Of a DNA stretch of 64,000 nucleotides, positions 1 through 64,000 are shown piece after piece. The first letter of the stretch is position 1. Each line of letters starts with the position of its first letter. The stretch comes from Sphingomonas sp. SORGH_AS_0950. GTDB lineage: Bacteria; Pseudomonadota; Alphaproteobacteria; Sphingomonadales; Sphingomonadaceae. The stretch spans positions 1,242,501 to 1,306,500 of the forward strand of contig NZ_JAUTAE010000001.1 in the NCBI RefSeq assembly GCF_030818415.1, in the 5' to 3' direction. The position numbers and the translations under genes are program-made. The notes beneath the pieces were generated by a model. That model was not told the DNA's origin. It saw only the letters and a list, made by a program, of their open reading frames with translations, and did not search any database.

Positions 1-68
1 CTTTACCGCCCGAGGGCCGACTGGTCGCCAGCGTCGCGCAGGAGGGACTGATCCGGTTGCGCGACTAA
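1..68 (+). CDS. C-terminal end of an unidentified protein (partial)
   Basis: An open frame enters from the left edge (first complete codon at position 3) and stops with TAA at 66-68, giving 21 residues that end in IRLRD. Codon use (G or C at third positions) fits the surrounding genes, so this is probably the end of a real gene. The piece is too short to name. About 150 bases separate it from the next gene, so it is unlikely to be in the same tight operon. Confidence 0.4.
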   Translation, partial: LPPEGRLVASVAQEGLIRLRD

Positions 69-179
69 AGGCCCGCCGGACATACCCGATCTTTGGAAAC
101 GCCGTTGCCCCTGCCCCACCTGCCCCGCGAAACGGCAAGAAGGGCGATGACCGGCGACACTTTTTCTTCTAATCGGCCA

Positions 180-202
180 TTACACGACCCCGTTACACGA
201 CC
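180..202. repeat. Direct repeat in front of the tandem TetR gene
   Basis: The ten-base word TTACACGACC occurs twice, at 180-189 and 193-202, one start 13 bases after the other. It ends just before the AGGAA ribosome-binding site of the regulator gene that starts at 220. TetR regulators usually bind next to their own gene, and this protein has two DNA-binding domains, so a repeated site is a reasonable autoregulatory operator. That role is inference. Confidence 0.35.
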
Positions 203-219
203 ATGAGGAACTCGACGCG

Positions 220-1461
220 ATGACCGCGATGCCCGTCGGCGAAGGGCTGAATACCGAACGCTATCGCCAGAAGCGCGACGCCATCCTGGCGGCGGCGGCG
301 CAGGCGATCAACGAACAGTCGGCCAAGGGCATGACCTTCGCCGATGTCGCGCGCCGGGTCGGGCTGAACACCACCAGCGTCACCTATTATTTCCGCCGCA
401 AGGAGGAACTGGCCGCCGCCGCGTTCGAGAACACGCTCGAGCGGCTGCTGGAGATGCTGGCGACCGCCGCCGAGGAGCCGACGCCGCAGGCGCGGGTCGC
501 ACGCTATGTCTCGATCAACATGGCCCGGCTGGCGCGGATCGAGCGGGGCGAGGAAACGCCCTTCGCCGTGCTGTCGGACCTGCGCGCGATGGAGGAGCCC
601 ATTCGCGGCCGGTTGATGGCCGGGTGGCAGAAGGTCTTCCGCGCCACGCGCAGCCTGTGGGGCGCGCCCGCCAGCCGCGCGCATACCGACCTGTACGGTG
701 CGCGGGCGCATGTCCTGCTCGAAAACACCTTCTGGCTGCCCGTATGGCTGGGCCGGTACGAACCCGACCAATATGACCGGGTGGAGGCGCGGCTGCTCGA
801 CGTGCTGACCCACGGCGTCGCGGCACGGGGATCGGCCTGGCGCCCCACCCTGCTCGACCTGGAACAGCACCGGGCCAGCGCGTCGGAGCCGGGGCGCGAA
901 GCGTTCCTGCTGGCGGCGACGCGCCTGATCAACCAGCTCGGCTATCGCGGCGCCAGCGTGCAGCGGATCGCGTCCGAGCTGAACGTAACCAAGGGCAGCT
1001 TCTACCACCATCTCGACGCCAAGGACGATCTGGTCGCCGCCTGTTATCGCCGCAGCTTCGACACGATCACCGGCGCGCAGCAACTGGCCGATGCGGCGGG
1101 GGGCAGCCACTGGCACCGGCTGTCGAGCGCGATCGCCACGCTGCTCGACATCCAGTTCGCCGAGCGCGGGCCGCTGCTGCGCACCTCGGCGCTGTCCAGC
1201 CTGGCGGGGGACGAGCGCGCCGCGATGGTCGAACGGTCCAACCGGATCGCCCGCCGCTATGCGGGGACGATCATGGACGGGGTGGCCGAGGGCTCGATGC
1301 GCCCGGTCGATGCGCTGATCGCCGCACAAGCGTTGATGGCGCTCCAGAATGCCGCCTTCGACATGCGCAAATGGGCCAGCACCATGGAGCGGCCGCATGC
1401 GATCGCGCTCTATGCCTCGACCATCCTCTACGGCCTGTTCGACGACCGGCTGCTGGACTGA
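220..1461 (+). CDS. Tandem TetR-family transcriptional regulator (two TetR domains)
   Basis: The 413-residue protein is about twice the usual TetR length. Residues about 14-65 form one TetR DNA-binding domain (FADVARRVGLNTTSVTYYF, a typical helix-turn-helix followed by the KEEL helix). Residues about 225-275 form a second (VQRIASELNVTKGSFYHHL followed by KDDL). Each is followed by a helical region of ligand-domain size, so the protein looks like two repressors joined in one chain. The ATG at 220 follows a GAGGAA ribosome-binding site. It stands alone, with a short gap to a secreted EF-hand gene on the same strand. Ligand and target are unknown. The family call is firm; the regulon is not visible. 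Confidence 0.93.
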   Translation: MTAMPVGEGLNTERYRQKRDAILAAAAQAINEQSAKGMTFADVARRVGLNTTSVTYYFRRKEELAAAAFENTLERLLEMLATAAEEPTPQARVARYVSINMARLARIERGEETPFAVLSDLRAMEEPIRGRLMAGWQKVFRATRSLWGAPASRAHTDLYGARAHVLLENTFWLPVWLGRYEPDQYDRVEARLLDVLTHGVAARGSAWRPTLLDLEQHRASASEPGREAFLLAATRLINQLGYRGASVQRIASELNVTKGSFYHHLDAKDDLVAACYRRSFDTITGAQQLADAAGGSHWHRLSSAIATLLDIQFAERGPLLRTSALSSLAGDERAAMVERSNRIARRYAGTIMDGVAEGSMRPVDALIAAQALMALQNAAFDMRKWASTMERPHAIALYASTILYGLFDDRLLD

Positions 1462-1590
1462 CGCCCCGCCCTCTCCGCACATTTTGCGACAATATGCCGG
1501 GCGGCGCGACATGATCCGGTGACAGGACGGTGCGACAAGGGGGCATGACCGGAGGGAATGGCCCTTCCGTCCAGAAGGAATGCTCCCGCC

Positions 1591-2106
1591 ATGCGAAAGA
1601 CCCTGATCGGCCTTTCCTTCGCCGCGCTGCTCGGCAGCACCGCCGCCTATGCCCAAGGCGACATGCCCCCTCCCCCGCCCGGCGGCATGATGGGCGCGCG
1701 CCCCGACGCGAACGGCAATATCACCCGCGCCGCCGCCATCGCCGACGCCGACCGGCGCTTCGCCGACATGGATGCCGATCATGACGGCACGGTCACGCCC
1801 GAGGAAATGCAGGCCTATCACGCCCGGCGTCGCGCCGAATGGCAGCAGCGCCGCGCCGAAGGGCCCCGCCCCCATGGTGAGCGCCCCGAGGGCGAGCGTC
1901 CCGGTCGGCCCGCACCGGGACCGATCACCGCCGATGCGTTCCGGGCGCGCGCGCTCGCCATGTTCGACCGGCTGGACACCAATCACGACGGCAGGATCGA
2001 CGCGACCGAACGCGCCGCCGCGCCGCGTTTCGGCGGCCGCCGCTTCGGCCATGACCGTCCGGGCGACCTGCCCCCTCCCCCTCAGCCTGCACCGCAGGAC
2101 CACTGA
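1591..2106 (+). CDS. Secreted EF-hand calcium-binding protein
   Basis: The 171-residue protein has a signal peptide (MRKTLIGLSFAALLGSTAAYAQ, cleaved after AYA) and two EF-hand loops, DADHDGTVTPEE and DTNHDGRIDATE, with acidic residues at the calcium-coordinating positions. A Pro/Arg/Gly-rich linker separates them, and there is a Pro-rich segment after the signal and at the C terminus. An ATG at 1558 is in frame but would put 11 polar residues before the signal peptide; the ATG at 1591 has an AGAAGGA site at a suitable distance and is preferred. The gene is just upstream of a two-component system on the same strand, an arrangement that suggests an envelope sensor accessory or a target gene. 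The role is unproven. Confidence 0.82.
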   Translation: MRKTLIGLSFAALLGSTAAYAQGDMPPPPPGGMMGARPDANGNITRAAAIADADRRFADMDADHDGTVTPEEMQAYHARRRAEWQQRRAEGPRPHGERPEGERPGRPAPGPITADAFRARALAMFDRLDTNHDGRIDATERAAAPRFGGRRFGHDRPGDLPPPPQPAPQDH

Positions 2107-2114
2107 GCCGTCAG

Positions 2115-2148
2115 GCGGGGCGACCGATTCTCCCAACGGCCGCCCCGC
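2115..2148 (+). terminator. Possible hairpin between EF-hand gene and response regulator
   Basis: GCGGGGCG (2115-2122) and CGCCCCGC (2141-2148) form a perfect 8-base stem with an 18-base loop, just after the EF-hand stop codon. There is no real T-run (only TTG follows), so it is either a weak terminator or an attenuator that reduces read-through into the two-component genes. Confidence 0.3.
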
Positions 2149-2184
2149 TTGCGAGCCGCGCCCGCCATGCTAGACCCAGAGATC

Positions 2185-2904
2185 ATGTCCGATACGCCGC
2201 ATTTGCTGCTCGTCGACGACGAGCGTTCGATCCGCGAGCCGCTGGCCGTCTATCTGACCAAACAGGGTTTCCGCGTGACCCAGGCGGGCGATGCCGCCTC
2301 GGCCCGGACGCGGCTGGCCGCCTATGCGATCGACCTCGTCATCCTCGACATCATGATGCCCGGCGAGGACGGCCTGTCGCTGTGCCGCCATATCGCCGCG
2401 ACCAGCGAGGTGCCGGTCATCCTGCTGACCGCGCGCGCCGAGGAAACCGACCGCATCGTCGGGCTGGAGATGGGCGCGGACGATTATGTGGTGAAGCCCT
2501 TCTCGCCGCGCGAACTGGCGACCCGCGCCAAGGTCGTGCTGCGCCGGACCCAGTCCGGTGGCGCGCGGCTGCATGCGCCCGACAGCGGCTCCTATGCCTT
2601 TGCGGGCTGGGTGCTGAAATCGGGCGAGCGGTCGCTGGTCGATCGCGAGGGGGTGTCGGTGATGCTGTCGACCGGCGAATACAACCTCCTCCTCGCGCTG
2701 GTCAGCCGCCCGCGCCAGGTGCTGACCCGCGACCAGCTGCTCGACCTGACGCAAGGGCGCGAGGCCGCCGCGTTCGACCGCGCGATCGACAACCAGGTCA
2801 GCCGCCTGCGCCGCAAGATCGAGACCGATCCCAAATCGCCCGAGATCATCAAGACGGTCTGGGGCGGCGGCTATACGCTGGCCGCCGAGGTCACCCGCCT
2901 GTGA
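2185..2904 (+). CDS. OmpR/PhoB-family response regulator
   Basis: The 239-residue protein has an N-terminal receiver domain (acidic pair D11/D12, phospho-acceptor D55 in LVILDIMMPGEDG, conserved K104 in VVKPFS) and a C-terminal winged-helix DNA-binding domain (residues about 135-232, ending in the typical VWGGGYTLA). The ATG at 2185 gives the canonical start MSDTPHLLLVDDE; the in-frame ATG at 2149 would add an untypical tail. The partner kinase starts ten bases downstream, so the two form an operon. It should be phosphorylated by that kinase and bind promoters as a dimer. Target genes are not evident; the secreted EF-hand gene directly upstream is a candidate. Confidence 0.95.
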   Translation: MSDTPHLLLVDDERSIREPLAVYLTKQGFRVTQAGDAASARTRLAAYAIDLVILDIMMPGEDGLSLCRHIAATSEVPVILLTARAEETDRIVGLEMGADDYVVKPFSPRELATRAKVVLRRTQSGGARLHAPDSGSYAFAGWVLKSGERSLVDREGVSVMLSTGEYNLLLALVSRPRQVLTRDQLLDLTQGREAAAFDRAIDNQVSRLRRKIETDPKSPEIIKTVWGGGYTLAAEVTRL

Positions 2905-2914
2905 CCGCCCGCCG

Positions 2915-4249
2915 ATGACCGTCCGGCTCTGGCCGCGTCGATTGGCGGGGCAGATGGCGCTGCTGCTCGCCATCGCGCTGTTCGTGGCGCAGGCGATCAG
3001 CTTCACGCTGCTGCTGCGCGAGCGGCGCAGCCTTCAGCTCGAACAGACCTCCGGCCCCGCCATCGCGCGACTGAACGACGCCATCGAGCGCGCCGCCAGC
3101 GGCAAGCCGCTTCCCCCCGATCGCGGGCGGGTGCGGGCCTCGGCGAACAATCCGATCCGCCCCGACCTGCCGCGCGTGAAGGAGGTCGAGGCGCTGATCC
3201 GCGACGGGCTCGCCGAGACCGGCCATCCTGTCGTCCGGGTGGTGACCGGCGTGCGCCCCTTCAACCCGGAGGATTTCGACTGGCCCCGCCGCCGGGGCGA
3301 CCGTCGACGCATCCCCGCCGAGGAATTGCTGATCGCGGTCGAGCGCAAGGGCGGCGGCTGGCTGGTCACGCGATCCTTCTGGCCGCATGACGGCCTGTTC
3401 CTGGTCTGGCGGCTGATCGCGCAGACGCTGATCCTCTACGGCGTCATCCTGCTGCCCGTCCTCTGGATCGGGCGTCGCATTTCGCGCCCCTTGCGCGACC
3501 TGACCCGCGCCGCAGAGGGCTTCGATCCGCGCGAGAAGGGTGAGCCCATGCCCGAACAGGGCCCGCTGGACGTGTCGGCGCTGATCGCCGCGTTCAACGC
3601 CCTTCGCCTGCGGATCGGCGCAATGCTGGAGGAGAAGGACCGGATGCTCGGCGCGATCGGCCACGACCTGCGCACCCCGCTGGCGGCGCTGCGCGTGCGG
3701 ATCGAGTCGGTCGAGGACGAACAGGACCGGCTGCGCATGGCCGATACCATCGCCGAGATGAACAAGACGCTGGAGGACATCCTCTCGCTCGCGCGCGTCG
3801 GGCGGCCCAGCGAGGCGGAAACCGATGTCGACCTGAACGCGCTGGTCGATGCCGTGGTCGCCGATTTCCATGACCTGGGGCAGGATGTCAGCTTCGAGGA
3901 GCGCGGGCGGCTTCGGTTGAAGCTGCGGCCCTCGCTGATGCGGCGCGCGGTGCGCAACCTGATCGAGAATGCGGTCAAATATGGCCATTGCGCCGATGTC
4001 CGCATCGACGCGCTGCCCGACCGGATCGCGATCATCGTCGCCGATCGCGGCCCCGGCATCGCCGTCGACCAGCTGGAGACGGTGTTCGACCCCTTCATCC
4101 GGCTGGAACATTCGCGCAACCGCGATACCGGCGGGATCGGGCTGGGGCTGGCGCTGGCGCGGTCGATCGTGCGCGAGGCGGGGGGCGATATCCGCCTGGC
4201 CAACCGGCCCGAGGGCGGGCTGGCGGCGACGATCACCCTGCCCCGCTGA
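2915..4249 (+). CDS. EnvZ-type sensor histidine kinase
   Basis: The 444-residue inner-membrane kinase has a transmembrane segment at about 12-32, a periplasmic sensor region to about 150, a second membrane segment at about 165-182, a HAMP linker, a dimerisation/phospho-acceptor box (AIGHDLRTPLAAL, His near residue 250) and an ATPase domain with N box (RNLIENAVKYG), G1 (DRGPGIA) and G2 (GGIGLGLALARS). It should autophosphorylate and pass the phosphate to the response regulator ten bases upstream. The periplasmic region is Arg/Pro-rich and matches no sensor domain I recognise, so the signal is unknown. Its TGA (4247-4249) abuts the stop of the convergent transporter gene, the two stops together making TGATCA. 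Confidence 0.95.
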   Translation: MTVRLWPRRLAGQMALLLAIALFVAQAISFTLLLRERRSLQLEQTSGPAIARLNDAIERAASGKPLPPDRGRVRASANNPIRPDLPRVKEVEALIRDGLAETGHPVVRVVTGVRPFNPEDFDWPRRRGDRRRIPAEELLIAVERKGGGWLVTRSFWPHDGLFLVWRLIAQTLILYGVILLPVLWIGRRISRPLRDLTRAAEGFDPREKGEPMPEQGPLDVSALIAAFNALRLRIGAMLEEKDRMLGAIGHDLRTPLAALRVRIESVEDEQDRLRMADTIAEMNKTLEDILSLARVGRPSEAETDVDLNALVDAVVADFHDLGQDVSFEERGRLRLKLRPSLMRRAVRNLIENAVKYGHCADVRIDALPDRIAIIVADRGPGIAVDQLETVFDPFIRLEHSRNRDTGGIGLGLALARSIVREAGGDIRLANRPEGGLAATITLPR

Positions 4250-5731
4250 TCAGGCGTCGCGCGCCACCCGAAGCATCGCCGCCGCCGCCAGCACCATGAC
4301 CCCCGCCGCGATCGCCATCGCCCAGACCAGGTTGCCGGGAAAGAAATGCCCGACCACCGCGCCCATCACCGACGACACGATCAACTGTGGCAGCACGATA
4401 AAGATGTTGAACAACCCCATGTAGATACCCAGTTTTTCGGCCGGAAGCGCGGCCGACAGGATCGCATAGGGCATGGTCAGGATCGACGCCCAGGCGATCC
4501 CCACCAGCACCATCGCGCCGAGCAGCCACCAGGCGTCGCGGATCACCAGGAACGAGGCGAACCCCGCCGCACCGCACAGCAACCCCAGGACATGCGTATT
4601 GCGCCGCCCGATCGCCCGCGCCAGCCGGGGCAGGACGAAAGCCCAGAGCGTCGCCACCCCGCTATAGACCGCAAAGAGCACCCCGACCCAGTTCGCACCC
4701 TCGTTGAACGCCGCGCTGCTCGCGTCGCTGGTATGGAATACCCGATCGGCGACGATCGGGGTGGTATAGATCCACATGATGAACAGCGCCGACCAGGTGA
4801 AGAACTGGACCAGCGCCAGCCGCTTCATCGTCGCGGGCATCGCGGCGAGATCGGCGAGGATCTGGCTGAGCGCATTGCCGCCGCGCCCGCTACGCACCAG
4901 CGCGGCGCTGACGATCTTCGCCAGGCCGAAGGCGACCAGCCCGCCGCCCAGCAGATAGACCGGCTTGTCGAGCCCCAGCCAGCCGACGCCTGCGACGATC
5001 GCCAGCCCGGCCGCGATCCAGAGCGGCGCCGCCCCCATGGCGCGCGACGGCGGGGCATCGCCATGGGTGGCCTGCTGCGCATCGCCATCGGCAAAGGCGG
5101 CGATCTGTTCGGGCGAATATTCGCGCGTGGTCAGGACCGTCCACATCACCGCGACGAACAGCGCCGCCGCGCCGATATAGAAACCATAGCGCACCGAGGG
5201 GGGCACCTCGCCCGGTCCCGCGACATTGGCGACATGGAAGACATCGGTCAGCACCATCGGCGCCAGCGATCCCAGCACCGCGCCCGCGCCGATGAACCCG
5301 GTCTGGAAGGCATAGCCCGCCGTTCGCTGCCGACCGGGCAGCATGTCGCCGACAAAGGCCCGGAACGGCTCCATCGAGACGTTGAGCGACGCGTCGAGCA
5401 GCCATAGCAGCATCGCCGCCGCGACCAGCCCACCGGCATTGGGCATGCCCACCAGCGCCAGCGTCGCCAGCACCGCCCCCGCCAGGAAATAGGGCCGCCG
5501 CCGCCCGAAACGCCCCCAGGTCCGGTCGCTATAATGGCCGATCACCGGCTGGACGAGCAGTCCGGTCAGCGGGGCCGCGATCCACAGAAACGCCAGGTCC
5601 TTCTCGGCAGTGCCCAGCGACTGGAAGATGCGGCTGACATTGGCATTTTGCAGGGCAAAGCCGATCTGGATGCCGAAAAAGCCGAACGAGGTGTTCCACA
5701 AGCCCCAAAAGCCCTGACGCGGCTTCTCCAT
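4250..5731 (-). CDS. MFS sugar transporter, probably maltose/glucoside uptake
   Basis: This inner-membrane carrier of about 493 residues has 12 predicted membrane helices and opens with the pattern GFWGLWNTSFGFFGIQ, typical of the sucrose/maltose:cation symporter branch of the major facilitator superfamily, with the loop motif DRTWGRFGRRRPY between helices 2 and 3. The ATG at 5731 has a GGGA/AGGA site; the TTG at 5743 has none. It lies 31 bases downstream of the LacI regulator on the same strand, and opposite a TBDR/alpha-amylase operon, so the likely substrate is maltose or maltodextrin crossing from periplasm to cytoplasm. Substrate is inferred from context. Confidence 0.9.
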   Translation of the reverse strand: MEKPRQGFWGLWNTSFGFFGIQIGFALQNANVSRIFQSLGTAEKDLAFLWIAAPLTGLLVQPVIGHYSDRTWGRFGRRRPYFLAGAVLATLALVGMPNAGGLVAAAMLLWLLDASLNVSMEPFRAFVGDMLPGRQRTAGYAFQTGFIGAGAVLGSLAPMVLTDVFHVANVAGPGEVPPSVRYGFYIGAAALFVAVMWTVLTTREYSPEQIAAFADGDAQQATHGDAPPSRAMGAAPLWIAAGLAIVAGVGWLGLDKPVYLLGGGLVAFGLAKIVSAALVRSGRGGNALSQILADLAAMPATMKRLALVQFFTWSALFIMWIYTTPIVADRVFHTSDASSAAFNEGANWVGVLFAVYSGVATLWAFVLPRLARAIGRRNTHVLGLLCGAAGFASFLVIRDAWWLLGAMVLVGIAWASILTMPYAILSAALPAEKLGIYMGLFNIFIVLPQLIVSSVMGAVVGHFFPGNLVWAMAIAAGVMVLAAAAMLRVARDA

Positions 5732-5762
5732 ATCCTGTCCCAATCATCTGTTTTATTTGTCT

Positions 5763-6794
5763 TTATGGCCGGATGCTCGATCCGCGGACGACCAGCGTCG
5801 CGGGCAGCAGCGCGGTGACACGCGGCTTGCCCGCAATCTCCGCCAGCAGCGCGCGGACCAGCAATCGCCCGGCGGCGGAGGCGTCCTGCAACACGGTGGT
5901 CAGCGGCGGGTGCGCGAAGCTGGCGGCGGGAATATCGTCGAAGCCGACCACCGACACATCGGCGGGCACCCGCATCCCCGCCTCGGCCAGCACGCGCATC
6001 GCGGCGAGCGCGATCAGGTCGCTGGCCGCCATGATCCCGTCGAACGCCCGCCCCCGCGCCAGCAGCGCACGCGCCGCGCGCTCGCCCTCCTCCTCGCTGG
6101 AGATCGCGCCGACCTGAAGCGCGGGGTCGCAAGGCAGGTCCGCCTCGGCCAGCGCGTCGCGATAGCCGCGATAGCGGTCGTGGAATTCGGGATAATGGTC
6201 GGTCGCGTCGCCCAGAAAGGCGATACGCCGTCGGCCTTGCGCGATCAGATGCCGGGTCGCGGCCAGCGCGCCCGCATGATTGTCGCATCCGATGGTCAGC
6301 CCCGGCTGGTCCGGCGTTACCGATCCCCAGCGCACGAAATGGGTGCCGCGCGCCACCAGCTGGTCCAGCTGCTCGCGATAATCCGCATAGTCGCCATAAC
6401 CCAGCAGGATCAGCCCATCCGCGCGGTGGCTGTCCTCATAATCGGCCTGCCAGTTGTTCTCGACATTCTGGAACGAGACCAGCAGGTCGTAACCGACCTC
6501 GGCACAGCTCTCCATGATCGAGCCCAACATGCCGAGAAAAAAGGGATTGATCAGCGTGCGGCCCGGCGAGGGATCGCGGAACAGCAACAGCGCCAGCGTC
6601 CGCGTCTGCCCGCTGCGCAGGTTGGAGGCGGCCCGGTCGACGGTATAGTTCAGCGTCTTGGCGATCGCCTCGATCCGGGCGCGCGTGGCCGCGCTCACCG
6701 AAGGACTGCCGCGCAGGGCCCGGCTGACGGTCGGCTGCGACACCCCCGCCAGCTGCGCGATGTCGAACGATGTGGGCTTTCTCTGGCCTACCAA
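5763..6794 (-). CDS. LacI-family regulator of the alpha-glucan locus
   Basis: The protein has an N-terminal LacI helix-turn-helix (TSFDIAQLAGVSQPTVSRALRG), a hinge (AIAKTLNYTVDRAASNLRSG) and a periplasmic-binding-protein-like sugar domain ending in the typical VVRGSS. I place the start at the TTG at 6794, which has an AGGAGG 11 bases upstream (6806-6811) and gives 343 residues, the usual LacI length; an ATG at 6824 and longer frames lack a ribosome-binding site. The MFS transporter follows in the same operon and the TBDR gene is divergent, so this protein probably represses both until a maltodextrin-derived sugar binds. The effector is inferred. Confidence 0.9.
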   Translation of the reverse strand: MVGQRKPTSFDIAQLAGVSQPTVSRALRGSPSVSAATRARIEAIAKTLNYTVDRAASNLRSGQTRTLALLLFRDPSPGRTLINPFFLGMLGSIMESCAEVGYDLLVSFQNVENNWQADYEDSHRADGLILLGYGDYADYREQLDQLVARGTHFVRWGSVTPDQPGLTIGCDNHAGALAATRHLIAQGRRRIAFLGDATDHYPEFHDRYRGYRDALAEADLPCDPALQVGAISSEEEGERAARALLARGRAFDGIMAASDLIALAAMRVLAEAGMRVPADVSVVGFDDIPAASFAHPPLTTVLQDASAAGRLLVRALLAEIAGKPRVTALLPATLVVRGSSIRP

Positions 6795-6896
6795 GACGCG
6801 CAGTTCCTCCTCTCCCTGCTGCATACCGGCATTGCGCACATCGGTTAAGCAGCACCCCTGTCGTAATAATGCAACAGGCCGATCTGGCCGCATTGA

Positions 6897-6904
6897 ATAC
6901 GTAT
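6897..6904. promoter_or_regulatory. Candidate LacI-type operator in the divergent promoter region
   Basis: The palindrome ATACGTAT (6897-6904) lies in the roughly 200-base region between the LacI gene (start 6794, minus) and the TBDR gene (start 7002, plus). LacI proteins bind palindromes with a central CG. Only eight bases are symmetrical, so it is a candidate. The TBDR ribosome-binding site GGAGGGG lies at about 6990-6996. Confidence 0.35.
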
Positions 6905-7001
6905 GCGGCTTTGTTGGCATTTTGCGCCATCGATTTCATGGAAGCTGTAACAACCATACCCGTTCGTCGAACAGAGACGGGGTTTCCTGGAGGGGATTTT
7001 C

Positions 7002-9767
7002 ATGACGGTTCGCCCTGTGGCGCCGGCCGATGCCGCGCGCTCGTTCCTGAAGCTCGGCGTCAGCACTTTGGCCATGGTCATCGCCGCACCGGTGTTCGCG
7101 CAGATCGCGACCACGCCCGCCGATCCGGCCGCCAGCACCACCGCCGCGACCCCCAATGACGGAGCCGCCGCCGATCCGCAGACGCAGGATGGTGTGGGTT
7201 CGGGCGATATCGTCGTCACCGGCTTCCGCGCCGCGCTGGAAAATGCCGTCGCCGAGAAGAAGAACCGCGACCTCGTCGTCGAGTCCGTCTCGGCGGAGGA
7301 TATCGGCAAGCTGCCCGACGCCTCGATCGCGGAATCCATCGCCCGCCTGCCCGGCGTCACGTCGCAGCGGGTCAACGGCCGCTCCAACGCCATCTCGATC
7401 CGCGGCTTCGCGCCCGATTTCTCGACCACCCTGCTCAACGGCCGCGAGCAGACCTCGACCGGTGACAACCGCGCGGTCGAATATGACCAGTACCCCGCCG
7501 AGGTCGTCAACCAGGTGCTGATCTACAAGACCGCCAATGCCGGGCTGATCGGCCAGGGCCTGTCGGGCACGGTCGACCTGAAGACCATCCGCCCGCTCGA
7601 CTATGGCAAGCGCGTCTTTTCGGTCGGCGCGCGCGGCACCTATGCCGATATCGGCAAGCTGAATGCCGGATCGAAGGACTTCGGCTATCGCGCCTCGGCC
7701 ACCTATGTCGACCAGTTCGCCGACGACACGATCGGCGTGGCGCTGTCCGCCAGCTATCTGAACGAGCCGTACCAGATTCAGGAAGGCAATGCCTGGGGCT
7801 ATGCGCCGGTCACGGTGAACGGCGCTTCGGCCAATGTCATCGGCGGCTCCAAATCCTATGTCACCTCGACCATGCTCAAGCGACTGGGCCTTTCGGGCAC
7901 GCTTCAGTGGAAAATGAGCGACACCTTCACCAGCACGCTCGACGGTTTCTATTCCGACTTCAACGACGATCAGATCAAGCGCGGTATCGAACTGCCGCTG
8001 GCCTGGGGCAGCGGTACGACGCTGACCAATCCGACCGTCAGCAACGGCCTCGTCACCTCGGGCACGTTCAACAATGTCGAAGGCGTCGTCCGCAACGACT
8101 CGTTCCAGCGCAAGGCCAAGCTCTACTCGTTCGGCTATAACGGCAAGTATAAGGGCGATGACGGCTGGAGCGCGTTCATCGACCTCAGCTATTCGCGCAC
8201 CGATCGCGACGAGGTGACGCTGGAAACCTATAGCGGCACCGGATACGGCCAGGGCAACGGCGCGACCGATACGATCGGCTTCACCACGGGACGCACCGGC
8301 ACGGTCTTCAAGCCGACGCTGAACTATTCCGACCCCAATCTGATCCAGCTGACCGATCCGCTGGGCTGGGGCGGCACGACGCGGCAGGCGGGCTATTTCA
8401 ACGACCGCAAGATCACCGACCAGATCAAGCAATACCGCGTCGAGATCGAGCGTGAGGTCGAGACACCGATCGTCCATGCGATCCGCTTCGGCCTGAACTA
8501 TACCGACCACAGCAAATCGCTGGCACCCAACGAATCCTTCGTCACGTTGCCGAACGGGGCGACCATCGCGCCGCTGCCCCAGCAATATCGCCAGACGCCG
8601 ACCGACCTGACCTATCTGGGGCTGGGGCCGATGCTCAGCTATGATCCGCGTGCGCTGCTGGCGGGCGGGGTCTATACGCTGACCCCCAATACCAGCCCGG
8701 ACGTGCCCGCCAAGGCGTACACCACGACCGAGCATCTGATGACGGCCTATCTCCAGACCGACCTGCGCGCGCAGCTCGGCGCGGCGGAGCTGACCGGCAA
8801 TATCGGCGTGCAGGCGGTCGGCACCGAGCAGAAGTCGCGCGGGCTGATCTATAACGGATCGGGCTATACAAGCATCGTCCAGGGCGACGATTACTGGGAC
8901 ATCCTGCCCAGCGCCAACCTGTCGCTGCGCCTGCCCAGCGACTGGGTGTTCCGCGTCGCCGCCGCGCGCCAGATGATGCGGCCGCGCTTCGACGACATGC
9001 GCGTCGCCCTGTCCTATGGCTTCGACGCGGCGCAGGGGATCATCTCCGGCAATGGCGGCAATCCCTATCTCCGCCCGATCCGCGCCAATTCGTTCGACGT
9101 GACGGTGGAGAAGTATTTCGGCACGCGCGGCTATCTGGCGGCGCAGGGCTTCTACAAGGATCTCAAAAGCTTCGTTTACAATCTTGAGCAGCCCTATGAT
9201 TATGCGGGCCTGCCCCTGCCCGCCGCCGTGCCGGTCGGCACGCCGACGCTGGGGCGCATCACCCGGCCGATCAACGGCTCGGGCGGGACCATCTATGGCG
9301 TCGAGCTGGCGGGCACGCTGCCGCTCGGCCAGGTGGTCAGTTTCCTCGACGGTTTCGGCCTGACGGGTGGCGGGTCGTACACCAAGACCGAGATCGTCCC
9401 GACGCCCGGCGGCGAGCCCGAGGATATTCCCGGCTATTCGCGCTGGGTGGCGAACGGCACCGCCTTCTTCGAGAAATGGGGCCTGAACATCCGCGGGTCG
9501 GTGCGCTACCGCTCGACCTTTGTGGGTGAGCTGTCGGGCTTCGGCGCCAACCGCGTCCGCCGCCGCGCCATCGACGAGACGATCGTCGACGGGCAGATCG
9601 GCTATGACTTCCAGGAGGGCACGTTCAAGGGCCTGTCACTGTTCCTGCAGGGCCAAAACCTGACCGACACGCCGTTCGTCACCACCAATGGCGGACAGCG
9701 CGATCAGGTGATCGACTATCAAAGCTATGGCCGCCGGTTCCTCGCCGGGTTTACCTATCGCTTCTGA
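7002..9767 (+). CDS. TonB-dependent outer-membrane receptor, probably maltodextrin
   Basis: The 921-residue protein has a signal peptide (cleavage after APVFAQ), a TonB box (DIVVTG, near residue 70), a plug domain (VSAEDIGKLPDASIAESIARLPGV, then ISIRGFAPDFSTTLLNGRE) and a 22-strand-type barrel ending in the outer-membrane signature GFTYRF. It belongs to the long TBDR branch common in Caulobacter, Xanthomonas and sphingomonads that takes up oligosaccharides. It is divergent from lacI-MFS and is followed by amylase and glucosidase genes, so maltodextrin import is the natural reading. The ATG at 7002 has a strong GGAGGGG site. A strong hairpin follows the stop codon. Confidence 0.93.
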   Translation: MTVRPVAPADAARSFLKLGVSTLAMVIAAPVFAQIATTPADPAASTTAATPNDGAAADPQTQDGVGSGDIVVTGFRAALENAVAEKKNRDLVVESVSAEDIGKLPDASIAESIARLPGVTSQRVNGRSNAISIRGFAPDFSTTLLNGREQTSTGDNRAVEYDQYPAEVVNQVLIYKTANAGLIGQGLSGTVDLKTIRPLDYGKRVFSVGARGTYADIGKLNAGSKDFGYRASATYVDQFADDTIGVALSASYLNEPYQIQEGNAWGYAPVTVNGASANVIGGSKSYVTSTMLKRLGLSGTLQWKMSDTFTSTLDGFYSDFNDDQIKRGIELPLAWGSGTTLTNPTVSNGLVTSGTFNNVEGVVRNDSFQRKAKLYSFGYNGKYKGDDGWSAFIDLSYSRTDRDEVTLETYSGTGYGQGNGATDTIGFTTGRTGTVFKPTLNYSDPNLIQLTDPLGWGGTTRQAGYFNDRKITDQIKQYRVEIEREVETPIVHAIRFGLNYTDHSKSLAPNESFVTLPNGATIAPLPQQYRQTPTDLTYLGLGPMLSYDPRALLAGGVYTLTPNTSPDVPAKAYTTTEHLMTAYLQTDLRAQLGAAELTGNIGVQAVGTEQKSRGLIYNGSGYTSIVQGDDYWDILPSANLSLRLPSDWVFRVAAARQMMRPRFDDMRVALSYGFDAAQGIISGNGGNPYLRPIRANSFDVTVEKYFGTRGYLAAQGFYKDLKSFVYNLEQPYDYAGLPLPAAVPVGTPTLGRITRPINGSGGTIYGVELAGTLPLGQVVSFLDGFGLTGGGSYTKTEIVPTPGGEPEDIPGYSRWVANGTAFFEKWGLNIRGSVRYRSTFVGELSGFGANRVRRRAIDETIVDGQIGYDFQEGTFKGLSLFLQGQNLTDTPFVTTNGGQRDQVIDYQSYGRRFLAGFTYRF

Positions 9768-9776
9768 TGCCCCTCG

Positions 9777-9805
9777 CCCCGCGCCGGTCTTCGGCTGGCG
9801 CGGGG
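9777..9805 (+). promoter_or_regulatory. Strong intercistronic hairpin after the TBDR gene
   Basis: CCCCGCGCC (9777-9785) pairs perfectly with GGCGCGGGG (9797-9805) around a short TCTTCGG-containing loop. It begins nine bases after the TBDR stop and ends just before the next gene. There is no T-run. A hairpin here would be expected to protect the receptor mRNA from 3' decay or to cut read-through, giving more receptor than downstream enzymes. That effect is inference. Confidence 0.55.
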
Positions 9806-9809
9806 TATC

Positions 9810-11363
9810 GTGAGACGCCGCATGGACGCCGCCCCCTCGACAGCCCCCATCGCGCCCGCCCCCGTCACGCAGCGGGTCGTGATCGTCGGCGGCGGCACCG
9901 CCGGATGGATGGCGGCGGCGGCGCTGGCGCGGTTCCTGCCCGCCTCCACTCGCATCACCCTGATCGAGTCCGAGGCGATCGGCACCGTCGGGGTCGGCGA
10001 GGCGACCATTCCCGGCATCCGCCTGTTCAACCAGATGCTGGGCCTGGACGAAGCCCAATTCCTTCGCGCCACCCAAGGCAGCTTCAAGCTGGGCATCCGG
10101 TTCGAGGGCTGGTCAGGTGCGGACAGCGGCTATATCCATGCGTTCGGCAGCATCGGGCGCGCGCTGGGGCTGGTGCCCTTTCACCATTACTGGCTGCGTG
10201 GCGGCGGCGGGGCCAATCCGGCCTCGCTCTGGGGGCATATGGCCAGTGCCCAGGCCGCAATGGCGGGCCGCTTCGCCCCCGATCCCGGCCGCCCCGACCT
10301 GCCGAGCGGCCTGGCCTGGGCCTATCATTTCGACGCCAGCCTCTATGCCGCGCTGCTCCGCCGTCATGCGGAGGCGACAGGGGTGGTGCGGATCGAAGGC
10401 AGGATCGGCTCGGTCGCACGCGATACCGGCGGGCGGATCAATCATGTCGTGCTGGAGGGCGGCCGGCGCGAGGCGGGCGACCTGTTCATCGACTGCACCG
10501 GCTTTCGCGCGCTGCTGATCGGCGAGACGCTGGCCGAGCCCTTTGATGACTGGTCCGAACTGCTCCCCTGCAACCGCGCGCTGGCGGTGGCGGGCGAGCG
10601 GACCAGCCCCCTGCCCCCTTATACCCGCGCCATCGCGCATGGCGCGGGGTGGCGCTGGCGCATTCCGCTTCAGCATCGGACCGGCAACGGGCTGGTCTAT
10701 GACAGCCGCCATCTCTCGGACGGCGAGGCGGCCGACCGGCTGCTCTCGGCGCTCCGTGGCGAGGCGGTGGGGGAGCCGCGCCTGCTCGGCTTCACCGCCG
10801 GACGGCGGCGGCGCGCCTGGGTGGGCAATTGCGTCGCGCTCGGCTTGGCGGCGGGGTTTCTGGAGCCGCTGGAATCAACCAGCATCCACCTGATCCAATC
10901 GGGCATCGCCCGGCTGCTGGAGTTCTGGCCGGGGCCGATGCTCCAACCGGTCGAGATCGACGCCTATAATCGCCTGACCGAAGTCGAATGGCGGGGCATC
11001 CGCGACTTCCTGATTCTCCATTACCACGCCAATGCCCGGCCCGAGCCCTTCTGGGCCGAGCGGCGCGCGGTGCCCTTGCCCGACGGCCTTGCCGCCCGCA
11101 TCGCCCTGTTCCGCGCCAGCGGCCGCGTGCTGCGCGACGGCGAGGAGCTGTTTGCCGAACCCGCCTGGATCCAGGTCCTGATCGGTCAGGGCATCCTGCC
11201 CTCCGGCCATCATGCGCTGGCGGATGCGCTGTCGGCGGACGAGTTGGACGATCTCCTCACCCTCACCCGGCGTCATGCCGCGCAGGTGGCCGCCCGGCTG
11301 CCGACGCACGACGCCTTCCTCGCCGCGCATTGCGCCGCGCCCGTTCCAAAGGTCTGCCCATGA
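9810..11363 (+). CDS. Flavin-dependent tryptophan-halogenase-family protein
   Basis: The 517-residue protein has an N-terminal FAD-binding motif (VGGGTAGWMAAAALAR), the halogenase active-site lysine in GSFKLGIRFEGW (K93, aligning with K79 of PrnA), the family signature GWRWRIP near residue 280, and the active-site glutamate in EPLESTSIH (E355, aligning with E346 of PrnA). The catalytic residues for making an enzyme-bound chloramine and positioning substrate are therefore present. The start is GTG at 9810 or ATG at 9822. Its TGA overlaps the alpha-amylase ATG (ATGA), so it is translationally coupled to sugar-degrading genes. Such proteins recur next to TBDR sugar loci in Caulobacter, Xanthomonas and sphingomonads; their real role there is unknown. 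No dedicated flavin reductase is seen nearby. Confidence 0.88.
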   Translation: MRRRMDAAPSTAPIAPAPVTQRVVIVGGGTAGWMAAAALARFLPASTRITLIESEAIGTVGVGEATIPGIRLFNQMLGLDEAQFLRATQGSFKLGIRFEGWSGADSGYIHAFGSIGRALGLVPFHHYWLRGGGGANPASLWGHMASAQAAMAGRFAPDPGRPDLPSGLAWAYHFDASLYAALLRRHAEATGVVRIEGRIGSVARDTGGRINHVVLEGGRREAGDLFIDCTGFRALLIGETLAEPFDDWSELLPCNRALAVAGERTSPLPPYTRAIAHGAGWRWRIPLQHRTGNGLVYDSRHLSDGEAADRLLSALRGEAVGEPRLLGFTAGRRRRAWVGNCVALGLAAGFLEPLESTSIHLIQSGIARLLEFWPGPMLQPVEIDAYNRLTEVEWRGIRDFLILHYHANARPEPFWAERRAVPLPDGLAARIALFRASGRVLRDGEELFAEPAWIQVLIGQGILPSGHHALADALSADELDDLLTLTRRHAAQVAARLPTHDAFLAAHCAAPVPKVCP

Positions 11364-13153
11364 AGACGCTGCTGCTCGCCTTGCTCGCCACCGCCACGCC
11401 CTTGGCCGCGCAGGATTATCGCCAGCGCCTGCCCCAGGACGAGGTGATCTATTTCGTCCTGCCCGACCGGTTCGACAATGGCGACACCGCCAATGATCGC
11501 GGTGGGCTGAAGGGCGGGCCACTGACCACCGGCTTCGATCCGACGCACAAGGGATTCTATCATGGCGGCGACCTGAAGGGGCTGACCCGGCGGCTCGACT
11601 ATATCCAGGGGCTGGGCGCGACCGCGATCTGGCTGGGGCCGATCTTCAAGAACAAAGCCGTGCAAGGGGCCAGGGGCCAGGAGAGCGCGGGCTATCACGG
11701 TTACTGGATCACCGACTTCACGACCGTCGACCCGCATCTGGGCAGCGAGGCGGACCTGCGCGCCTTCATCGCCGCCGCGCATGGCCGGGGGATGAAGGTC
11801 TATATGGACATCATCGTCAACCACACCGCCGACGTGATCCAGTATCGCGAATGCGCCGAGGGCACGCCCTGCCCCTATCGCGACCGCGCGACCTGGCCCT
11901 ATCAGCGGCGGGGCGGGGTGGACGGTCAGCCGATCAATCTGGGCTTTCTGGGCGACGACGTGCAGACCGCGGCGAACTTCGCGCATCTGACTGATCCCGC
12001 TTACGCCTATACGCCCTATGTCCCGGCAGGCGAGCAGAATGCCAAGACCCCCGCCTGGCTGAACGATCCCGTCTATTACCATAATCGCGGCAATACGAGC
12101 TTCGAGGATGAAAGCTCGACCACCGGTGACTTTTCGGGACTGGACGATCTCTACACCGAAAATCCGCGCGTCATTGCGGGCATGATCGACATTTACGGCA
12201 GCTGGATCGACCGGTTCGGCATCGACGGCTTTCGCATCGACACCGCCAAGCATGTGAACCCGGAGTTCTGGCGCAGTTTCGTCCCCGCCATGCTGGACCG
12301 CGCCAAGGCCAAGGGCATCCCGAACTTCCATATCTTCGGCGAGGTCACGGCGGGGATGGAGCCGGGCACGCTCGCGCGCTGGACCAAGATCGCCGACTAT
12401 CCGGCGGTCCTCGACTTCGCCTTCATGAATGCGGTCATCCAGACGGTCGCGGAGAACAAGCCGACCCGCACGCTCGCCAGCCTGTTCGAGGGCGATGTCC
12501 TCTATGCCAAGGGCGAGGCGACGGCGGACATATTGCCGACCTTTCTCGGCAATCACGATCATGGCCGCTTCGCGCGCGACGTCCGGCAGGCGAACCCCGA
12601 CGCCTCGGACGAGGAAATTCTGAAGCGCGTCGAACTGGGCCATGCCATGCTGCTGACCCTGCGCGGCGTGCCGACCATCTATTCGGGCGACGAACAGGGT
12701 TTTGCGGGCGATGGCAACGACCAGGATGCGCGCGAGGACATGTTCGCCAGCAAGGTTGCCAGCTACAACGACAACCGGCTGGTCGGCACGATGAAGACGA
12801 CCGCGACCGACAGCTTCGTCCCCTCCCACCCGCTCTATCGGGAGATCGCGACGCTCGCCCGACTGCGCGTCGCCAACCCCGCCCTCACGCGCGGGCGGCA
12901 GGTGATCCGCGCGCGCGGCGATGCGCCGGGGCTGTTCGCCGTCTCGCGCTTCGATCCCGATACGGGGCGCGAATTTGTGATCGCCTTCAACACCTCAGCC
13001 AAGCCCATCGCGCAGGCCGTACAGGTCGAAACGGCATCGCAACGTTTCACTGCCATGGCTGGCCCCTGCGCCCCCAAGGCCGCCGCGCCCGGCAGCCTGA
13101 TGTTCGACTTGCCCGCCTTCGGCTATGCCGTCTGCGCGGCGGAGACCCGTTGA
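11360..13153 (+). CDS. Exported alpha-amylase (GH13)
   Basis: The 597-residue protein has a signal peptide (MKTLLLALLATATPLAAQ) and a GH13 barrel. Conserved regions are DIIVNHTAD, the nucleophile D294 in GFRIDTAKH, the acid/base E328 in IFGEVTAG and D400 in GNHDHGR. It should hydrolyse alpha-1,4-glucan outside the cytoplasm, probably in the periplasm or on the surface, making maltodextrins. The ATG at 11360 overlaps the halogenase stop (ATGA) and its own TGA overlaps the next ATG (TGATG), so three genes are coupled. The GH13 subfamily and the exact product size cannot be set by eye. Confidence 0.93.
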   Translation: MKTLLLALLATATPLAAQDYRQRLPQDEVIYFVLPDRFDNGDTANDRGGLKGGPLTTGFDPTHKGFYHGGDLKGLTRRLDYIQGLGATAIWLGPIFKNKAVQGARGQESAGYHGYWITDFTTVDPHLGSEADLRAFIAAAHGRGMKVYMDIIVNHTADVIQYRECAEGTPCPYRDRATWPYQRRGGVDGQPINLGFLGDDVQTAANFAHLTDPAYAYTPYVPAGEQNAKTPAWLNDPVYYHNRGNTSFEDESSTTGDFSGLDDLYTENPRVIAGMIDIYGSWIDRFGIDGFRIDTAKHVNPEFWRSFVPAMLDRAKAKGIPNFHIFGEVTAGMEPGTLARWTKIADYPAVLDFAFMNAVIQTVAENKPTRTLASLFEGDVLYAKGEATADILPTFLGNHDHGRFARDVRQANPDASDEEILKRVELGHAMLLTLRGVPTIYSGDEQGFAGDGNDQDAREDMFASKVASYNDNRLVGTMKTTATDSFVPSHPLYREIATLARLRVANPALTRGRQVIRARGDAPGLFAVSRFDPDTGREFVIAFNTSAKPIAQAVQVETASQRFTAMAGPCAPKAAAPGSLMFDLPAFGYAVCAAETR

Positions 13154-14766
13154 TGACCGAGACTGCCCGCATCGCTCCGCGTCCCTGGTGGAAGGGCGCG
13201 GTGATCTATCAGATTTACCCCCGTAGCTTTGCCGACAGCAATGGCGACGGCATCGGCGACCTGCCCGGCATCACCGCCCGGCTGGACCATGTCGCCAGCC
13301 TGGGCGTCGATGCGATCTGGCTGTCGCCCTTCTTCACCTCGCCGATGAAGGATTTCGGCTATGACGTCGCCGATTATCGCGACGTCGATCCGATCTTCGG
13401 GACGCTCAAGGATTTCGACGCGCTGGTCGCCCGTGCGCACGAACTGGGGCTGAAGGTCGTCATCGACCAGGTGTACAGCCACACCTCCGACGAGCACCCC
13501 TGGTTCACCGAAAGCCGGTCCAGCCGCACCAATCCCCGCGCCAATTGGTATGTCTGGGCCGATCCCAAGCCAGACGGCTCGCCGCCGTCCAACTGGCAGT
13601 CGGTGTTCGGCGGCCCCGCCTGGACCTGGGACGCGCGGCGCGGGCAATATTATCTGCACAATTTCCTGAAGGAACAGCCGCAGCTGCACGTCCACCATCC
13701 GGACGTGCAGGCCGAATTGCTGGCGACTGCGCGCTTCTGGCTCGACCGGGGCGTGGACGGCTTCCGCCTCGATGCGATCAACTTCATGATGCACGAGCCG
13801 ACCCTGCGCGATAACCCGCCCGCGCCCGACACGGGCAAGACGCGGACCCGGCCGTTCGACTTCCAGCTGAAGCTCTACAACCAGAGCCATGCCGATATCG
13901 TGCCCTTCCTCGAGCGGATCCGCACCACGCTGGACGGCTATGGCGACCGCTTCACTGTGGCCGAGGTCGGCGGCGACGAGGCCGATCGCGAGATGAAGCT
14001 GTTCACCGCCGGGGATCATAGGCTGAACACCGCCTATGGCTTCGACTTCCTCTATGCCGACCGGCTGACCCCACGCATCGTCGCCGAGGCGGTCGCGAAA
14101 TGGCCAGCCGAGCCGGGGGTGGGCTGGCCGAGCTGGGCGTTCGAGAACCATGACGCGCCCCGCGCCGTGTCGCGCTGGACCACGCCGGAGCATCGCGACG
14201 CGTTCGCGCGGATGAAGATGCTGCTGCTCCTGTCCTTGCGCGGCAATGCCTTTGTCTATCAGGGCGAGGAACTGGGGCTGACCCAGGTCGATGTGCCCTT
14301 CGAGCGGTTGGTCGACCCGGAAGCCATCGCCAACTGGCCGCTGACCCTGTCGCGCGACGGGGTGCGCACGCCGATGCCGTGGAGCAGCAATGCGGCCAAT
14401 GGCGGCTTCTCGGAGGTCGAGCCCTGGCTGCCGGTCGGGCCGGATCACGCCGCGCTGGCGGTCAACCGACAGGATGGCGACCCGGACTCGCTGCTGAACC
14501 TCACCCGCCGCCTCGTTCGCTTGCGCGCCGATACGCCTGCGCTGGCGGTCGGCGACCTGACGCTGTTGCACGCCGACGACCAGCTGCTCGCCTTCGAGCG
14601 GCGGGAAGGCGACCAGCACCTGCTCTGCCTGTTCAATACGGGCGACACGCCCGTCCAGCTGCCCGCCACCCTGCCACGGGGCGGGCGGGTGCTGGTCCAG
14701 ATCAATAACGCCACCGACGAACGCCTGGGCGCGTTCGGGGCGGCGATCCGGGAGATGACTGCATGA
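13153..14766 (+). CDS. Cytoplasmic alpha-glucosidase (GH13, oligo-glucosidase type)
   Basis: The 537-residue enzyme has no signal peptide. It starts with the typical WWKGAVIYQIYPRSFADSNG segment and carries the nucleophile D207 (GFRLDAINF), acid/base E271 (VAEVGGDE) and D334 (ENHDAPR). This fits the alphaproteobacterial GH13 alpha-glucosidases that cleave glucose from maltose and short alpha-linked oligosaccharides. It probably acts in the cytoplasm on sugars brought in by the MFS carrier. The start ATG at 13153 sits in a TGATG overlap with the amylase stop. The C-terminal beta domain (from about residue 450) is complete. Confidence 0.93.
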   Translation: MTETARIAPRPWWKGAVIYQIYPRSFADSNGDGIGDLPGITARLDHVASLGVDAIWLSPFFTSPMKDFGYDVADYRDVDPIFGTLKDFDALVARAHELGLKVVIDQVYSHTSDEHPWFTESRSSRTNPRANWYVWADPKPDGSPPSNWQSVFGGPAWTWDARRGQYYLHNFLKEQPQLHVHHPDVQAELLATARFWLDRGVDGFRLDAINFMMHEPTLRDNPPAPDTGKTRTRPFDFQLKLYNQSHADIVPFLERIRTTLDGYGDRFTVAEVGGDEADREMKLFTAGDHRLNTAYGFDFLYADRLTPRIVAEAVAKWPAEPGVGWPSWAFENHDAPRAVSRWTTPEHRDAFARMKMLLLLSLRGNAFVYQGEELGLTQVDVPFERLVDPEAIANWPLTLSRDGVRTPMPWSSNAANGGFSEVEPWLPVGPDHAALAVNRQDGDPDSLLNLTRRLVRLRADTPALAVGDLTLLHADDQLLAFERREGDQHLLCLFNTGDTPVQLPATLPRGGRVLVQINNATDERLGAFGAAIREMTA

Positions 14767-16841
14767 AGACGACCATTGCCCTGGGCTTCGGCCTGATTGC
14801 CGGGGCGGCGCAGGCCCAGAACGGGCCCGCCGATCCGGCGGTCAACGAGACATTCAAATTCGCCAAGCCCGCCGGACAGCCCGACGCGATCGAAACCTCG
14901 CCGAACGGGCAGATCACCGTGCAGGTGTCGACCGACAATGACGGGCGTGCGGTCTATATGATCGCCAGGGGCGGCAAGGCGATCGTCGCCCCCTCGCGGC
15001 TGGGGATGATGTTCACCGACGCGCCCAAGATCGAGCGGGGGCTGAAGATCGAGGCGGTGTCGCACGCCAAGTCCGACACCAGCTGGACCCAGCCCTGGGG
15101 CGAATGGCGCACCATCCGCGACAATCACCGCGAGATGCGCGTCCGCCTGATGGAATCGAGCGCGCTCCATCGCCGCTATGACGTGGTGTTCCGGGTGCAG
15201 GACGACGGTGTCGGCTTCCGCTACGAATTTCCCGAGCAGCAGGCTTTGCCCAAGGCGAACATCGCCGAGGAACTGACCGAGTTCAACATCGCGCAGGGCG
15301 GCACCGCCTGGTGGAAGCCCGCCTTCCTGTGGAACCGCGAGGAATATCTCTACAACCGCACGCCCATCACGGCGGTCGGCACGGCGGCGACGCCGATCAC
15401 CATGAAGCTGGACGACGGTACGCACATCGCCATCCATGAGGCGGCGCTTGTCGACTATGCCAGCATGGCGGTGATGAAGACCGAGGGGAATGGGTTCAAG
15501 GCGGTCCTCACCCCCGGCTCGGGCGCGCCCAAGGTGGTGAAGACGGGGGCGTGGACGACGCCGTGGCGCACCTTCCTGATCGCACCCGATGCAGGCGGCC
15601 TCTATATGAGCCACCTGATGCTCAACCTGAACGAGCCCAACAGGCTGGGCGACGTATCCTGGGTGAAGCCGGGCAAGTTCGTCGGCGTCTGGTGGAAGAT
15701 GATCAAGGGCGAATGGAGCTGGGCGCGCGGACCGCGCCACGGCGCGACGACCGCCAATGTGAAGACCTATATCGACTTCGCATCGAAATACGGCATCCCC
15801 GGCGTGCTGGTCGAGGGATGGAATATCGGCTGGGATGGCGACTGGGCGGGCAATGGCTCGGCGATGCAGTTCGCGACCCCGGCGGAGGATTTCGATGCGG
15901 ACGCGCTGGCGAAATATGCGAAGTCCAGGGGCGTCTCGCTGATCGGCCACCACGAGACGGGCGGCGCGGTCAGCCATTATGAAAGCCAGTTCGACCCGGC
16001 CTTCAAATTCGCCGCCGATCATGGCGAGCATGTCGTCAAGACCGGCTATGTCGCCGATGCCGGGCAGATCGAGCGGGTGAACCCGGACGGCTCGGTCAGC
16101 CGGGAATGGCATGAGGGCCAGTGGATGGTGAACCACCATCTCCGCGTTCTTCAGGCCGCCGCCAAGTACAAGGTGTCGATCGACAGCCATGAGCCGGTCA
16201 AGGACACCGGCCTGCGCCGCACCTATCCCAACTGGCTGGCGCGCGAGGGCTCGCGGGGTATGGAATATAACGCCTGGCCGGGCAAGAACCCGCCCGAGCA
16301 TGAGGCGAATCTGGCCTTCACCCGGATGCTCGAAGGGCCGATGGACTTCACGCCCGGCGTGCTGAGCCTGACGGGCAGCGACAATAGCCCGATCCAGTCG
16401 ACCATCGCCAAGCAGCTGGCGCTGTATGTGGTGCTCTACTCGCCGGTGCAGATGGCGGCCGACACGCCGGAGAATTACGCGAAATATCTGGAAGCCTTCC
16501 GCTTCATCGCGGATGTGCCGGTGGATTGGGAGGATAGCCGCGTGCTGAACGGCGAGGTCGGCGATTACGTCACCTTCGCGCGTCGGGATCGTAAGAGCCG
16601 CGACTGGTATGTCGGCTCGATCACCGACGAGAATGCGCGGGAACTGACCGTGACGCTCGACTTCCTCGATCCGGGCAAGTCCTATGAGGCACAGGTCTAT
16701 AAGGACGGCCCCGGCGCGACCTATGCGACCGAGGCGCGGCACGCGATCGCGTTCGAAACCCGGCGGGTGAAGAAGGGCGACACGCTGACGCTGTCGCTGG
16801 CGCCGGGTGGTGGTCAGGCAATCCGGTTGAAGGCGCTTTGA
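14763..16841 (+). CDS. GH97 alpha-glucosidase (SusB-like), exported
   Basis: The 692-residue protein has a short signal peptide (MKTTIALGFGLIAGAAQA) and the architecture of GH97: an N-terminal beta-sandwich (to about residue 290), a barrel with GIPGVLVEGWNIGWDGDW, and a C-terminal beta domain. Glutamates in GHHETGG, DSHEP and REGSRGMEYNAW are in the order expected for the calcium-bound catalytic set of inverting SusB-type enzymes; this residue assignment is tentative. It should release glucose from the ends of maltodextrins in the periplasm. The ATG overlaps the preceding stop (ATGA), and it is the last gene of the alpha-glucan operon. A long palindromic repeat follows. Confidence 0.92.
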   Translation: MKTTIALGFGLIAGAAQAQNGPADPAVNETFKFAKPAGQPDAIETSPNGQITVQVSTDNDGRAVYMIARGGKAIVAPSRLGMMFTDAPKIERGLKIEAVSHAKSDTSWTQPWGEWRTIRDNHREMRVRLMESSALHRRYDVVFRVQDDGVGFRYEFPEQQALPKANIAEELTEFNIAQGGTAWWKPAFLWNREEYLYNRTPITAVGTAATPITMKLDDGTHIAIHEAALVDYASMAVMKTEGNGFKAVLTPGSGAPKVVKTGAWTTPWRTFLIAPDAGGLYMSHLMLNLNEPNRLGDVSWVKPGKFVGVWWKMIKGEWSWARGPRHGATTANVKTYIDFASKYGIPGVLVEGWNIGWDGDWAGNGSAMQFATPAEDFDADALAKYAKSRGVSLIGHHETGGAVSHYESQFDPAFKFAADHGEHVVKTGYVADAGQIERVNPDGSVSREWHEGQWMVNHHLRVLQAAAKYKVSIDSHEPVKDTGLRRTYPNWLAREGSRGMEYNAWPGKNPPEHEANLAFTRMLEGPMDFTPGVLSLTGSDNSPIQSTIAKQLALYVVLYSPVQMAADTPENYAKYLEAFRFIADVPVDWEDSRVLNGEVGDYVTFARRDRKSRDWYVGSITDENARELTVTLDFLDPGKSYEAQVYKDGPGATYATEARHAIAFETRRVKKGDTLTLSLAPGGGQAIRLKAL

Positions 16842-16988
16842 CACCTCTTCCTCCCCCATAGGGGGAGGGGGACCATCCGAAGGATGGTGGAGGGGTGTCA
16901 CCGGTGGCGAGGTTGGTTTGACCTCGCCGACCGGGACACCCCTCCGTCAGGGCTTCGCCCTGCCACCTCCCCTTACAGGGGAGGATTT
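16842..16988. repeat. Composite palindromic intergenic repeat between convergent genes
   Basis: The whole gap between the GH97 stop and the convergent peptidase stop is a nested inverted repeat. Left arm: hairpins at 16850-16868 (CCTCCCC-type stem) and 16873-16887 (CCATCC/GGATGG). Right arm: hairpins at 16948-16962 (CAGGGC/GCCCTG) and 16966-16984 (CCTCCCC/GGGGAGG). The arms are joined by an 11-base perfect inverted repeat, GGAGGGGTGTC (16889-16899) with GACACCCCTCC (16935-16945), and the centre (about 16900-16934) is itself a near palindrome. From memory, similar GC-rich elements are scattered between genes in sphingomonad genomes. It could serve as a two-way terminator. Confidence 0.8.
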
Positions 16989-16992
16989 TGGG

Positions 16993-19110
16993 TTACTTCG
17001 TCGGGAAACCCCGCTGCTTGAGCAGCGCGTTCACATCCGGGTCGCGCCCCCGGAACGCGCGATAGGCCTCGGCGCGGTCGGTCTCGTTCCCCGTCGACAA
17101 CAGCACCCGCGCAAAGCGGTCCGCCGTGGCCTTGTCCCACGGGCTGCCCGCTTCCTCGAACGCCGCGAAGGTGTCGGCGTCCATCGTCTCCGACCAGAGA
17201 TAGCTGTAATAGCCCGCCGAATAGCTGTCCGACGAGAACAGGTGATTGAACTGCGGCAGGCGGTGCCGCATCACCAGCTCCCTCGGCATCCCGATCTCGC
17301 GCAGCGTCGTCGCCTCGAACGCCGCCGGGTCGACCACGCCGTCGGGCACGGTGTGCAGCTTCATGTCGACGATCGCCGAGGACAGATATTCGGTCGTCGC
17401 AAAGCCTTGGTTGAAGGTCTCCGACGCCTTGATCTTGTCGAGCAGCGCCTGCGGCATGGGCTGGCCGGTCTTGTAGTGGCGGGCATATTTGTCGAGCACG
17501 TCGCGGGTCAGCAGCCAATGCTCGTTCACCTGGCTGGGATATTCGACGAAGTCGCGCGGCGTGCCCGCCAGCCCCGGATAGGTGACGTTCTGCAGCATCG
17601 CGTGGATCGCGTGGCCGAATTCGTGGAACAGCGTCTCGGCATCGTCCAGGCTGATGAGGACCGGCTCGCCGGGCGCGCCCTTGGCGAAGTTGTTGTTGTT
17701 GGACGACAGGACATTCTGCACCGGCGGCAGGTTGCGCTGGCCGCGATAGGTGTTCGCCCAGGCACCCGAACGCTTGCCGGTCCGCGCGAAATCGTCGCGG
17801 TAGAACAGGCCGACCTCCTTGCCGTTCCGCGTGACGTGCCAGACGCGCATGTTCGGCTCGAAGACGGGCACCGTGCCGGTGATCTCCTTGAACTCCAGCC
17901 CGTAGAGCCGGTTCGCGGCGTAGAGCGAACCCTGGATGATGTTGTTCAGCTCGAAATAGGGCTTCAGCTCGGCCTGATCGAGATCGTAGCGGCTCTTGCG
18001 GACCTTCTCCTGATAGAAGCGATAGTCCCAGGGCTCGATGGTGATCTTCGCGCCTTCCCTATCCGCGATGGCCTGCATGTCGCGGACCTCTTCGGCGACG
18101 CGCGCCTTGGCGGCGGGCCAGACGCGCATCATCAGGTCCATCGCGGCGGCCGGGGTCTTGGCCATCGTGTCCTGCATCCGCCAGTCGGCATGCGTCTTGA
18201 AGCCCAGCAGGTGCGCCCGGTTCGCGCGCAGGCGGACGATACGCGCGATGGTCGCCTTGGTATCGTTGATGTCGCCATTGTCGCCGCGCTTGGTGAAGGC
18301 GCGCCACACCTGCTCGCGCAGCGCCCGGTCGGTGGCGAAGGTCAGCACCGGATCGACCGCCGAGCGGGTGTTGACGATCGCCCAGCCCTGCTGCCCGCGC
18401 TCGGCCGCCGCCGCCTTGGCGACCGCCTTCACGCTGTCGGGCAGGCCCGCAAGGCGCGCCTCGTCGGTGACGATGATCGCGGTGCCTTCGTCCGCCAGCA
18501 GCCGCTGCGAGAACTCGCTGAAATTGATCGCCAGATTCTGGTTGAAGGCGGACAGCTCGGCCTTCTGCGCGGGTGTCAGCTTGGCCCCCTGCCGCACGAA
18601 GCTGTCATAGGTGCGCGTGACCAGCCGCTTCTGCTGCGCGTCGAGTCCGCTCGTGTCGCGTGCCTTATAGATCGCCTCGATCCGCGCGAACAGCTTGGGG
18701 TTGAAGGTGATCTCGTCCGACGCCTTGGACAGTTTGGGCGACCATTCGCGGTCCAGCGCCTGATAGGCCGGATTGTTCATGTTGCCGGTCATCACCCCGA
18801 ACAGCGTCATCACGCGGTTCAGCGTCTGTCCGGCATTCTGCATCGGCACAAAGGTATTGGCGAAGCTCGGCTTGGCCGGATCGTTGGCGATCCGGTCATA
18901 CTCCTGCCTGCGCTCGGCCAGCGCCGCCTGGAAAGCGGCGGGGAACAGCTCGGGCTTCACCTTGTCCCATGGCGGCACCCCGCCATAGGGGCCGGTCCAG
19001 GGGGAAAGCAGCGGATTGGTGGCGGGCGCCTGCGCCGCCTGCGGGGGAGCAGCCATGGCGGTTTGGCTCATCAGCGTGGACAGGACAAGGGCGAGGGACA
19101 GGTGACGCAA
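16993..19110 (-). CDS. M3-family zinc metallopeptidase (peptidyl-dipeptidase Dcp-like)
   Basis: The 705-residue protein has a signal peptide (MRHLSLALVLSTLMSQTAMA) and the thermolysin-like zinc motif HEFGH at residues 496-500. The surrounding FHEFGHAIHAML and the C-terminal SAGYYSYLWSE are typical of the peptidyl-dipeptidase/oligopeptidase family M3. It should cut dipeptides from short peptides in the periplasm. Length matches the family. It is convergent with the alpha-glucan operon and downstream of a Crp-family regulator with an 82-base gap, so probably a separate unit. Confidence 0.93.
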   Translation of the reverse strand: MRHLSLALVLSTLMSQTAMAAPPQAAQAPATNPLLSPWTGPYGGVPPWDKVKPELFPAAFQAALAERRQEYDRIANDPAKPSFANTFVPMQNAGQTLNRVMTLFGVMTGNMNNPAYQALDREWSPKLSKASDEITFNPKLFARIEAIYKARDTSGLDAQQKRLVTRTYDSFVRQGAKLTPAQKAELSAFNQNLAINFSEFSQRLLADEGTAIIVTDEARLAGLPDSVKAVAKAAAAERGQQGWAIVNTRSAVDPVLTFATDRALREQVWRAFTKRGDNGDINDTKATIARIVRLRANRAHLLGFKTHADWRMQDTMAKTPAAAMDLMMRVWPAAKARVAEEVRDMQAIADREGAKITIEPWDYRFYQEKVRKSRYDLDQAELKPYFELNNIIQGSLYAANRLYGLEFKEITGTVPVFEPNMRVWHVTRNGKEVGLFYRDDFARTGKRSGAWANTYRGQRNLPPVQNVLSSNNNNFAKGAPGEPVLISLDDAETLFHEFGHAIHAMLQNVTYPGLAGTPRDFVEYPSQVNEHWLLTRDVLDKYARHYKTGQPMPQALLDKIKASETFNQGFATTEYLSSAIVDMKLHTVPDGVVDPAAFEATTLREIGMPRELVMRHRLPQFNHLFSSDSYSAGYYSYLWSETMDADTFAAFEEAGSPWDKATADRFARVLLSTGNETDRAEAYRAFRGRDPDVNALLKQRGFPTK

Positions 19111-19192
19111 TGGGAACTCCCGGACATGACACGGAAGTCATCACCATAAGCGCCTGAACAAAGGGGTAAAGTCCCGATCCCTCCGCACGGGA

Positions 19193-19384
19193 TCACCCTT
19201 GCCGCCGATTCTGCTCCTCCGCGACCCCGGCAGCGGCGATCAGCGCCTCGCCCGTCCGGCGCGCGGCCCCGGCCGTCATCGTGACCGCGACACCATCGGG
19301 GCCGTCGAGCATGACCAGCCCTTGCTCCGCGGTCGCCCGTCCGGCATCGGATCGGATTCCGGAATGGCCGGGAGACGCGCTCAT
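19193..19384 (-). CDS. Small protein translationally coupled to a Crp-family regulator
   Basis: The 63-residue protein is acid-poor and Ala/Gly-rich, with no membrane segment and no domain I can name. It is supported by its ATG overlapping the stop of the upstream regulator gene (ATGA at 19384-19381) and by typical codon use. The core GPDGVAVTMTAGAARRTGEALIAAAGVAEE reads like a small amphipathic helical protein. I believe similar short genes follow Crp-type regulators in other sphingomonads, but cannot check that here. Function unknown; an accessory of the regulator is possible. Confidence 0.6.
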   Translation of the reverse strand: MSASPGHSGIRSDAGRATAEQGLVMLDGPDGVAVTMTAGAARRTGEALIAAAGVAEEQNRRQG

Positions 19385-20172
19385 ATGTCCTTACCCATCA
19401 TGTTGGGGCCGCCGCCATAGAGATAGCCCGGATCGAAATCGGCCAGCGCCGCCAGCGCGTCGATGTCGAGCATCCGCACCTCCCCGCTGCGAAAGGTCAT
19501 CAGCCCGCGCTCGCGCAGCGACCGCAGCACGCGGTTCAGATGCACCGGGGTAACCCCCGCCGCCTCGGCCAGATCGATCTGCGTCACCGGAAAGCGGAAC
19601 GTGCCGTCGCGCACCAGATCGACCATGGCGAGCCGCGCATGAAGCTCGCAGAACAGATGCGCGACGCGTCCGTCCGCCTCCAGCCGACCCAGCCGGAACA
19701 CCCATTCGCGGTGCATCGCCGCGTCAAGCAGCGTCGAGAACCACAAGAGCCGCGTCAGGCGTGGTCGATGCAAGACGATCTCGTCCAGCCGGTCATGGCC
19801 CGCCAGCGCCACCTTGGCCCGGGTCAGCGTCGCCACCTCATGGTCGAGATAGCGCATCGCGAAGCCATGGAGGTCGACGAAATCGCCCGGCACGTGAAAG
19901 GCGACGATCTGTCGGTTGCCGTGCCGGTCGTCCATATACCGGCACATCACCCCTTCGAGCAGCAGGCTGCTGTGCCTGACCCGCTCGTCCCGGCGGATAA
20001 CGATCCGGCGCGCAGGCAGGTCGACCACCTCGTCGATCGTGGACTCCAGCGCGGCGACGTCGTCCGCCGTCATCACGTCGCGCCCGCGTTCCTTCAGGAA
20101 CAGGCCGGTCAGGGGAGGACGGTCGGCCGTGGCCTTGTCCAGATGCAGGGCATCGATCGCAGTTGCCGCCAT
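19381..20172 (-). CDS. Crp/Fnr-family transcriptional regulator
   Basis: The 263-residue protein has an N-terminal cyclic-nucleotide-type beta-barrel (residues about 45-150) and a C-terminal winged helix with the recognition segment TQIDLAEAAGVTPVHLNRVLRSL (residues about 198-220). It has no Fnr-type cysteine cluster, so oxygen sensing by an iron-sulfur cluster is unlikely. It is close to the Crp-like regulators of sphingomonads whose ligand is unknown. It is coupled to a 63-residue gene downstream. The upstream gap to the DUF475 gene contains interlocking hairpins. Confidence 0.9.
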   Translation of the reverse strand: MAATAIDALHLDKATADRPPLTGLFLKERGRDVMTADDVAALESTIDEVVDLPARRIVIRRDERVRHSSLLLEGVMCRYMDDRHGNRQIVAFHVPGDFVDLHGFAMRYLDHEVATLTRAKVALAGHDRLDEIVLHRPRLTRLLWFSTLLDAAMHREWVFRLGRLEADGRVAHLFCELHARLAMVDLVRDGTFRFPVTQIDLAEAAGVTPVHLNRVLRSLRERGLMTFRSGEVRMLDIDALAALADFDPGYLYGGGPNMMGKDI

Positions 20173-20190
20173 GCCGTGATCCCTCGCTCC

Positions 20191-20238
20191 AACCGTTCGC
20201 AGGGGAAATCCTTCGCGATGCGAAACGGTTCCCCTGCG
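20191..20238. repeat. Interlocking inverted repeats before the Crp-family gene
   Basis: Two inverted repeats overlap: CGCAGGGGAA (20198-20207) pairs perfectly with TTCCCCTGCG (20229-20238), and AACCGTTCGCA (20191-20201) pairs, with one extra base, with TGCGAAACGGTT (20219-20230). A third hairpin, TTCGC-GAT-GCGAA (20212-20224), sits in the middle. The first two cannot both form fully. The element lies between the DUF475 stop and the regulator start, so it may be a terminator for the former or a leader/operator of the latter. Confidence 0.6.
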
Positions 20239-20254
20239 CGACGACGGCGCGCGA

Positions 20255-21343
20255 TCAGTGGCCGGGCGAGCGTCCGGTTCCCTTGACCGGATCGGCGGAG
20301 GCCAATGCCTGTTCGGGATGCTTGCGGTTGCTGCGCACCGACGCCCAGAAGGACAGGCCGATGACCGTCGCGCCGATCAGGCCGGTGATCGTCTCCGGGA
20401 TATGGAACCGCACCGACAACAGCATGATCGCCGCCAGCGCCAGGATCGCATAGAAGGCGCCATGCTCCAGATAGCGATACTGGGTCAGCGTGCCGTGATC
20501 GACCAGCATGATCGTCATCGACCGGACGAACATCGCCCCGATCCCCAGGCCCAGCGCGATGATGAACAGATTGTTCGACAGGGCGAAGGCGCCGATCACC
20601 CCGTCGAACGAGAAGCTGGCGTCCAGCACCTCCAGATACAGGAAGGCGGCAAAGCCCGACTTGGCCGCCGCGCCCGTCGCCGCATCGCCATCGCCCTCCA
20701 GCAGCACGCCGACCGCATGGACCGCGATATAGGTCAGCAGGCCGAAGATCCCGGCGGTCAGGAAGGTCATCGCCTCCTCGGCGGGAATGAACCGGCCGAT
20801 GCCATAGAGCGCGAGCAGCACGATCCCCATCGCCAGCCCCGAAATGTCACGCAGCGCCGCCAGCGGCCGTTCGATCGCGGGGAGCCAATGGTCCTCCTTC
20901 TCGTCATCGAGAAAGAAGTTCAGCCCGACCATCGCCAGGAAGCTGCCGCCGAACCCCGAAATCCCGACATGGGCCGAGGTGATGATCTGTTCGTAGCGGA
21001 CTGGATCGCCCGCGGCGAGCTTCACCGCCTCGATCGGCCCCATATGCGCGGCGATCGCGACGATGGCGAGCGGGAAGACGATCCGCATCCCGAACACCGC
21101 GATCAGGATACCCCAGGTCAGGAAGCGCCGCCGCCATTTGTCGTCCATGTCGCGCAGCACGGTGGCATTGACCACCGCATTGTCGAACGACAGCGACACC
21201 TCCAGCACGCCGAGCACCAGCACGATCCACAATATGCCCAGCGTCCCCGCCAGCGTGCCCGTGCTCTCAAAGCCCAGCCAGGCCGCGATCGCCAGACAGA
21301 TCGCGGTGAAGAGGAACGATCCCTTATAATATTTCAGCAGCAC
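20255..21343 (-). CDS. DUF475 membrane protein (TerC-related)
   Basis: The 362-residue protein has about eight to nine membrane helices. It contains the acidic motifs VLEVSLSFDNAVVNA near residue 50 and LEVLDASFSFDGVIGAFALS near residue 240, which are the paired E/D-containing transport motifs of the TerC/DUF475 superfamily. Relatives include tellurite-resistance TerC and manganese exporters, so a metal-ion export role is plausible but not shown. The ATG at 21343 reads MLLKYYKGSF. It is not tightly linked to other genes. Downstream are interlocking hairpins. Confidence 0.88.
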   Translation of the reverse strand: MLLKYYKGSFLFTAICLAIAAWLGFESTGTLAGTLGILWIVLVLGVLEVSLSFDNAVVNATVLRDMDDKWRRRFLTWGILIAVFGMRIVFPLAIVAIAAHMGPIEAVKLAAGDPVRYEQIITSAHVGISGFGGSFLAMVGLNFFLDDEKEDHWLPAIERPLAALRDISGLAMGIVLLALYGIGRFIPAEEAMTFLTAGIFGLLTYIAVHAVGVLLEGDGDAATGAAAKSGFAAFLYLEVLDASFSFDGVIGAFALSNNLFIIALGLGIGAMFVRSMTIMLVDHGTLTQYRYLEHGAFYAILALAAIMLLSVRFHIPETITGLIGATVIGLSFWASVRSNRKHPEQALASADPVKGTGRSPGH

Positions 21344-21501
21344 CTATTCCCCCTGTACGCGGCCGACCGAAAAGCTCCGCAGCCCGGTAAAGCCCGGCTC
21401 CATGCTTTTGTTCAATCGGGCACCGGCTCTATCGCCGCCGGGCCCGGTCGCGACAAGCGGCTTTGCACGCGAAGATGCGCGGGAGGGGACCCACGCGCGG
21501 G

Positions 21502-22263
21502 TCAGATGCGCGCGTCGTTGCCGATCAGCTGATTGGTGATGCGGTCGGCGGTCGCGCGCAGATGATTCAGCGCGGCGGCCTCGTCGACGGGCGCGTCGGT
21601 GATGCGGATGAACGGGACCGCCAGGACCGCCATGGCCTGATCGCCGCGCATGATCGGGGCCGCCAGTTCGACCATGCCGACCAGATCGGGGCTGTCGACC
21701 CGGGCGAACCCCTGTTCCCGCACCGCATCCGCCTGCGCCACCAGCCGGGCGCGCGCCTCTTCCGACAGCGGTGGGTCGAACAGCGCCTCCCATTCGCGCC
21801 GGGTCTGTTCGGGCTGCATGGCATAGAGAAGGACGCCCGACGGGGTGTCGTAGAGCGGCCGACGATAGCCGACGCGGACCGAGAAGCCGACCGCCGTACA
21901 CGCCTCCATCCGCGCGATGACCGAGGAAGCCGCGCCCGACGGGACGGAGAGATAGCAGGACTGGCCGATCGTATCGGCGAGCAGCCGCATTTCAGGAAGC
22001 GACTGTTCCATCAGGCTACGCACCGGCGGACGCTTCAACCCCAGATGGAACAGCCGCGAGGTCATGACATAGCCGTCCGGCCCCTGCGACACATAACCGC
22101 GATGCTCCAGCACCTGGATCATGCGGAACAGCTCGCCCGTCGACCGGCCCAGCCGGTTGACGATCCCGCTCATGGTCAGCGGGTGCTCCTCGGCCGCCAG
22201 CAGCTCCAGAATGTCGAGCCCCTTTTCCAGCGCGGGGGCGCGGTAGAGCCGCTTATCGTCCAA
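21502..22263 (-). CDS. IclR-family transcriptional regulator
   Basis: The protein of about 253 residues has an N-terminal winged helix (ALEKGLDILELLAAEEHPLTMSGIVNRLGRS) and a C-terminal effector-binding domain (from about residue 75, with the typical VGYRRPLYDTPSGVLLYA). I prefer the TTG at 22263, which has AGAGGG four bases upstream and yields the usual IclR beginning; an ATG at 22335 is in frame but has no ribosome-binding site. It lies 146 bases downstream of the GlcNAc permease gene on the same strand. IclR proteins often control sugar or acid catabolism; the target here is not evident. Inside or just before the coding start is a TTAACGTAA palindrome-like word. Confidence 0.88.
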   Translation of the reverse strand: MDDKRLYRAPALEKGLDILELLAAEEHPLTMSGIVNRLGRSTGELFRMIQVLEHRGYVSQGPDGYVMTSRLFHLGLKRPPVRSLMEQSLPEMRLLADTIGQSCYLSVPSGAASSVIARMEACTAVGFSVRVGYRRPLYDTPSGVLLYAMQPEQTRREWEALFDPPLSEEARARLVAQADAVREQGFARVDSPDLVGMVELAAPIMRGDQAMAVLAVPFIRITDAPVDEAAALNHLRATADRITNQLIGNDARI

Positions 22264-22274
22264 GCTGCCCTCTG

Positions 22275-22394
22275 TTAACGTAACCAAGCACACTCTCCAC
22301 CGCAACCCGACCGAAAGATCCGACAGATTCGCCATGACATCAGAGTGTTCGCATCTACATCCTTTGGTCAGGCCGCAGCAATATCATTAACGTT
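22275..22394. promoter_or_regulatory. Leader of the IclR gene with two TTAACGT words
   Basis: TTAACGTAA (22275-22283) and TTAACGTT (22387-22394) flank the region upstream of the preferred IclR start. The two near-palindromic, AT-rich words stand out in GC-rich DNA and could be IclR autoregulatory sites. No terminator is obvious after the permease gene (stop 22410). Confidence 0.25.
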
Positions 22395-22409
22395 CAATTC
22401 ACCTGCCGG

Positions 22410-24137
22410 TCAGTCGACCAGAAGGTGAACGACGTTTCGCTCGACATGGGCGATGGCCCGCACCGGCGCGACCGGGGCCGATGCGACGAGCGCCGGATCG
22501 GCCAGCTCGACACGCCACCGTCCCGCATGATGGCTGGCCGCACGGACATTGCCCGCCCCGCCCAGCAGGCCGAGCAGCGCGTCGGGCAGGCTCGCCATAG
22601 GGGCCACCGCCGGGGCGGCGGGGGTCGGCGCGACGGCGACCGGCGCAACCGCGACCGGCGCGGAGACCGGCTGGCCATGGCCCGCCTGAATGGCGGCGCG
22701 CATCTCCATCGCGACCGTGTCCGCGACCGGACCCAGCACCACCTGAACGCCATTGGCGGAGGGGCGCAGGATGCCGCGCGCACCCAGCCGCTTCAGCGCG
22801 GGCTCGTCGACCCGTGCGGGGTCGTTGACGACCAGCCGGAGCCGGGTGGTGCAGGCCGCGACCTCGCTGAGATTGGCGCCGCCGCCCATCGCCGCGACGA
22901 AGGACGCGCCGCGCCCGCCCTCGACCACCGGCTGATCGCCCGCCGCCTCGCCGCTCTCGACCATCGGCTCGGCCTCGCGGCCCGGCGTCTGGAGGTTCCA
23001 GCGGCGGATCGCGAAGCGGAAGACCGCGTAATAGAGCAGCGCATAGACCGCGCCGACCGGGATCAGCATCAGCGGCTTGGTCGCCTTGCCGAAATTGATG
23101 ACATAGTCGAACAGGCCCGCCGAGAAGGTATAGCCCAGCCGCACGCCCAGCGCGTTCATCAGCGCCTCCGACACGCCGGTCAGGATCGCGTGGAAGGCAT
23201 AGAGGACCGGCGCCAGGAACATGAAGCTGAACTCGATCGGCTCGGTCACGCCGGTCAGGAACGACATCAGCGCCAGGCTGAACAACATGCCGCCGACCGC
23301 CTTTTTCCGCTCGGGCAGCGCCTCGTGATACATGGCGAGACAGGCGGCGGGCAGGCCGAACATCATCACCGGGAAGAACCCGCTCATGAACGCGCCCGCG
23401 GTCGGATCGCCCGCGAAGAAGCGGGTCAGGTCGCCGGTCTTGCCCTGATAGTCGCCGACCACGAAATAGGCGACGGTGTTCAGGATATGGTGCAGGCCGG
23501 TGACGACGAGCAGCCGGTTCAGCACGCCGAACGCGAACAGCCCCAGCCCGCCCGCCTGGACGATACCCTGGCTCATCGCATCGATACCCGTGTTGACCGG
23601 CCCGAACGCCACGCCCAGAAGCGCCGCCAGCCCCAGGCCGACAATGCCCGAAATGATCGGCACGAACCGGCGGCCACCGAAAAAGGCCAGATATTCCGGC
23701 ATCTTGATGGTCGCAAAACGGTTGTAGAAGCTGCCACCGATCAACCCGGCGACGATCCCCACCGGCACGTCGAAGCGATGGACCGACTTGGTCCGCCAGG
23801 CCGCCTCGACGGTCGCCGCGATGTCCTTGGCCAGCCCCGCGCCGGTCCCGGCGGGCGGGACGATCAGCGTCTCGGCCCCCTTGATCGTGACGAGATAGCA
23901 GGTGATCCCCGCCAGCGCCGCCGCGCCATTGCCGTCGCGGGCAAAGGCGGTGGCGACGCCGACCGCGAAGAGCAGTCCCAGATTGTCGAAGATCGCATTG
24001 CCCGCATTCGCCATGAAGGCGATGTTCAGCATGTCCGGCTGGCCCAGGCGGAGCAGCAGCCCCGCCACCGGCAGGACCGCGATGGGCAACATCAGCGCCC
24101 GCCCGAGCGACTGAAGCGAGGCCATGGGCGAGCTCAT
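22410..24137 (-). CDS. nagE: PTS N-acetylglucosamine permease EIICB with a degenerate extra IIB module
   Basis: The 575-residue protein has an EIIC membrane domain (residues about 1-385; LHH at 215-217, TEPIEF at 299-304, typical of the glucose/GlcNAc branch) and an EIIB domain with the phospho-cysteine C429 in AACTTRLRL. After a Pro/Ala/Val linker (about 488-514) comes a second IIB-like segment (about 515-575) in which N530, R540 and R542 align with the first copy but the cysteine is replaced by H537. It should import GlcNAc and phosphorylate it to GlcNAc-6-P. Its ATG overlaps the stop of the EIIA-HPr-EI gene (ATGA). The nagA/nagB context supports GlcNAc rather than glucose. Confidence 0.92.
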   Translation of the reverse strand: MSSPMASLQSLGRALMLPIAVLPVAGLLLRLGQPDMLNIAFMANAGNAIFDNLGLLFAVGVATAFARDGNGAAALAGITCYLVTIKGAETLIVPPAGTGAGLAKDIAATVEAAWRTKSVHRFDVPVGIVAGLIGGSFYNRFATIKMPEYLAFFGGRRFVPIISGIVGLGLAALLGVAFGPVNTGIDAMSQGIVQAGGLGLFAFGVLNRLLVVTGLHHILNTVAYFVVGDYQGKTGDLTRFFAGDPTAGAFMSGFFPVMMFGLPAACLAMYHEALPERKKAVGGMLFSLALMSFLTGVTEPIEFSFMFLAPVLYAFHAILTGVSEALMNALGVRLGYTFSAGLFDYVINFGKATKPLMLIPVGAVYALLYYAVFRFAIRRWNLQTPGREAEPMVESGEAAGDQPVVEGGRGASFVAAMGGGANLSEVAACTTRLRLVVNDPARVDEPALKRLGARGILRPSANGVQVVLGPVADTVAMEMRAAIQAGHGQPVSAPVAVAPVAVAPTPAAPAVAPMASLPDALLGLLGGAGNVRAASHHAGRWRVELADPALVASAPVAPVRAIAHVERNVVHLLVD

Positions 24138-26584
24138 GCGCCGATCTCCTGAAGCATGGTGGTGATATGCGCGCGAACCGCCGCCGCCGAGGGCAAGGCG
24201 GTCGCCTGAAGCGCGGCGGCGCGGCAGCGGACCATGTCCAGCTTGCCGACCAGCGCCTTGATCGCGGCGACCCGCGCGGGGGGCACCGACAATTCGGTGA
24301 CGCCCAGCCCCAGCAGGATCGGCACGGCCAGACGATCGGCGGCAAGCGAGCCGCAGACGCCGACCGGCGTGTCATGCCTGGCCGCGCCTTCGCAGGTCGT
24401 GCCGATCAGCCGCAGCACGGCCGGATGAAGCCCGTCGACCCCCGCCGCCACCGCCGCGTTGCCGCGATCCATCGCCAGGGTATATTGGGTCAGGTCGTTG
24501 GTGCCGATCGAGAAGAAATCGGCCTTGCGCGCGAGGATATCGGCGGAAATGGCGGCGGCGGGCGTCTCGATCATGACGCCGACCTCGGCCTTGCCTCCCT
24601 GGCGTTCGACGACGGCGCGAACCGCCTCCAGCTCGGCCAGGCTGGCGACCATCGGCGCCATGATCCGGCAGGGCTGGCGCACCGCCAGGATCGCGCCGAC
24701 CTGATCCTCCAGAAGCTGCGGATCGGCGAGCGACACGCGAATGCCACGCAGGCCCAGCGCCGGATTCTCCTCGACGGGCAGGTCCATATAGGGTGCGGGC
24801 TTGTCGCCGCCGACATCGAGCAGCCGGACGATCATCGGCCGGTCGCCCAGCGCATCGGCGATCGCCTGGTAATCGCGGGCCTGTTCGTCGCGGGTCGGCG
24901 CGGTCGCGCGTTCCAGGAACAGGAATTCGGTGCGCAGCAGGCCGCAGCCCTCCGCCCCTTCGGCCACCGCCGCCTCGGCATCGGCGACCGAGCCCAGATT
25001 GGCGAACATCTCGATCCGGGTGCCGTCCGCCATGCGGCACGGCCCCTGGGCGGCGCGCGCCGCCTCCATCTCGGCCTTGCGGCGCGCGATGGTGTCGCGG
25101 GCTTGGCCTTGTGCGTCGGCATCGGGTTCGGGATCGATCAGCCCGCGATCGGCGTCGAGCACGATGACCCGGCCATCCTCGAGCGCGGCGAGCGGATCGC
25201 CGAACGCCACCGCCATGGGCAGCCCCATGCCCGCCGCCAGGATCGCGGCGTGCGAGGTCGGGCCGCCCTTGACCAGCGCGATCCCCGCGACGACGCCCGC
25301 ATCCAGCGCCGCCACCTGGCTGGGCAACAGGTCCTCGGCGACCAGGATCGCCCCGGCAGGAACGCTCGGCCCCTCGATCGGCAACCCGGCCAGCGCGGCC
25401 AGGACATGACGTTCCAGATCGCGCAGATCGTCGGCGCGCTCGGCGATGCGGCGGTCGCCGCTCGACACCAGCACCGCGACCTGCTCGGCGATCGCTTCCT
25501 GCCACGCCAAACCCGCGCTCAGGCCGCGAGCGACCCCCGCCAGCGCGGCCTCGGTCAGCGTGGGATCGGCCAGCATCGCGCCATGCGCCGCCATCACGCC
25601 GCCGCGCGCGCCACCGGCCGCAGCCGCCAGCACCAGCCCTTCGCGGACCCGTGCCAGCGCATCGGTCAGCCTGGCGCGCTCTTCCTCGGCGCTTGCCGCG
25701 ACGGTCTCGACCGGAATCGCCGCGCGGGTCAGCCGGTGGATCGGCCCGACCGCCAGGCCGGGCGCGGCGGGTACGCCGCCCAGGCCCGGTCCTTCGCCGC
25801 GTGCGGGCTCGGGCGCCTCGACCGGGCTTTCCTCGGGCGTCGCGTCGCCCAGAAAGGCGACGACCTCGGCCAGAGCGGCGGCGGCCTGCGGGCCGTTCGC
25901 CTCGATCCGTACCGTCGTGCCATGACCCAGCCCCAGCCCCAGCAGGCCGACCGCGCTCAGCGCCGAGGCGCTGCGCTCGCCATGCGACAGGGTGACGCGC
26001 GCCTCGTGCCGCCGAACCGCCTCGACCAGCCGGGCGGCGGGACGGGCGTGGAGGCCGTGCGACAGCGCGACCGTCATCTCCTCGACCAGCGTCTCCCCGC
26101 TCTCCTCGGCGACCAGGGCCTCACCGGCGAGCGGCACGACACGCAGCAGCGGATCGCCGACCGCGACCAGCCCTGTGGCGATCGGCTCGACGCCGTAGCG
26201 GGTGGCGTCCGCGACGATGACCGGCGTCACCACGGCGGGTGCGTGGCGGACGAGATAATCGAGATCGAAGCGGATCAGCGGCTGCCCCGCCAGCACCTTG
26301 GCGCCCGCCTGCACCTGCGGGGTCAGACCCTGGCCGCCGAGCGACACGGTGTCGATGCCGATATGGCAGATCAGCTCGAAGCCCTCGGTGCTGCGCAGCG
26401 TCACCGCATGCCCGGCCTCGTGCACGGTCAGCACCGTGGCGTCGCACGGGGCGCAGAGCGCGTCGTTCACCGGATCGATGGCGATGCCGTCGCCCAGCAT
26501 CTTCTCGGCGAAAACCGGATCGGGCACCTGCGCCAACGGCATCACCCAACCCGCCAGCGGGGCAAAAATGGTCAGGTCACTCAT
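24134..26584 (-). CDS. PTS multiphosphoryl transfer protein EIIA-HPr-EI (GlcNAc branch)
   Basis: The 816-residue soluble protein fuses three PTS parts. EIIA of the glucose type occupies about 1-150 with phospho-histidine H74 (CHIGIDTV). HPr occupies about 167-248 with H179 in GLHARPAA. Enzyme I occupies about 265-816 with H445 in GGPTSHAAILA, plus a PEP-binding barrel (FSIGTNDLTQYTLAMDRGN). It should carry phosphate from phosphoenolpyruvate to the EIIB domain of the next gene, making a self-contained GlcNAc PTS. Start ATG 26584 gives MSDLTIFAPLAG. It is 60 bases downstream of the GH2 gene and overlaps the permease gene by four bases. Confidence 0.95.
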   Translation of the reverse strand: MSDLTIFAPLAGWVMPLAQVPDPVFAEKMLGDGIAIDPVNDALCAPCDATVLTVHEAGHAVTLRSTEGFELICHIGIDTVSLGGQGLTPQVQAGAKVLAGQPLIRFDLDYLVRHAPAVVTPVIVADATRYGVEPIATGLVAVGDPLLRVVPLAGEALVAEESGETLVEEMTVALSHGLHARPAARLVEAVRRHEARVTLSHGERSASALSAVGLLGLGLGHGTTVRIEANGPQAAAALAEVVAFLGDATPEESPVEAPEPARGEGPGLGGVPAAPGLAVGPIHRLTRAAIPVETVAASAEEERARLTDALARVREGLVLAAAAGGARGGVMAAHGAMLADPTLTEAALAGVARGLSAGLAWQEAIAEQVAVLVSSGDRRIAERADDLRDLERHVLAALAGLPIEGPSVPAGAILVAEDLLPSQVAALDAGVVAGIALVKGGPTSHAAILAAGMGLPMAVAFGDPLAALEDGRVIVLDADRGLIDPEPDADAQGQARDTIARRKAEMEAARAAQGPCRMADGTRIEMFANLGSVADAEAAVAEGAEGCGLLRTEFLFLERATAPTRDEQARDYQAIADALGDRPMIVRLLDVGGDKPAPYMDLPVEENPALGLRGIRVSLADPQLLEDQVGAILAVRQPCRIMAPMVASLAELEAVRAVVERQGGKAEVGVMIETPAAAISADILARKADFFSIGTNDLTQYTLAMDRGNAAVAAGVDGLHPAVLRLIGTTCEGAARHDTPVGVCGSLAADRLAVPILLGLGVTELSVPPARVAAIKALVGKLDMVRCRAAALQATALPSAAAVRAHITTMLQEIGA

Positions 26585-26644
26585 CGCACGTCACTCTTTG
26601 CCAAACTGCATTCCTTCCCCCGCGACGATCGCCCGTCCCCCGCA

Positions 26645-29548
26645 TCAGCGTGGACGGATCGTCACCCGGCCCAGCAGACCGCTTTCGATATTGCCCAGTC
26701 CCGCGACGATCAGCGCGATCGTCCGCTTGCCCGACCCGGCCGGCAGCGCGGCGGTCAGCGGGCCCGGCCGGGGATCGCGCTTCTCGGCGACCAGCCGTCC
26801 GTCGACCCACAGGCTGGCCATGCCGCCTACCGAGGCGAAGCTCAACGTGCCGCCCCGCGCCGCGACGGCGCGGCGGGGCGTGAGGACGGTGCGATAGACG
26901 CGCCACCCCGCCCCCTCCGCCGGGGTCGGCGTTCCCGCCCGGACGAAGGCCCATCCGTTATTGTCGCTGGCGGCGGGCGCGAGGTCGGGCGAAGGCCTGG
27001 CGTCCAGCTGGGGCGAGCGCCGCCAGTCGCGCACGTCCATGTCCCCCGCCAGCACCGGCACCTGCGCGCGCGGCGTCACGCCCAGCCGGTCGAGCCGCAG
27101 GGTGGCGGGCCTCAGCCCGTCCGCCGTCGCGCGGATGGTGATCCGCCCGCGCCCGGTGTCGGGCCGCACGATCATCTGCGCCAGACCGTTGAACAGCGAG
27201 CGCCGATCGCCCTTTTCGGGCTCATGGCTATTGGGATCGCCATTGCCCAGGCCGATGATCGCACCCCCGTCGATCATGAAGCGGGTCATCAGATTGGCGG
27301 TCGGGACATGGCGTCCATGCGCGTCGATCGCATCGATGGTGATCGCCTGCGCATCCTCGGTATCGCCCGCCATCACGGTGCGCGCGGGCGTCAGGCGAAG
27401 CGCCACCGGCACGCCGACCGTCTCATGCGCGGCCCGCGCGACCTCGCGCCCGCCGCGATAGGCGATCGCCTCGATCCGGCCCGGCGCATAGGGGATGGTC
27501 CATTCATTGCCCATCAGCCGGTCGACCGCTCCCTCGCCCACCGTCTTGCCGTTCAGGCGAAGGACGACGCGCTCGGCGTTCGACAGAACCATGACCTTGG
27601 TCGGCTTGCCCTCGCGCCCCGGCCAGCTCCAGTGCGGCGCGATCGCCACGACGGGCGCGTCATCGACCCAGGCGGCGCGGTGGATGTCGAACGCGGTCTT
27701 GGGAAAGCCGCAGAGATCCAGGATGCCGAAGAAGCTGGCGATGGTCGGCCATTCATAGGGCGTCGGCTCGCCATGATAGTCGAAGCCGGTCCACACGAAC
27801 CCGCCCGCGACGAAGGGGCGATCGGCGATCTTCTTCCAGGCGCCGCGATGGGTGTCGCCCCAGCTCGCCGCTTCGATATCGTAGCTCGACGCAATGTGGC
27901 GCGCCGGGTCAGTCTCGAACGCGCCGCGCGTCATGAACGCGCTGGTATCCTCCGAACTGGTCATCGGCTTGGCCGGGTTCAGCTGGTGATAGCGGTCGTA
28001 ATCGCCCTGATAATAGTTGAAGCCGGTCACATCGACGACCTGCGCGACGTTGACGGGATCGAAAAAGGCCCCGTTCATCGCCGCCGTCACCGGGCGGCTG
28101 TCGTCCAGCGCGCGCACCCAATGCGCCATGCGCTTGACCATCTCGACCCCCGCCGGGGTGCCCTGCATCGGTTCCTCGTTGAAGACAGACCACAGGATGA
28201 CCGAAGGATGGTTGCGGTCGCGCCGGACCAGCCATTCCAGCTGCGCGCGATATTCGGGCGCCGGATTGAACTGCCGGTTCTCGTTCATGACCAGCAGGCC
28301 CAGCCGGTCGCACCAGTCGAGCAGCTCGGGCGTCGGCGCATTGTGGCTGGAACGCACCGCGTTGCACCCCATCGCCTTCAGCCGCTCCAGCCGCCAGCCG
28401 ATCAGCGCGTCGGGAAGTGCGGTGCCCACGCCCGCATGATCCTGATGCAGGCAGACGCCCTTCAGCTTCACCGGCCGGTCGTTGAGGAAGAAACCCCGGT
28501 TCGCGTCGAAGCGGATCGTGCGGAACCCGATCGGCACGCGGCGTTCGTCCGCCACCTGTCCGTCGCGCAGCAGCCGCACCTCGACCGTGTACAGCGTCGG
28601 CCGCTCGACCGACCAGAGCATGGGATCGGCCACCGACAGGTCGAGCGCGGCGCGCCCTTCGTCCAGTGACGGCACGGTCGCCTGGGCCTGGCCCTGCGCC
28701 ACCACCTTGCCCTGCGGATCGAGAAGCCGCGCCTCGACCGTCACGGGACTGTCAGTTTCGACGATGCTGGCCAGTGTCACCGCGACGGGGACATGCCAGC
28801 CGTCGTCGCGCTTGCGCGGGTCGCAATGGACGCCGTCGGTCGCGATCGAGACGGGCGCATAGTCGCCCAGCCAGACATGGCGATAAAGGCCCGCGCCTTC
28901 ATACCACCAGCCCTCCATCGCATCGGCGTCGACGCGGACGGCCACGACATTGGCCTCGTCGCCGAACCGCGCGAACGGGGTCAGGTCGATGCGGACGGCG
29001 TTGTAGCCGGAGAAATTGTGCGAGACGACGCTGCCATTGACCCAGATGGTCGCAAAGGTCGCGATCCCGCCGAATTCCAGCTCGATCCGCCGCCCGCGCA
29101 GGGCCGGGTCCAGCCGTAAGCTGCGCCGATACCAGCCGATCCCGCGCGGGCGATAGCCTTGCGCGACATTGGCGGTTTCCACGAAGGGCTGGAACGAGGC
29201 CCAGTCGTGCGGCAGGTCGACGGTCTGCCAGTCGCTGTCGTCATAATCGACCGCTGCCGCGCCGCGCGCATTGCCCGCCTTGACCGACAGATAGGTCGCA
29301 TTGTGCGTGTCGAGCGGCGCGGGCTCGACATCGCCCTCGTGGAACAGCCAGCCGCGATCCATCAGGACCCGGCCAGCATCCTGCACCGGCAGCGCGGGCG
29401 GCAGCCGGTCCACCGGGGCGGGCATGGGAAGCGCGCCCGCGCCGTCCGCCGGGCGGCGATCGGCGGCGAAGAGCGGGGCGGACGGAATGCCGCCCGCCAG
29501 CCCCACCACCGCACTGCCCAGCAGAAGGTCGCGGCGCGCGACCGTCAT
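26645..29548 (-). CDS. Tat-exported GH2 glycosidase (beta-galactosidase type) inside the nag operon
   Basis: The 967-residue protein begins with a twin-arginine signal (ARRDLLLGSAVVGLAGG). It has the GH2 order of sugar-binding domain, immunoglobulin-like domain and barrel, then further C-terminal beta domains that look like the DUF4982 type. Catalytic residues are the acid/base E458 (FNEEP, followed by the GH2 helix) and nucleophile E533 (SSEDTS). The start ATG at 29548 overlaps the nagA stop (ATGA), so it is co-translated with GlcNAc catabolism. Beta-galactosidase, acting on Gal-beta-GlcNAc ends, fits the neighbours best; a beta-glucosaminidase or glucuronidase activity cannot be excluded. 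Confidence 0.88.
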   Translation of the reverse strand: MTVARRDLLLGSAVVGLAGGIPSAPLFAADRRPADGAGALPMPAPVDRLPPALPVQDAGRVLMDRGWLFHEGDVEPAPLDTHNATYLSVKAGNARGAAAVDYDDSDWQTVDLPHDWASFQPFVETANVAQGYRPRGIGWYRRSLRLDPALRGRRIELEFGGIATFATIWVNGSVVSHNFSGYNAVRIDLTPFARFGDEANVVAVRVDADAMEGWWYEGAGLYRHVWLGDYAPVSIATDGVHCDPRKRDDGWHVPVAVTLASIVETDSPVTVEARLLDPQGKVVAQGQAQATVPSLDEGRAALDLSVADPMLWSVERPTLYTVEVRLLRDGQVADERRVPIGFRTIRFDANRGFFLNDRPVKLKGVCLHQDHAGVGTALPDALIGWRLERLKAMGCNAVRSSHNAPTPELLDWCDRLGLLVMNENRQFNPAPEYRAQLEWLVRRDRNHPSVILWSVFNEEPMQGTPAGVEMVKRMAHWVRALDDSRPVTAAMNGAFFDPVNVAQVVDVTGFNYYQGDYDRYHQLNPAKPMTSSEDTSAFMTRGAFETDPARHIASSYDIEAASWGDTHRGAWKKIADRPFVAGGFVWTGFDYHGEPTPYEWPTIASFFGILDLCGFPKTAFDIHRAAWVDDAPVVAIAPHWSWPGREGKPTKVMVLSNAERVVLRLNGKTVGEGAVDRLMGNEWTIPYAPGRIEAIAYRGGREVARAAHETVGVPVALRLTPARTVMAGDTEDAQAITIDAIDAHGRHVPTANLMTRFMIDGGAIIGLGNGDPNSHEPEKGDRRSLFNGLAQMIVRPDTGRGRITIRATADGLRPATLRLDRLGVTPRAQVPVLAGDMDVRDWRRSPQLDARPSPDLAPAASDNNGWAFVRAGTPTPAEGAGWRVYRTVLTPRRAVAARGGTLSFASVGGMASLWVDGRLVAEKRDPRPGPLTAALPAGSGKRTIALIVAGLGNIESGLLGRVTIRPR

Positions 29549-30666
29549 GCGGCGATCCGCGTATCGACGGGCTTGAGCGCGGCGTCGAGCACCACCCAGT
29601 CGGCGCGCAGGCCGACGCCGAGCGCGCCCCGCTCGTCCGACAGGCCGAGGAACGCCGCCGGGTTCGTCGCCGCCATCGCGGCGGCCTGGTCCACGGTGAT
29701 CCGCAGCTGCTCGACCGCATTGGCGACCGCCGAGCCCATGTCGAGATCCGATCCCGCCAGCGTGCCGTCGGTATAGGTGCACTTGCCGCCCGACACGTCG
29801 ATATGACGGCCGTGCAGGACGAAGTCCTTCTCGACCGCGCCGACCGACGACATGGCGTCCGTGACCAGCATCAGTCTGTCGAACGGCCGCGCCTTCAGCG
29901 CCAGCCGCAGCATCGGCGCGGAGACGTGGAAGCCGTCGATGATCAGCCCCGAATAGGGGCGCGGATCGTCGAGCGTCGCGCCCGCCAGCCCCGGCACGCG
30001 CTGCTGCATGGCGGGCATGGCGTTGTAGAGGTGGGTGATGCCGGACAGCCCGACATCGAACGCCGCCATCGCCTGCTCATAGCTGGCCTCGGTGTGCCCG
30101 GCGCTGACCAGCACGCCCGCTTCGACCAGACGGCGGATCGTGTCGACCGGCACCCGTTCCGGCGCGATGGTCAGCATGACCTTGCCGCGGCGCGGGCGGG
30201 TCAGGACGGCGATCATCTCCTCGTCCAGATCGCGGAACCGCGTCGGATCGTGGATGCCCTTGCGCGCCGGGTTGAGCACCGGCCCTTCGACATGGATGCC
30301 GATGACGCCCGGCACCTTCGCCTCGATCGCCTCGTCGATCGCGTCGAGCGCGCGGGCGATCTTGTCGGGGGTTTCGCTGACCAAGGTCGGCAGCATCGCG
30401 GTGGTGCCATAGACGGCATGCGCCACCGCCATGGTCGCGATGCCGTCCACGTCCAGCCGGTCGTTGAACAGCACGCCGCCGCCGCCATTGACCTGGGTGT
30501 CGATATAGCCGGGGACGACCCAGCCGCCGTTTAGGTCGATCGTGTCGTCCGAACCCTCGACCGCGCCGATCGACGCGATGCGATCGCCGTCCACGACGAT
30601 CTCCGCACCCGGCAGGACGCCGCCGGAGGTCGCGACATGGCCGTTGACGAAACGGAAGCGGGTCAT
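29545..30666 (-). CDS. nagA: N-acetylglucosamine-6-phosphate deacetylase
   Basis: The 373-residue amidohydrolase has the NagA landmarks: HVEGPVLNPARKGIHDP (metal-binding glutamate), SAGHTEASYEQ and THLYNAMPAM (metal-ligand histidines), and the catalytic aspartate in VTDAMSSVG. It converts GlcNAc-6-P, delivered by the PTS permease, to glucosamine-6-P and acetate in the cytoplasm. ATGA overlaps join it to the deaminase gene upstream and the GH2 gene downstream. Length is normal and nothing is missing. Confidence 0.96.
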   Translation of the reverse strand: MTRFRFVNGHVATSGGVLPGAEIVVDGDRIASIGAVEGSDDTIDLNGGWVVPGYIDTQVNGGGGVLFNDRLDVDGIATMAVAHAVYGTTAMLPTLVSETPDKIARALDAIDEAIEAKVPGVIGIHVEGPVLNPARKGIHDPTRFRDLDEEMIAVLTRPRRGKVMLTIAPERVPVDTIRRLVEAGVLVSAGHTEASYEQAMAAFDVGLSGITHLYNAMPAMQQRVPGLAGATLDDPRPYSGLIIDGFHVSAPMLRLALKARPFDRLMLVTDAMSSVGAVEKDFVLHGRHIDVSGGKCTYTDGTLAGSDLDMGSAVANAVEQLRITVDQAAAMAATNPAAFLGLSDERGALGVGLRADWVVLDAALKPVDTRIAA

Positions 30667-31703
30667 AGCGTGCGGGTCACTTTCTGCAGATGCGGCGGCG
30701 AGTCGGGGTCCATGCCACGGGCGAGCGCCAGCGCCTCGACCATGCGGTAGAAGCTGGCGAGCATCGAAATCGGCTCCAGCGCGGGATGGCCGGCGACCAT
30801 GGGCAGCGCACCGCCTTGCCCCGCGACGAACGGTTTTGCGCCGCGCGCCTCGAACTGGTCGGCGACCGCCTTCACATCCTTGCCCGCCACGTCCGAGGTG
30901 GCGAAGCCCAGCACCGAATAGCCGGGCTCGACGATGCGCATCGGGCCGTGGCGAACCTCGGCGGCGCTGAACGGCTCGGCCTGGATCGAGCAGGTTTCCT
31001 TGAGCTTCAGCGCGGCTTCCTGCGCCACGCCGTAGCCATAGCCGCGACCCAGCACGAACATCTGGCTGAGTTCGCGCAGCCCCTCGACCGCCGGGGACCA
31101 GTCGAGGCCCAGCGCCTGTTCGACCTGACCGGGCAGCTCGGCGAGCGCCGCTTCCAGCGTCTCGTCGCCCGCCCAGGCGGCGGCGAGCTGCGCCAGACCG
31201 GCCAGCGCGGTCAGGCAGGACTTGGTGGCGGCGACGGCCTTTTCGGGACCGGCCGACAGCGGCAGGAAGGTGTCGGCGCCGGTCGCCAGCGGCGATTCCT
31301 CGTCATTGACCAGCGCGACGATATGCGCGCCGCCCGCGCGATACGCCTCGACCGTCGCCAGCAGGTCCGGGCTGCGCCCCGACTGCGAGATGGCGATGAC
31401 CAGCGCGCCCTGCACCTTCATCGGCGTCTCGAAAATCGACGCGACCGAGGGCGCCGCCGACGACACCGGCACGCCGGTCTTGGTCTCCAGGATATATTTG
31501 CCGTAGGTTGCGGCGTGATCCGACGATCCACGGGCTATCGTGACGATCACCGGCGGCGGGGCGGCACGCAGCCGTTCGGCCAGCGCCTTGACGGTCGGCG
31601 CATTGCGCGCGAGCAGCCGGGCGATCGCCTGCGGCGCCTCCCCCGCTTCCGCTCCCATCAGGGTGCTGGTCCCCGCACTACCGGCGGTCATCACATCAGA
31701 CAT
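30663..31703 (-). CDS. nagB-II: Glucosamine-6-phosphate deaminase of the SIS-domain type (NagB-II)
   Basis: The 346-residue protein consists of two SIS sugar-isomerase domains (ARGSSDHAATYGKYILE; VIAISQSGRSPDLLATV; FVLGRGYGYGVAQEAALKLKE) and resembles the C-terminal half of GlmS without the glutaminase domain. That architecture, next to nagA, is the known NagB-II deaminase, which converts glucosamine-6-P to fructose-6-P and ammonia. The classic NagB is not present in the window. The ATG at 31703 overlaps the GntR gene by eight bases and its stop overlaps nagA (ATGA). Confidence 0.93.
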   Translation of the reverse strand: MSDVMTAGSAGTSTLMGAEAGEAPQAIARLLARNAPTVKALAERLRAAPPPVIVTIARGSSDHAATYGKYILETKTGVPVSSAAPSVASIFETPMKVQGALVIAISQSGRSPDLLATVEAYRAGGAHIVALVNDEESPLATGADTFLPLSAGPEKAVAATKSCLTALAGLAQLAAAWAGDETLEAALAELPGQVEQALGLDWSPAVEGLRELSQMFVLGRGYGYGVAQEAALKLKETCSIQAEPFSAAEVRHGPMRIVEPGYSVLGFATSDVAGKDVKAVADQFEARGAKPFVAGQGGALPMVAGHPALEPISMLASFYRMVEALALARGMDPDSPPHLQKVTRTL

Positions 31704-32469
31704 CGGTTAACTCCGCGACGAAATCATAGGCATCGCCGCGATAGAAGGACTGGGTATATTCCACCGCCCGTCCATCGCGTAGAAATCCGCGGCGCTCGAT
31801 CAACAGGCCCGCATGGCCCGGATCGACATCCAGCATCTTGGCATGGTCCGCCCCGAACGGCACCGCGCGCAGCCGCTGGAGCGCGCGGATCGGCCGATTG
31901 CCGGTCCGCTCCAGCGCCGCATAGAGCGACCGGTCGACCGCCTCGACCGAGGGGAGCGCGAAACCGGCGATGGTCGAGACCTCGATCGCCATCGGCACCT
32001 CGTCGGCAAAGCGGACCCGCTGGAACCGATAGACGGGCGCGCCCGGCGACAGGCCCAGCGACAACGCCTCCTCGGGCGTCACCGTGCCCGGTGCGCGACT
32101 GACCCACTGGCTGCTCGGCGTGCGGCCGCGCGCGATCATGTCCTCCGAGAAGGAGGACAGCTTCGAGAAGCTCTTCTCCACCCGGCCCGCGACGAAGGTC
32201 CCGGCACCACGCCGGCGGGTCAGCAACCCCTCTTCGACCAGGCCGCCGATCGCCTTGCGCACCGTGATCCGTGACACGTCATATTCGATCGCCAGATCGC
32301 GCTCGGCGGGGATCGCGTCGTCCTCGGCCAGGACGTTGCTGGTGATGGCGTCGCGCAGCAGCTGCTGGAGCTGAAGGTATAACGGCGCGGGGTTCCCCTT
32401 TCGGAAGGAGCCGACCTGCGCCGAGAATGTCATGGCCGCGCCATCCCCCTTTGCCCGGACGTCGCTCAT
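31696..32469 (-). CDS. nagQ: GntR/HutC-family regulator of the GlcNAc locus
   Basis: The protein of about 257 residues has an N-terminal GntR winged helix (LYLQLQQLLRDAI, then YDVSRITVRKAIGGLVEEGLLTRRRGAGTFV) and a HutC/UTRA effector domain (YRFQRVRFADEVPMAIE, ending YTQSFYRGDAYDFVAEL). Relatives bind GlcNAc-6-P or GlcN-6-P and repress nag genes. The ATG at 32469 gives MSDVRAKGDG; another ATG lies at 32433, and a longer frame from 32520 would cover the promoter. It heads the nag operon, overlapping the deaminase gene. The name nagQ is used by analogy with Xanthomonas-type GntR nag regulators. Confidence 0.88.
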   Translation of the reverse strand: MSDVRAKGDGAAMTFSAQVGSFRKGNPAPLYLQLQQLLRDAITSNVLAEDDAIPAERDLAIEYDVSRITVRKAIGGLVEEGLLTRRRGAGTFVAGRVEKSFSKLSSFSEDMIARGRTPSSQWVSRAPGTVTPEEALSLGLSPGAPVYRFQRVRFADEVPMAIEVSTIAGFALPSVEAVDRSLYAALERTGNRPIRALQRLRAVPFGADHAKMLDVDPGHAGLLIERRGFLRDGRAVEYTQSFYRGDAYDFVAELTDV

Positions 32470-32522
32470 GCCGCGCCCCGCTTCGCACAAAGGCTTATCG
32501 CAGCAGGACCATGTGGGCAATA

Positions 32523-32541
32523 GGTATTATATTTGGCATAC
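32523..32541 (-). promoter_or_regulatory. Candidate promoter and operator of the nag operon
   Basis: Read on the minus strand, a perfect TATAAT hexamer lies at 32531-32526, 57 bases upstream of the GntR start at 32469. Overlapping it are GTAT (32524-32527) and ATAC (32538-32541), which form an inverted pair; on the plus strand the same bases read as GGTAT and GGCATA, a 12-base-spaced direct repeat related to words found upstream of the mannosidase operon. Overlap with the -10 would allow autorepression by the GntR protein. No clear -35 is seen. Confidence 0.45.
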
Positions 32542-32549
32542 ATTGGATG

Positions 32550-33284
32550 TTATTTCCTTCCGATAGCCTGCCGCAACGCCGCGATCTTTTCGGGGCTGGT
32601 CCGGCGCCGGTCGCCACCTCCGAAACCCATGGCGGCGATCCGCGGGTCCCCCCAATCCTGCCGGACGCTCGCCGAGGCATGGACCGCGTCGACGCCGGTC
32701 CGCGCGACCAGCGCGGCGGCATTGTCCGCCGAAACGCCCGATCCGGCGATGATCGCCAACCGCCCGTCCGCCGCTGCGACCATCGCCGCGATCGCCTCGG
32801 CCCCGGCCTCGGCGGTCGCTTCGCCGCCCGAGGTCAGGATATGGTCATAGCCGATGGCCGCGATGGCCTGGACCGCCGCGACCGGATCGGCGACGAGATC
32901 GACGGCGCGGTGCAGCACGATGGCCACGCCGTCCGCCGCGTCCCGCCAGGCCGCCAGCACGTCCAGATCGAGCGACTGGTCGTCGGCCATCGCCCCGACC
33001 ACGACACCCGCGACCCCCATGGCGATCATCCGCCGGATCTCGTCGGTCGCCATCGCGACCTCGTCGGCGTCGTAACGGAAATCGCCCTCGCGCGGACGGA
33101 CCATCGCATGAACCGGCACCCCCGACCGCACCGCCTGCGCGACCAGCGCCGCCGAGGGGGTCAGCCCGCCCAGCCCCAGCGCGCCGCACAATTCGATCCG
33201 ATCCGCGCCCCCCGCCACGGCCGCCGCGACGCCGTCGGCATCATCGACACAGATTTCCAGAAGCGGTCGCGGCATCGCCGTCAT
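32550..33284 (-). CDS. cutC: CutC-family TIM-barrel protein
   Basis: The 244-residue protein is a typical CutC: LEICVDDADGVAAAVAGGADRIELC at the start, VPVHAMVRPREGDFRY, GVAGVVVGAMADD, IVLHRAVDL, HILTSGGEATA and IIAGSGVSADN in order. The ATG at 33284 has a GAGGGG site six bases upstream. It is the first gene of the GlcNAc operon region, divergent from the TBDR. The copper-homeostasis label comes from E. coli, where, from memory, the phenotype was later traced to a small RNA overlapping the gene. Its position here suggests an enzyme of amino-sugar or glycan metabolism; the reaction is unknown. Confidence 0.9.
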   Translation of the reverse strand: MTAMPRPLLEICVDDADGVAAAVAGGADRIELCGALGLGGLTPSAALVAQAVRSGVPVHAMVRPREGDFRYDADEVAMATDEIRRMIAMGVAGVVVGAMADDQSLDLDVLAAWRDAADGVAIVLHRAVDLVADPVAAVQAIAAIGYDHILTSGGEATAEAGAEAIAAMVAAADGRLAIIAGSGVSADNAAALVARTGVDAVHASASVRQDWGDPRIAAMGFGGGDRRRTSPEKIAALRQAIGRK

Positions 33285-33423
33285 GGGCATCCCCTCGTCA
33301 TGATAGCCATAGCCAGTCCTCCTCCCCAGGAACGACCGGAACCCTGCCATTTAAGCAGCATGTCCCACGATGTGCCAGCCCAATGGTCCCATGACGGGAT
33401 CGGCCTGATTTTTTCCGTTTACG

Positions 33424-33475
33424 GACCAATGTCAGTTTGGTTACACGTTGGTCGTCAAGCATATAGTATAAAAAA
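33424..33475 (+). promoter_or_regulatory. Candidate promoter/operator of the GlcNAc-locus TBDR
   Basis: GACCAATGT (33424-33432) and ACGTTGGTC (33445-33453) form a 9-base inverted repeat with one mismatch, containing the half-sites GACCA and TGGTC known from GntR/HutC amino-sugar regulators, though here facing outward. Within it TTGGT repeats at 33437 and 33448, one helical turn apart. An AT-rich -10-like stretch (CATATAGTATAAA) lies at about 33460-33472. The TBDR gene follows at 33566 with a GGGGGG ribosome-binding site. Confidence 0.4.
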
Positions 33476-33565
33476 TGCTTTCAAGGGAGGACGCCATTCA
33501 TCTCCCTGCGACGGTAACAGGCACAATTCGCGGGATGGCGCGAGGGAATTTGGGGGGATTTGAAC

Positions 33566-36334
33566 ATGTTGAGCTTTCGCAGCATGATCCTGACGGCGAC
33601 CGCGCTCGCCGGACTTCAGGGCACCGCATTCGCACAGACCACGAATCAGGCACCGACGCAGACCGCGGTCGGAAGTGACCAGTCGGATACCGATGGCGAC
33701 GTCGTGGTCACCGGCATCCGCCAGAGCCTTCGCAACGCCATCAACGTCAAGCGCGAGGCCAACGCCGTCGTCGACGTGATCACCGCCGAGGACGTGGGCA
33801 AGTTCCCCGACCGCAACGTCGCGGAATCGCTGTCGCACATTCCGGGCGTCAGCATCGACCGCCGCTTCGGCGAGGGCGAGAAGGTCGCCATCCTGGGCAC
33901 CGATCCCGCGCTCAACCGCATGCTGCTCGACGGCCATGCGCTCGCCTCGGCCGACTGGGGCGGCAACGACAACGACCCGTCCAGCCGCACCTTCAACTAT
34001 TCGCTGCTCGCCCCCGAACTGGTCGACCGGCTCGAAGTCTACAAGTCGCCCGAACCCCGCATCGAAGAGGGCAGCCTGGGCGGCACCGTGATCGTGCGTA
34101 CCCGCCGTCCGCTCGACCTGGCGGCCAATTCGGTCTTCGCCTCGGGCGGCTACACCTATAACGACCGTTCCGAAAAGGGTAACATCCGCGGATCGGGTCT
34201 CTATAGCTGGCACAACGAAGCCAATAATTTCGGCTTCCTGGTCGCCGCCACCTATGACAAGCAGAACCTGACCCGCGCAGGCGTCGAGTTCTTCGGCTAT
34301 CAGAGCGGCGCGGACTTCTTCCAGAAGAACAGCGACGGCAGCGTGCGTCGCGACGCGAACGGCCAGGGCATCCTGCTGAACCCGAACGCCACCGTCACCG
34401 GCGGGTCGAAGGAAGACCTGATCAAGGCGGTCGCCCCCTTCGGCATCAACTATGCCTATTTCCAGCAGACCCGCGAGCGCGCCAGCGTGTCGGGCACCGT
34501 GCAGTATCGCCCGGCCGACAATCTGACGCTGACCCTGAACGGGCTGCACATCGACGGCAACTACAACAATTACAGCCAGTCGATGTACACCATCCCGGTC
34601 GCCTGGACCGGCAGCGTGCTGCAGACCGCCAATGTCAGCAACGGCGTCGTCAACTCGGCCAGCTTCGCCGCCGCGCCGAACCAGTCGGCCCAGCTCGACA
34701 CGCTGGTCCGCAAGACCAAGCTGAAGACCGACAATCTCAACTTCTTCGCCGACTGGGAAGGCGATGACGGCACGAAGATCAACTTCGCGGGCGGCTGGTC
34801 GAAGGCGACCGGCGGGCGCAATCCCGAATATCTGTTCAACGTGCAGACCAAGCTGCCGTTCAACTATGCCTTCACGCCCACCTCGGCGACGGTGAACTTC
34901 ACGGGCGACCTGACCAACCCGGCGAACTACTTCACCAACCCGAACAACAATCCGGCCCAGATCGAGGGCCGCCCGGTCGTCATCAACGGCCAGCAGCTGA
35001 ACGGCGCGCAGATCGGCGGCCTGGATTACAGCGTCACGACCGACCGCGACATCTTCGGCGGCTATGACGCGACCATCCCGGTCAATTTCGGCCCGTTCAC
35101 CCAGATCCTGCTGGGCAGCCGCGTGACCGATCACGTCAACCGCGTCGATGCGCGCGGCATCAACACCTACAAGACCAGCTCGCAGACCGTGGACCAGCTG
35201 GGCGTCACCACGCTCGTCACGCCCGATGGCGTGTTCGACGGCAGCGGCGGCATGGGCAATGCCACCAAATATCTGAACCTGCCCGACCAGGCCGTGATCG
35301 ACATCCTCGCAAAGTCGATCAACAGCCCGCTGGTCAACAAGGTCGGCGCCTCGACCAAGGTGCGCGAGACGGTCATCGCCTCCTATGTCCAGGCCAATTT
35401 CGAACAGGGCGGCCTGCGCGGCAACATCGGTGGTCGCCTGGTCTATACGCGCGACAAGTCCAACTATGCGCTGACGCTGTCCAACACGGTCAATCCGGTG
35501 CCGGTGCCCACCAGCACGACCACCGATTACCTGAAGTTCCTGCCCAGCGTGAACGTCGCCTATTCGATCACGCCCGAATTCCTGGTTCGCGGTTCGGTCG
35601 CGCAGGTGATCTCGCGTCCGCGCTATCAGGATCTGGCGGCGGCCACCTCGCTCAACGACGTCACCCTCGATGGCGGCGGCGGCAATCCGAACCTGAAGCC
35701 GTATGAGTCCACCAACTACGAACTGACCGCGGAATGGTATCCGCGCGCCGGCTCGCTGATCGCGGTCGAACTCTTCCGTCGCGACATCTCGAACTACATC
35801 ATCAACACGCGCACCAATGCGGTGTTCTTCAACTCGCTGCAGAACCGTCTGACGCCCTATAGCGTCAACCAGCCGATCAACGGCGGCAAGGCGAAGGTCA
35901 ACGGCGCGCTGGTGTCGGGCCAGACCGAAATCTGGGGCGGCTTCGGCATCCAGGCGAACTATTCGTACCAGGACAGCTCGACCTCGTCGGTCGACTCGAC
36001 CGGCGCGTCGCTCAACCTGCCCTATCTGTCGCGGCATACCGTCAACGTGATCCCCTATTTCGAGAGCGGGATCTTCCAGGCGCGGCTCAGCTACAATTAT
36101 CGCTCGAGCTATTTCCGCACGATCGGCCGCCTGAACTCGCGCGAAATGGTGGCGCCGTACAGCCAGCTCGACTTCTCGGCGGGTGTGAACCTGACCAAGG
36201 AGATCACGCTGACCGTCAATGCGCAGAACCTGCTCGACGAGACCTATTACCAGTATAACGCGACCCGCGACCGTCCGACCGCCTTCTACAAGAATGGCCG
36301 GACCTATGCGGCATCGGTGGCGGTGCGCTTCTAA
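33566..36334 (+). CDS. TonB-dependent outer-membrane receptor, probably for GlcNAc-containing sugars
   Basis: The 922-residue protein has a signal peptide (cleavage after GTAFA), TonB box (DVVVTG), plug (ITAEDVGKFPDRNVAESLSHIPGV) and a complete barrel ending in SVAVRF. The ATG at 33566 follows a G-rich ribosome-binding site at 33552-33557. It is divergent from cutC and the nag operon, the arrangement known for GlcNAc/chitooligosaccharide receptors in Caulobacter and Xanthomonas, so uptake of GlcNAc or N-glycan fragments is likely. Specificity is inferred from position. A good intrinsic terminator follows. Confidence 0.92.
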   Translation: MLSFRSMILTATALAGLQGTAFAQTTNQAPTQTAVGSDQSDTDGDVVVTGIRQSLRNAINVKREANAVVDVITAEDVGKFPDRNVAESLSHIPGVSIDRRFGEGEKVAILGTDPALNRMLLDGHALASADWGGNDNDPSSRTFNYSLLAPELVDRLEVYKSPEPRIEEGSLGGTVIVRTRRPLDLAANSVFASGGYTYNDRSEKGNIRGSGLYSWHNEANNFGFLVAATYDKQNLTRAGVEFFGYQSGADFFQKNSDGSVRRDANGQGILLNPNATVTGGSKEDLIKAVAPFGINYAYFQQTRERASVSGTVQYRPADNLTLTLNGLHIDGNYNNYSQSMYTIPVAWTGSVLQTANVSNGVVNSASFAAAPNQSAQLDTLVRKTKLKTDNLNFFADWEGDDGTKINFAGGWSKATGGRNPEYLFNVQTKLPFNYAFTPTSATVNFTGDLTNPANYFTNPNNNPAQIEGRPVVINGQQLNGAQIGGLDYSVTTDRDIFGGYDATIPVNFGPFTQILLGSRVTDHVNRVDARGINTYKTSSQTVDQLGVTTLVTPDGVFDGSGGMGNATKYLNLPDQAVIDILAKSINSPLVNKVGASTKVRETVIASYVQANFEQGGLRGNIGGRLVYTRDKSNYALTLSNTVNPVPVPTSTTTDYLKFLPSVNVAYSITPEFLVRGSVAQVISRPRYQDLAAATSLNDVTLDGGGGNPNLKPYESTNYELTAEWYPRAGSLIAVELFRRDISNYIINTRTNAVFFNSLQNRLTPYSVNQPINGGKAKVNGALVSGQTEIWGGFGIQANYSYQDSSTSSVDSTGASLNLPYLSRHTVNVIPYFESGIFQARLSYNYRSSYFRTIGRLNSREMVAPYSQLDFSAGVNLTKEITLTVNAQNLLDETYYQYNATRDRPTAFYKNGRTYAASVAVRF

Positions 36335-36366
36335 AAAAGCCGCCTCCGTCTTTACGATGCGGAAAG

Positions 36367-36397
36367 GCCCGTCGATCCAGGATCGGCGGGCTTTTTT
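36367..36397 (+). terminator. Rho-independent terminator after the TBDR gene
   Basis: GCCCGTCGATC (36367-36377) pairs with GATCGGCGGGC (36381-36391) around a three-base loop, with one G-T wobble, and is followed by six T residues (36392-36397). This is the clearest intrinsic terminator in the window; it ends the TBDR transcript 63 bases after its stop codon. Confidence 0.9.
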
Positions 36398-36512
36398 GCG
36401 ATCGGTGACTTTAACGAGTCATCAAAATGCTGCGCGCCTGTCACCGATCTGCGACGCGCACGTCACAGATGACGGGCATGACATTCCCAACGCCTAGCGT
36501 GGGGGAACGCCG

Positions 36513-37397
36513 ATGCCGATGACCAGCATTCCGATCGATGGCTCGCTGCACGAAGACGCCGCCATTCTCGACTTCATCCCCCGCGCGCCGGGGACCCCCG
36601 AACCCGAAGGCCAGGCGCGCCGCCGCTATCGCACGATCTGGATCTCGGACGTCCATCTCGGCACGCGCGGCTGCAATGCGGAAATGCTGATCGACTTTCT
36701 GGACCATGTCGACAGCGAGACCATGTATCTGGTCGGCGACATGATCGACGGCTGGCGGCTGAAGAAGAAATTCTACTGGCCCGCCGCGCACAACGACGTG
36801 GTGTGGCGGCTGCTGAAGCGCGCCAAGCGCGGCACCCGCGTCGTCTATATCCCCGGCAATCACGACGAGATCTTCCGCCAGTTCACCGGCATGGATTTCG
36901 GCGGCATCGCCATCTGTCGCAAGGCGATCCACGAGACGGCGGACGGTCGCCGCCTGCTGGTGCTGCATGGCGACGAGTTCGACGCGATCACGCTGGCGCA
37001 TCGCTGGCTCGCCCATGTCGGCGACTTCGCCTATACCGCACTGATGGAGGTCAATCGCTGGGTGAACATCGTCCGGCGGTGGATGAAGCGCCCCTATTGG
37101 TCGCTGTCCAAGCACGCCAAGGCCAAGGTGAAGAACGCCGTCGCCTTCATCTCGCATTTCGAGGAAGTCGTCGCCCATGCAGCGGGTGCGCGCGGGGTCG
37201 ATGGCGTGGTTTGCGGCCATATCCACACTGCCGAGATCCGCGACATCAACGGCGTCACCTATTATAATGACGGCGATTGGGTAGAGGGCTGCACCGCGCT
37301 GGTCGAGCATTTCGACGGCACGATGGAGATCCTGCACTGGGGCGACGAGATGGAGGCGCGGCGCAACCAGCCGCTCGCCGCCGCCATCGCCGCCTGA
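36513..37397 (+). CDS. UDP-2,3-diacylglucosamine diphosphatase-like metallophosphoesterase
   Basis: The 294-residue protein is a calcineurin-type phosphoesterase with all metal motifs: SDVHLG, GDMIDGW, GNHDE, HGDEFD and GHIHTAE. These match the LpxH-like group that removes UMP from UDP-diacylglucosamine in lipid A synthesis. Its length is larger than LpxH and it has a long helical insert near residues 165-215, so the substrate may differ. It is followed 19 bases later by a glycosyltransferase gene with which it probably forms an operon, perhaps for an envelope glycolipid. A GGGGGA site precedes the ATG. Confidence 0.85.
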   Translation: MPMTSIPIDGSLHEDAAILDFIPRAPGTPEPEGQARRRYRTIWISDVHLGTRGCNAEMLIDFLDHVDSETMYLVGDMIDGWRLKKKFYWPAAHNDVVWRLLKRAKRGTRVVYIPGNHDEIFRQFTGMDFGGIAICRKAIHETADGRRLLVLHGDEFDAITLAHRWLAHVGDFAYTALMEVNRWVNIVRRWMKRPYWSLSKHAKAKVKNAVAFISHFEEVVAHAAGARGVDGVVCGHIHTAEIRDINGVTYYNDGDWVEGCTALVEHFDGTMEILHWGDEMEARRNQPLAAAIAA

Positions 37398-37416
37398 CCG
37401 GGGAAGGACACACCGA

Positions 37417-38445
37417 ATGCGCATCGCGATCGTCACCGACGCCTGGAGCCCGCAGGTCAACGGTGTGGTCCGCACCCTGCAATCGGTCGCCGCCGAACTG
37501 CGCGCGATGGGGCATGAGCTGTGCATCGTCTCGCCCGATCGCTATGTCTCGGTCCCCTGCCCGACCTATCCCGAAATCCGGCTGGCGCTGCCGGGCCCCG
37601 GCGTGATCGGGCGGACGCTGGGCGAGTTCCTGCCCGATGCCATCCATATCGCGACCGAGGGGCCGCTGGGTCTGCTGGCGCGGCGCTGGGCGCTGGCGCA
37701 GGGGCTGCCCTTCACCACCGCCTATCACACCCAGTTCCCCGATTATGTCGCCGCGCGGATTCGCGCGATCGATCCCGAATTCGTCTGGCGCTATGTCCGC
37801 TGGTTCCACGCGCCCTCGACCGCGATCCTCGCCTCGACGCCCAGCGTGGCCGCGACGCTGACCGCGCATGACCTGCCCCAGAGCCGCCATTGGGGGCGCG
37901 GGGTCGATACCGCCCTGTTCCGGCCCGACGGCCCGCGCGATGCTTTTGTCGCAGGTCTGCCCGGCCCGGTGCAGCTCTATGCCGGGCGGGTCGCGGTCGA
38001 GAAGAATATCGCCGCCTTCCTCGCGACCGACGTGCCGGGGACCAAGGTTGTGGTCGGCGACGGCCCGGCGCGCGCCGCACTGGCCGCCCAATATCCCGAT
38101 GTCCATTTCCTGGGCGCGAAGTTTGGCGAGGATTTGGCGGCGATCTACCGCGCGGCGGATGTGTTCGTCTTCCCCAGCCGCACCGATACCTTCGGGCTGG
38201 TCATGATCGAGGCGCTGGCCTGCGGAACGCCGGTCGCCGCCCTGCCGGTACAGGGGCCGCTCGACGTGTTGAGTCCCGAGGTCGGGGTGATGGACGAGGC
38301 GCTGGAGCGGGCGATCGGGCAGGCGCTGACGCTCGACCGGACGATCTGTGCGGCATTCGGCCAGGAATTTTCCTGGCGGCGCAGCGCCGAGCAGTTCCTG
38401 GCGGCGCTGGCACGGATCGACCGCACGATGCGCAAGGCGGCCTGA
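37417..38445 (+). CDS. GT4 glycosyltransferase (glycolipid/mannosyl type)
   Basis: The 342-residue GT-B enzyme begins MRIAIVTDAWSPQVNGVVRTL, with the NGV motif of the SQD2/PimB-like GT4 branch, and has the C-terminal nucleotide-sugar site FPSRTDTFGLVMIEALACG. It probably transfers a sugar from a nucleotide donor to a lipid acceptor at the inner face of the membrane. It is paired with the LpxH-like phosphoesterase (GGGAAGGA ribosome-binding site, 19-base gap). Donor and acceptor cannot be read from sequence. Confidence 0.88.
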   Translation: MRIAIVTDAWSPQVNGVVRTLQSVAAELRAMGHELCIVSPDRYVSVPCPTYPEIRLALPGPGVIGRTLGEFLPDAIHIATEGPLGLLARRWALAQGLPFTTAYHTQFPDYVAARIRAIDPEFVWRYVRWFHAPSTAILASTPSVAATLTAHDLPQSRHWGRGVDTALFRPDGPRDAFVAGLPGPVQLYAGRVAVEKNIAAFLATDVPGTKVVVGDGPARAALAAQYPDVHFLGAKFGEDLAAIYRAADVFVFPSRTDTFGLVMIEALACGTPVAALPVQGPLDVLSPEVGVMDEALERAIGQALTLDRTICAAFGQEFSWRRSAEQFLAALARIDRTMRKAA

Positions 38446-38648
38446 TCGCTCGACTCCTCTGGACGGGTATCGCACATGCATCAGGCCTACGCCCCCGTTT
38501 AACGGGTTGAACCGCCCTTGCCTGCCATGTCATGGTCGCCGCTCGCGCGATTCGGCATGGCCATCGGCCGCCGATCGCTGATCCTTCGGTCGGTCCGTCA
38601 TTCGGCGCGCATCGGCCGCTCCAACCGCTGCACCCGAAAGGTCCCCGA

Positions 38649-40280
38649 TTGGACGTCGTCACGCTCAGCCTGTTCCTTCTCCTCGCCGTCGTCATCAGCG
38701 GCGTCGTCTCGCGCATCCTGCCCTCCGCGCTGCCGCGCCCCCTGGTCCAGATCGCGCTGGGCGCGGTGATCGGCGGGATCGCGCAGATCCGGGTCGAGCT
38801 CGATCCCGAGATCTTCTTCCTGCTGTTCGTGCCGCCGCTGCTCTTCCTCGATGGCTGGCGCATTCCCAAGGACGAGCTGTTTCGCGATGCCGGCGCGGTG
38901 CTGGGGCTGGCCTTGGGGCTGGTGTTCCTGACGGTGCTGGGCATGGGGCTGTTCATCCACTGGATGATCCCGGCCGTGCCCTATGCGGTGGCCTTCGCAC
39001 TCGCCGCCGTCGTGTCGCCGACCGATCCGATCGCGGTGTCGGCGATCGCGCAGAAAGCGCCGATCCCCAAGCGGATGATGCACATATTGGAGGGGGAGTC
39101 GCTGCTCAACGATGCCTCGGGCCTGGTCTGCCTGCGCTTTGCGGTCGCCGCCGCGCTGACCGGCACCTTCTCGCTCGCCCATGCCGGGCTGACCTTCGCC
39201 TGGATGGCGGTGTCGGGCGTCGGGCTGGGCGTCGCCATCGCCTGGGGCACGGTCACCGCCAAGGGCGTCTTCGCGCGGCGGTTCGGCGACGATAGCGGCT
39301 CGAACATCCTGGTCAGCCTGCTGATCCCCTTCGCCGCCTATATGGTCGCCGAGCATGTCGAGAGTTCGGGCGTGCTGGCGGCGGCGGCGGCGGGCATCGC
39401 CATGTCGTTCACCAACGTCTCCTCGGGTGCCAAGGCCGCGACGCGCATCCGGCGGCAGGCGGTGTGGGACATGCTGCAATTCACGCTGAACGGCATCATC
39501 TTCGTGCTGCTCGGCGAGCAGTTGCCCCAGGTCTTTGCGGGCGCGCGCGACACGGTGATGCTGACCGGCCATCTCAGCCCCTGGTGGCTGGGGCTGTACG
39601 TCGTCGCGATCGTCACCGGGCTGGCGGGGCTGCGTTTCCTGTGGACCTGGGTCGCGCTGCGCCTGACGCTGTTCCGCGAGCGGCATCTGCCCAACCGGAC
39701 CAGCCCGCCGCGCCGCGTCATCACCGCCATGTCGGTCGCGGGCGCGCGCGGGGCGATCACCCTGGCGGGCGCGCTGACCCTGCCGCTGACGCTGAACGAC
39801 GGCACGCCCTTTCCGGCGCGCGATCTGGTGATCTTCCTGGCATGCGGGGTCATTCTCTGCTCGCTGGTGATCGCCAGCCTGACGCTGCCGCTGCTGCTGC
39901 GCGGGCTGGCGCTGCCCAGCGAGGACGGGATCAGCGAACTCGACCGCACCCGCGTCGCCGCCGCCAAGGCCGCGATCGCCGAGCTGGAACGCTTCCAGCA
40001 CGAAATGGCCGAGGGGCGCGAGGATGCCGACCAATATGTCGAGATCGCCTCGCGCCTGATGGACGGCTATCGCAGCCGGATCGACACGCTGGAGGGCGAC
40101 GACGATCCCGACGCCCGCCGCCTGGAGGATGTCGAGCGACGGATGCGGCTGGCGGCGATCCGCGCCGAGCGGCGGGTGGTGTTCGAGCTGCTCAACGCGC
40201 GCGCCATCGGGTCGGAAACTGCGCAGCGTCTGGGTCGCGAGCTGGACCTGATCGACACGCGCCTGTCGACGCAGGGCTGA
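38649..40280 (+). CDS. Na+/H+ antiporter, CPA1 family
   Basis: The inner-membrane protein of about 543 residues has 12 or more helices, the transport motif ESLLNDASGLVCLRF and SPTDPIAVSAI, and a long charged C-terminal cytoplasmic tail (about residues 430-543) rich in Glu/Arg and helical. The TTG at 38649 is chosen because GAAAGG lies seven bases upstream and the protein then starts directly with the first helix (DVVTLSLFLLLAVV); an upstream in-frame ATG at 38532 would add 39 untypical residues. It exchanges sodium (or potassium) for protons. It appears to be a single gene. Confidence 0.9.
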   Translation: MDVVTLSLFLLLAVVISGVVSRILPSALPRPLVQIALGAVIGGIAQIRVELDPEIFFLLFVPPLLFLDGWRIPKDELFRDAGAVLGLALGLVFLTVLGMGLFIHWMIPAVPYAVAFALAAVVSPTDPIAVSAIAQKAPIPKRMMHILEGESLLNDASGLVCLRFAVAAALTGTFSLAHAGLTFAWMAVSGVGLGVAIAWGTVTAKGVFARRFGDDSGSNILVSLLIPFAAYMVAEHVESSGVLAAAAAGIAMSFTNVSSGAKAATRIRRQAVWDMLQFTLNGIIFVLLGEQLPQVFAGARDTVMLTGHLSPWWLGLYVVAIVTGLAGLRFLWTWVALRLTLFRERHLPNRTSPPRRVITAMSVAGARGAITLAGALTLPLTLNDGTPFPARDLVIFLACGVILCSLVIASLTLPLLLRGLALPSEDGISELDRTRVAAAKAAIAELERFQHEMAEGREDADQYVEIASRLMDGYRSRIDTLEGDDDPDARRLEDVERRMRLAAIRAERRVVFELLNARAIGSETAQRLGRELDLIDTRLSTQG

Positions 40281-40367
40281 GGTCGCTCAGCCCAGCATCT
40301 TTGCCCTTGCGCGGAGCGGCGAATTATCGTGTCTCGTCGGCCGGGTCCGGCATCGACAGGGGGTGGA

Positions 40368-41363
40368 ATGCACGCAGACGTCGCGAACAAGTGCCTGAAT
40401 TGCGGGGCAAGCCTGGTCGGTCCTTACTGCCATGAGTGCGGCCAGTCGGCGCATATCCACCGGACGCTGGGCGCCTGGTGGCACGACTTCAGCCACGGCG
40501 TCCTGCATATCGAGGGACAGGTGTGGCGCACCATGGCCAAGCTCGTCACCCGGCCCGGCGAGCTGACCCGCCGCTATATCGCGGGCGAGCGCCGTCGCTT
40601 CCTGTCGCCGCTGGCGCTGTATCTGTTCAGCGTCTTCCTGCTCTACATCGCCTATTCGGTGCTGGGCGGGTTCGCGACCTTCCACGCCCCCGGTACGCAG
40701 GAGGCCGCGACCGAGCTCCGCGCCGAGGTCGCCACGACCGAGCGTCGCATCGCGGCGATCGACCGGCAACGCGCCGACGCCGTCGCCGCGAAACGCGATA
40801 CCGCGGCGCTCGACGGCGAGCGTGCGACCCTGGTCAAGCGGCAGCATGATCTGGAATTCACCGCCATGGCGCTGGGCGGCGGAGGCAGCGGGACCGCGTC
40901 GGGCCATGGCGCGCAGGAGGCCCAGGTCATCACCGGCTGGAAATCGCTCGACGAAAAGATCGCCCATGCGGTTCGCGATCCCGAATTCCTCCTCTTCAAG
41001 ATGGAGGCGAACGGCTATAAATTCTCCTGGGCGCTGATCCTGTTGTCGATGCCGTTCATGCGCCTGTTCTTCCTGTGGAAGCGCGGGCTGGCAATGTTCG
41101 ACCATGCCGTCTTCGTCACCTATTCGCTCAGCTTCGTCAGCCTGCTGATGGTCGTCATGATCCTCTGGACGAAGCTGGCGCACCTGCCCGGCCTGGGATT
41201 GCTGATGCTCGCCTTTCCCGTGCATCTCTTCCTCCAGATTCGCGGCGCCTATGGCCTGGGTCCGCTGGCGGGGCTGGTGATGACGCTGGTCGTCGGGGTC
41301 ATGGCGGCGGCCGTTCTGCTGATCTGGATCGTCGCATTGCTGGCGCTCGGCATGGCGCATTGA
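40368..41363 (+). CDS. DUF3667 zinc-ribbon membrane protein
   Basis: The 331-residue protein starts with a zinc ribbon (CLNCGASLVGPYCHECGQ, two CxxC pairs), followed by a conserved block (TLGAWWHDFSHGVLHIEGQVWRTM; TRPGELTRRYIAGERRRFLSPLALYLF), a membrane helix, an Ala/Arg/Glu-rich coiled-coil (about residues 110-160) and three or four more helices to the C terminus. This is the DUF3667/DUF3667-like family of unknown function. The ATG at 40368 has an AGGGGG site; an upstream GTG at 40329 does not. No operon partners. Confidence 0.88.
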   Translation: MHADVANKCLNCGASLVGPYCHECGQSAHIHRTLGAWWHDFSHGVLHIEGQVWRTMAKLVTRPGELTRRYIAGERRRFLSPLALYLFSVFLLYIAYSVLGGFATFHAPGTQEAATELRAEVATTERRIAAIDRQRADAVAAKRDTAALDGERATLVKRQHDLEFTAMALGGGGSGTASGHGAQEAQVITGWKSLDEKIAHAVRDPEFLLFKMEANGYKFSWALILLSMPFMRLFFLWKRGLAMFDHAVFVTYSLSFVSLLMVVMILWTKLAHLPGLGLLMLAFPVHLFLQIRGAYGLGPLAGLVMTLVVGVMAAAVLLIWIVALLALGMAH

Positions 41364-41656
41364 CCCGTCAATCGGTTGCATCACCGCCCGGTTCGCGATC
41401 CCCCCAGAAAATGGGTGGACGCCCCCTTCCCGCCTTGCCATGATACCAAAACATACCATGAGAATACCGGCACGCGACAAGCCGGTGGATTGCGGGGGTG
41501 ACGGATGGCGAGAAAGAGCCTGATGCGAGCGGGGACCATGTCCGCCGCCGTCGCGCGTGCCCGCCGCCGGTCCGGCCGGGTCCGGCCTTTTGGTTCCATG
41601 TCCTTTGCCGTGCGGGGCTTGGTCCGCGCACCGATGCAGCTTCCGGGGAAATCGTC
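41364..41656 (+). promoter_or_regulatory. Leader of the mannosidase operon with three helically spaced ATACC words
   Basis: This 293-base gap precedes the glycosidase operon. ATACC occurs at 41443-41447, 41453-41457 and 41464-41468, so at 10 and 11 base spacing on one face of the helix (GGTAT on the other strand). The same word family is seen at the nag promoter (32523-32541). I read it as a candidate site for the GntR regulator. An ATG-initiated frame from 41498 runs in frame into the first gene but lacks signal features, so translation probably begins at 41657. Confidence 0.45.
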
Positions 41657-44242
41657 TTGAAACATCGTCTCGGCCTGATCCTGGCCGCGCTCGCCTTGCC
41701 CTTCCCCGCGCTCGCCGCGCCCAAGACGGTGGCGACGCTCGACCGCTGGCAGGTGCGGATCGATCCCAAAGACGCCGATGCCGCGCGCGCGCATCCGCAG
41801 GCGGCGAACTGGCTCGCCGCCACCGTGCCGGGCAGCGTGCAGCAGGACCTGATCGCCGCGAAGATCGTGCCCGATCCCTATAAGGGCGCGAACGAGGCCC
41901 CCATCCAGTGGGCGGGCCTGACCGGCTGGCAATATCGCACCACGCTGGACGTCACGTCCGAGATGCTGCGCCGCGATCATCTGGACCTGGTGTTCGACGG
42001 GCTCGACACCTTCGCGACCGTCACGGTCAACGGCCAGCCGCTCCTGTCGGCCGACAATGCGCATCGCCGCTGGCGGGCGGACGCCAAGCCGCTGCTGAAG
42101 GCGGGCGCGAACGAGGTGGTGGTCAGCTTCGCCTCGCCGATCAGGACGCTCCAGCCGATGGTGCTGGCCGAGAAGAACCCGCTGCCCGGCGAATATGACT
42201 CCCCCTATGGCGACGAGCCCAAGGGCAAGCAGACCTCGCCCTATATCCGCAAGCCGAAATACCAATATGGCTGGGACTGGGCGCCGCGCATCGTCGATAT
42301 CGGCATCTGGCGCTCGGTCCGGCTGGAGGCGTGGGACGCCGCGCGGATCGACAATCTAAGGATCGAGCAGGAGGCGCTGACCGATGCCGAGGCGCGCATC
42401 CTCGCCCGCGCCTCGGTGGTGGCCGACCGCGCGCAGACCGGCCGGATGGACGTGACCGTCACCGGCCCCGACGGCCGCCGCATCCGCGTTCGCCGCGACG
42501 TGGCGCTCCAGCCGGGCGAGAATGACGTGGTCGTCCCCGTCTCGATCGCCCGGCCGCAACGCTGGCAGCCGATCGGCTTCGGCGCGCATCCGCTCTATAC
42601 CGTCAATGCCACGCTGGCGGGGGCTGATGCGGTCGAGAAGCGCACCGGCCTGCGCACCGTCGAGCTGGTCCGTGAAGGTGGCAGCTTCGGCCTGAAGATC
42701 AACGGCAACGTCATCTTCGCCAAGGGCAGCAACGTCATCCCCTTCGATGCCTTCCCCGCCCGCGTCGCCGCCGCAACCGAGCGCGCCATGCTGGAAAAGG
42801 CGGTCAAGGCGAACATGAACATGGTCCGCATCTGGGGCGGCGGCTATTATCCCGAGGACAGCTTCTACGACGCCGCCGACGCGCTGGGCCTGATGGTCTG
42901 GCAGGATTTCATGTTCGGCGGCAGCGTGACGCCCCCCGACGCCAAGTTCCGCGAAAATGTCCGCATCGAGGCCGAGGAACAGGTCGCCCGGCTCCAGTCG
43001 CACCCCTCGCTGGTCATCTGGGCGGGCAATAACGAGGTGCTGTCGGGCTGGGAAAACTGGTCGGACCGCAAGGCGTTCAAGAAGGCGGTCGGCCCGGACG
43101 AGCAGGAACGGATCGGCACCGGCATGGCGGTGCTGTTCGACCGCGTGCTGCGCGATGCCGTCATCAGGAATTCGCCCGGCATCCCCTATTGGCCCGGCTC
43201 GCCCTCGACCGATTATGAGGGGCCGACCGACACCGACAAGGACGGCGACCGCCATTTCTGGGACGTCTGGTCGGGCTCCAAGCCGGTCGAGCGTTACACC
43301 GACAGCTGCCCGCGCTTCATGTCGGAATATGGCTTCCAGGCGTTCCCCGACCTGTCGACCATCGCGACCTTCGCCTCGCCCGAAGACTTCCGCATCGACA
43401 GCCCGGTGATGAAGGCGCACCAGAAGTTCCTGGCGGGCGAAGGCAATGACCGCATCACCTTCTACCTCAAGCAGAATCTGCGCGACCCGCGCGATTTCGC
43501 CGATCTGGTCTATCTGAGCCAGGCGATGCAGGCGCGCGCCATCGGCCTGGCGGCGCGGCATCACCGGGCCTGCCGTCCGGTGACGCTGGGCTCGCTCTAC
43601 TGGCAGCTCAACGACAGCTGGCCCGCGATCAGCTGGTCGAGCATCGACTGGACCGGGCATGACAAGATGCTCCAGCACGAGGCGCGCCGCTTCTTCGCGC
43701 CCCAGACCATCGTGGCGGAGACCAGGCCCGGCGCGACCCGGATCGCGCTGGTGTCCGACGCCACGGCGCCCAAGCCGCTCGGCTGGCGCGTCACCGGCTA
43801 TGCCATGGATGGCCGCAAGCTGGGCTCGCAATCGGGCAGCGTGACCATGGCCCCCGCCTCGGCCAGCGATGTCGCGACGATCCCCGATGCGGCGATCTTC
43901 GCCGGTGCCGCGCCCGAGAGCAGCTATGCCGTCGCCGAACTGTTCGACGGGGACAAGGTGATCGCCCGCCAGATCGTCGAGCGGAAGGTGCCGCGCGACA
44001 TGGCCTATCCGGCGCCGGGCATCACCGCACGCTGGGCGGGCAAGCAGCTGACGCTGACCACGCGCCATCTCGCGCGGCAGGTACAGGTCAATTTCGGCAC
44101 CACCGCCGCCGAGCCGTCCGACGATGGCTTCGACCTGTTGCCCGGCGAGAGCATCACGCTCACCATCCAGAGCGACGCGGACGCGGCCACCCTGGCGCGC
44201 GAGCTGAACATCTATACCCTCGGTCCGAAGGACGCCCAGTGA
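41657..44242 (+). CDS. Beta-mannosidase (GH2), exported
   Basis: The 861-residue protein has a signal peptide (KHRLGLILAALALPFPALA) starting from a TTG at 41657 with GGGGAA seven bases upstream. It has the GH2 beta-mannosidase order: sugar-binding domain (WQYRTTLDV), immunoglobulin-like domain, barrel with acid/base E460 (WAGNNEVLSG) and nucleophile E557 (SEYGFQAFPD), then C-terminal beta domains. The NNE...W and SEYGFQ forms are characteristic of beta-mannosidases. It should remove the core beta-1,4-mannose of an N-glycan after the alpha-mannoses are gone, or act on mannan fragments. Stop and next start overlap (ATGA). Confidence 0.92.
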   Translation: MKHRLGLILAALALPFPALAAPKTVATLDRWQVRIDPKDADAARAHPQAANWLAATVPGSVQQDLIAAKIVPDPYKGANEAPIQWAGLTGWQYRTTLDVTSEMLRRDHLDLVFDGLDTFATVTVNGQPLLSADNAHRRWRADAKPLLKAGANEVVVSFASPIRTLQPMVLAEKNPLPGEYDSPYGDEPKGKQTSPYIRKPKYQYGWDWAPRIVDIGIWRSVRLEAWDAARIDNLRIEQEALTDAEARILARASVVADRAQTGRMDVTVTGPDGRRIRVRRDVALQPGENDVVVPVSIARPQRWQPIGFGAHPLYTVNATLAGADAVEKRTGLRTVELVREGGSFGLKINGNVIFAKGSNVIPFDAFPARVAAATERAMLEKAVKANMNMVRIWGGGYYPEDSFYDAADALGLMVWQDFMFGGSVTPPDAKFRENVRIEAEEQVARLQSHPSLVIWAGNNEVLSGWENWSDRKAFKKAVGPDEQERIGTGMAVLFDRVLRDAVIRNSPGIPYWPGSPSTDYEGPTDTDKDGDRHFWDVWSGSKPVERYTDSCPRFMSEYGFQAFPDLSTIATFASPEDFRIDSPVMKAHQKFLAGEGNDRITFYLKQNLRDPRDFADLVYLSQAMQARAIGLAARHHRACRPVTLGSLYWQLNDSWPAISWSSIDWTGHDKMLQHEARRFFAPQTIVAETRPGATRIALVSDATAPKPLGWRVTGYAMDGRKLGSQSGSVTMAPASASDVATIPDAAIFAGAAPESSYAVAELFDGDKVIARQIVERKVPRDMAYPAPGITARWAGKQLTLTTRHLARQVQVNFGTTAAEPSDDGFDLLPGESITLTIQSDADAATLARELNIYTLGPKDAQ

Positions 44243-46761
44243 TCCCGTTCCTCCTCCTCGCCGCCGCCGGTCAGGCCGCCGCCCCAGCCCCCGCCCTTCC
44301 TCCCGCCGCGCAGTCGCTGTCCGTCGAACGCAAGGCGGCGCAGCTGGTCAACGAGGCCCCGGCCGAACCCGCGCTCGGCCTGCCCGCCTTCGACTGGTGG
44401 AGCGAGGGGCTGCACGGCATCGCGCGCAACGGTCCGGCGACCGTCTTTCCGCAGGCGATGGGCATGGCCGCCACCTGGGACCCCGCGCTGATCCAGAAGG
44501 TCGGCGATGTCGTCGCGGTCGAGGCGCGGGCGAAGTTCAACACCAAGCCGCTGAACGCCGATCGCGGCCTGTTCGAAGGGCTGACCATCTGGTCGCCCAA
44601 CATCAACATCTTCCGCGATCCGCGCTGGGGCCGGGGCCAGGAAACCTATGGCGAGGACCCGTTCCTCACCAGCCGGATCGGCATCGCCTTCGTGCGCGGC
44701 CTCCAGGGCCCCGACCTGAAGCATCCCAAGGTCATCGCGACGGTCAAGCATCTCGCGGTCCATTCGGGCCCCGAGGGCGGGCGCGACAGCTTCGACGTGA
44801 TGGTGTCCCCGCGCGATCTGGAGGCGACCTACCTGCCCGCCTTCCGCGCGACGGTGACGGAGGGCAAGGCGCTGTCGCTGATGTGCGCCTATAACGCGAT
44901 CCACGGCACCCCGGTCTGCGCCAATCCGATGCTGCTGACCCAGCGGCTGCGAACCGACTGGGGCTTCAACGGGCTCGTCGTGTCGGACTGCGACGCGGTC
45001 GGCAATATCTGGATGTTCCACCATGCCCAGCCCGACGCGCCCGCGGCGGCGGCGGCGGCGCTGCGCGCAGGGACCGACCTGAATTGCGGCAACACCTATC
45101 GTGCGCTGCCCGAGGCGCTGAAGCGCGGGCTGATTACCGAAAGCGAGATCGACACCGCGCTCGCCCGCGCGCTGGCGGTGCGGCGGATGCTGACGGTCGA
45201 TTCGCCGTGGAACGCGATCAAGCCCAGCCAGCTCGGCACCCCCGCGCATCGTGCGCTGGCGCTGGAGACGGCGCGCAAGGGCATCATCCTGCTCGACAAT
45301 CCGGGCGACCTGCTGCCGCTCAAGGGCAAGCGGCTGGCGGTGTTCGGGGCCAATGCCGACGATCTGGGCGTGCTGGAGGGCAATTATCACGGGTCGGCGA
45401 TCGATCCGGTGACGCCGCTGGAGGGAATTCGCCGCAAGTTCGGCCGCGACATCCGCTATGCGCAAGGGTCGGTGCTGGCCGAGGGGGCGTTCGTCAACGT
45501 GCCCGAAACCGCCTTGTCGGCGAACGGCAAGCCGGGTCTGGCCGTGGAGACGATGGGCGCGAACGGCCAGTGGAGCGCCGCCGGTCAGGATTCCCGCATC
45601 GACTTCAACTATACCAAGACCGCTCCCTTCCGCCGCCGCTGGACCGGCACGCTGACCCCGCCGGGGCCGGGCCAGTACAAGCTCCAGCTCAACGGCCCCG
45701 CCTGCTGGCACGCCTGCCCGCCGCATGATCCGGTCAAGCTGTGGATCGACGACCGGCTGGTCATCGACGGCGTGATCGGGGCCAAGGGCCTGGAGACCAT
45801 GATCGACGGCACCGCGCCCCGGCGCATCCGGGTCGAGATCGACCATAAGGGCGGCGACGAGGGCTTCCGCCTGCAATGGCTGCCCCCCGCCGAGGCGCTT
45901 CAGGCCGAGGCGCTGAAGGTCGCCGGGACCGCCGACGTGCTGGTCGCGGTCATCGGCCTGTCGCCCGATCTGGAGGGCGAGGCGCTGGGCGTCTCGGTCC
46001 CCGGCTTTGCGGGCGGCGACCGCACCGAGATCGTCCTGCCCGAGCCGCAGCGCAACCTGCTTGCCGCGCTCCAGGCGACCGGCAAGCCCGTCGTCGCGGT
46101 CATCGTCTCGGGATCGGCCGTCTCGCTGGGCGACATCAAGCCCGCCGCCACGCTGGCGGCCTTCTATCCGGGCACCGAGGGCGGCACCGCGCTGGCCGAG
46201 ATCCTGGCGGGCGACGTGAACCCGTCGGGCCGCCTGCCGGTCACCGTCTATCGCTCGACCGCCGACCTGCCCGCCTTTGCCGATTACGGGATGAAGGAGC
46301 GGACCTATCGCTACTTCACCGGCACCCCCGCCTGGGGCTTCGGCCATGGCCTGAGCTATACCCGGTTCGACTATGGCCAGCCGACCGTCACCGCCAGCGT
46401 CGCGGCGGGCCAGCCGGTCGAGGTCGCGGTGCAGCTGCGCAATGTCGGCCAGCGCAGCGGCGAAGAGGTGGCGCAGGCCTATCTCGTCCCGCCCGCCACC
46501 GACGAGAAGCTCGTCCTGACCGATCCCGTGCTCCAGCGGCAACTGGTCGGCTTCACCCGCATTCCGCTCAAGCCCGGCCAGGCGGGCACGGCGCGCTTCA
46601 CCATCGACCCGCGCCTGATGAGCCAGGTGTGGCGCGACGGCAGCCGCCGCATCCTGCCGGGCACGTACAAGCTGTATATCGGCGGCGGTCAGCCGGGTGA
46701 CGGCGCGGGCCAGTGGACCCAGTTCACCGTGACCGGCGCGGCGCAGGACCTGCCGAAATGA
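44239..46761 (+). CDS. GH3 glycosidase with PA14 domain, probably beta-xylosidase
   Basis: The 840-residue protein has a short signal (MIPFLLLAAAGQAAA), the GH3 barrel (WSPNINIFRDPRWGRGQETYGEDP; nucleophile D250 in VVSDCDAVG), a second alpha/beta domain, a PA14 insert (about residues 430-545, with KLWIDDRLVIDG) and a fibronectin-like C-terminal domain. The WSEGLHG, RGQETYGED and SDCDAVG forms are typical of the xylosidase/arabinosidase subgroup rather than beta-glucosidases. In this cluster the likely target is the beta-1,2-xylose on plant N-glycans. It is ATGA-coupled on both sides. Confidence 0.88.
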   Translation: MIPFLLLAAAGQAAAPAPALPPAAQSLSVERKAAQLVNEAPAEPALGLPAFDWWSEGLHGIARNGPATVFPQAMGMAATWDPALIQKVGDVVAVEARAKFNTKPLNADRGLFEGLTIWSPNINIFRDPRWGRGQETYGEDPFLTSRIGIAFVRGLQGPDLKHPKVIATVKHLAVHSGPEGGRDSFDVMVSPRDLEATYLPAFRATVTEGKALSLMCAYNAIHGTPVCANPMLLTQRLRTDWGFNGLVVSDCDAVGNIWMFHHAQPDAPAAAAAALRAGTDLNCGNTYRALPEALKRGLITESEIDTALARALAVRRMLTVDSPWNAIKPSQLGTPAHRALALETARKGIILLDNPGDLLPLKGKRLAVFGANADDLGVLEGNYHGSAIDPVTPLEGIRRKFGRDIRYAQGSVLAEGAFVNVPETALSANGKPGLAVETMGANGQWSAAGQDSRIDFNYTKTAPFRRRWTGTLTPPGPGQYKLQLNGPACWHACPPHDPVKLWIDDRLVIDGVIGAKGLETMIDGTAPRRIRVEIDHKGGDEGFRLQWLPPAEALQAEALKVAGTADVLVAVIGLSPDLEGEALGVSVPGFAGGDRTEIVLPEPQRNLLAALQATGKPVVAVIVSGSAVSLGDIKPAATLAAFYPGTEGGTALAEILAGDVNPSGRLPVTVYRSTADLPAFADYGMKERTYRYFTGTPAWGFGHGLSYTRFDYGQPTVTASVAAGQPVEVAVQLRNVGQRSGEEVAQAYLVPPATDEKLVLTDPVLQRQLVGFTRIPLKPGQAGTARFTIDPRLMSQVWRDGSRRILPGTYKLYIGGGQPGDGAGQWTQFTVTGAAQDLPK

Positions 46762-48191
46762 CCCCGAACCGTCGCGAACTGATCGCGGGGGCCGCCGCCC
46801 TCGCCGCCACCTCCGCCGCCCCCGCTTTCGCCGCTACGCCCGGCTTCGTCAGCAAGCGCCCCCCGGTCGCCGAGCGCCGCTTCGTATCGAAGGCGGTCGA
46901 GGCGGAGATCACCCGCATCTCAAAGATGATCGCCGATCCCGAACTCCGCTGGATGTTCAGGAACTGCTATCCCAACACGCTCGACACCACCGTGCTGTCG
47001 CTGGGCGAGGTGAACGGCAAGCCGGACGCCTTCGTCATCACCGGCGACATTCCCTGCCTGTGGCTGCGGGACTCGGCGGCGCAGCTGCGGCCCTATCTGC
47101 ATCTGGTGAAGCGCGATCCCGCGCTCGGGCGGCTGTTCCGCGGGCTGATCGGGCGGCAGGCGCGGTCGATCCTGATCGACCCCTATGCCAATGCCTTCAT
47201 GCAGGACCCGAACGCCAGGACGAACCTGAGCTGGGCGCTGAAGGACGATACCGAGATGAAGCCGGGCGTCGCCGAGCGGAAGTGGGAGATCGACTCGCTC
47301 TGCTACGCGATCCGGCTGGCATATGGCTATTGGCGCGAGACGGGCGACACCACGCCGTTCGACGCAGAGTGGAAGGCCTCGGCGCGGTCGATCGTGAAGA
47401 CCTTTCGCGAGCAGCAGCGTAAAGACGGCCTGGGCCCCTATCGCTTCCGCCGTTCCGCGCCCGAGCCGACCGAGACGCTCTATCGCGGCTATGGCCTGCC
47501 GACCCGTCCCAACGGCATGATCCATTCGGGCTTCCGCCCTTCGGACGATGCGTGCCTGTACGAACAGTTCGTGCCCGCCAATCTGTTCGCGATGACGACG
47601 CTGCGCGAACTCGCCGCGCTGTCGAACGCGGTCGGCGAGCTCGCACTGGCGCAGGATGCGACCACGCTGGCCGCCGAGGTCGAGGCCGCGCTCCGGCAGC
47701 ATGGCACCATGACGCTGCCCAACGGGCAGCGGGTCTGGGCCTATGAGGTCGATGGCTATGGCAATGCCGTCTTCATGGACGATGCCAATGTCCCCTCGCT
47801 CTCGGGCCTCGCCTATCTCGGCTGCGTCGATCCGGCCGATCCGCTGTGGCAACGGACGCTCGCGGCATGCTGGAGCACGGACAATCCCTGGTATTTCGAG
47901 GGCTCCGCGATCAGCGGCATCGGCGGCCCGCATACCGGGCCGGGCCAGGTCTGGCCAATGTCGGTCATCACCCGTGCGCTGACCTCGACCAATCCGGCCT
48001 TGCTGCGCGACAGCCTGGCGATGATTCGCCGATCGCACGGCCATACCGGCTTCATTCACGAAGGGGTCGATATCAACGATCCCACCAAGTTCACGCGCGA
48101 CTGGTTCGCCTGGGCCAATGGCCTGTTCGGCGAGCTGATCGTCCATGTCGCGGCCACCCGGCCCGAAGTTTTGCGGGAGACGTTCGCATGA
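46758..48191 (+). CDS. GH125 exo-alpha-1,6-mannosidase, Tat-exported
   Basis: The 477-residue protein starts at the ATG at 46758 with a twin-arginine-type signal (NRRELIAGAAALAATSAAPAFA). The body matches the GH125 (formerly DUF1237) family: GDIPCLWLRDSAAQLRPYL, KWEIDSLCYAIRLAY, DDANVPSLSGLAYL and HEGVDINDPTKFTRDWFAW, the last two carrying the acidic catalytic residues. Known members cut alpha-1,6-mannose from the reducing-side arm of N-glycans after GH92 has acted. ATGA overlaps couple it to GH3 and GH92. Confidence 0.92.
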   Translation: MTPNRRELIAGAAALAATSAAPAFAATPGFVSKRPPVAERRFVSKAVEAEITRISKMIADPELRWMFRNCYPNTLDTTVLSLGEVNGKPDAFVITGDIPCLWLRDSAAQLRPYLHLVKRDPALGRLFRGLIGRQARSILIDPYANAFMQDPNARTNLSWALKDDTEMKPGVAERKWEIDSLCYAIRLAYGYWRETGDTTPFDAEWKASARSIVKTFREQQRKDGLGPYRFRRSAPEPTETLYRGYGLPTRPNGMIHSGFRPSDDACLYEQFVPANLFAMTTLRELAALSNAVGELALAQDATTLAAEVEAALRQHGTMTLPNGQRVWAYEVDGYGNAVFMDDANVPSLSGLAYLGCVDPADPLWQRTLAACWSTDNPWYFEGSAISGIGGPHTGPGQVWPMSVITRALTSTNPALLRDSLAMIRRSHGHTGFIHEGVDINDPTKFTRDWFAWANGLFGELIVHVAATRPEVLRETFA

Positions 48192-50500
48192 TTTTGACCC
48201 GCCGCTCGCTCCTCGCCGGGACCGCGCTCGCCTCCTTGCCGCTCGATACGCTGGCCGCCCGCGTCGACACCCCGCCCGTTCTGCCGAACCTGTTCATCGG
48301 GACGGGCGGCGACGGCCATACCTATCCGGGTGCGGTCCTGCCCTTCGGCATGGTGCAGCTGAGCCCCGACACCGATGTCGAGCGTTGGGACACCTGCTCG
48401 GGCTATCACCACGGTGACAGCTCGATCATGGGGTTCAGCCACACCCATTTGTCGGGCACCGGGATCGGCGACATGCTGGACGTGCTGGTCGTGCCGACGC
48501 GCGGCGAGCTGAAGCTGGTGCCGGGGCCGCTGTCGGACCCCGATGCGGGCTATCGCCAGCGTTATTCGGACGAACAGGCGCAAGCCGGTTATTACCGCGT
48601 GAAGCTGGAGTCCGGCGTGCTCGCCGAGCTGACCGTGACGGAGCGGACCGGCTGGCACCGCTATACCTATCCCAAGGGGCCGGGCCATGTCCTGGTCGAC
48701 CTTTCGCACCTCGTCCTCGACAAGAGCGACGAGAAGCCGCTGATCACCGATGCCGAGATCACCGTCGAGCCCGACGGCACGATCACCGGCACGCGCCGCG
48801 TGTTCCGCTGGGCCAAGGGGCGGCGCATCTTCTTTGCGATGCAGCTGTCGAAGAAGCCCAGCCGCATCCAGCTTTACGGCGATGGCGACGCGCCCGCGAA
48901 CGGTACCGCCGTCAAGGGCAACCGCCTGAAGGCCGCCTTGTTCTTCGACGAACTGGGAGATGCGCCGCTCCTCATCCGGTGCGGCATCTCGGCGGTCGAT
49001 GTGGCCGGGGCCAAGGCGAACCTGGCGGCCGAGGCCGACCACTGGGATTTCGAGCGCACCCGCAAGGCCGCCGTGGCGCGCTGGTGGGAGAAGAATTCCG
49101 GCATTCATGTCGAAGGCGGCACCAGCGACCAGCAGGTCATCATGGCCTCCGCCAATTACCACACGCTGATCGCGCCCACGCTCTTTTCCGACGTGGACGG
49201 CCGCTATGTCGGGCTGGACGGGCAGGTCCATACCCTGCCCGCCGGGCAGTCCGCCTATAGCACCTACTCCACCTGGGACACGTACCGCGCGCTGCACCCC
49301 TGGCTGATCCTGACTCAGCCCGCCCAGGCCAAGAAGCTGATCGACGACGTCATCCGCCAGACGCAGCAGAGCGCCTATGGCCCGCCGGTCTGGACGCTGC
49401 AGGGCAAGGAGACGGGAATCATGATCGGTTGGCACGGCACGCCGATCATGGCCGAGGCGATGGTGAAGGGCATTCCCGCCGACTATGCCGCCGCCTGGCC
49501 CGGCATCGCCAAGCGCAGCTTCGACTTCGCGGCGCCCGACATGGACAATAGCAAGGGCCGCGACCTGTACGATGCCAAGGGCTATGTCCCCGCCGACATC
49601 TGGTGGGAAAGCGTCAGCCGGACGCAGGAATATGCCTATGACGACTGGGCCGCGTCGCATATCGCGCGGCATGCGGGCAAGACCGCCGAGGCCCAGCGGC
49701 TGCTCAAGCGTTCGGGCAACTGGCGCAACGTCATCGACGGCTCGATCGGCTTTGCCCGCCCGCGCTTCAACGACGGCAGCTGGTGGAAGGATTACGACCC
49801 CATCCAGCTCGGCCATATGCCCAAGCCCTGGTGGCGCGACTATACCGAGGCCAATGGCTGGCAGGCGACGTTCCTGAATCAGCATGACGTGTACGGCCTG
49901 ATCCGCCACATGGGCGGAGATGCAAAGTTCGAGGCCAAGCTGGACGGCCTGTTCAACGCGCCCTCGACCCTGCCCAAGAATGCGCCGCCCGATATTTCGG
50001 GTCTGGTCGGCCAATATGCCCATGGCAACGAGCCCGACCAGCACGCGGCCTACCTGTACGCCTATGTCGGCGCGCCGTGGAAGACGCAGGCGATGGTTCG
50101 CCGCCTGCTGACCGAGATGTACAAGAACGCGCCCGACGGCATCATCGGCAATGACGATTGCGGCCAGATGAGCGCGTGGTTCCTGTTCTCGGCGCTCGGC
50201 TTCTATCCGGTCGATCCGGTCAGCGGCGCCTATGTCCTGGGCAGTCCGCTGTTCGAGCGGGTGCGGCTGTCGCTGGGCGGGACCAGGACGCTGACCGTCG
50301 AGGCGAAGGGCAATCGCCCCGACACGCCCTATGTCCAGTCGGTGACCTGGAACGGCCGCCCCTGGACGAAGAGCTGGATCGACCATGCCACCCTGTCGAA
50401 GGGCGGCACCCTGTCCTTCACCATGGGCGCGCGGCCGAACCGCGCCTTCGGCCGCGATCCGAAGGACCGGCCGCCGTCCTTCGACCACAAGCCCGCCTGA
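48188..50500 (+). CDS. GH92 calcium-dependent alpha-mannosidase, exported
   Basis: The 770-residue protein has a Tat-like signal (LTRRSLLAGTALASLP) and the two GH92 domains: an N-terminal beta-sandwich (NLFIGTGGDGHTYPGAVLPFGMVQLSPD; FSHTHLSGTG) and an alpha/alpha barrel with WDTYRALHPW, YGPPVWTLQGKETGIMIGWHG and NDDCGQMSAWFLFSALGFYPVDP (D656/D657). GH92 enzymes are inverting exo-alpha-mannosidases acting on alpha-1,2, -1,3 or -1,4 linkages in N-glycans. The start ATG overlaps the GH125 stop (ATGA). Linkage is not readable by eye; alpha-1,2 or alpha-1,3 would fit the cluster. Confidence 0.94.
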   Translation: MILTRRSLLAGTALASLPLDTLAARVDTPPVLPNLFIGTGGDGHTYPGAVLPFGMVQLSPDTDVERWDTCSGYHHGDSSIMGFSHTHLSGTGIGDMLDVLVVPTRGELKLVPGPLSDPDAGYRQRYSDEQAQAGYYRVKLESGVLAELTVTERTGWHRYTYPKGPGHVLVDLSHLVLDKSDEKPLITDAEITVEPDGTITGTRRVFRWAKGRRIFFAMQLSKKPSRIQLYGDGDAPANGTAVKGNRLKAALFFDELGDAPLLIRCGISAVDVAGAKANLAAEADHWDFERTRKAAVARWWEKNSGIHVEGGTSDQQVIMASANYHTLIAPTLFSDVDGRYVGLDGQVHTLPAGQSAYSTYSTWDTYRALHPWLILTQPAQAKKLIDDVIRQTQQSAYGPPVWTLQGKETGIMIGWHGTPIMAEAMVKGIPADYAAAWPGIAKRSFDFAAPDMDNSKGRDLYDAKGYVPADIWWESVSRTQEYAYDDWAASHIARHAGKTAEAQRLLKRSGNWRNVIDGSIGFARPRFNDGSWWKDYDPIQLGHMPKPWWRDYTEANGWQATFLNQHDVYGLIRHMGGDAKFEAKLDGLFNAPSTLPKNAPPDISGLVGQYAHGNEPDQHAAYLYAYVGAPWKTQAMVRRLLTEMYKNAPDGIIGNDDCGQMSAWFLFSALGFYPVDPVSGAYVLGSPLFERVRLSLGGTRTLTVEAKGNRPDTPYVQSVTWNGRPWTKSWIDHATLSKGGTLSFTMGARPNRAFGRDPKDRPPSFDHKPA

Positions 50501-50523
50501 TCCCTCCCGGAGATACGTTGAAG

Positions 50524-52434
50524 ATGATCGATTTCTCCCGCCGCGCCGTCCTTGCCTCCGGCCTGGTCGCGTCCGCCACGCCCGCTTTTGCCAAGGCGCG
50601 GGCCGGTGCGCCCGCCCCCTACGGCGCGGTCCCCTCGGCGCGTCAGTGGCGCTGGCACCAGCGCGAGCAATATGCCTTCGTCCACTTCGCCATGAATACC
50701 TTCACCGACAAGGAATGGGGTTACGGCGACGAAGACCCCAAGATGTTCAACCCGTCCGACTTCAGCGCGGACCAGATCGTCGCGGCGGCCAAGGCGGGGA
50801 ACCTCAAGGGCATCATCCTGACGGCCAAGCATCATGACGGCTTCTGCCTGTGGCCGACCAGGCTGACCGAGCATTGCATCCGCAATTCGCCCTACAAGGA
50901 CGGCAAGGGCGATATCGTCCGCGAGATGTCGGATGCGTGCAAGCGCGGCGGGATCGCGTTCGGCATCTATCTCTCGCCCTGGGACCGCAACCGCGCCGAT
51001 TATGGCACCCCCGCCTATATCGACTATTATCGCAAGCAGGTGGTCGAGCTCTGCACCGGTTATGGGGAGCTGTTCGAATTCTGGTTCGACGGCGCGAATG
51101 GCGGCGACGGCTATTATGGCGGCGCGCGCGAGACGCGGCAGATCGATGCCCCCAAATATTACAACTGGCCCTCGATCATCGCGCTGGTCCATCAATATCA
51201 GCCCATGGCGTGCACCTTCGACCCGCTGGGCGCGGACATTCGCTGGGTCGGCAATGAGGACGGCATCGCGGGCGATCCCTGCTGGCCGACCATGCCCGAC
51301 CATCCCTATGTCCAGTCGGAGGGCAATTCGGGCGTGCGCGGCGGCGCGCTGTGGTGGCCCGCCGAGACCAACACCTCGATCCGGCCCGGCTGGTTCTATC
51401 ACGCCGACGAGGATTCCAAGGTCCGATCGCCTGAGAATCTCGTCGGCTATTTCGACACCTCGGTCGCGCGCGGCACCAATATGAACCTGAACCTGCCGCC
51501 CGACCGGCGCGGCCGCATTCCCGATCAGGACGTGAAAATCCTGAAGAGCTTCGGCGATGCGATCCGCGCCAGCTTCGCGACCGACCTCGCGCAAGGGTCG
51601 GTGGCGAGCGCCAGCCATGTGCGCGGCAAGGGGTTCGAGGCGGCCCGCGTCCTCGACGGCGACCGCGAGACCTATTGGTCGGCCCCCGATGGCGTGACCA
51701 CGCCCAGCCTGACGCTCGACCTGCCGCCCGGCCGCAGCTTCGACCTGATCCGCATCCGCGAATATCTGCCGCTCGGCGTGCGGGTCACGCGCTTCGCAGT
51801 CGATGCCGAGGTGAACGGCCAGTGGCAGCAGCTTGCCGAGCATGAGTGCATCAGCGCGCAGCGGATCATCCGCCTGCCCGCCCCGATCACCGCCAAGCGG
51901 GTCCGCCTGCGCATCGTCGACGCGCCGGTCTGCCCGGCGATCAGCGAGGTGTCGCTGTTCCGAAGCGTCGCGCCGGTCCCCGTCCCCGCCATCGTGTCGA
52001 GCGATCCCACGGTGCTGGCGACCACCGACTGGACGATCGTCTCGGCAAGTGCGCCGGGCGCGGAGAAGCTGCTCGACAATGACGCCAAGACCATCTGGAT
52101 CCAGCCCGCGCCGACGCCGGGCAAGCCCGCCAGCGTCACCGTCGACATGGGCCAGGTCCGCGATGTGGCGGGCTTCAGCCTGACGCCGTCGCGCCAGGTG
52201 ATGGTCGATGCCGCCCCGCCGCGCGGCTATGTCGCGGAGACGAGCGTCGACGGCAAGAACTGGACTCCGGCGGGTTCGGGCGAATTCTCCAACATCGCCT
52301 ATGCGCTTTCCACCCAGCGCCTGCCCTTCACCAGCGTCCGGCCGGTCCGCTATCTGCGGCTGAGCTTCGCCGAAATGTCCAAGCCCGCCGCCAATCTGGC
52401 GATTGCGGGGATCGGCGCCTTCACCAAGCGCTGA
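50524..52434 (+). CDS. GH29 alpha-L-fucosidase with C-terminal discoidin-like domains
   Basis: The 636-residue protein has a Tat-type signal (FSRRAVLASGLVASATPAFA), a GH29 barrel (WHQREQYAFVHFAMNTFTDKEWG; LTAKHHDGFCLWPT; nucleophile D189 in FEFWFDGANGG) and two C-terminal beta-sandwich domains (about residues 360-490 and 500-636) that look like F5/8 type C carbohydrate-binding modules. The form is of the alpha-1,3/4 fucosidase subgroup (GH29-B), which fits the alpha-1,3 core fucose of plant N-glycans. The ATG at 50524 has GGAG upstream; a TTG six bases before it is also possible. It is the last gene of the cluster, 23 bases after GH92. Confidence 0.9.
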   Translation: MIDFSRRAVLASGLVASATPAFAKARAGAPAPYGAVPSARQWRWHQREQYAFVHFAMNTFTDKEWGYGDEDPKMFNPSDFSADQIVAAAKAGNLKGIILTAKHHDGFCLWPTRLTEHCIRNSPYKDGKGDIVREMSDACKRGGIAFGIYLSPWDRNRADYGTPAYIDYYRKQVVELCTGYGELFEFWFDGANGGDGYYGGARETRQIDAPKYYNWPSIIALVHQYQPMACTFDPLGADIRWVGNEDGIAGDPCWPTMPDHPYVQSEGNSGVRGGALWWPAETNTSIRPGWFYHADEDSKVRSPENLVGYFDTSVARGTNMNLNLPPDRRGRIPDQDVKILKSFGDAIRASFATDLAQGSVASASHVRGKGFEAARVLDGDRETYWSAPDGVTTPSLTLDLPPGRSFDLIRIREYLPLGVRVTRFAVDAEVNGQWQQLAEHECISAQRIIRLPAPITAKRVRLRIVDAPVCPAISEVSLFRSVAPVPVPAIVSSDPTVLATTDWTIVSASAPGAEKLLDNDAKTIWIQPAPTPGKPASVTVDMGQVRDVAGFSLTPSRQVMVDAAPPRGYVAETSVDGKNWTPAGSGEFSNIAYALSTQRLPFTSVRPVRYLRLSFAEMSKPAANLAIAGIGAFTKR

Positions 52435-52560
52435 GCCTCCCTGCGCCCCGTCGCGGCCGGACCGTCCGGCGCGGCGGGGCGTCCTCCTGTCCCGTCATAC
52501 GGAACAGTGCGGGGTCCGGGCGGTTGAGCCGGGCCTGAGCACAGGACAGGAGATGCCGCC

Positions 52561-53325
52561 ATGGCCCGTTTCGACGGCAAGATCGTGATCGTCACCGGCG
52601 CGGCCTCGGGCATCGGCGAAGGCGCCGCGCGCCGCTTCGCGCAAGAGGGTGCGACCCTCGTCCTCGGCGACACGGACCAGGACGGCCTGGCGACGTTGAC
52701 CGAGGCGCTGGCCCCCGCAACCGTCGCGACGCGGCCGACCGACGTGTCCAGAATGGCCGATTGCGAGGCGCTGGTCGCGCTGGCGATCGAGCGGTTCGGG
52801 CGGGTCGACATCCTGGTCAGCAACGCCGGGATCGATCATCTCGGCAAGCTCGACGAGGGCGATTTCTCGGCCTTCACCAAGGTCATCGAAACCGACCTGT
52901 ACGGCGTCGTCCAGATGGCGCGCGCCGCGATCGCGCCCTTGCGCGCGGCGAAGGGGTGCATCATCAACATGTCCTCCGTCTCCGGTCTGGGCGGCGACTG
53001 GAACCACAGCTTCTATTGCGCCGCCAAGGGGGCGGTCACCAACTTCACCCGCGCGCTGGCGATGGACGAGGCGGCGAACGGCGTGCGCGTCAACGCGGTC
53101 AATCCGTCGCTGACCTACACCGCGCTGACCGAGGGGATGAAGGAACAGCCCGAGCTGATCGCCAAGTTCGAGGCGCGCATTCCGATGGGCCGAGGGGCCG
53201 AACCCGACGATATTGCCGGGGCCATCGCCTTTCTGGCCAGCGAGGATGCCCGATTCATTACCGGCATCAACCTGCCCGTGGATGGCGGCCTGAGCGCTTC
53301 CAATGGCCAGCCACCGCTCGGCTGA
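52561..53325 (+). CDS. SDR-family NAD(P)-dependent oxidoreductase
   Basis: The 254-residue protein has the classical short-chain dehydrogenase motifs: TGAASGIG for nucleotide binding (residues 11-18), NAG, the catalytic serine in NMSSVSG and YCAAK (Tyr/Lys). D37-type residues (GDTDQDG) after beta-2 suggest NAD. It could oxidise a sugar or sugar acid. It has its own AGGAGAT ribosome-binding site after a 126-base gap downstream of the fucosidase, so it may belong to the glycan cluster (fucose or mannose dehydrogenase) or to neither. Substrate is unknown. Confidence 0.88.
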   Translation: MARFDGKIVIVTGAASGIGEGAARRFAQEGATLVLGDTDQDGLATLTEALAPATVATRPTDVSRMADCEALVALAIERFGRVDILVSNAGIDHLGKLDEGDFSAFTKVIETDLYGVVQMARAAIAPLRAAKGCIINMSSVSGLGGDWNHSFYCAAKGAVTNFTRALAMDEAANGVRVNAVNPSLTYTALTEGMKEQPELIAKFEARIPMGRGAEPDDIAGAIAFLASEDARFITGINLPVDGGLSASNGQPPLG

Positions 53326-53460
53326 CGACCATAATATAGATATATATCAAGATCGGCACCGGGCCGCATCGCCCTGTGAAAATTAGCTTATGTTTCCATC
53401 ATCGTTCTGGGAGCCAAACAAAATATCCGACGTTGTCCCTCTATAACGAAAGGGGCGAGC
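53326..53460 (+). promoter_or_regulatory. AT-rich leader of the glycosyltransferase cluster
   Basis: This 135-base gap is markedly AT-rich (ATAATATAGATATATATCAA at 53332-53351) in a GC-rich window. It leads to the TTG start at 53461 with GAAAGGGGCGAGC before it. A TATAAC hexamer lies at 53440-53445. It is the only place in 53.3-60.4 kb with room for a promoter, so the six coupled genes are probably transcribed from here. Confidence 0.45.
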
Positions 53461-55476
53461 TTGATCATTGTTCATCTGGCGCTTGGCGGGTGCCTGAAAT
53501 CGCCACCTGTCCATTATGGTATCACCGCCGATACGGGCGGCCATATTGCCTATATTCTTGATGCCGCCGCCGCGCAGGCCGACAATATTGATACGCATCA
53601 AGTTTCGATCGTCACCCGGCTGTTCGAGGGCGAAGGTCTGGCCGTCGAGCATGGCCTGTCGAGCGAACGCCTGTCGCCCCGCCTGACCATCGACCGGATC
53701 GCGACCGCCAATCGCGGCTATCTGGAAAAGGAAGCGCTGGCCGAAGACTTGTCCGCCTTTACCGAGGCATTCTGCGCGCACCTGGCGCGGCTGCCCCGGC
53801 TTCCCGACGTCATCCATGCGCATTTCTCCGACGCCGCCGCCGTCGCGGCCGAGGCTCGCCGCCGCTTCGCCATTCCCTTCGTCTATACCCCGCACGCGCT
53901 GGGCATCGACAAGCAGACGCATCAGGGCTCCTGCCCCGCGCTCGATGCCCGTATCGCCGCCGAGCGGACCGCGATCGCCGGGGCAGATGCGATCATCGTG
54001 TCGACCCGCGACGAGGCCGATCGGCAGGTCCATGCCTATGACACGCCCGTCTCGGGGCGCATCCACTGCATCCCGCCCGGCGTGCCCAGCCGCGACCCGC
54101 GGCCATCGTCGCAGCCGTCGCTGGCCGCGCGGCTGGACCAGTGGCTCGACGATCCGGCCAAGCCGATCGTGCTCGCCATCGCCCGGCCGGTCGCCAAGAA
54201 GAACCTCGCCGCGCTGGCCCGCGCCTATGCCGCCTCTCCCAAGCTCCAGCGCGCGGCCAATCTGGTCATCCTGGCCGGGCAGCATGACGGCCCCGGCTCG
54301 GCCGAGGAACGCGCGGTCCTCGCGGAGTTGCAGGCGCTGGTCGAGGCACCCGGCTTGCGCGGTCATGTCGCGCTGCCGCCCGCGCATGACGGACATGATG
54401 TCGCCGCGCTGTACGACCGCGCCGCGCAAGGGGGCGTCTTCGTCAATCCCGCGCTGCACGAACCCTTCGGGCTGACCCTGATCGAGGCCGCCGCCGCCGG
54501 CGTGCCGGTGGTCGCGACCCGGCATGGGGGCCCCAGCGAGATCGTCGCCCATCTGGGCCATGGCCTGCTGGTCGATCCGCGTGACGAGGCGGCCATCGCC
54601 GAAACCTGCCTGTCGATCATCGCCAACCCCGAACGCCATGCCGCGATGAGCCGCGCGGGACGCGAGGGCGCGGCGCGCTATGACTGGGGCCGCTATGCGG
54701 CGGAGTCGGTCGCGCTCTATGCCCGCCTGCCGCGCGCGCCGGGGCTGCTCGCCAGCGACATCGATCACACGCTGACCGGCTGTCCGGCGGGGGCACACGG
54801 CTTTGCCCAGTGGCGACAGGGCAGCGACCTGCCCTTCGTCGTCGCCACGGGGCGCTCCTTCGCGATGGCGCGGATGATCCTGTCGCAATGGGGCCTGCCC
54901 GAACCCGACGCCTTCATCACCGATGTCGGCACCCGCATCATGCTGAAGGGGCAGCGCGGGTGGCAGGAATGCCCGGTCTATGCCGCGCGGCTGGACGAGG
55001 GGTGGAACCGCAAGGCGGTGGCGACCGCGCTCAAGCCGCTGCGCCTGCGCCCGCAACCGCGCGACACGGCGGGGCCGCACAAGATCAGCTTCTTCGGCAC
55101 CGCCGAGGATGCCGCGCGGGTCCGCGCCGTCCTGTCCGAACAGGGGCTGGCCGCCAAGGTCGTCTATTCGCACGGACGGCTGATCGACGTGCTGGCACCG
55201 CTGGGCGGCAAGGCGGCGGCGGTCGCGGCCTATGCGCGGCGACTGGACCTGCCGGTCGGCGCCTGCATCGCGGCGGGCGACAGCGGCAACGATGTCGACA
55301 TGCTGGAGGCGTGCGGCCATGCCATCGTCGTCGGCAATGCCAGCGACGAGCTGGACGGGCTGGCCCCGCGCGACGGGCTGCTGCGCGTCGCCGGGCATCA
55401 CGCCAATGGCGTGCTGGAAGGGCTGGAGCGACTGGGGCTGACCGAGCCGATGCTGATGCGTGCGAGCGCGGCGTGA
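53461..55476 (+). CDS. Sucrose-phosphate-synthase-like GT4 fused to a HAD phosphatase
   Basis: The 671-residue protein joins two parts. The GT4 part (about 1-430) has the sucrose-phosphate-synthase hallmarks TADTGGHIAYIL near residue 22 and HALGIDKQTHQG near 148, and the retaining E334-x7-E342 motif (EPFGLTLIEA). The HAD part (about 430-671) has DIDHTLTG (D433, D435) and GDSGNDVDML near 606, as in sucrose-phosphate phosphatases. The natural reading is sugar-phosphate transfer followed by dephosphorylation, giving sucrose or a related non-reducing glycoside. It starts at TTG 53461 after AAAGGGG. It heads a cluster of six overlapping genes. True sucrose synthesis is inference; fructose-6-P specificity cannot be seen. 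Confidence 0.85.
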   Translation: MIIVHLALGGCLKSPPVHYGITADTGGHIAYILDAAAAQADNIDTHQVSIVTRLFEGEGLAVEHGLSSERLSPRLTIDRIATANRGYLEKEALAEDLSAFTEAFCAHLARLPRLPDVIHAHFSDAAAVAAEARRRFAIPFVYTPHALGIDKQTHQGSCPALDARIAAERTAIAGADAIIVSTRDEADRQVHAYDTPVSGRIHCIPPGVPSRDPRPSSQPSLAARLDQWLDDPAKPIVLAIARPVAKKNLAALARAYAASPKLQRAANLVILAGQHDGPGSAEERAVLAELQALVEAPGLRGHVALPPAHDGHDVAALYDRAAQGGVFVNPALHEPFGLTLIEAAAAGVPVVATRHGGPSEIVAHLGHGLLVDPRDEAAIAETCLSIIANPERHAAMSRAGREGAARYDWGRYAAESVALYARLPRAPGLLASDIDHTLTGCPAGAHGFAQWRQGSDLPFVVATGRSFAMARMILSQWGLPEPDAFITDVGTRIMLKGQRGWQECPVYAARLDEGWNRKAVATALKPLRLRPQPRDTAGPHKISFFGTAEDAARVRAVLSEQGLAAKVVYSHGRLIDVLAPLGGKAAAVAAYARRLDLPVGACIAAGDSGNDVDMLEACGHAIVVGNASDELDGLAPRDGLLRVAGHHANGVLEGLERLGLTEPMLMRASAA

Positions 55477-56618
55477 TGCGGCCCTTCGGTTATTTCGTCC
55501 ATCATCAGGGGCGCGGCCATGCCGAACGCTGCGCCGCCATCCTGAACGCACTGCCACCCGAACGTCCGGTCACGATCTTCTGCGCGCGCGACGACATCTT
55601 CCCGCCGCTCCCCCCGCAGGTCGAGCTGATCGTCATCCCCTCGCTGTTCGAGCCGACGGGGGCCGAGGCGGGCACGATGGATGCGGTCCCGACGCCCGAG
55701 ACGCTGCATTGCGCGCCGCTCGGCTGGCCGGGAATCCGCCATGCCATGGCGGTGATCGCGGGCTGGTTCGACCGCGCCGACCCCGCGCTGATGATCTGCG
55801 ACGTGTCGGCGGAGATCGCGCAGCTCTCGCGCATCTGCTCGGTGCCGCATGTGAAGATCCTCCAGCATGGCGACCGGGGCGATGCGGGGCACCGCGCGGC
55901 CTATGACGGCGCGGCGGGGCTGCTGGCGGCGTTCGACGAGGCGCTGGCCCAGCCCGAATGGGACGACGCGATGCTGGCCAAGACCTGTTTCGCGGGTGGC
56001 CTGGGCGTCGACACCCGCGTGCCCGAGCGCGAACTGGCGCGCCAGCGGATCGGCGTCGGCGCGGAGGAGGAGGTCATCCTCGTCCTCTCCGGCGGCGGCG
56101 GCGGCGGCTTCGCGCAGGCCCCGCTGGGCGTCGGCGCGCGCAGCCGTCCGGGCGCGCGCTGGATCACCATCGGCCCGGTCGTGCGCGACTGGCACGCGAC
56201 AGAGCCCGGCAATATCGAGCATCGCGGCTGGGTCGACAATCCGGCCGACCATGTCGCCGCAGCCGACTTGGTCATCGCCTCGACCGGCAACACCACCTGC
56301 CAGCAGATCCTGGCCGCTGCCCGCCCCTGGCTCGCCATTCCCGAATGGCGCTATTTCGACGAGCAGCATCGGAAGGCCGAGGCGCTGGCGGCGGCGGGGG
56401 CGGCATGCGTCCGCCCGCATCTGCCCTCCTCGGCCCAGGCCTGGACCGCGGCGCTGGCCGAGACGCGCGCCACCCACCGCCCCGCGCTCCAGCGCGCGAT
56501 GATCGCCGACACGCCCGCCCAGGACGCCGCCGACTGGCTGGAAGCGCTCGCCGCGCGGCTCTGGCCGGTCGAACTCCACCCCTCCTCCACCCCCACCCCC
56601 AGCGGAGCCCATTCATGA
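55476..56618 (+). CDS. GT-B glycosyltransferase (MurG/GT28-like)
   Basis: The 380-residue protein has an N-terminal GYFVHHQGRGHAERC segment (like the glycine-rich loop of MurG-type enzymes) and a C-terminal nucleotide-sugar region with SGGGGGGFAQAPLG and ASTGNTTCQQILAAARPWLAIPEW. It lacks membrane segments. ATG 55476 lies in a TGATG overlap with the synthase stop and its own stop overlaps the next gene (ATGA). Donor and acceptor are unknown; it likely adds the next sugar to the product of the preceding enzyme. Confidence 0.78.
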   Translation: MRPFGYFVHHQGRGHAERCAAILNALPPERPVTIFCARDDIFPPLPPQVELIVIPSLFEPTGAEAGTMDAVPTPETLHCAPLGWPGIRHAMAVIAGWFDRADPALMICDVSAEIAQLSRICSVPHVKILQHGDRGDAGHRAAYDGAAGLLAAFDEALAQPEWDDAMLAKTCFAGGLGVDTRVPERELARQRIGVGAEEEVILVLSGGGGGGFAQAPLGVGARSRPGARWITIGPVVRDWHATEPGNIEHRGWVDNPADHVAAADLVIASTGNTTCQQILAAARPWLAIPEWRYFDEQHRKAEALAAAGAACVRPHLPSSAQAWTAALAETRATHRPALQRAMIADTPAQDAADWLEALAARLWPVELHPSSTPTPSGAHS

Positions 56619-57529
56619 TCTCGGTCGTCACGCTTGCCGGGGGCCGCCCCGATCATCTCCGCAATGTCGTCCTCGGCCTCAGCCGCCAGACGACCATGCC
56701 AGCCGAACTGATCGTCGCGGTCATCCAGGACGCGCCCTATGACTTACCGGATGCGCCCTTTCCCATTCGCCAGATGATGGTGTCGGGTCCGCACCTGCCG
56801 CTCGCCTCCGCGCGCAACGCGGCGGCCAAGGCATGCGTCGGCGACAAGATCGTCTTCCTCGATATGGACTGCATTCCGACGCCCGAGCTGCTGGCCGATT
56901 ACGACCGCTGCCTCGATGAGATGGATGGGCTGTTGATGGGCGAGGTGATGTATCTGCCCGGCGGCGCGACTGAGGGCGACTGGCGCTATAAGGACTTCGC
57001 GACGGTGGCGGTCCGCCACTCCGACCGGCGAGGGCCCCCGCCCGAGGGGATCGAGCGCTGCGCCGATTATCGGTGCTTCTGGTCACTCAACTTCGCGATG
57101 CGCCGCGCGACCTTCCTCGCGACCGGCGGCTTCGACGAACGCTATGCGGGCTATGGCGGCGAGGACACCGATTTCGGCAAGGTGGTGGACAAGGCGGGCG
57201 TCCCGATCGCCTGGATCAAGGGCGGGCTCGCCTATCACCAATATCATCCGCACCACATGCCGCCGGTCCACCATATCGACAGCGTGGTGCGCAATGCCGA
57301 GCTGTTCGAGGCGAAATGGGGCTATCGCACCATGGGGCACTGGCTGCACGCCTTTCGCCTGATGGGGCTGATCGACGACACGCCCGGCCGCCCGATCCGC
57401 ATCCTGCGCCGTCCCGACAAGGACGACCTCGCCCTGACCGGGCAGCAGAGCCACCAGCCCTATGCCAATACCGCCAGCGTCATCCGCCTGCTGGAGGAGC
57501 GCGCCGCCGGGTCCCGCGTCGCGGCATGA
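56615..57529 (+). CDS. GT2-like glycosyltransferase (galactosyltransferase C-terminal type)
   Basis: The 304-residue GT-A enzyme has an N-terminal nucleotide-binding fold with a DMD motif (VFLDMDCIPTP) and a C-terminal segment GGFDERYAGYGGEDTDFG, which is the GWGxED-type catalytic region of the chondroitin/galactosyl-transferase C-terminal family. It is soluble. ATGA overlaps link it to both neighbours. It should be an inverting transferase; the sugar is unknown. Confidence 0.82.
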   Translation: MISVVTLAGGRPDHLRNVVLGLSRQTTMPAELIVAVIQDAPYDLPDAPFPIRQMMVSGPHLPLASARNAAAKACVGDKIVFLDMDCIPTPELLADYDRCLDEMDGLLMGEVMYLPGGATEGDWRYKDFATVAVRHSDRRGPPPEGIERCADYRCFWSLNFAMRRATFLATGGFDERYAGYGGEDTDFGKVVDKAGVPIAWIKGGLAYHQYHPHHMPPVHHIDSVVRNAELFEAKWGYRTMGHWLHAFRLMGLIDDTPGRPIRILRRPDKDDLALTGQQSHQPYANTASVIRLLEERAAGSRVAA

Positions 57530-58602
57530 GGATCGCGCTGCTCGCCCATGTCCGCCAGCCGATCCGCCAACCCTTTCTCGGCGGCATGGAGGCGCATGGC
57601 TGGTATCTGGCGGAGGGGCTGGCGGCCCGCGGGCATGAGGTGGTGCTGTTCGCCAGCGGCGACAGCGACCCGCGCTTCACGCTCGATCCGGTGCTGCCCG
57701 TCCATTACGAGGCGGTGTTCCCCTGGGCCGAGCATCGCGGCAAGCCCGAGCTGATCGCGCATGTCGATGCCGGTTACGCCGCTGCCTGCGACCGGATCGC
57801 GCGCGGCGGGTTCGACGTGGTGCACAATAACAGCCTGCACCGCTTCCCGCTGGAGCCGCGCCGCACCGCCGCAACGCCGACCGTGACCTCGCTGCACGTG
57901 CCGCCCTATGACGCGCTCCATTATTTCGTCACCGCCAGCCCAGGCCCGACCCACAGGCTGACCGTCACTTCAGCGCGCCAGCTCGCCGCCTGGTGGCCGC
58001 AGGGGGCACCGCCCGAAGCCTCGGTCCTGCACAACGCCATCGATCCCGCCGCCTGGCCCTTCGTGGCGCAGGGCAATGGCGAGGCGGTGTGGTGCGGCCG
58101 GATCACCCCCAATAAGGGCCCGCATCTGGCCGCGCTCGCCGCGCGTAAGGCGGGCATCCCCCTCACCCTGTTCGGCGCCATCGAAGACCCGGATTATTGG
58201 GGGGCGGCGGTCGAGCCCCTGCTCGGCGACGGCATCCGCTATGGCGGGCATCTCGACGGCCCCGCGCTGGCGCGGGAAATCGGGCGGGCCTCGGTCTTCC
58301 TCTTCACCCCCTGTTGGGACGAGCCCTTCGGCCTGGTCGCCATCGAGGCCATGGCCTGCGGCCTGCCCGTCGCCGCCTTTGACGAAGGCGCGGCGGCCGA
58401 AGTCGTCGGCGAGGCGGGGTGCCTGGCCCCGGCGGGCGATGTGGAGGCGCTCGCCCGCGCGATCGACACGGCCAGGGCCATTCCGCGCACGGTCGCCCGC
58501 CACCGGGTCGAGACCCATTTCGCCCGCGACCGCTGGCTCGATCGGTGCGAGGCGCTCTATGCGGAGGTCTGCGCCGGCGCGCGCGTGACGCGCGCCGCAT
58601 GA
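57526..58602 (+). CDS. GT4 glycosyltransferase
   Basis: The 358-residue GT-B protein has RIALLAHVRQPIRQPFLGGMEAH at the start (GGME acceptor-side loop), a linker VWCGRITPNKGPHLAALAA and a donor site with FTPCWDEPFGLVAIEAMACGLP (E-x7-E). It is a retaining GT4 enzyme without membrane segments. Start ATG 57526 overlaps the preceding stop (ATGA), as does its stop with the following gene. Donor unknown. Confidence 0.88.
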   Translation: MRIALLAHVRQPIRQPFLGGMEAHGWYLAEGLAARGHEVVLFASGDSDPRFTLDPVLPVHYEAVFPWAEHRGKPELIAHVDAGYAAACDRIARGGFDVVHNNSLHRFPLEPRRTAATPTVTSLHVPPYDALHYFVTASPGPTHRLTVTSARQLAAWWPQGAPPEASVLHNAIDPAAWPFVAQGNGEAVWCGRITPNKGPHLAALAARKAGIPLTLFGAIEDPDYWGAAVEPLLGDGIRYGGHLDGPALAREIGRASVFLFTPCWDEPFGLVAIEAMACGLPVAAFDEGAAAEVVGEAGCLAPAGDVEALARAIDTARAIPRTVARHRVETHFARDRWLDRCEALYAEVCAGARVTRAA

Positions 58603-59522
58603 GCGAGGACGTCATCGCCCGGCAGCAGGCGGCGTTGCGCGACCTGTACCGCCACCATGTCGCGCCCGGCGAGCCCTATGCGCTGGTCGACTTTCCCGAC
58701 CATCCCAATGTCGGCGACAGCGCGATCTGGCTGGGCGAGATCGCCATGCTCCATGCGGTCGGCGCGGGCGATCCGGCCTATAGGTCGCACTGGGACGATT
58801 TCGATGCGGCCGCCTTCGTCGCGGCCTGCCCGATCGGGCCGATCCTGATCCATGGCGGCGGCAATCTGGGCGATATCTGGCCGCACCATCAGCATTTCCG
58901 CGAAAGCCTGATCCGCGATTTTCCCGATCGCCGCATCGTCCAGCTGCCCCAGTCGATCCATTTCCGCGATCCCGCCCATCGCGACCGTTTCGCCGCGCTG
59001 GTCGCCGGGCATGGCGACTTCCATCTTCATGTCCGCGATGCCGCCAGCCTGGAACTGGCGCGGCGGCATTTCGACTGTCCGGTCGCATTGTCCCCCGACT
59101 CCGCCTTCGGGCTCGGACCGCTGCCGCGCCCCCGCACGCCCGACTGCCATAGCCTGATGCTGTTGCGGACCGATGCCGAACGCGCCGCGCGGGACGACCG
59201 GCTGTTGCGGCAAAGCCCGGATGCGGTGGCGCTGGACTGGCTGGACGAGACGCCCCCGACCGAGGCCGACTTCACCGCACGGGCGCGGGCGCGGGTGGAG
59301 CGCGGGCTCCGCCTGTTGTCGCGCGGGGAGCAGGTCGTCACCGACCGGCTGCACGGTCATATCCTGGCGCTGCTCCTCGGGCTGCCGCATGTCGTGCTCG
59401 ACAATGACTATGGCAAGGTCGCCGCCTATATCGGCGCATGGACCCATGGTTCGCCGCTGGTTCGTCAGGCCGCCACCCCGGACGAGGCGATGGCGCTGAT
59501 CGGCGCGGCGATGATGGCATGA
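58599..59522 (+). CDS. Polysaccharide pyruvyl transferase family protein
   Basis: The 307-residue protein shows the family motifs DHPNVGDSAIWLGE near the start, ILIHGGGNLGDIWPHH, IVQLPQSIHF and TDRLHGHILALLLGLPHVVLDNDYGK. Members transfer a pyruvate ketal from phosphoenolpyruvate to a sugar in surface polysaccharides; others have related transferase roles. It sits between glycosyltransferase genes with ATGA overlaps on both sides, so it probably decorates the same glycoside. Pyruvylation is inferred from family. Confidence 0.85.
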   Translation: MSEDVIARQQAALRDLYRHHVAPGEPYALVDFPDHPNVGDSAIWLGEIAMLHAVGAGDPAYRSHWDDFDAAAFVAACPIGPILIHGGGNLGDIWPHHQHFRESLIRDFPDRRIVQLPQSIHFRDPAHRDRFAALVAGHGDFHLHVRDAASLELARRHFDCPVALSPDSAFGLGPLPRPRTPDCHSLMLLRTDAERAARDDRLLRQSPDAVALDWLDETPPTEADFTARARARVERGLRLLSRGEQVVTDRLHGHILALLLGLPHVVLDNDYGKVAAYIGAWTHGSPLVRQAATPDEAMALIGAAMMA

Positions 59523-60427
59523 TCGACGTCAGCCTGCTGATCTGCACGCGCAATCGCCGCGACAGCCTGTCCGCCACGCTCGCCTCGATCGCGAGGGCAG
59601 CGGGGCCCGCGCGGCTGGAGGTGATCGTGGTCGACAACGGGTCCACCGACGACAGCGCCGCGATGGTCCGGCACTGGGTCGCCGAACAGGCTTTTGCGGT
59701 CCGACTGCTGGTCGAACCCCGCGCCGGGCTCGCGCGGGCGCGCAACGTCGCGATGGCGGCCGCGCGGGGGCGGATCATCGCGATGACCGATGACGACTGC
59801 GTGCTTCATGCCGACTATTTCCGGCGGCTGGCCGACGCCTTTGCGCGCCATCCCGGCCCGGTCATCATCGGCGGGCGTATCCTGCTGGGCGATCCGTCCG
59901 ACCTGCCGGTCACGGTCAAGCTGGAGGACCATCCGATGATCGCGGGCCGCGATGCCTTTCCCGGCGGCTTCGTGATGGGCGCCAACCTGGCCTTCACCGC
60001 AGACATCCGCGAGAAGGTCGGCGCGTTCGACGAGCGGTTCGGCGCGGGCGCCCCCTTTCGCGCGGCCGAGGATACCGATTTCCTGTTCCGCGCGCTGGGG
60101 CGGGATATTCCGGTGCTGTACGATCCCGGTTTCGTCGTGGACCATCATCACGGCCGGAAAGCCGCGCACGAGGTGGTCGCGCTGCTGGCGGGCTATGGCT
60201 ATGGCGACGGGGCGCTGTACGCCAAACATCTGTGGCGGGATGCCCGGATCGCCCGCACGATCCGCGACGACCTGCGCAACCTGGCGACGCGGTTCGCCGG
60301 GCCCGTCCCGCAGATCCGACATTTCCACGCCTTTCGCCTGCGCCATATCCTCGCAGGCTTTGCCCGCTATGGCCGCGAGGCGATCAGAAGTCGGCGCTCA
60401 GGCGCAACCCCATCGTCTGCGGCCTGA
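59519..60427 (+). CDS. GT2 glycosyltransferase, last gene of the cluster
   Basis: The 302-residue GT-A enzyme has LLICTRNRRDSLSATLASI, VIVVDNGSTDDS, the metal-binding MTDDDCVL and GAFDERFGAGAPFRAAEDTDF (catalytic ED). It has no membrane helix. Its ATG overlaps the preceding stop (ATGA). Its last 44 bases overlap, in opposite direction, the 3' end of the FecA-type receptor gene. It probably completes the oligosaccharide built by the upstream enzymes. Confidence 0.9.
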   Translation: MIDVSLLICTRNRRDSLSATLASIARAAGPARLEVIVVDNGSTDDSAAMVRHWVAEQAFAVRLLVEPRAGLARARNVAMAAARGRIIAMTDDDCVLHADYFRRLADAFARHPGPVIIGGRILLGDPSDLPVTVKLEDHPMIAGRDAFPGGFVMGANLAFTADIREKVGAFDERFGAGAPFRAAEDTDFLFRALGRDIPVLYDPGFVVDHHHGRKAAHEVVALLAGYGYGDGALYAKHLWRDARIARTIRDDLRNLATRFAGPVPQIRHFHAFRLRHILAGFARYGREAIRSRRSGATPSSAA

Positions 60428-62777
60428 CCGGGGTCGAGACATTGTGCCGCCCGAGCAGGATCGGGTTGCCAAAGGCGAAGCGGTTGCCGCGCTCGTCGAG
60501 CAGATTGTCGACCGTCAGCGCCAGCGCATAGCGACCATGGCGCGCGGTCAGCCCGGCATCGACGACGCCATATCCCCCCTGCCGCACGTCGAGCATGTCG
60601 CCCACCCCCAGCACGGAGGGACCGACAAAGGCCGCATCGACCCGCCCCGACAGCATCAGCTCCGGCGCCACCCGCAGGTCGCGGATCACCCCCAGCCGCG
60701 CCGATATGCTGGGCGTTTCCGGCAGCCGCCGGTTGCGCGCCCGGCTGAGCATCGCGGTCGATCCCGTCACCCGGTTGTCGGTCAGGAACAGGGCGGCGTT
60801 GATATGCCAGTCCTGTTGCGGCACCCAGTCGGCCCAGCCCTCCAGCGCGTCGATCCGTGCATCGCCGATATTGCTGGTCGCGGGCTGGCCGCCGCGCCCC
60901 AACAGATCGGCCTGGATCGATCGCCAATTGGCGCGCGACACGCTGACCGAGGCGGACAGGCCGGTATCGCCGCGTCGGAGATGGCGCAGGCCCAGCTCGA
61001 CCATCGCGATCGAATCGGGGTCGAAATTGGCGACCCGCCCGACCCCCGCCGCCACGGCCAGACCGCCGGTGCGGAAACCCGATTGATAGCGGCCGAACAG
61101 GGTCCAGTCGCCGCCCGGCTGCCAGGTGAAGCCCAGGGTCGGATCGACACGCGCGGTCGACCGCCCCCGGACATATTGGCCGTTGCGCGGCGTGATCGAC
61201 GGCTCGCCATCGACCCGCGCAAGGGTGACGCGCCCGCCCAGCGTCACCCAGAGCGCCCGTGTCACCGGATGTGTCGCCTCGCCGAAGATCGCGCCGCTGC
61301 GGGTGACGTTGGTCACGCCGATCACCGGCCGCACACCCTGGCGAATGGTCAGCGAGCGCCCCATCACCGACTGGTCCGACACCAGGTTGATGCCGACCAC
61401 CCAGGATCCCCCGCCGGGCAGGCGCCGCGACAAACGGCTTTCGTGCGAGAACAGTGCCTTGTCGCTCGACAGCTGATAGGATTCGACCGCCCCCACCGCG
61501 CTGGCGTCGAAATTTTCGAACGACGCGCCGTCCACCAGCCCGGTGGCGGAGACGAATTGCAGCCCGCTCGCCCAATCCTTCGACAGGAGGATACGGCCGA
61601 AGCTCATGTCGCTCCAGGACGGTTGCGGAATCGCGGCACGCGTGACCAGCGAGTCCTCGTGCGTCACATATTGCGCGTCGCGCGCGACGATCGACTGGGC
61701 GCCGCCGCCCAGCTCCACCCGCCAGCCGTCGCCGGGGGCCAGGCGCAGCGTCGCGCGGCCGCCATTGGTCAGCACCCGGTTGATGTCGGTCCGTTTCGTG
61801 CGGCTATTGTCGATATAGCCGCCCGTCACCCCGCGATAGCCGACGACGCGCAGTCCCAGCGTCTGCGGGATCGCCACCAGATTGGCGACCAGGGCCATAT
61901 CCGCACTGGGTGCGCCATGCGCGGTCAGGGCACCGCCGATCTCGACATGCCCGCCGTCGCGATCGAGCGACACCGGGTTGGAGGTCAGCCGGATGATGCC
62001 GCCGATCGCCCCCGACCCGTGCAGCGCGCCTTGCGGCCCCTCGGCGACCTCGACCGTGCCGATGTCATAGAGTTTCAGCCCCGGATCGGGCCCGGCAAAG
62101 GCGATCTGGACATCGTCCAGATACAGGCTGGCGGTCGACTCGGTCGCGCCGTTGAAGCTGCTGTCGGCAATGCCCCGGATGAACAGCTTGTTGCGCCCCG
62201 GCCCCAGCGCGGTCGTCTGGAGGATCGGGGTCTGCGCCGCCACGTCGCTGAGGTTGATCGAGCCGGCGGGCAGGGTGACACCGCGCCCGACCACCGAGAC
62301 GCTGCCCGGATAGCGGGCCAGCGCCGTGCCCTGTTTGCTGGCGGTGACGATGATGTCCTGTCCGTTGGTCGCGGGGGGAGGGACGGGTTTGGGATGCGCG
62401 ATCTTCGCCGGTCGCGGGATACGTGGCGCCCCGACGATCCGGAAACTGGTCGGATCGATCGCCACCGCGCGATAGCCGGTGCCCCGCAACAGCCGGTCGA
62501 GCGCGCGGGCGGGGGTGGCGGTGAGATGGAGCGTCGCGGTGCGGACGCGGTTCAGCCGGTCATCGGTCGCGACGATCGTGATCCCGGCCTGTCGCGCCAG
62601 TTCGCGCAGCGCGAAATCCAGCGTCGCGGGAGCCAGCACGATCCGGCGCGGGGCGGTCGTCGCACCGCCATAGTCCTGCGGCTGAGCGCGGGCGGCGGCG
62701 GGCATGGCAAGGGCCGCCAGGGCCATCAGGCCATGGTCAGCGATTCCCCTCCGACGCCCGCAAAATCCAATTCCCAC
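60384..62777 (-). CDS. FecA-type TonB-dependent receptor with signalling domain
   Basis: The 797-residue protein has an export signal (LMALAALAMPAAARA) followed by a secretin/TonB N-terminal signalling domain (residues about 40-112, LDFALRELARQAGITIVA), a TonB box region (DIIVTASKQGT), plug (LFIRGIADSSFNG) and barrel ending in MGLRLSADF. The N-terminal signalling domain with adjacent fecR and fecI genes marks a transducing receptor for a ferric siderophore or similar ligand. The GTG at 62777 gives an Arg-containing n-region and overlaps fecR; an ATG at 62726 gives a very short signal. Ligand unknown. Confidence 0.88.
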   Translation of the reverse strand: MGIGFCGRRRGIADHGLMALAALAMPAAARAQPQDYGGATTAPRRIVLAPATLDFALRELARQAGITIVATDDRLNRVRTATLHLTATPARALDRLLRGTGYRAVAIDPTSFRIVGAPRIPRPAKIAHPKPVPPPATNGQDIIVTASKQGTALARYPGSVSVVGRGVTLPAGSINLSDVAAQTPILQTTALGPGRNKLFIRGIADSSFNGATESTASLYLDDVQIAFAGPDPGLKLYDIGTVEVAEGPQGALHGSGAIGGIIRLTSNPVSLDRDGGHVEIGGALTAHGAPSADMALVANLVAIPQTLGLRVVGYRGVTGGYIDNSRTKRTDINRVLTNGGRATLRLAPGDGWRVELGGGAQSIVARDAQYVTHEDSLVTRAAIPQPSWSDMSFGRILLSKDWASGLQFVSATGLVDGASFENFDASAVGAVESYQLSSDKALFSHESRLSRRLPGGGSWVVGINLVSDQSVMGRSLTIRQGVRPVIGVTNVTRSGAIFGEATHPVTRALWVTLGGRVTLARVDGEPSITPRNGQYVRGRSTARVDPTLGFTWQPGGDWTLFGRYQSGFRTGGLAVAAGVGRVANFDPDSIAMVELGLRHLRRGDTGLSASVSVSRANWRSIQADLLGRGGQPATSNIGDARIDALEGWADWVPQQDWHINAALFLTDNRVTGSTAMLSRARNRRLPETPSISARLGVIRDLRVAPELMLSGRVDAAFVGPSVLGVGDMLDVRQGGYGVVDAGLTARHGRYALALTVDNLLDERGNRFAFGNPILLGRHNVSTPVRPQTMGLRLSADF

Positions 62778-63726
62778 CGCTTTGGCGCCACTCCGCTCCG
62801 ATCAGCTTCGCCAGCCGCGGAACATCCCGATCGGCATCGCCCGTCATCCGGATCACCCCGGTGACGTTGCGATCGCTCAGGGGCCCCTCCACCGCGATGC
62901 GCACGCCATAGGCCGATTGCAATCGTCCGGCAATCGCCCCCACCGACTCGCGATCGAAATCGAATGTACCGCCGCGCCAGTCGCCGACCTGGGCCGGATC
63001 GACTCGCGTCAGGCGCAGGCTATGCGCGGCTTCGTCCAGGCTGGCCCCCTGCCCGGCCGCCAGCGCGATCCGCTGGCCCTTCGGCGCCAGCGACACCGCG
63101 CCTTCGGCGACCGACACATCCAGCCGCGCACCCGTGCGGCGGACATCGAAGACGGTCCCGACATCCTGGATCGTGACGTCGCCCGAACGCAGCTCGAAGG
63201 GGGCCGACGGATCGTGGCGGACGCGGAACAGCGCCTGCCCGGTTTCCAGTGTAGCGACGCGCGGATCGTTCCGGTCGAAGCGAAGACGCGATCCCCCCGC
63301 CATCTCCACCGTCGTTCCGTCGTTCAGCGCGATGCTGCGATGCTCGCCCGGCGCGGTCTGCTCGATCCGGATATCGGGCCGCGCGGTCATCAGCATCGGC
63401 CCCGCGACCAGCGCAACCGCCGCCGCGACGCCGCCCATCAGCCACCAGCGCCCCCAGCCCCCATTGTCGTTGGCGGCCGCCGGTGCATATTCGATCTCCA
63501 CGATCGGCTCGGCCAGGACTGGCTCGGGCAGGACCGGCGCGGGCACGGGCGCGACCGGCTCGGCCATGGCGGGCGCGGTCAGCACATGGTCCGCCATCGC
63601 CACCGCGTCATAGGCGCGCGCATTGGCCGGGCTTTCCTCCAGCCATTGGGCAAAGGCTTCCCAATCGGCCGCGTCCATCGTGCGCTGCCGGATGTGCCAA
63701 TCGATCGCCTGTTCGTCCCGCGTCAC
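62737..63726 (-). CDS. FecR-type anti-sigma factor / signal transducer
   Basis: The 329-residue protein has a cytoplasmic N-terminal helical domain (IDWHIRQRTMDAADWEAFAQWLEE, DUF4880 type), a Pro/Ala/Val linker, one membrane segment (about residues 92-112, WWLMGGVAAAVALVAGPML), a FecR beta domain in the periplasm and a C-terminal segment of the DUF4974 type. It would hold or activate the sigma factor in the cytoplasm and contact the receptor signalling domain. ATGA overlaps the sigma-factor gene; its end overlaps the receptor gene start. Confidence 0.93.
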   Translation of the reverse strand: MTRDEQAIDWHIRQRTMDAADWEAFAQWLEESPANARAYDAVAMADHVLTAPAMAEPVAPVPAPVLPEPVLAEPIVEIEYAPAAANDNGGWGRWWLMGGVAAAVALVAGPMLMTARPDIRIEQTAPGEHRSIALNDGTTVEMAGGSRLRFDRNDPRVATLETGQALFRVRHDPSAPFELRSGDVTIQDVGTVFDVRRTGARLDVSVAEGAVSLAPKGQRIALAAGQGASLDEAAHSLRLTRVDPAQVGDWRGGTFDFDRESVGAIAGRLQSAYGVRIAVEGPLSDRNVTGVIRMTGDADRDVPRLAKLIGAEWRQSGGNWILRASEGNR

Positions 63727-64000
63727 GCCCCCCTGCTCCCTTCACCGTGTTGACGACACCGGCTCAACCGATCCGCACCCCCGTCACGATTTTCCTGCAA
63801 ATAATGATAGGCCCGCCGCAGCAGCTTCTCGACCGCGCTGATCGTCACCCCCATCCGCTCGGCGATGACGCGCTGCGGCTGTTCCTCGAAGCGGAACAGG
63901 ATGAAGGCCTCGCGCATCCGGTCGGGCATGGCCGCGATCAAGGCATGCGCCCGCGCCAGTTCGTCGCGCGCGCCGACGATCCGTTCGGGATCGGCATATT
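63723..64000 (-). CDS. ECF sigma factor, FecI type (partial, N-terminus outside window)
   Basis: The visible 91 C-terminal residues contain sigma region 4 (ALIAAMPDRMREAFILFRFE; then RVIAERMGVTISAVEKLLRRA, the -35-binding helix-turn-helix). The frame continues past the right edge, so the N-terminal half is not seen. It is coupled to fecR by an ATGA overlap. It should direct RNA polymerase to the receptor operon when iron signalling is on. Confidence 0.92.
   Translation of the reverse strand, partial: YADPERIVGARDELARAHALIAAMPDRMREAFILFRFEEQPQRVIAERMGVTISAVEKLLRRAYHYLQENRDGGADRLSRCRQHGEGSRGA

Follow-up and report, generated by a model that had tools for sequence, protein, structure and literature searches.

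Sucrose-phosphate synthases (SPSs) and sucrose-phosphate phosphatases (SPPs) are the closest known counterparts of the enzyme encoded by the first gene of the operon considered here. An SPS relative, the mannosylfructose-phosphate synthase of Agrobacterium, acts with a phosphatase partner to make a non-reducing disaccharide osmolyte, the whole system consisting of two genes. In gene content, exopolysaccharide loci of the Wzx/Wzy type also come close, combining, as this operon does, several glycosyltransferases with a pyruvyl transferase. The general stress response of Alphaproteobacteria, in which the operon is placed below, is known mainly through its regulators.

The window, a stretch of 64,000 nucleotides from Sphingomonas sp. 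SORGH_AS_0950, contains six genes, A to F, at 53461–60427, all on the forward strand (Table 1). To our knowledge, no product of an operon of this type is known, and no description of such a cluster or its product was found in the part of the literature covered; PMC10040529, considered as a possible account of one, is unrelated in the portion available. A and B overlap by 1 base and the other four junctions by 4 bases each, so the coordinates bear out the six overlapping genes reported in an earlier note; its further claim that they are made in fixed ratio cannot be deduced from the overlaps. By hydropathy, none of the six proteins has a clear membrane segment, as the same note had it, D having one marginal stretch of 19 residues (mean 1.68). 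With a probability of roughly one half, A–F constitutes a stress-induced cytosolic pathway for a soluble hetero-oligosaccharide, capped with pyruvate here and perhaps with sulfate elsewhere.

Table 1. Positions in the window of the operon genes and of the candidate promoter site
Feature	Position	Strand	Remarks
EcfG-like promoter site GGAGC-N16-CGTT	53410..53434	+	51 bases upstream of A; candidate, sequence-based
A: SPS-like GT4 glycosyltransferase fused to sucrose-phosphatase-type HAD phosphatase, 671 aa, TTG start	53461..55476	+	
B: GT-B glycosyltransferase, GT28/GT1-like, 380 aa	55476..56618	+	Pfam and predicted model
C: GT-A glycosyltransferase, galactosyltransferase-related, 304 aa	56615..57529	+	Pfam and predicted model
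D: GT4 glycosyltransferase, 358 aa	57526..58602	+	Pfam
E: Pvg1-like pyruvyl (ketal) transferase, accessory, 307 aa	58599..59522	+	PF04230
F: GT2 glycosyltransferase, accessory, 302 aa	59519..60427	+	Pfam; always accompanies E

The order of the genes is not a matter of chance, given that the exact A–F order on a single strand, sought in other genomes as the earlier note had proposed, recurs in 34 of 108 stretches, and that A, B, C, and D occur together in 94 of the 101 A-bearing stretches among the 107 related ones compared. The conserved unit is thus a four-gene core, A–D, to which E and F are an accessory pair, and the description as a six-gene cluster holds for the genes present in the window and not for what is conserved. 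F is found in all 34 stretches with E and in none without it, and the pair is confined to one clade. A sulfotransferase gene lies beside the core in 22 of the 101 A-bearing stretches, never together with E/F (34/101), and 45 of the 101 have neither; since this distribution tracks clades, it reflects few events. Both the core and the sulfotransferase that takes the place of E/F in other clades were overlooked in the earlier reading. Upstream genes for glycan degradation were dropped as members of the system, as the ORFs flanking the core vary from clade to clade. A is present in 107 of the 295 genomes of the genus examined, and the module also occurs in Loktanella, Paracoccus, and Pontibrevibacter.

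A combines a GT4 domain with a sucrose-phosphatase (S6PP) domain in Pfam, has SPS/SPP as its top NCBIfam and PDB matches, and shares the two-domain logic of the H. orenii SPS (2r60), the T. elongatus SPS (6kih), and the Synechocystis SPP (1s2o); proteins of this type are currently named either 'sucrose-phosphate synthase' or 'HAD family hydrolase' in the sources. The catalytic His and Glu of SPS, together with the basic residues binding UDP and the acceptor phosphate, whose roles are given in the available text of PMC7264703, are kept in all 110 core rows (one basic position being K in 106 rows and R in 4), and the phosphatase (HAD) motifs are intact. Unlike SPS/SPP, however, A adjoins B, C, and D in those 94 stretches, scores well below the curated cut-offs (313.2 vs 576 bits for TIGR02472 and 123.6 vs 209.75 bits for TIGR02471), and in 110 of 110 core rows carries GGH, with His for Gln, in the loop that reads GGQ at the fructose-6-phosphate site of SPS, whereas this Gln, which would correspond to Gln51 of TeSPS, is retained in 31 of 31 SPS-like rows of Flavobacterium, in one Pirellulaceae row, and in HoSPS. 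The change on the acceptor side means that A may use an acceptor other than fructose 6-phosphate and, together with the low scores, gives no support to sucrose, one of the products considered in the earlier note. That A is nevertheless a true sucrose-phosphate synthase/phosphatase, so that the cell makes sucrose and B–D build oligosaccharides on it, glucosyl- or galactosyl-sucrose for example, is rather unlikely but deserves the most weight among the alternatives, as it accounts for the top matches and for the retained catalytic, UDP- and phosphate-binding, and phosphatase residues; on the other side, in addition to the scores and the invariant His, no sucrose-use gene stood out among the recurring neighbors of the 22 loci listed. 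This reading can overlap with that of a soluble oligosaccharide. By description only, A may also be likened to the mannosylfructose enzymes of Agrobacterium, which make a disaccharide from two genes, whereas A is a fused enzyme accompanied by B, C, and D and by the capping genes.

The enzymes downstream of A belong to diverse glycosyltransferase families. B matches the GT28 C-terminal domain of Pfam just above the cut-off (23.1 vs 22 bits), and its predicted model (mean pLDDT 87.7) is structurally closest to CalG, OleD, and UGTs, with MurG, an enzyme whose substrate is a lipid-linked sugar, also among the matches and weakly similar in sequence. C is assigned to GT2/Glyco_transf_7C, with D83, D85, and E183 unchanged across 16 sequences, and its model (mean pLDDT 93.1) best matches the chondroitin polymerase K4CP and GalNAc-transferases. 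The best solved chains for D are 7fg9 ('Glycosyl transferase') and 5zer, a tetrahydrobiopterin glucosyltransferase, while PimA, a lipid mannosyltransferase, matches less well; the named best relative of D works on a soluble acceptor. F is a GT2 enzyme according to Pfam.

E is predicted to be a Pvg1-like pyruvyl transferase of the PF04230 family (PS_pyruv_trans, 108.9 bits against a cut-off of 25.3). Pvg1 of S. pombe is described in the available text of PMC4872226 as a Golgi galactoside pyruvyl transferase with the galactose of glycoproteins as substrate. Residues 3–291 of E align with its structure (5ax7, E=6.6e-47), and its proposed catalytic residues, D106, R217, and R337, mapped onto E by hand from the alignment, are present in each of the 35 rows compared, two of which come from the window. 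In contrast to Pvg1, a Golgi enzyme acting on glycoproteins, E is bacterial, lacks a membrane segment, and is encoded in a stress operon. For the sulfotransferase of other clades, a role in the carotenoid sulfate of Erythrobacter was considered and dropped, as this would require none of A–D.

The earlier note argued that this is not ordinary exopolysaccharide synthesis and named a linked flippase or polymerase in homologous clusters as the finding that would speak against its view. The argument is upheld, as no conserved flippase or polymerase was found near the core in the 107 stretches, where 58 multi-membrane ORFs, not identified singly, are spread over 42 stretches with the largest family reaching only 6. 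In this respect the operon differs from Wzx/Wzy loci, and in its own genome the initiating-transferase and flippase families are far off, the nearest PF02397 gene lying more than 0.4 Mb away and the nearest PF01943 gene more than 1 Mb. Likewise, none of the annotated plasmid tables examined, which are incomplete, contains a flippase, polymerase, exporter, or initiating transferase. Transporters do occur near single loci, namely an AI-2E-family gene adjoining D in L246 and TolC/RND genes in L250.

Cytosolic transferases often assemble lipid-linked glycans whose flippase is encoded elsewhere. A second alternative is a glycan assembled on a lipid of the membrane or on a carrier lipid, in the form of either a glycolipid made under stress or an envelope glycan that a transporter encoded far away would flip. 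It would suit the sequence similarity of B to MurG and of D to PimA, the frequency of GT2 enzymes such as C and F in envelope-glycan loci, the presence of flippase-family and initiating-transferase genes elsewhere in the genome, the transporters in L246 and L250, and the annotation of the E orthologue of Sphingomonas melonis as an 'exopolysaccharide biosynthesis protein' (available part of PMC6599016). Nonetheless, it is judged unlikely in view of the proteins without clear membrane segments, the lack of a conserved multi-membrane neighbor in 107 stretches, the intact sugar-phosphatase of A, and the occurrence of the module in Loktanella and Paracoccus, which are not known to have a sphingolipid envelope of the Sphingomonas type. 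Should such a glycan be made, A would produce a precursor disaccharide or act on a phosphorylated lipid head. Assembly of the Sphingomonas glycosphingolipid GSL-4A, whose tetrasaccharide would suit four transferases, was set aside, given the module in Loktanella, Paracoccus, and Pontibrevibacter and the sugar-phosphatase in A. Least probable is a glycan linked to a protein or metabolite, such as a glycosylated stress protein or a small aglycone: although the model of B is nearest to natural-product glycosyltransferases (CalG, OleD, and plant UGTs) and the best named relatives of D glucosylate tetrahydrobiopterin, no aglycone gene stood out among the recurring neighbors of the 22 loci listed, and a first enzyme of the sugar-phosphate type would not be needed.

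The preferred reading, a soluble stress-induced oligosaccharide, draws on the EcfG regulon of S. melonis Fr1. In the available part of PMC6599016, #3506–#3509 stand in the table of top EcfG-dependent genes, dropping 10- to 20-fold when EcfG, the stress sigma factor, is missing (log2 −3.3 to −4.3), and the promoter fusion of #3505 is EcfG-dependent, this gene being classed as a putative indirect target; this part lists the genes and tests the #3505 reporter, with no function proposed. The four strings of 24–25 bases printed there for #3506–#3509 translate into peptides of A–D (identity 7/8, 6/7, 5/8, and 5/7 residues, respectively), lie 86, 54, 394, and 174 bases ahead of the next start in the window vs 92, 51, 400, and 171 in the paper, and are found, with 1, 2, 1, and 0 mismatches, in the A–F operon of a near relative. 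By these matches, #3506–#3509 are the predicted orthologues of B–E, and #3505 is that of A, given its place in the gene order and the location of the #3506 string within A, so that #3505–#3509 equate to A–E. When two of the Fr1 strings were searched by exact match, they were absent from 194 loci, the near relative being matched later with mismatches; a hit with 2 mismatches at L199 (genome G739), which carries no module, is a chance match and was left out of the counts.

The region upstream of A bears on whether this control is direct. Scored with a matrix built from 25 published EcfG sites, of which the weakest reaches 10.5 bits, the site in the window falls below that level at 9.7 bits; it is one base off GGAAC-N16-CGTT, and in GGAGC the deviating base disrupts AAC, a triplet that Sphingopyxis EcfG promoters keep almost without exception (3 of 79 deviate; PMC7083833). 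In Sphingomonas relatives, the position of the site is kept while the spacer has diverged. Two loci, L035 and L129, have a perfect site. Of 100 homologous regions upstream of A, 81 contain an EcfG-like site of at least 7 bits, compared with 6.7% of random 80-base windows and with 23–30% of control windows from the same regions, taken as best of four; at 8 bits, sites are found upstream of A in 78/101 cases, B in 6/99, C in 4/102, E in 1/34, and F in 0/34. A scan of the genome itself for GGARC-N16/17-CGTT gave 83 matches vs 160 for the reversed control and is uninformative; the promoter argument rests solely on conservation across orthologues. Stricter promoter patterns, which fitted 15 of 55 upstream regions, were superseded by the matrix. 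Retention of such sites ahead of A speaks for direct control by EcfG, where the S. melonis authors, in the part available, consider #3505 a putative indirect target. Taken with the EcfG dependence known from the S. melonis Fr1 orthologues, A–F would belong to the general stress response of the cell, and the stress role suggested in the earlier note gains in strength.

Under stress, EcfG would drive the operon, probably from the candidate site in Table 1. Judging from its residues, A would catalyze a reaction of the SPS type, transferring a hexose from a nucleotide sugar onto a sugar phosphate, and the fused phosphatase domain would strip the phosphate, making the step irreversible. B, C, and D would then attach further sugars and F another, and E, by analogy with Pvg1, may use phosphoenolpyruvate (PEP) to place a pyruvate ketal on a residue resembling galactose as a cap; in some clades without E/F, the sulfotransferase would provide another acidic cap. 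The product is probably an intracellular sugar chain, small and negatively charged, and would be soluble; as no conserved exporter accompanies the operon, it would stay in the cell as a protectant or reserve. A more tentative proposal, somewhat doubtful as it stands, is that these chains form a new class of stress protectants in Alphaproteobacteria, with about five or six sugars, a GGH-type SPS-like starting enzyme carrying its own phosphatase, induction through the general stress response, and an acidic cap swapped between pyruvate ketal and sulfate in the course of evolution.

Orthologues of B–E rank among the most strongly EcfG-dependent genes of a model plant-associated bacterium, S. melonis Fr1, in the available part of PMC6599016. 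Identification of the product would put a name to an effector of the general stress response in Alphaproteobacteria, define a new group of SPS-like enzymes, and show whether the acidic cap, be it pyruvate or sulfate, contributes to survival of drying or salt.

All six genes, A to F, named in the earlier note are present, as tabulated below. A and B overlap by 1 base and the other four junctions by 4 bases each; the fixed ratio that had been read into these overlaps does not follow from them. TTG is the apparent start of A (53461 in the window) in 25/34 loci of the E/F type and 8/22 of the sulfotransferase type, with starts in homologues guessed near the aligned first residue, and so weak a start codon on the operon's first gene may restrict the translation of A. 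By hydropathy, A–F have no membrane segment apart from one marginal stretch in D. The host genome is a Sphingomonas, and among named relatives, A is closest to those of S. paucimobilis and its kin (80–84%).

Genes of the operon and their families
Gene	Position	Family	Source
A	53461–55476	GT4 + S6PP phosphatase	Pfam
B	second gene	GT28-like (weak match)	Pfam
C	third gene	GT2/7C	Pfam
D	fourth gene	GT4	Pfam
E	fifth gene	PS_pyruv_trans	Pfam
F	59519–60427	GT2	Pfam

Within the genus, 107 of 295 genomes contain a match to A (E ≤ 1e-80). B is matched in 35/296 genomes of the order and 4/385 of the class (E ≤ 1e-30; both sets sampled evenly); in four of the 35 the match is a remote relative of B (<250 bits) whose cluster lacks A. 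Across 108 stretches compared (the window, L021–L040, L126–L164 and L198–L245, some being the same gene in duplicate), only L199 has no module within the stretch. A is present in 101 of the 107 that bear the module, and A, B, C and D stand together in 94 of these, the remaining seven having no B or D inside the stretch. E and F always occur as a pair, in 34 stretches, each with an A at least 60% identical. A relative of the Sulfotransfer_3 (Pfam name) genes of L035 and L037 lies near the core in 22 stretches, none with E/F, and 18 of the 22 also carry Crp-type regulators. Neither is found in 45 stretches, and the ORFs flanking core-only loci vary from locus to locus (13 listed). In a tree of A built by a quick method (102 rows), a 39-row clade contains all E/F rows, and two Loktanella rows with the sulfotransferase are sister to it (support 99), which is compatible with a single gain of E/F and several losses. 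The distribution of E/F versus sulfotransferase is therefore clade-bound, with few events.

In L160 5399–12569 (genome G322) the set is doubled as D A C B C D, and the second copies of C and D share 77% and 74% identity with those of the window. Among L246–L251, plasmids or large secondary replicons carry the module in Paracoccus, Pontibrevibacter, Croceicoccus and S. parapaucimobilis, which suggests transfer; a Methylobacterium replicon there has a match known from A alone. The Paracoccus yeei annotation puts a single glycosyltransferase next to A.

ORFs with at least seven hydrophobic segments, counted on segments alone, number 58 within 6 kb of the core, in 42/107 stretches, and their largest family spans six stretches of one subclade. 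Sought in this way, no exporter is conserved near the core across the 107 stretches, and the earlier view that this is not ordinary exopolysaccharide synthesis holds. Similarly, no flippase or polymerase is among the annotated neighbours in the partial gene tables of Paracoccus, Pontibrevibacter, Croceicoccus and S. parapaucimobilis; they do place an AI-2E-family gene next to D in Paracoccus and TolC/RND genes close to the core in Croceicoccus. Within the window's own genome, the closest PF02397 gene lies >0.4 Mb away and the closest PF01943 gene >1 Mb.

A aligns with structures of sucrose-phosphate synthase (SPS) and phosphatase. Its catalytic, UDP-phosphate, acceptor-phosphate and phosphatase residues, with SPS roles as given in the accessible part of PMC7264703, are kept in 110 core rows, one position being K or R. 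A differs from SPS in the GGQ loop, whose Gln is replaced by His in 110/110 core rows and retained in 31/31 Flavobacterium SPS-like rows, and it falls short of curated SPS family cut-offs; these two features argue that A belongs to a distinct subfamily, in whose predicted reaction the acceptor would be a sugar phosphate, not surely fructose 6-phosphate. Sucrose, as first proposed, does not follow; chemistry truly based on sucrose is doubtful, and could overlap with a soluble capped oligosaccharide.

The model of B (pLDDT 87.7) has a GT-B fold, with CalG, OleD and UGTs, and also MurG, as best matches (TM ~0.6), and that of C (pLDDT 93.1) a GT-A fold closest to chondroitin polymerase and GalNAc-transferases (TM ~0.5), its profile weakly matching beta-1,4-galactosyltransferase. 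Among solved structures, D comes closest to an unnamed glycosyltransferase (7fg9) and to tetrahydrobiopterin glucosyltransferases, and it matches the lipid mannosyltransferase PimA less well. A lipid-linked glycan is a rather unlikely product. E is clearly Pvg1-like by sequence and retains in 35/35 rows the catalytic residues proposed for Pvg1 in the accessible part of PMC4872226.

A related cluster without A (L155 6238–12651, L156 6236–12541, also L157, L158 and L161) comprises genes for C-like, NodS-type methyltransferase, PIG-L deacetylase, B-like, GT2 and D-like proteins (Pfam on L156 only, which also has an acyl-CoA-dehydrogenase-like protein below its Pfam cut-off), with a Crp-type gene nearby in L155 and L157; it looks like a putative second modified-oligosaccharide pathway with B, C and D in common. 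Within the window, a TonB-dependent receptor, an alpha-amylase-family gene and a GH97 gene (7002–16838) form an apparent starch-type utilisation locus. Glycan-degradation genes at 41498–52434 (GH2 mannosidase-like, GH3, GH125, then further ORFs, in the place taken by GH92 and alpha-L-fucosidase genes in S. parapaucimobilis) probably serve N-glycan use unrelated to the operon. On the minus strand, genes for a TonB receptor and FecR follow (60384–63998), then a sigma-factor gene cut off by the window end, judging from the S. parapaucimobilis counterpart. The 3' ends of the receptor gene and F overlap tail to tail over 44 bases, and a receptor >60% identical adjoins A–F in nine further stretches (L022–L029, L127).

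According to the accessible part of PMC6599016, S. melonis Fr1 #3506–#3509 are overlapping genes for glycosyltransferases and an 'exopolysaccharide biosynthesis protein', and loss of the general-stress sigma factor EcfG lowers their transcripts by log2 3.3, 3.4, 3.7 and 4.3. The #3505 promoter fusion is EcfG-dependent, and its authors class #3505 as a putative indirect target. Translated, the published motif strings of #3506–#3509 are peptides inside the window's A, B, C and D, at 86, 54, 394 and 174 from the next start (92, 51, 400 and 171 in S. melonis); the same strings lie inside the A–F operon of the closest genome found (G706, L198) with 1, 2, 1 and 0 mismatches. These positions equate #3506–#3509 with B–E and the preceding #3505 with A. 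The stress role proposed for the cluster is thus upheld by the EcfG dependence of the orthologous operon.

Upstream of A by 51 bases lies GGAGC-N16-CGTT (53410–53434). The EcfG consensus is GGAAC-N16-CGTT, and its AAC triplet is almost invariant (3/79 exceptions in the accessible part of PMC7083833), which counts against the window's GGAGC. On a matrix of 25 published sites, it scores 9.7 bits, the weakest of the 25 scoring 10.5. Sites of at least 7 bits lie at -95 to -15 of A in 81/100 upstream regions (E/F, 32/33; core-only of the E/F clade, 5/7; sulfotransferase, 12/22; others, 32/38), compared with 23–30% for the highest-scoring of four 80-base windows taken elsewhere in these regions and 6.7% for random ones; many rows are related, so the counts are not independent trials. 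At 8 bits or more within 100 bases upstream, the counts are A 78/101, D 20/97 (often divergent), Crp genes 13/40, sulfotransferases 4/22, B 6/99, C 4/102, E 1/34 and F 0/34. The spacers between promoter elements have diverged, and L129 and Loktanella L035 have the perfect consensus before A. EcfG control would, on these counts, be direct.

One or two Crp/HTH_Crp_2 regulators adjoin the core in L037 (15293–17697) and similar loci, and a GGAAC-type site lies ~43 bases before the first Crp gene in L037, L131, L132, L135 and L136, which suggests a stress relay. The Crp gene has an 8-bit site and A has none in the first four of these; both have one in L136, and neither in L036, L038, L130, L137, L148–L150, L152 and others. 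NepR is present in 10/10 genomes tested, a weak point, given how widespread the system is in the class.

The promoter evidence bears only on direct versus indirect EcfG control and leaves the odds on the product unchanged. A soluble capped oligosaccharide has roughly an even chance (about 0.5) of being that product: B, C, D and F would extend it in a presumed order, pyruvate and, in other clades, sulfate may cap it, and it would stay within the cell in a protective role.
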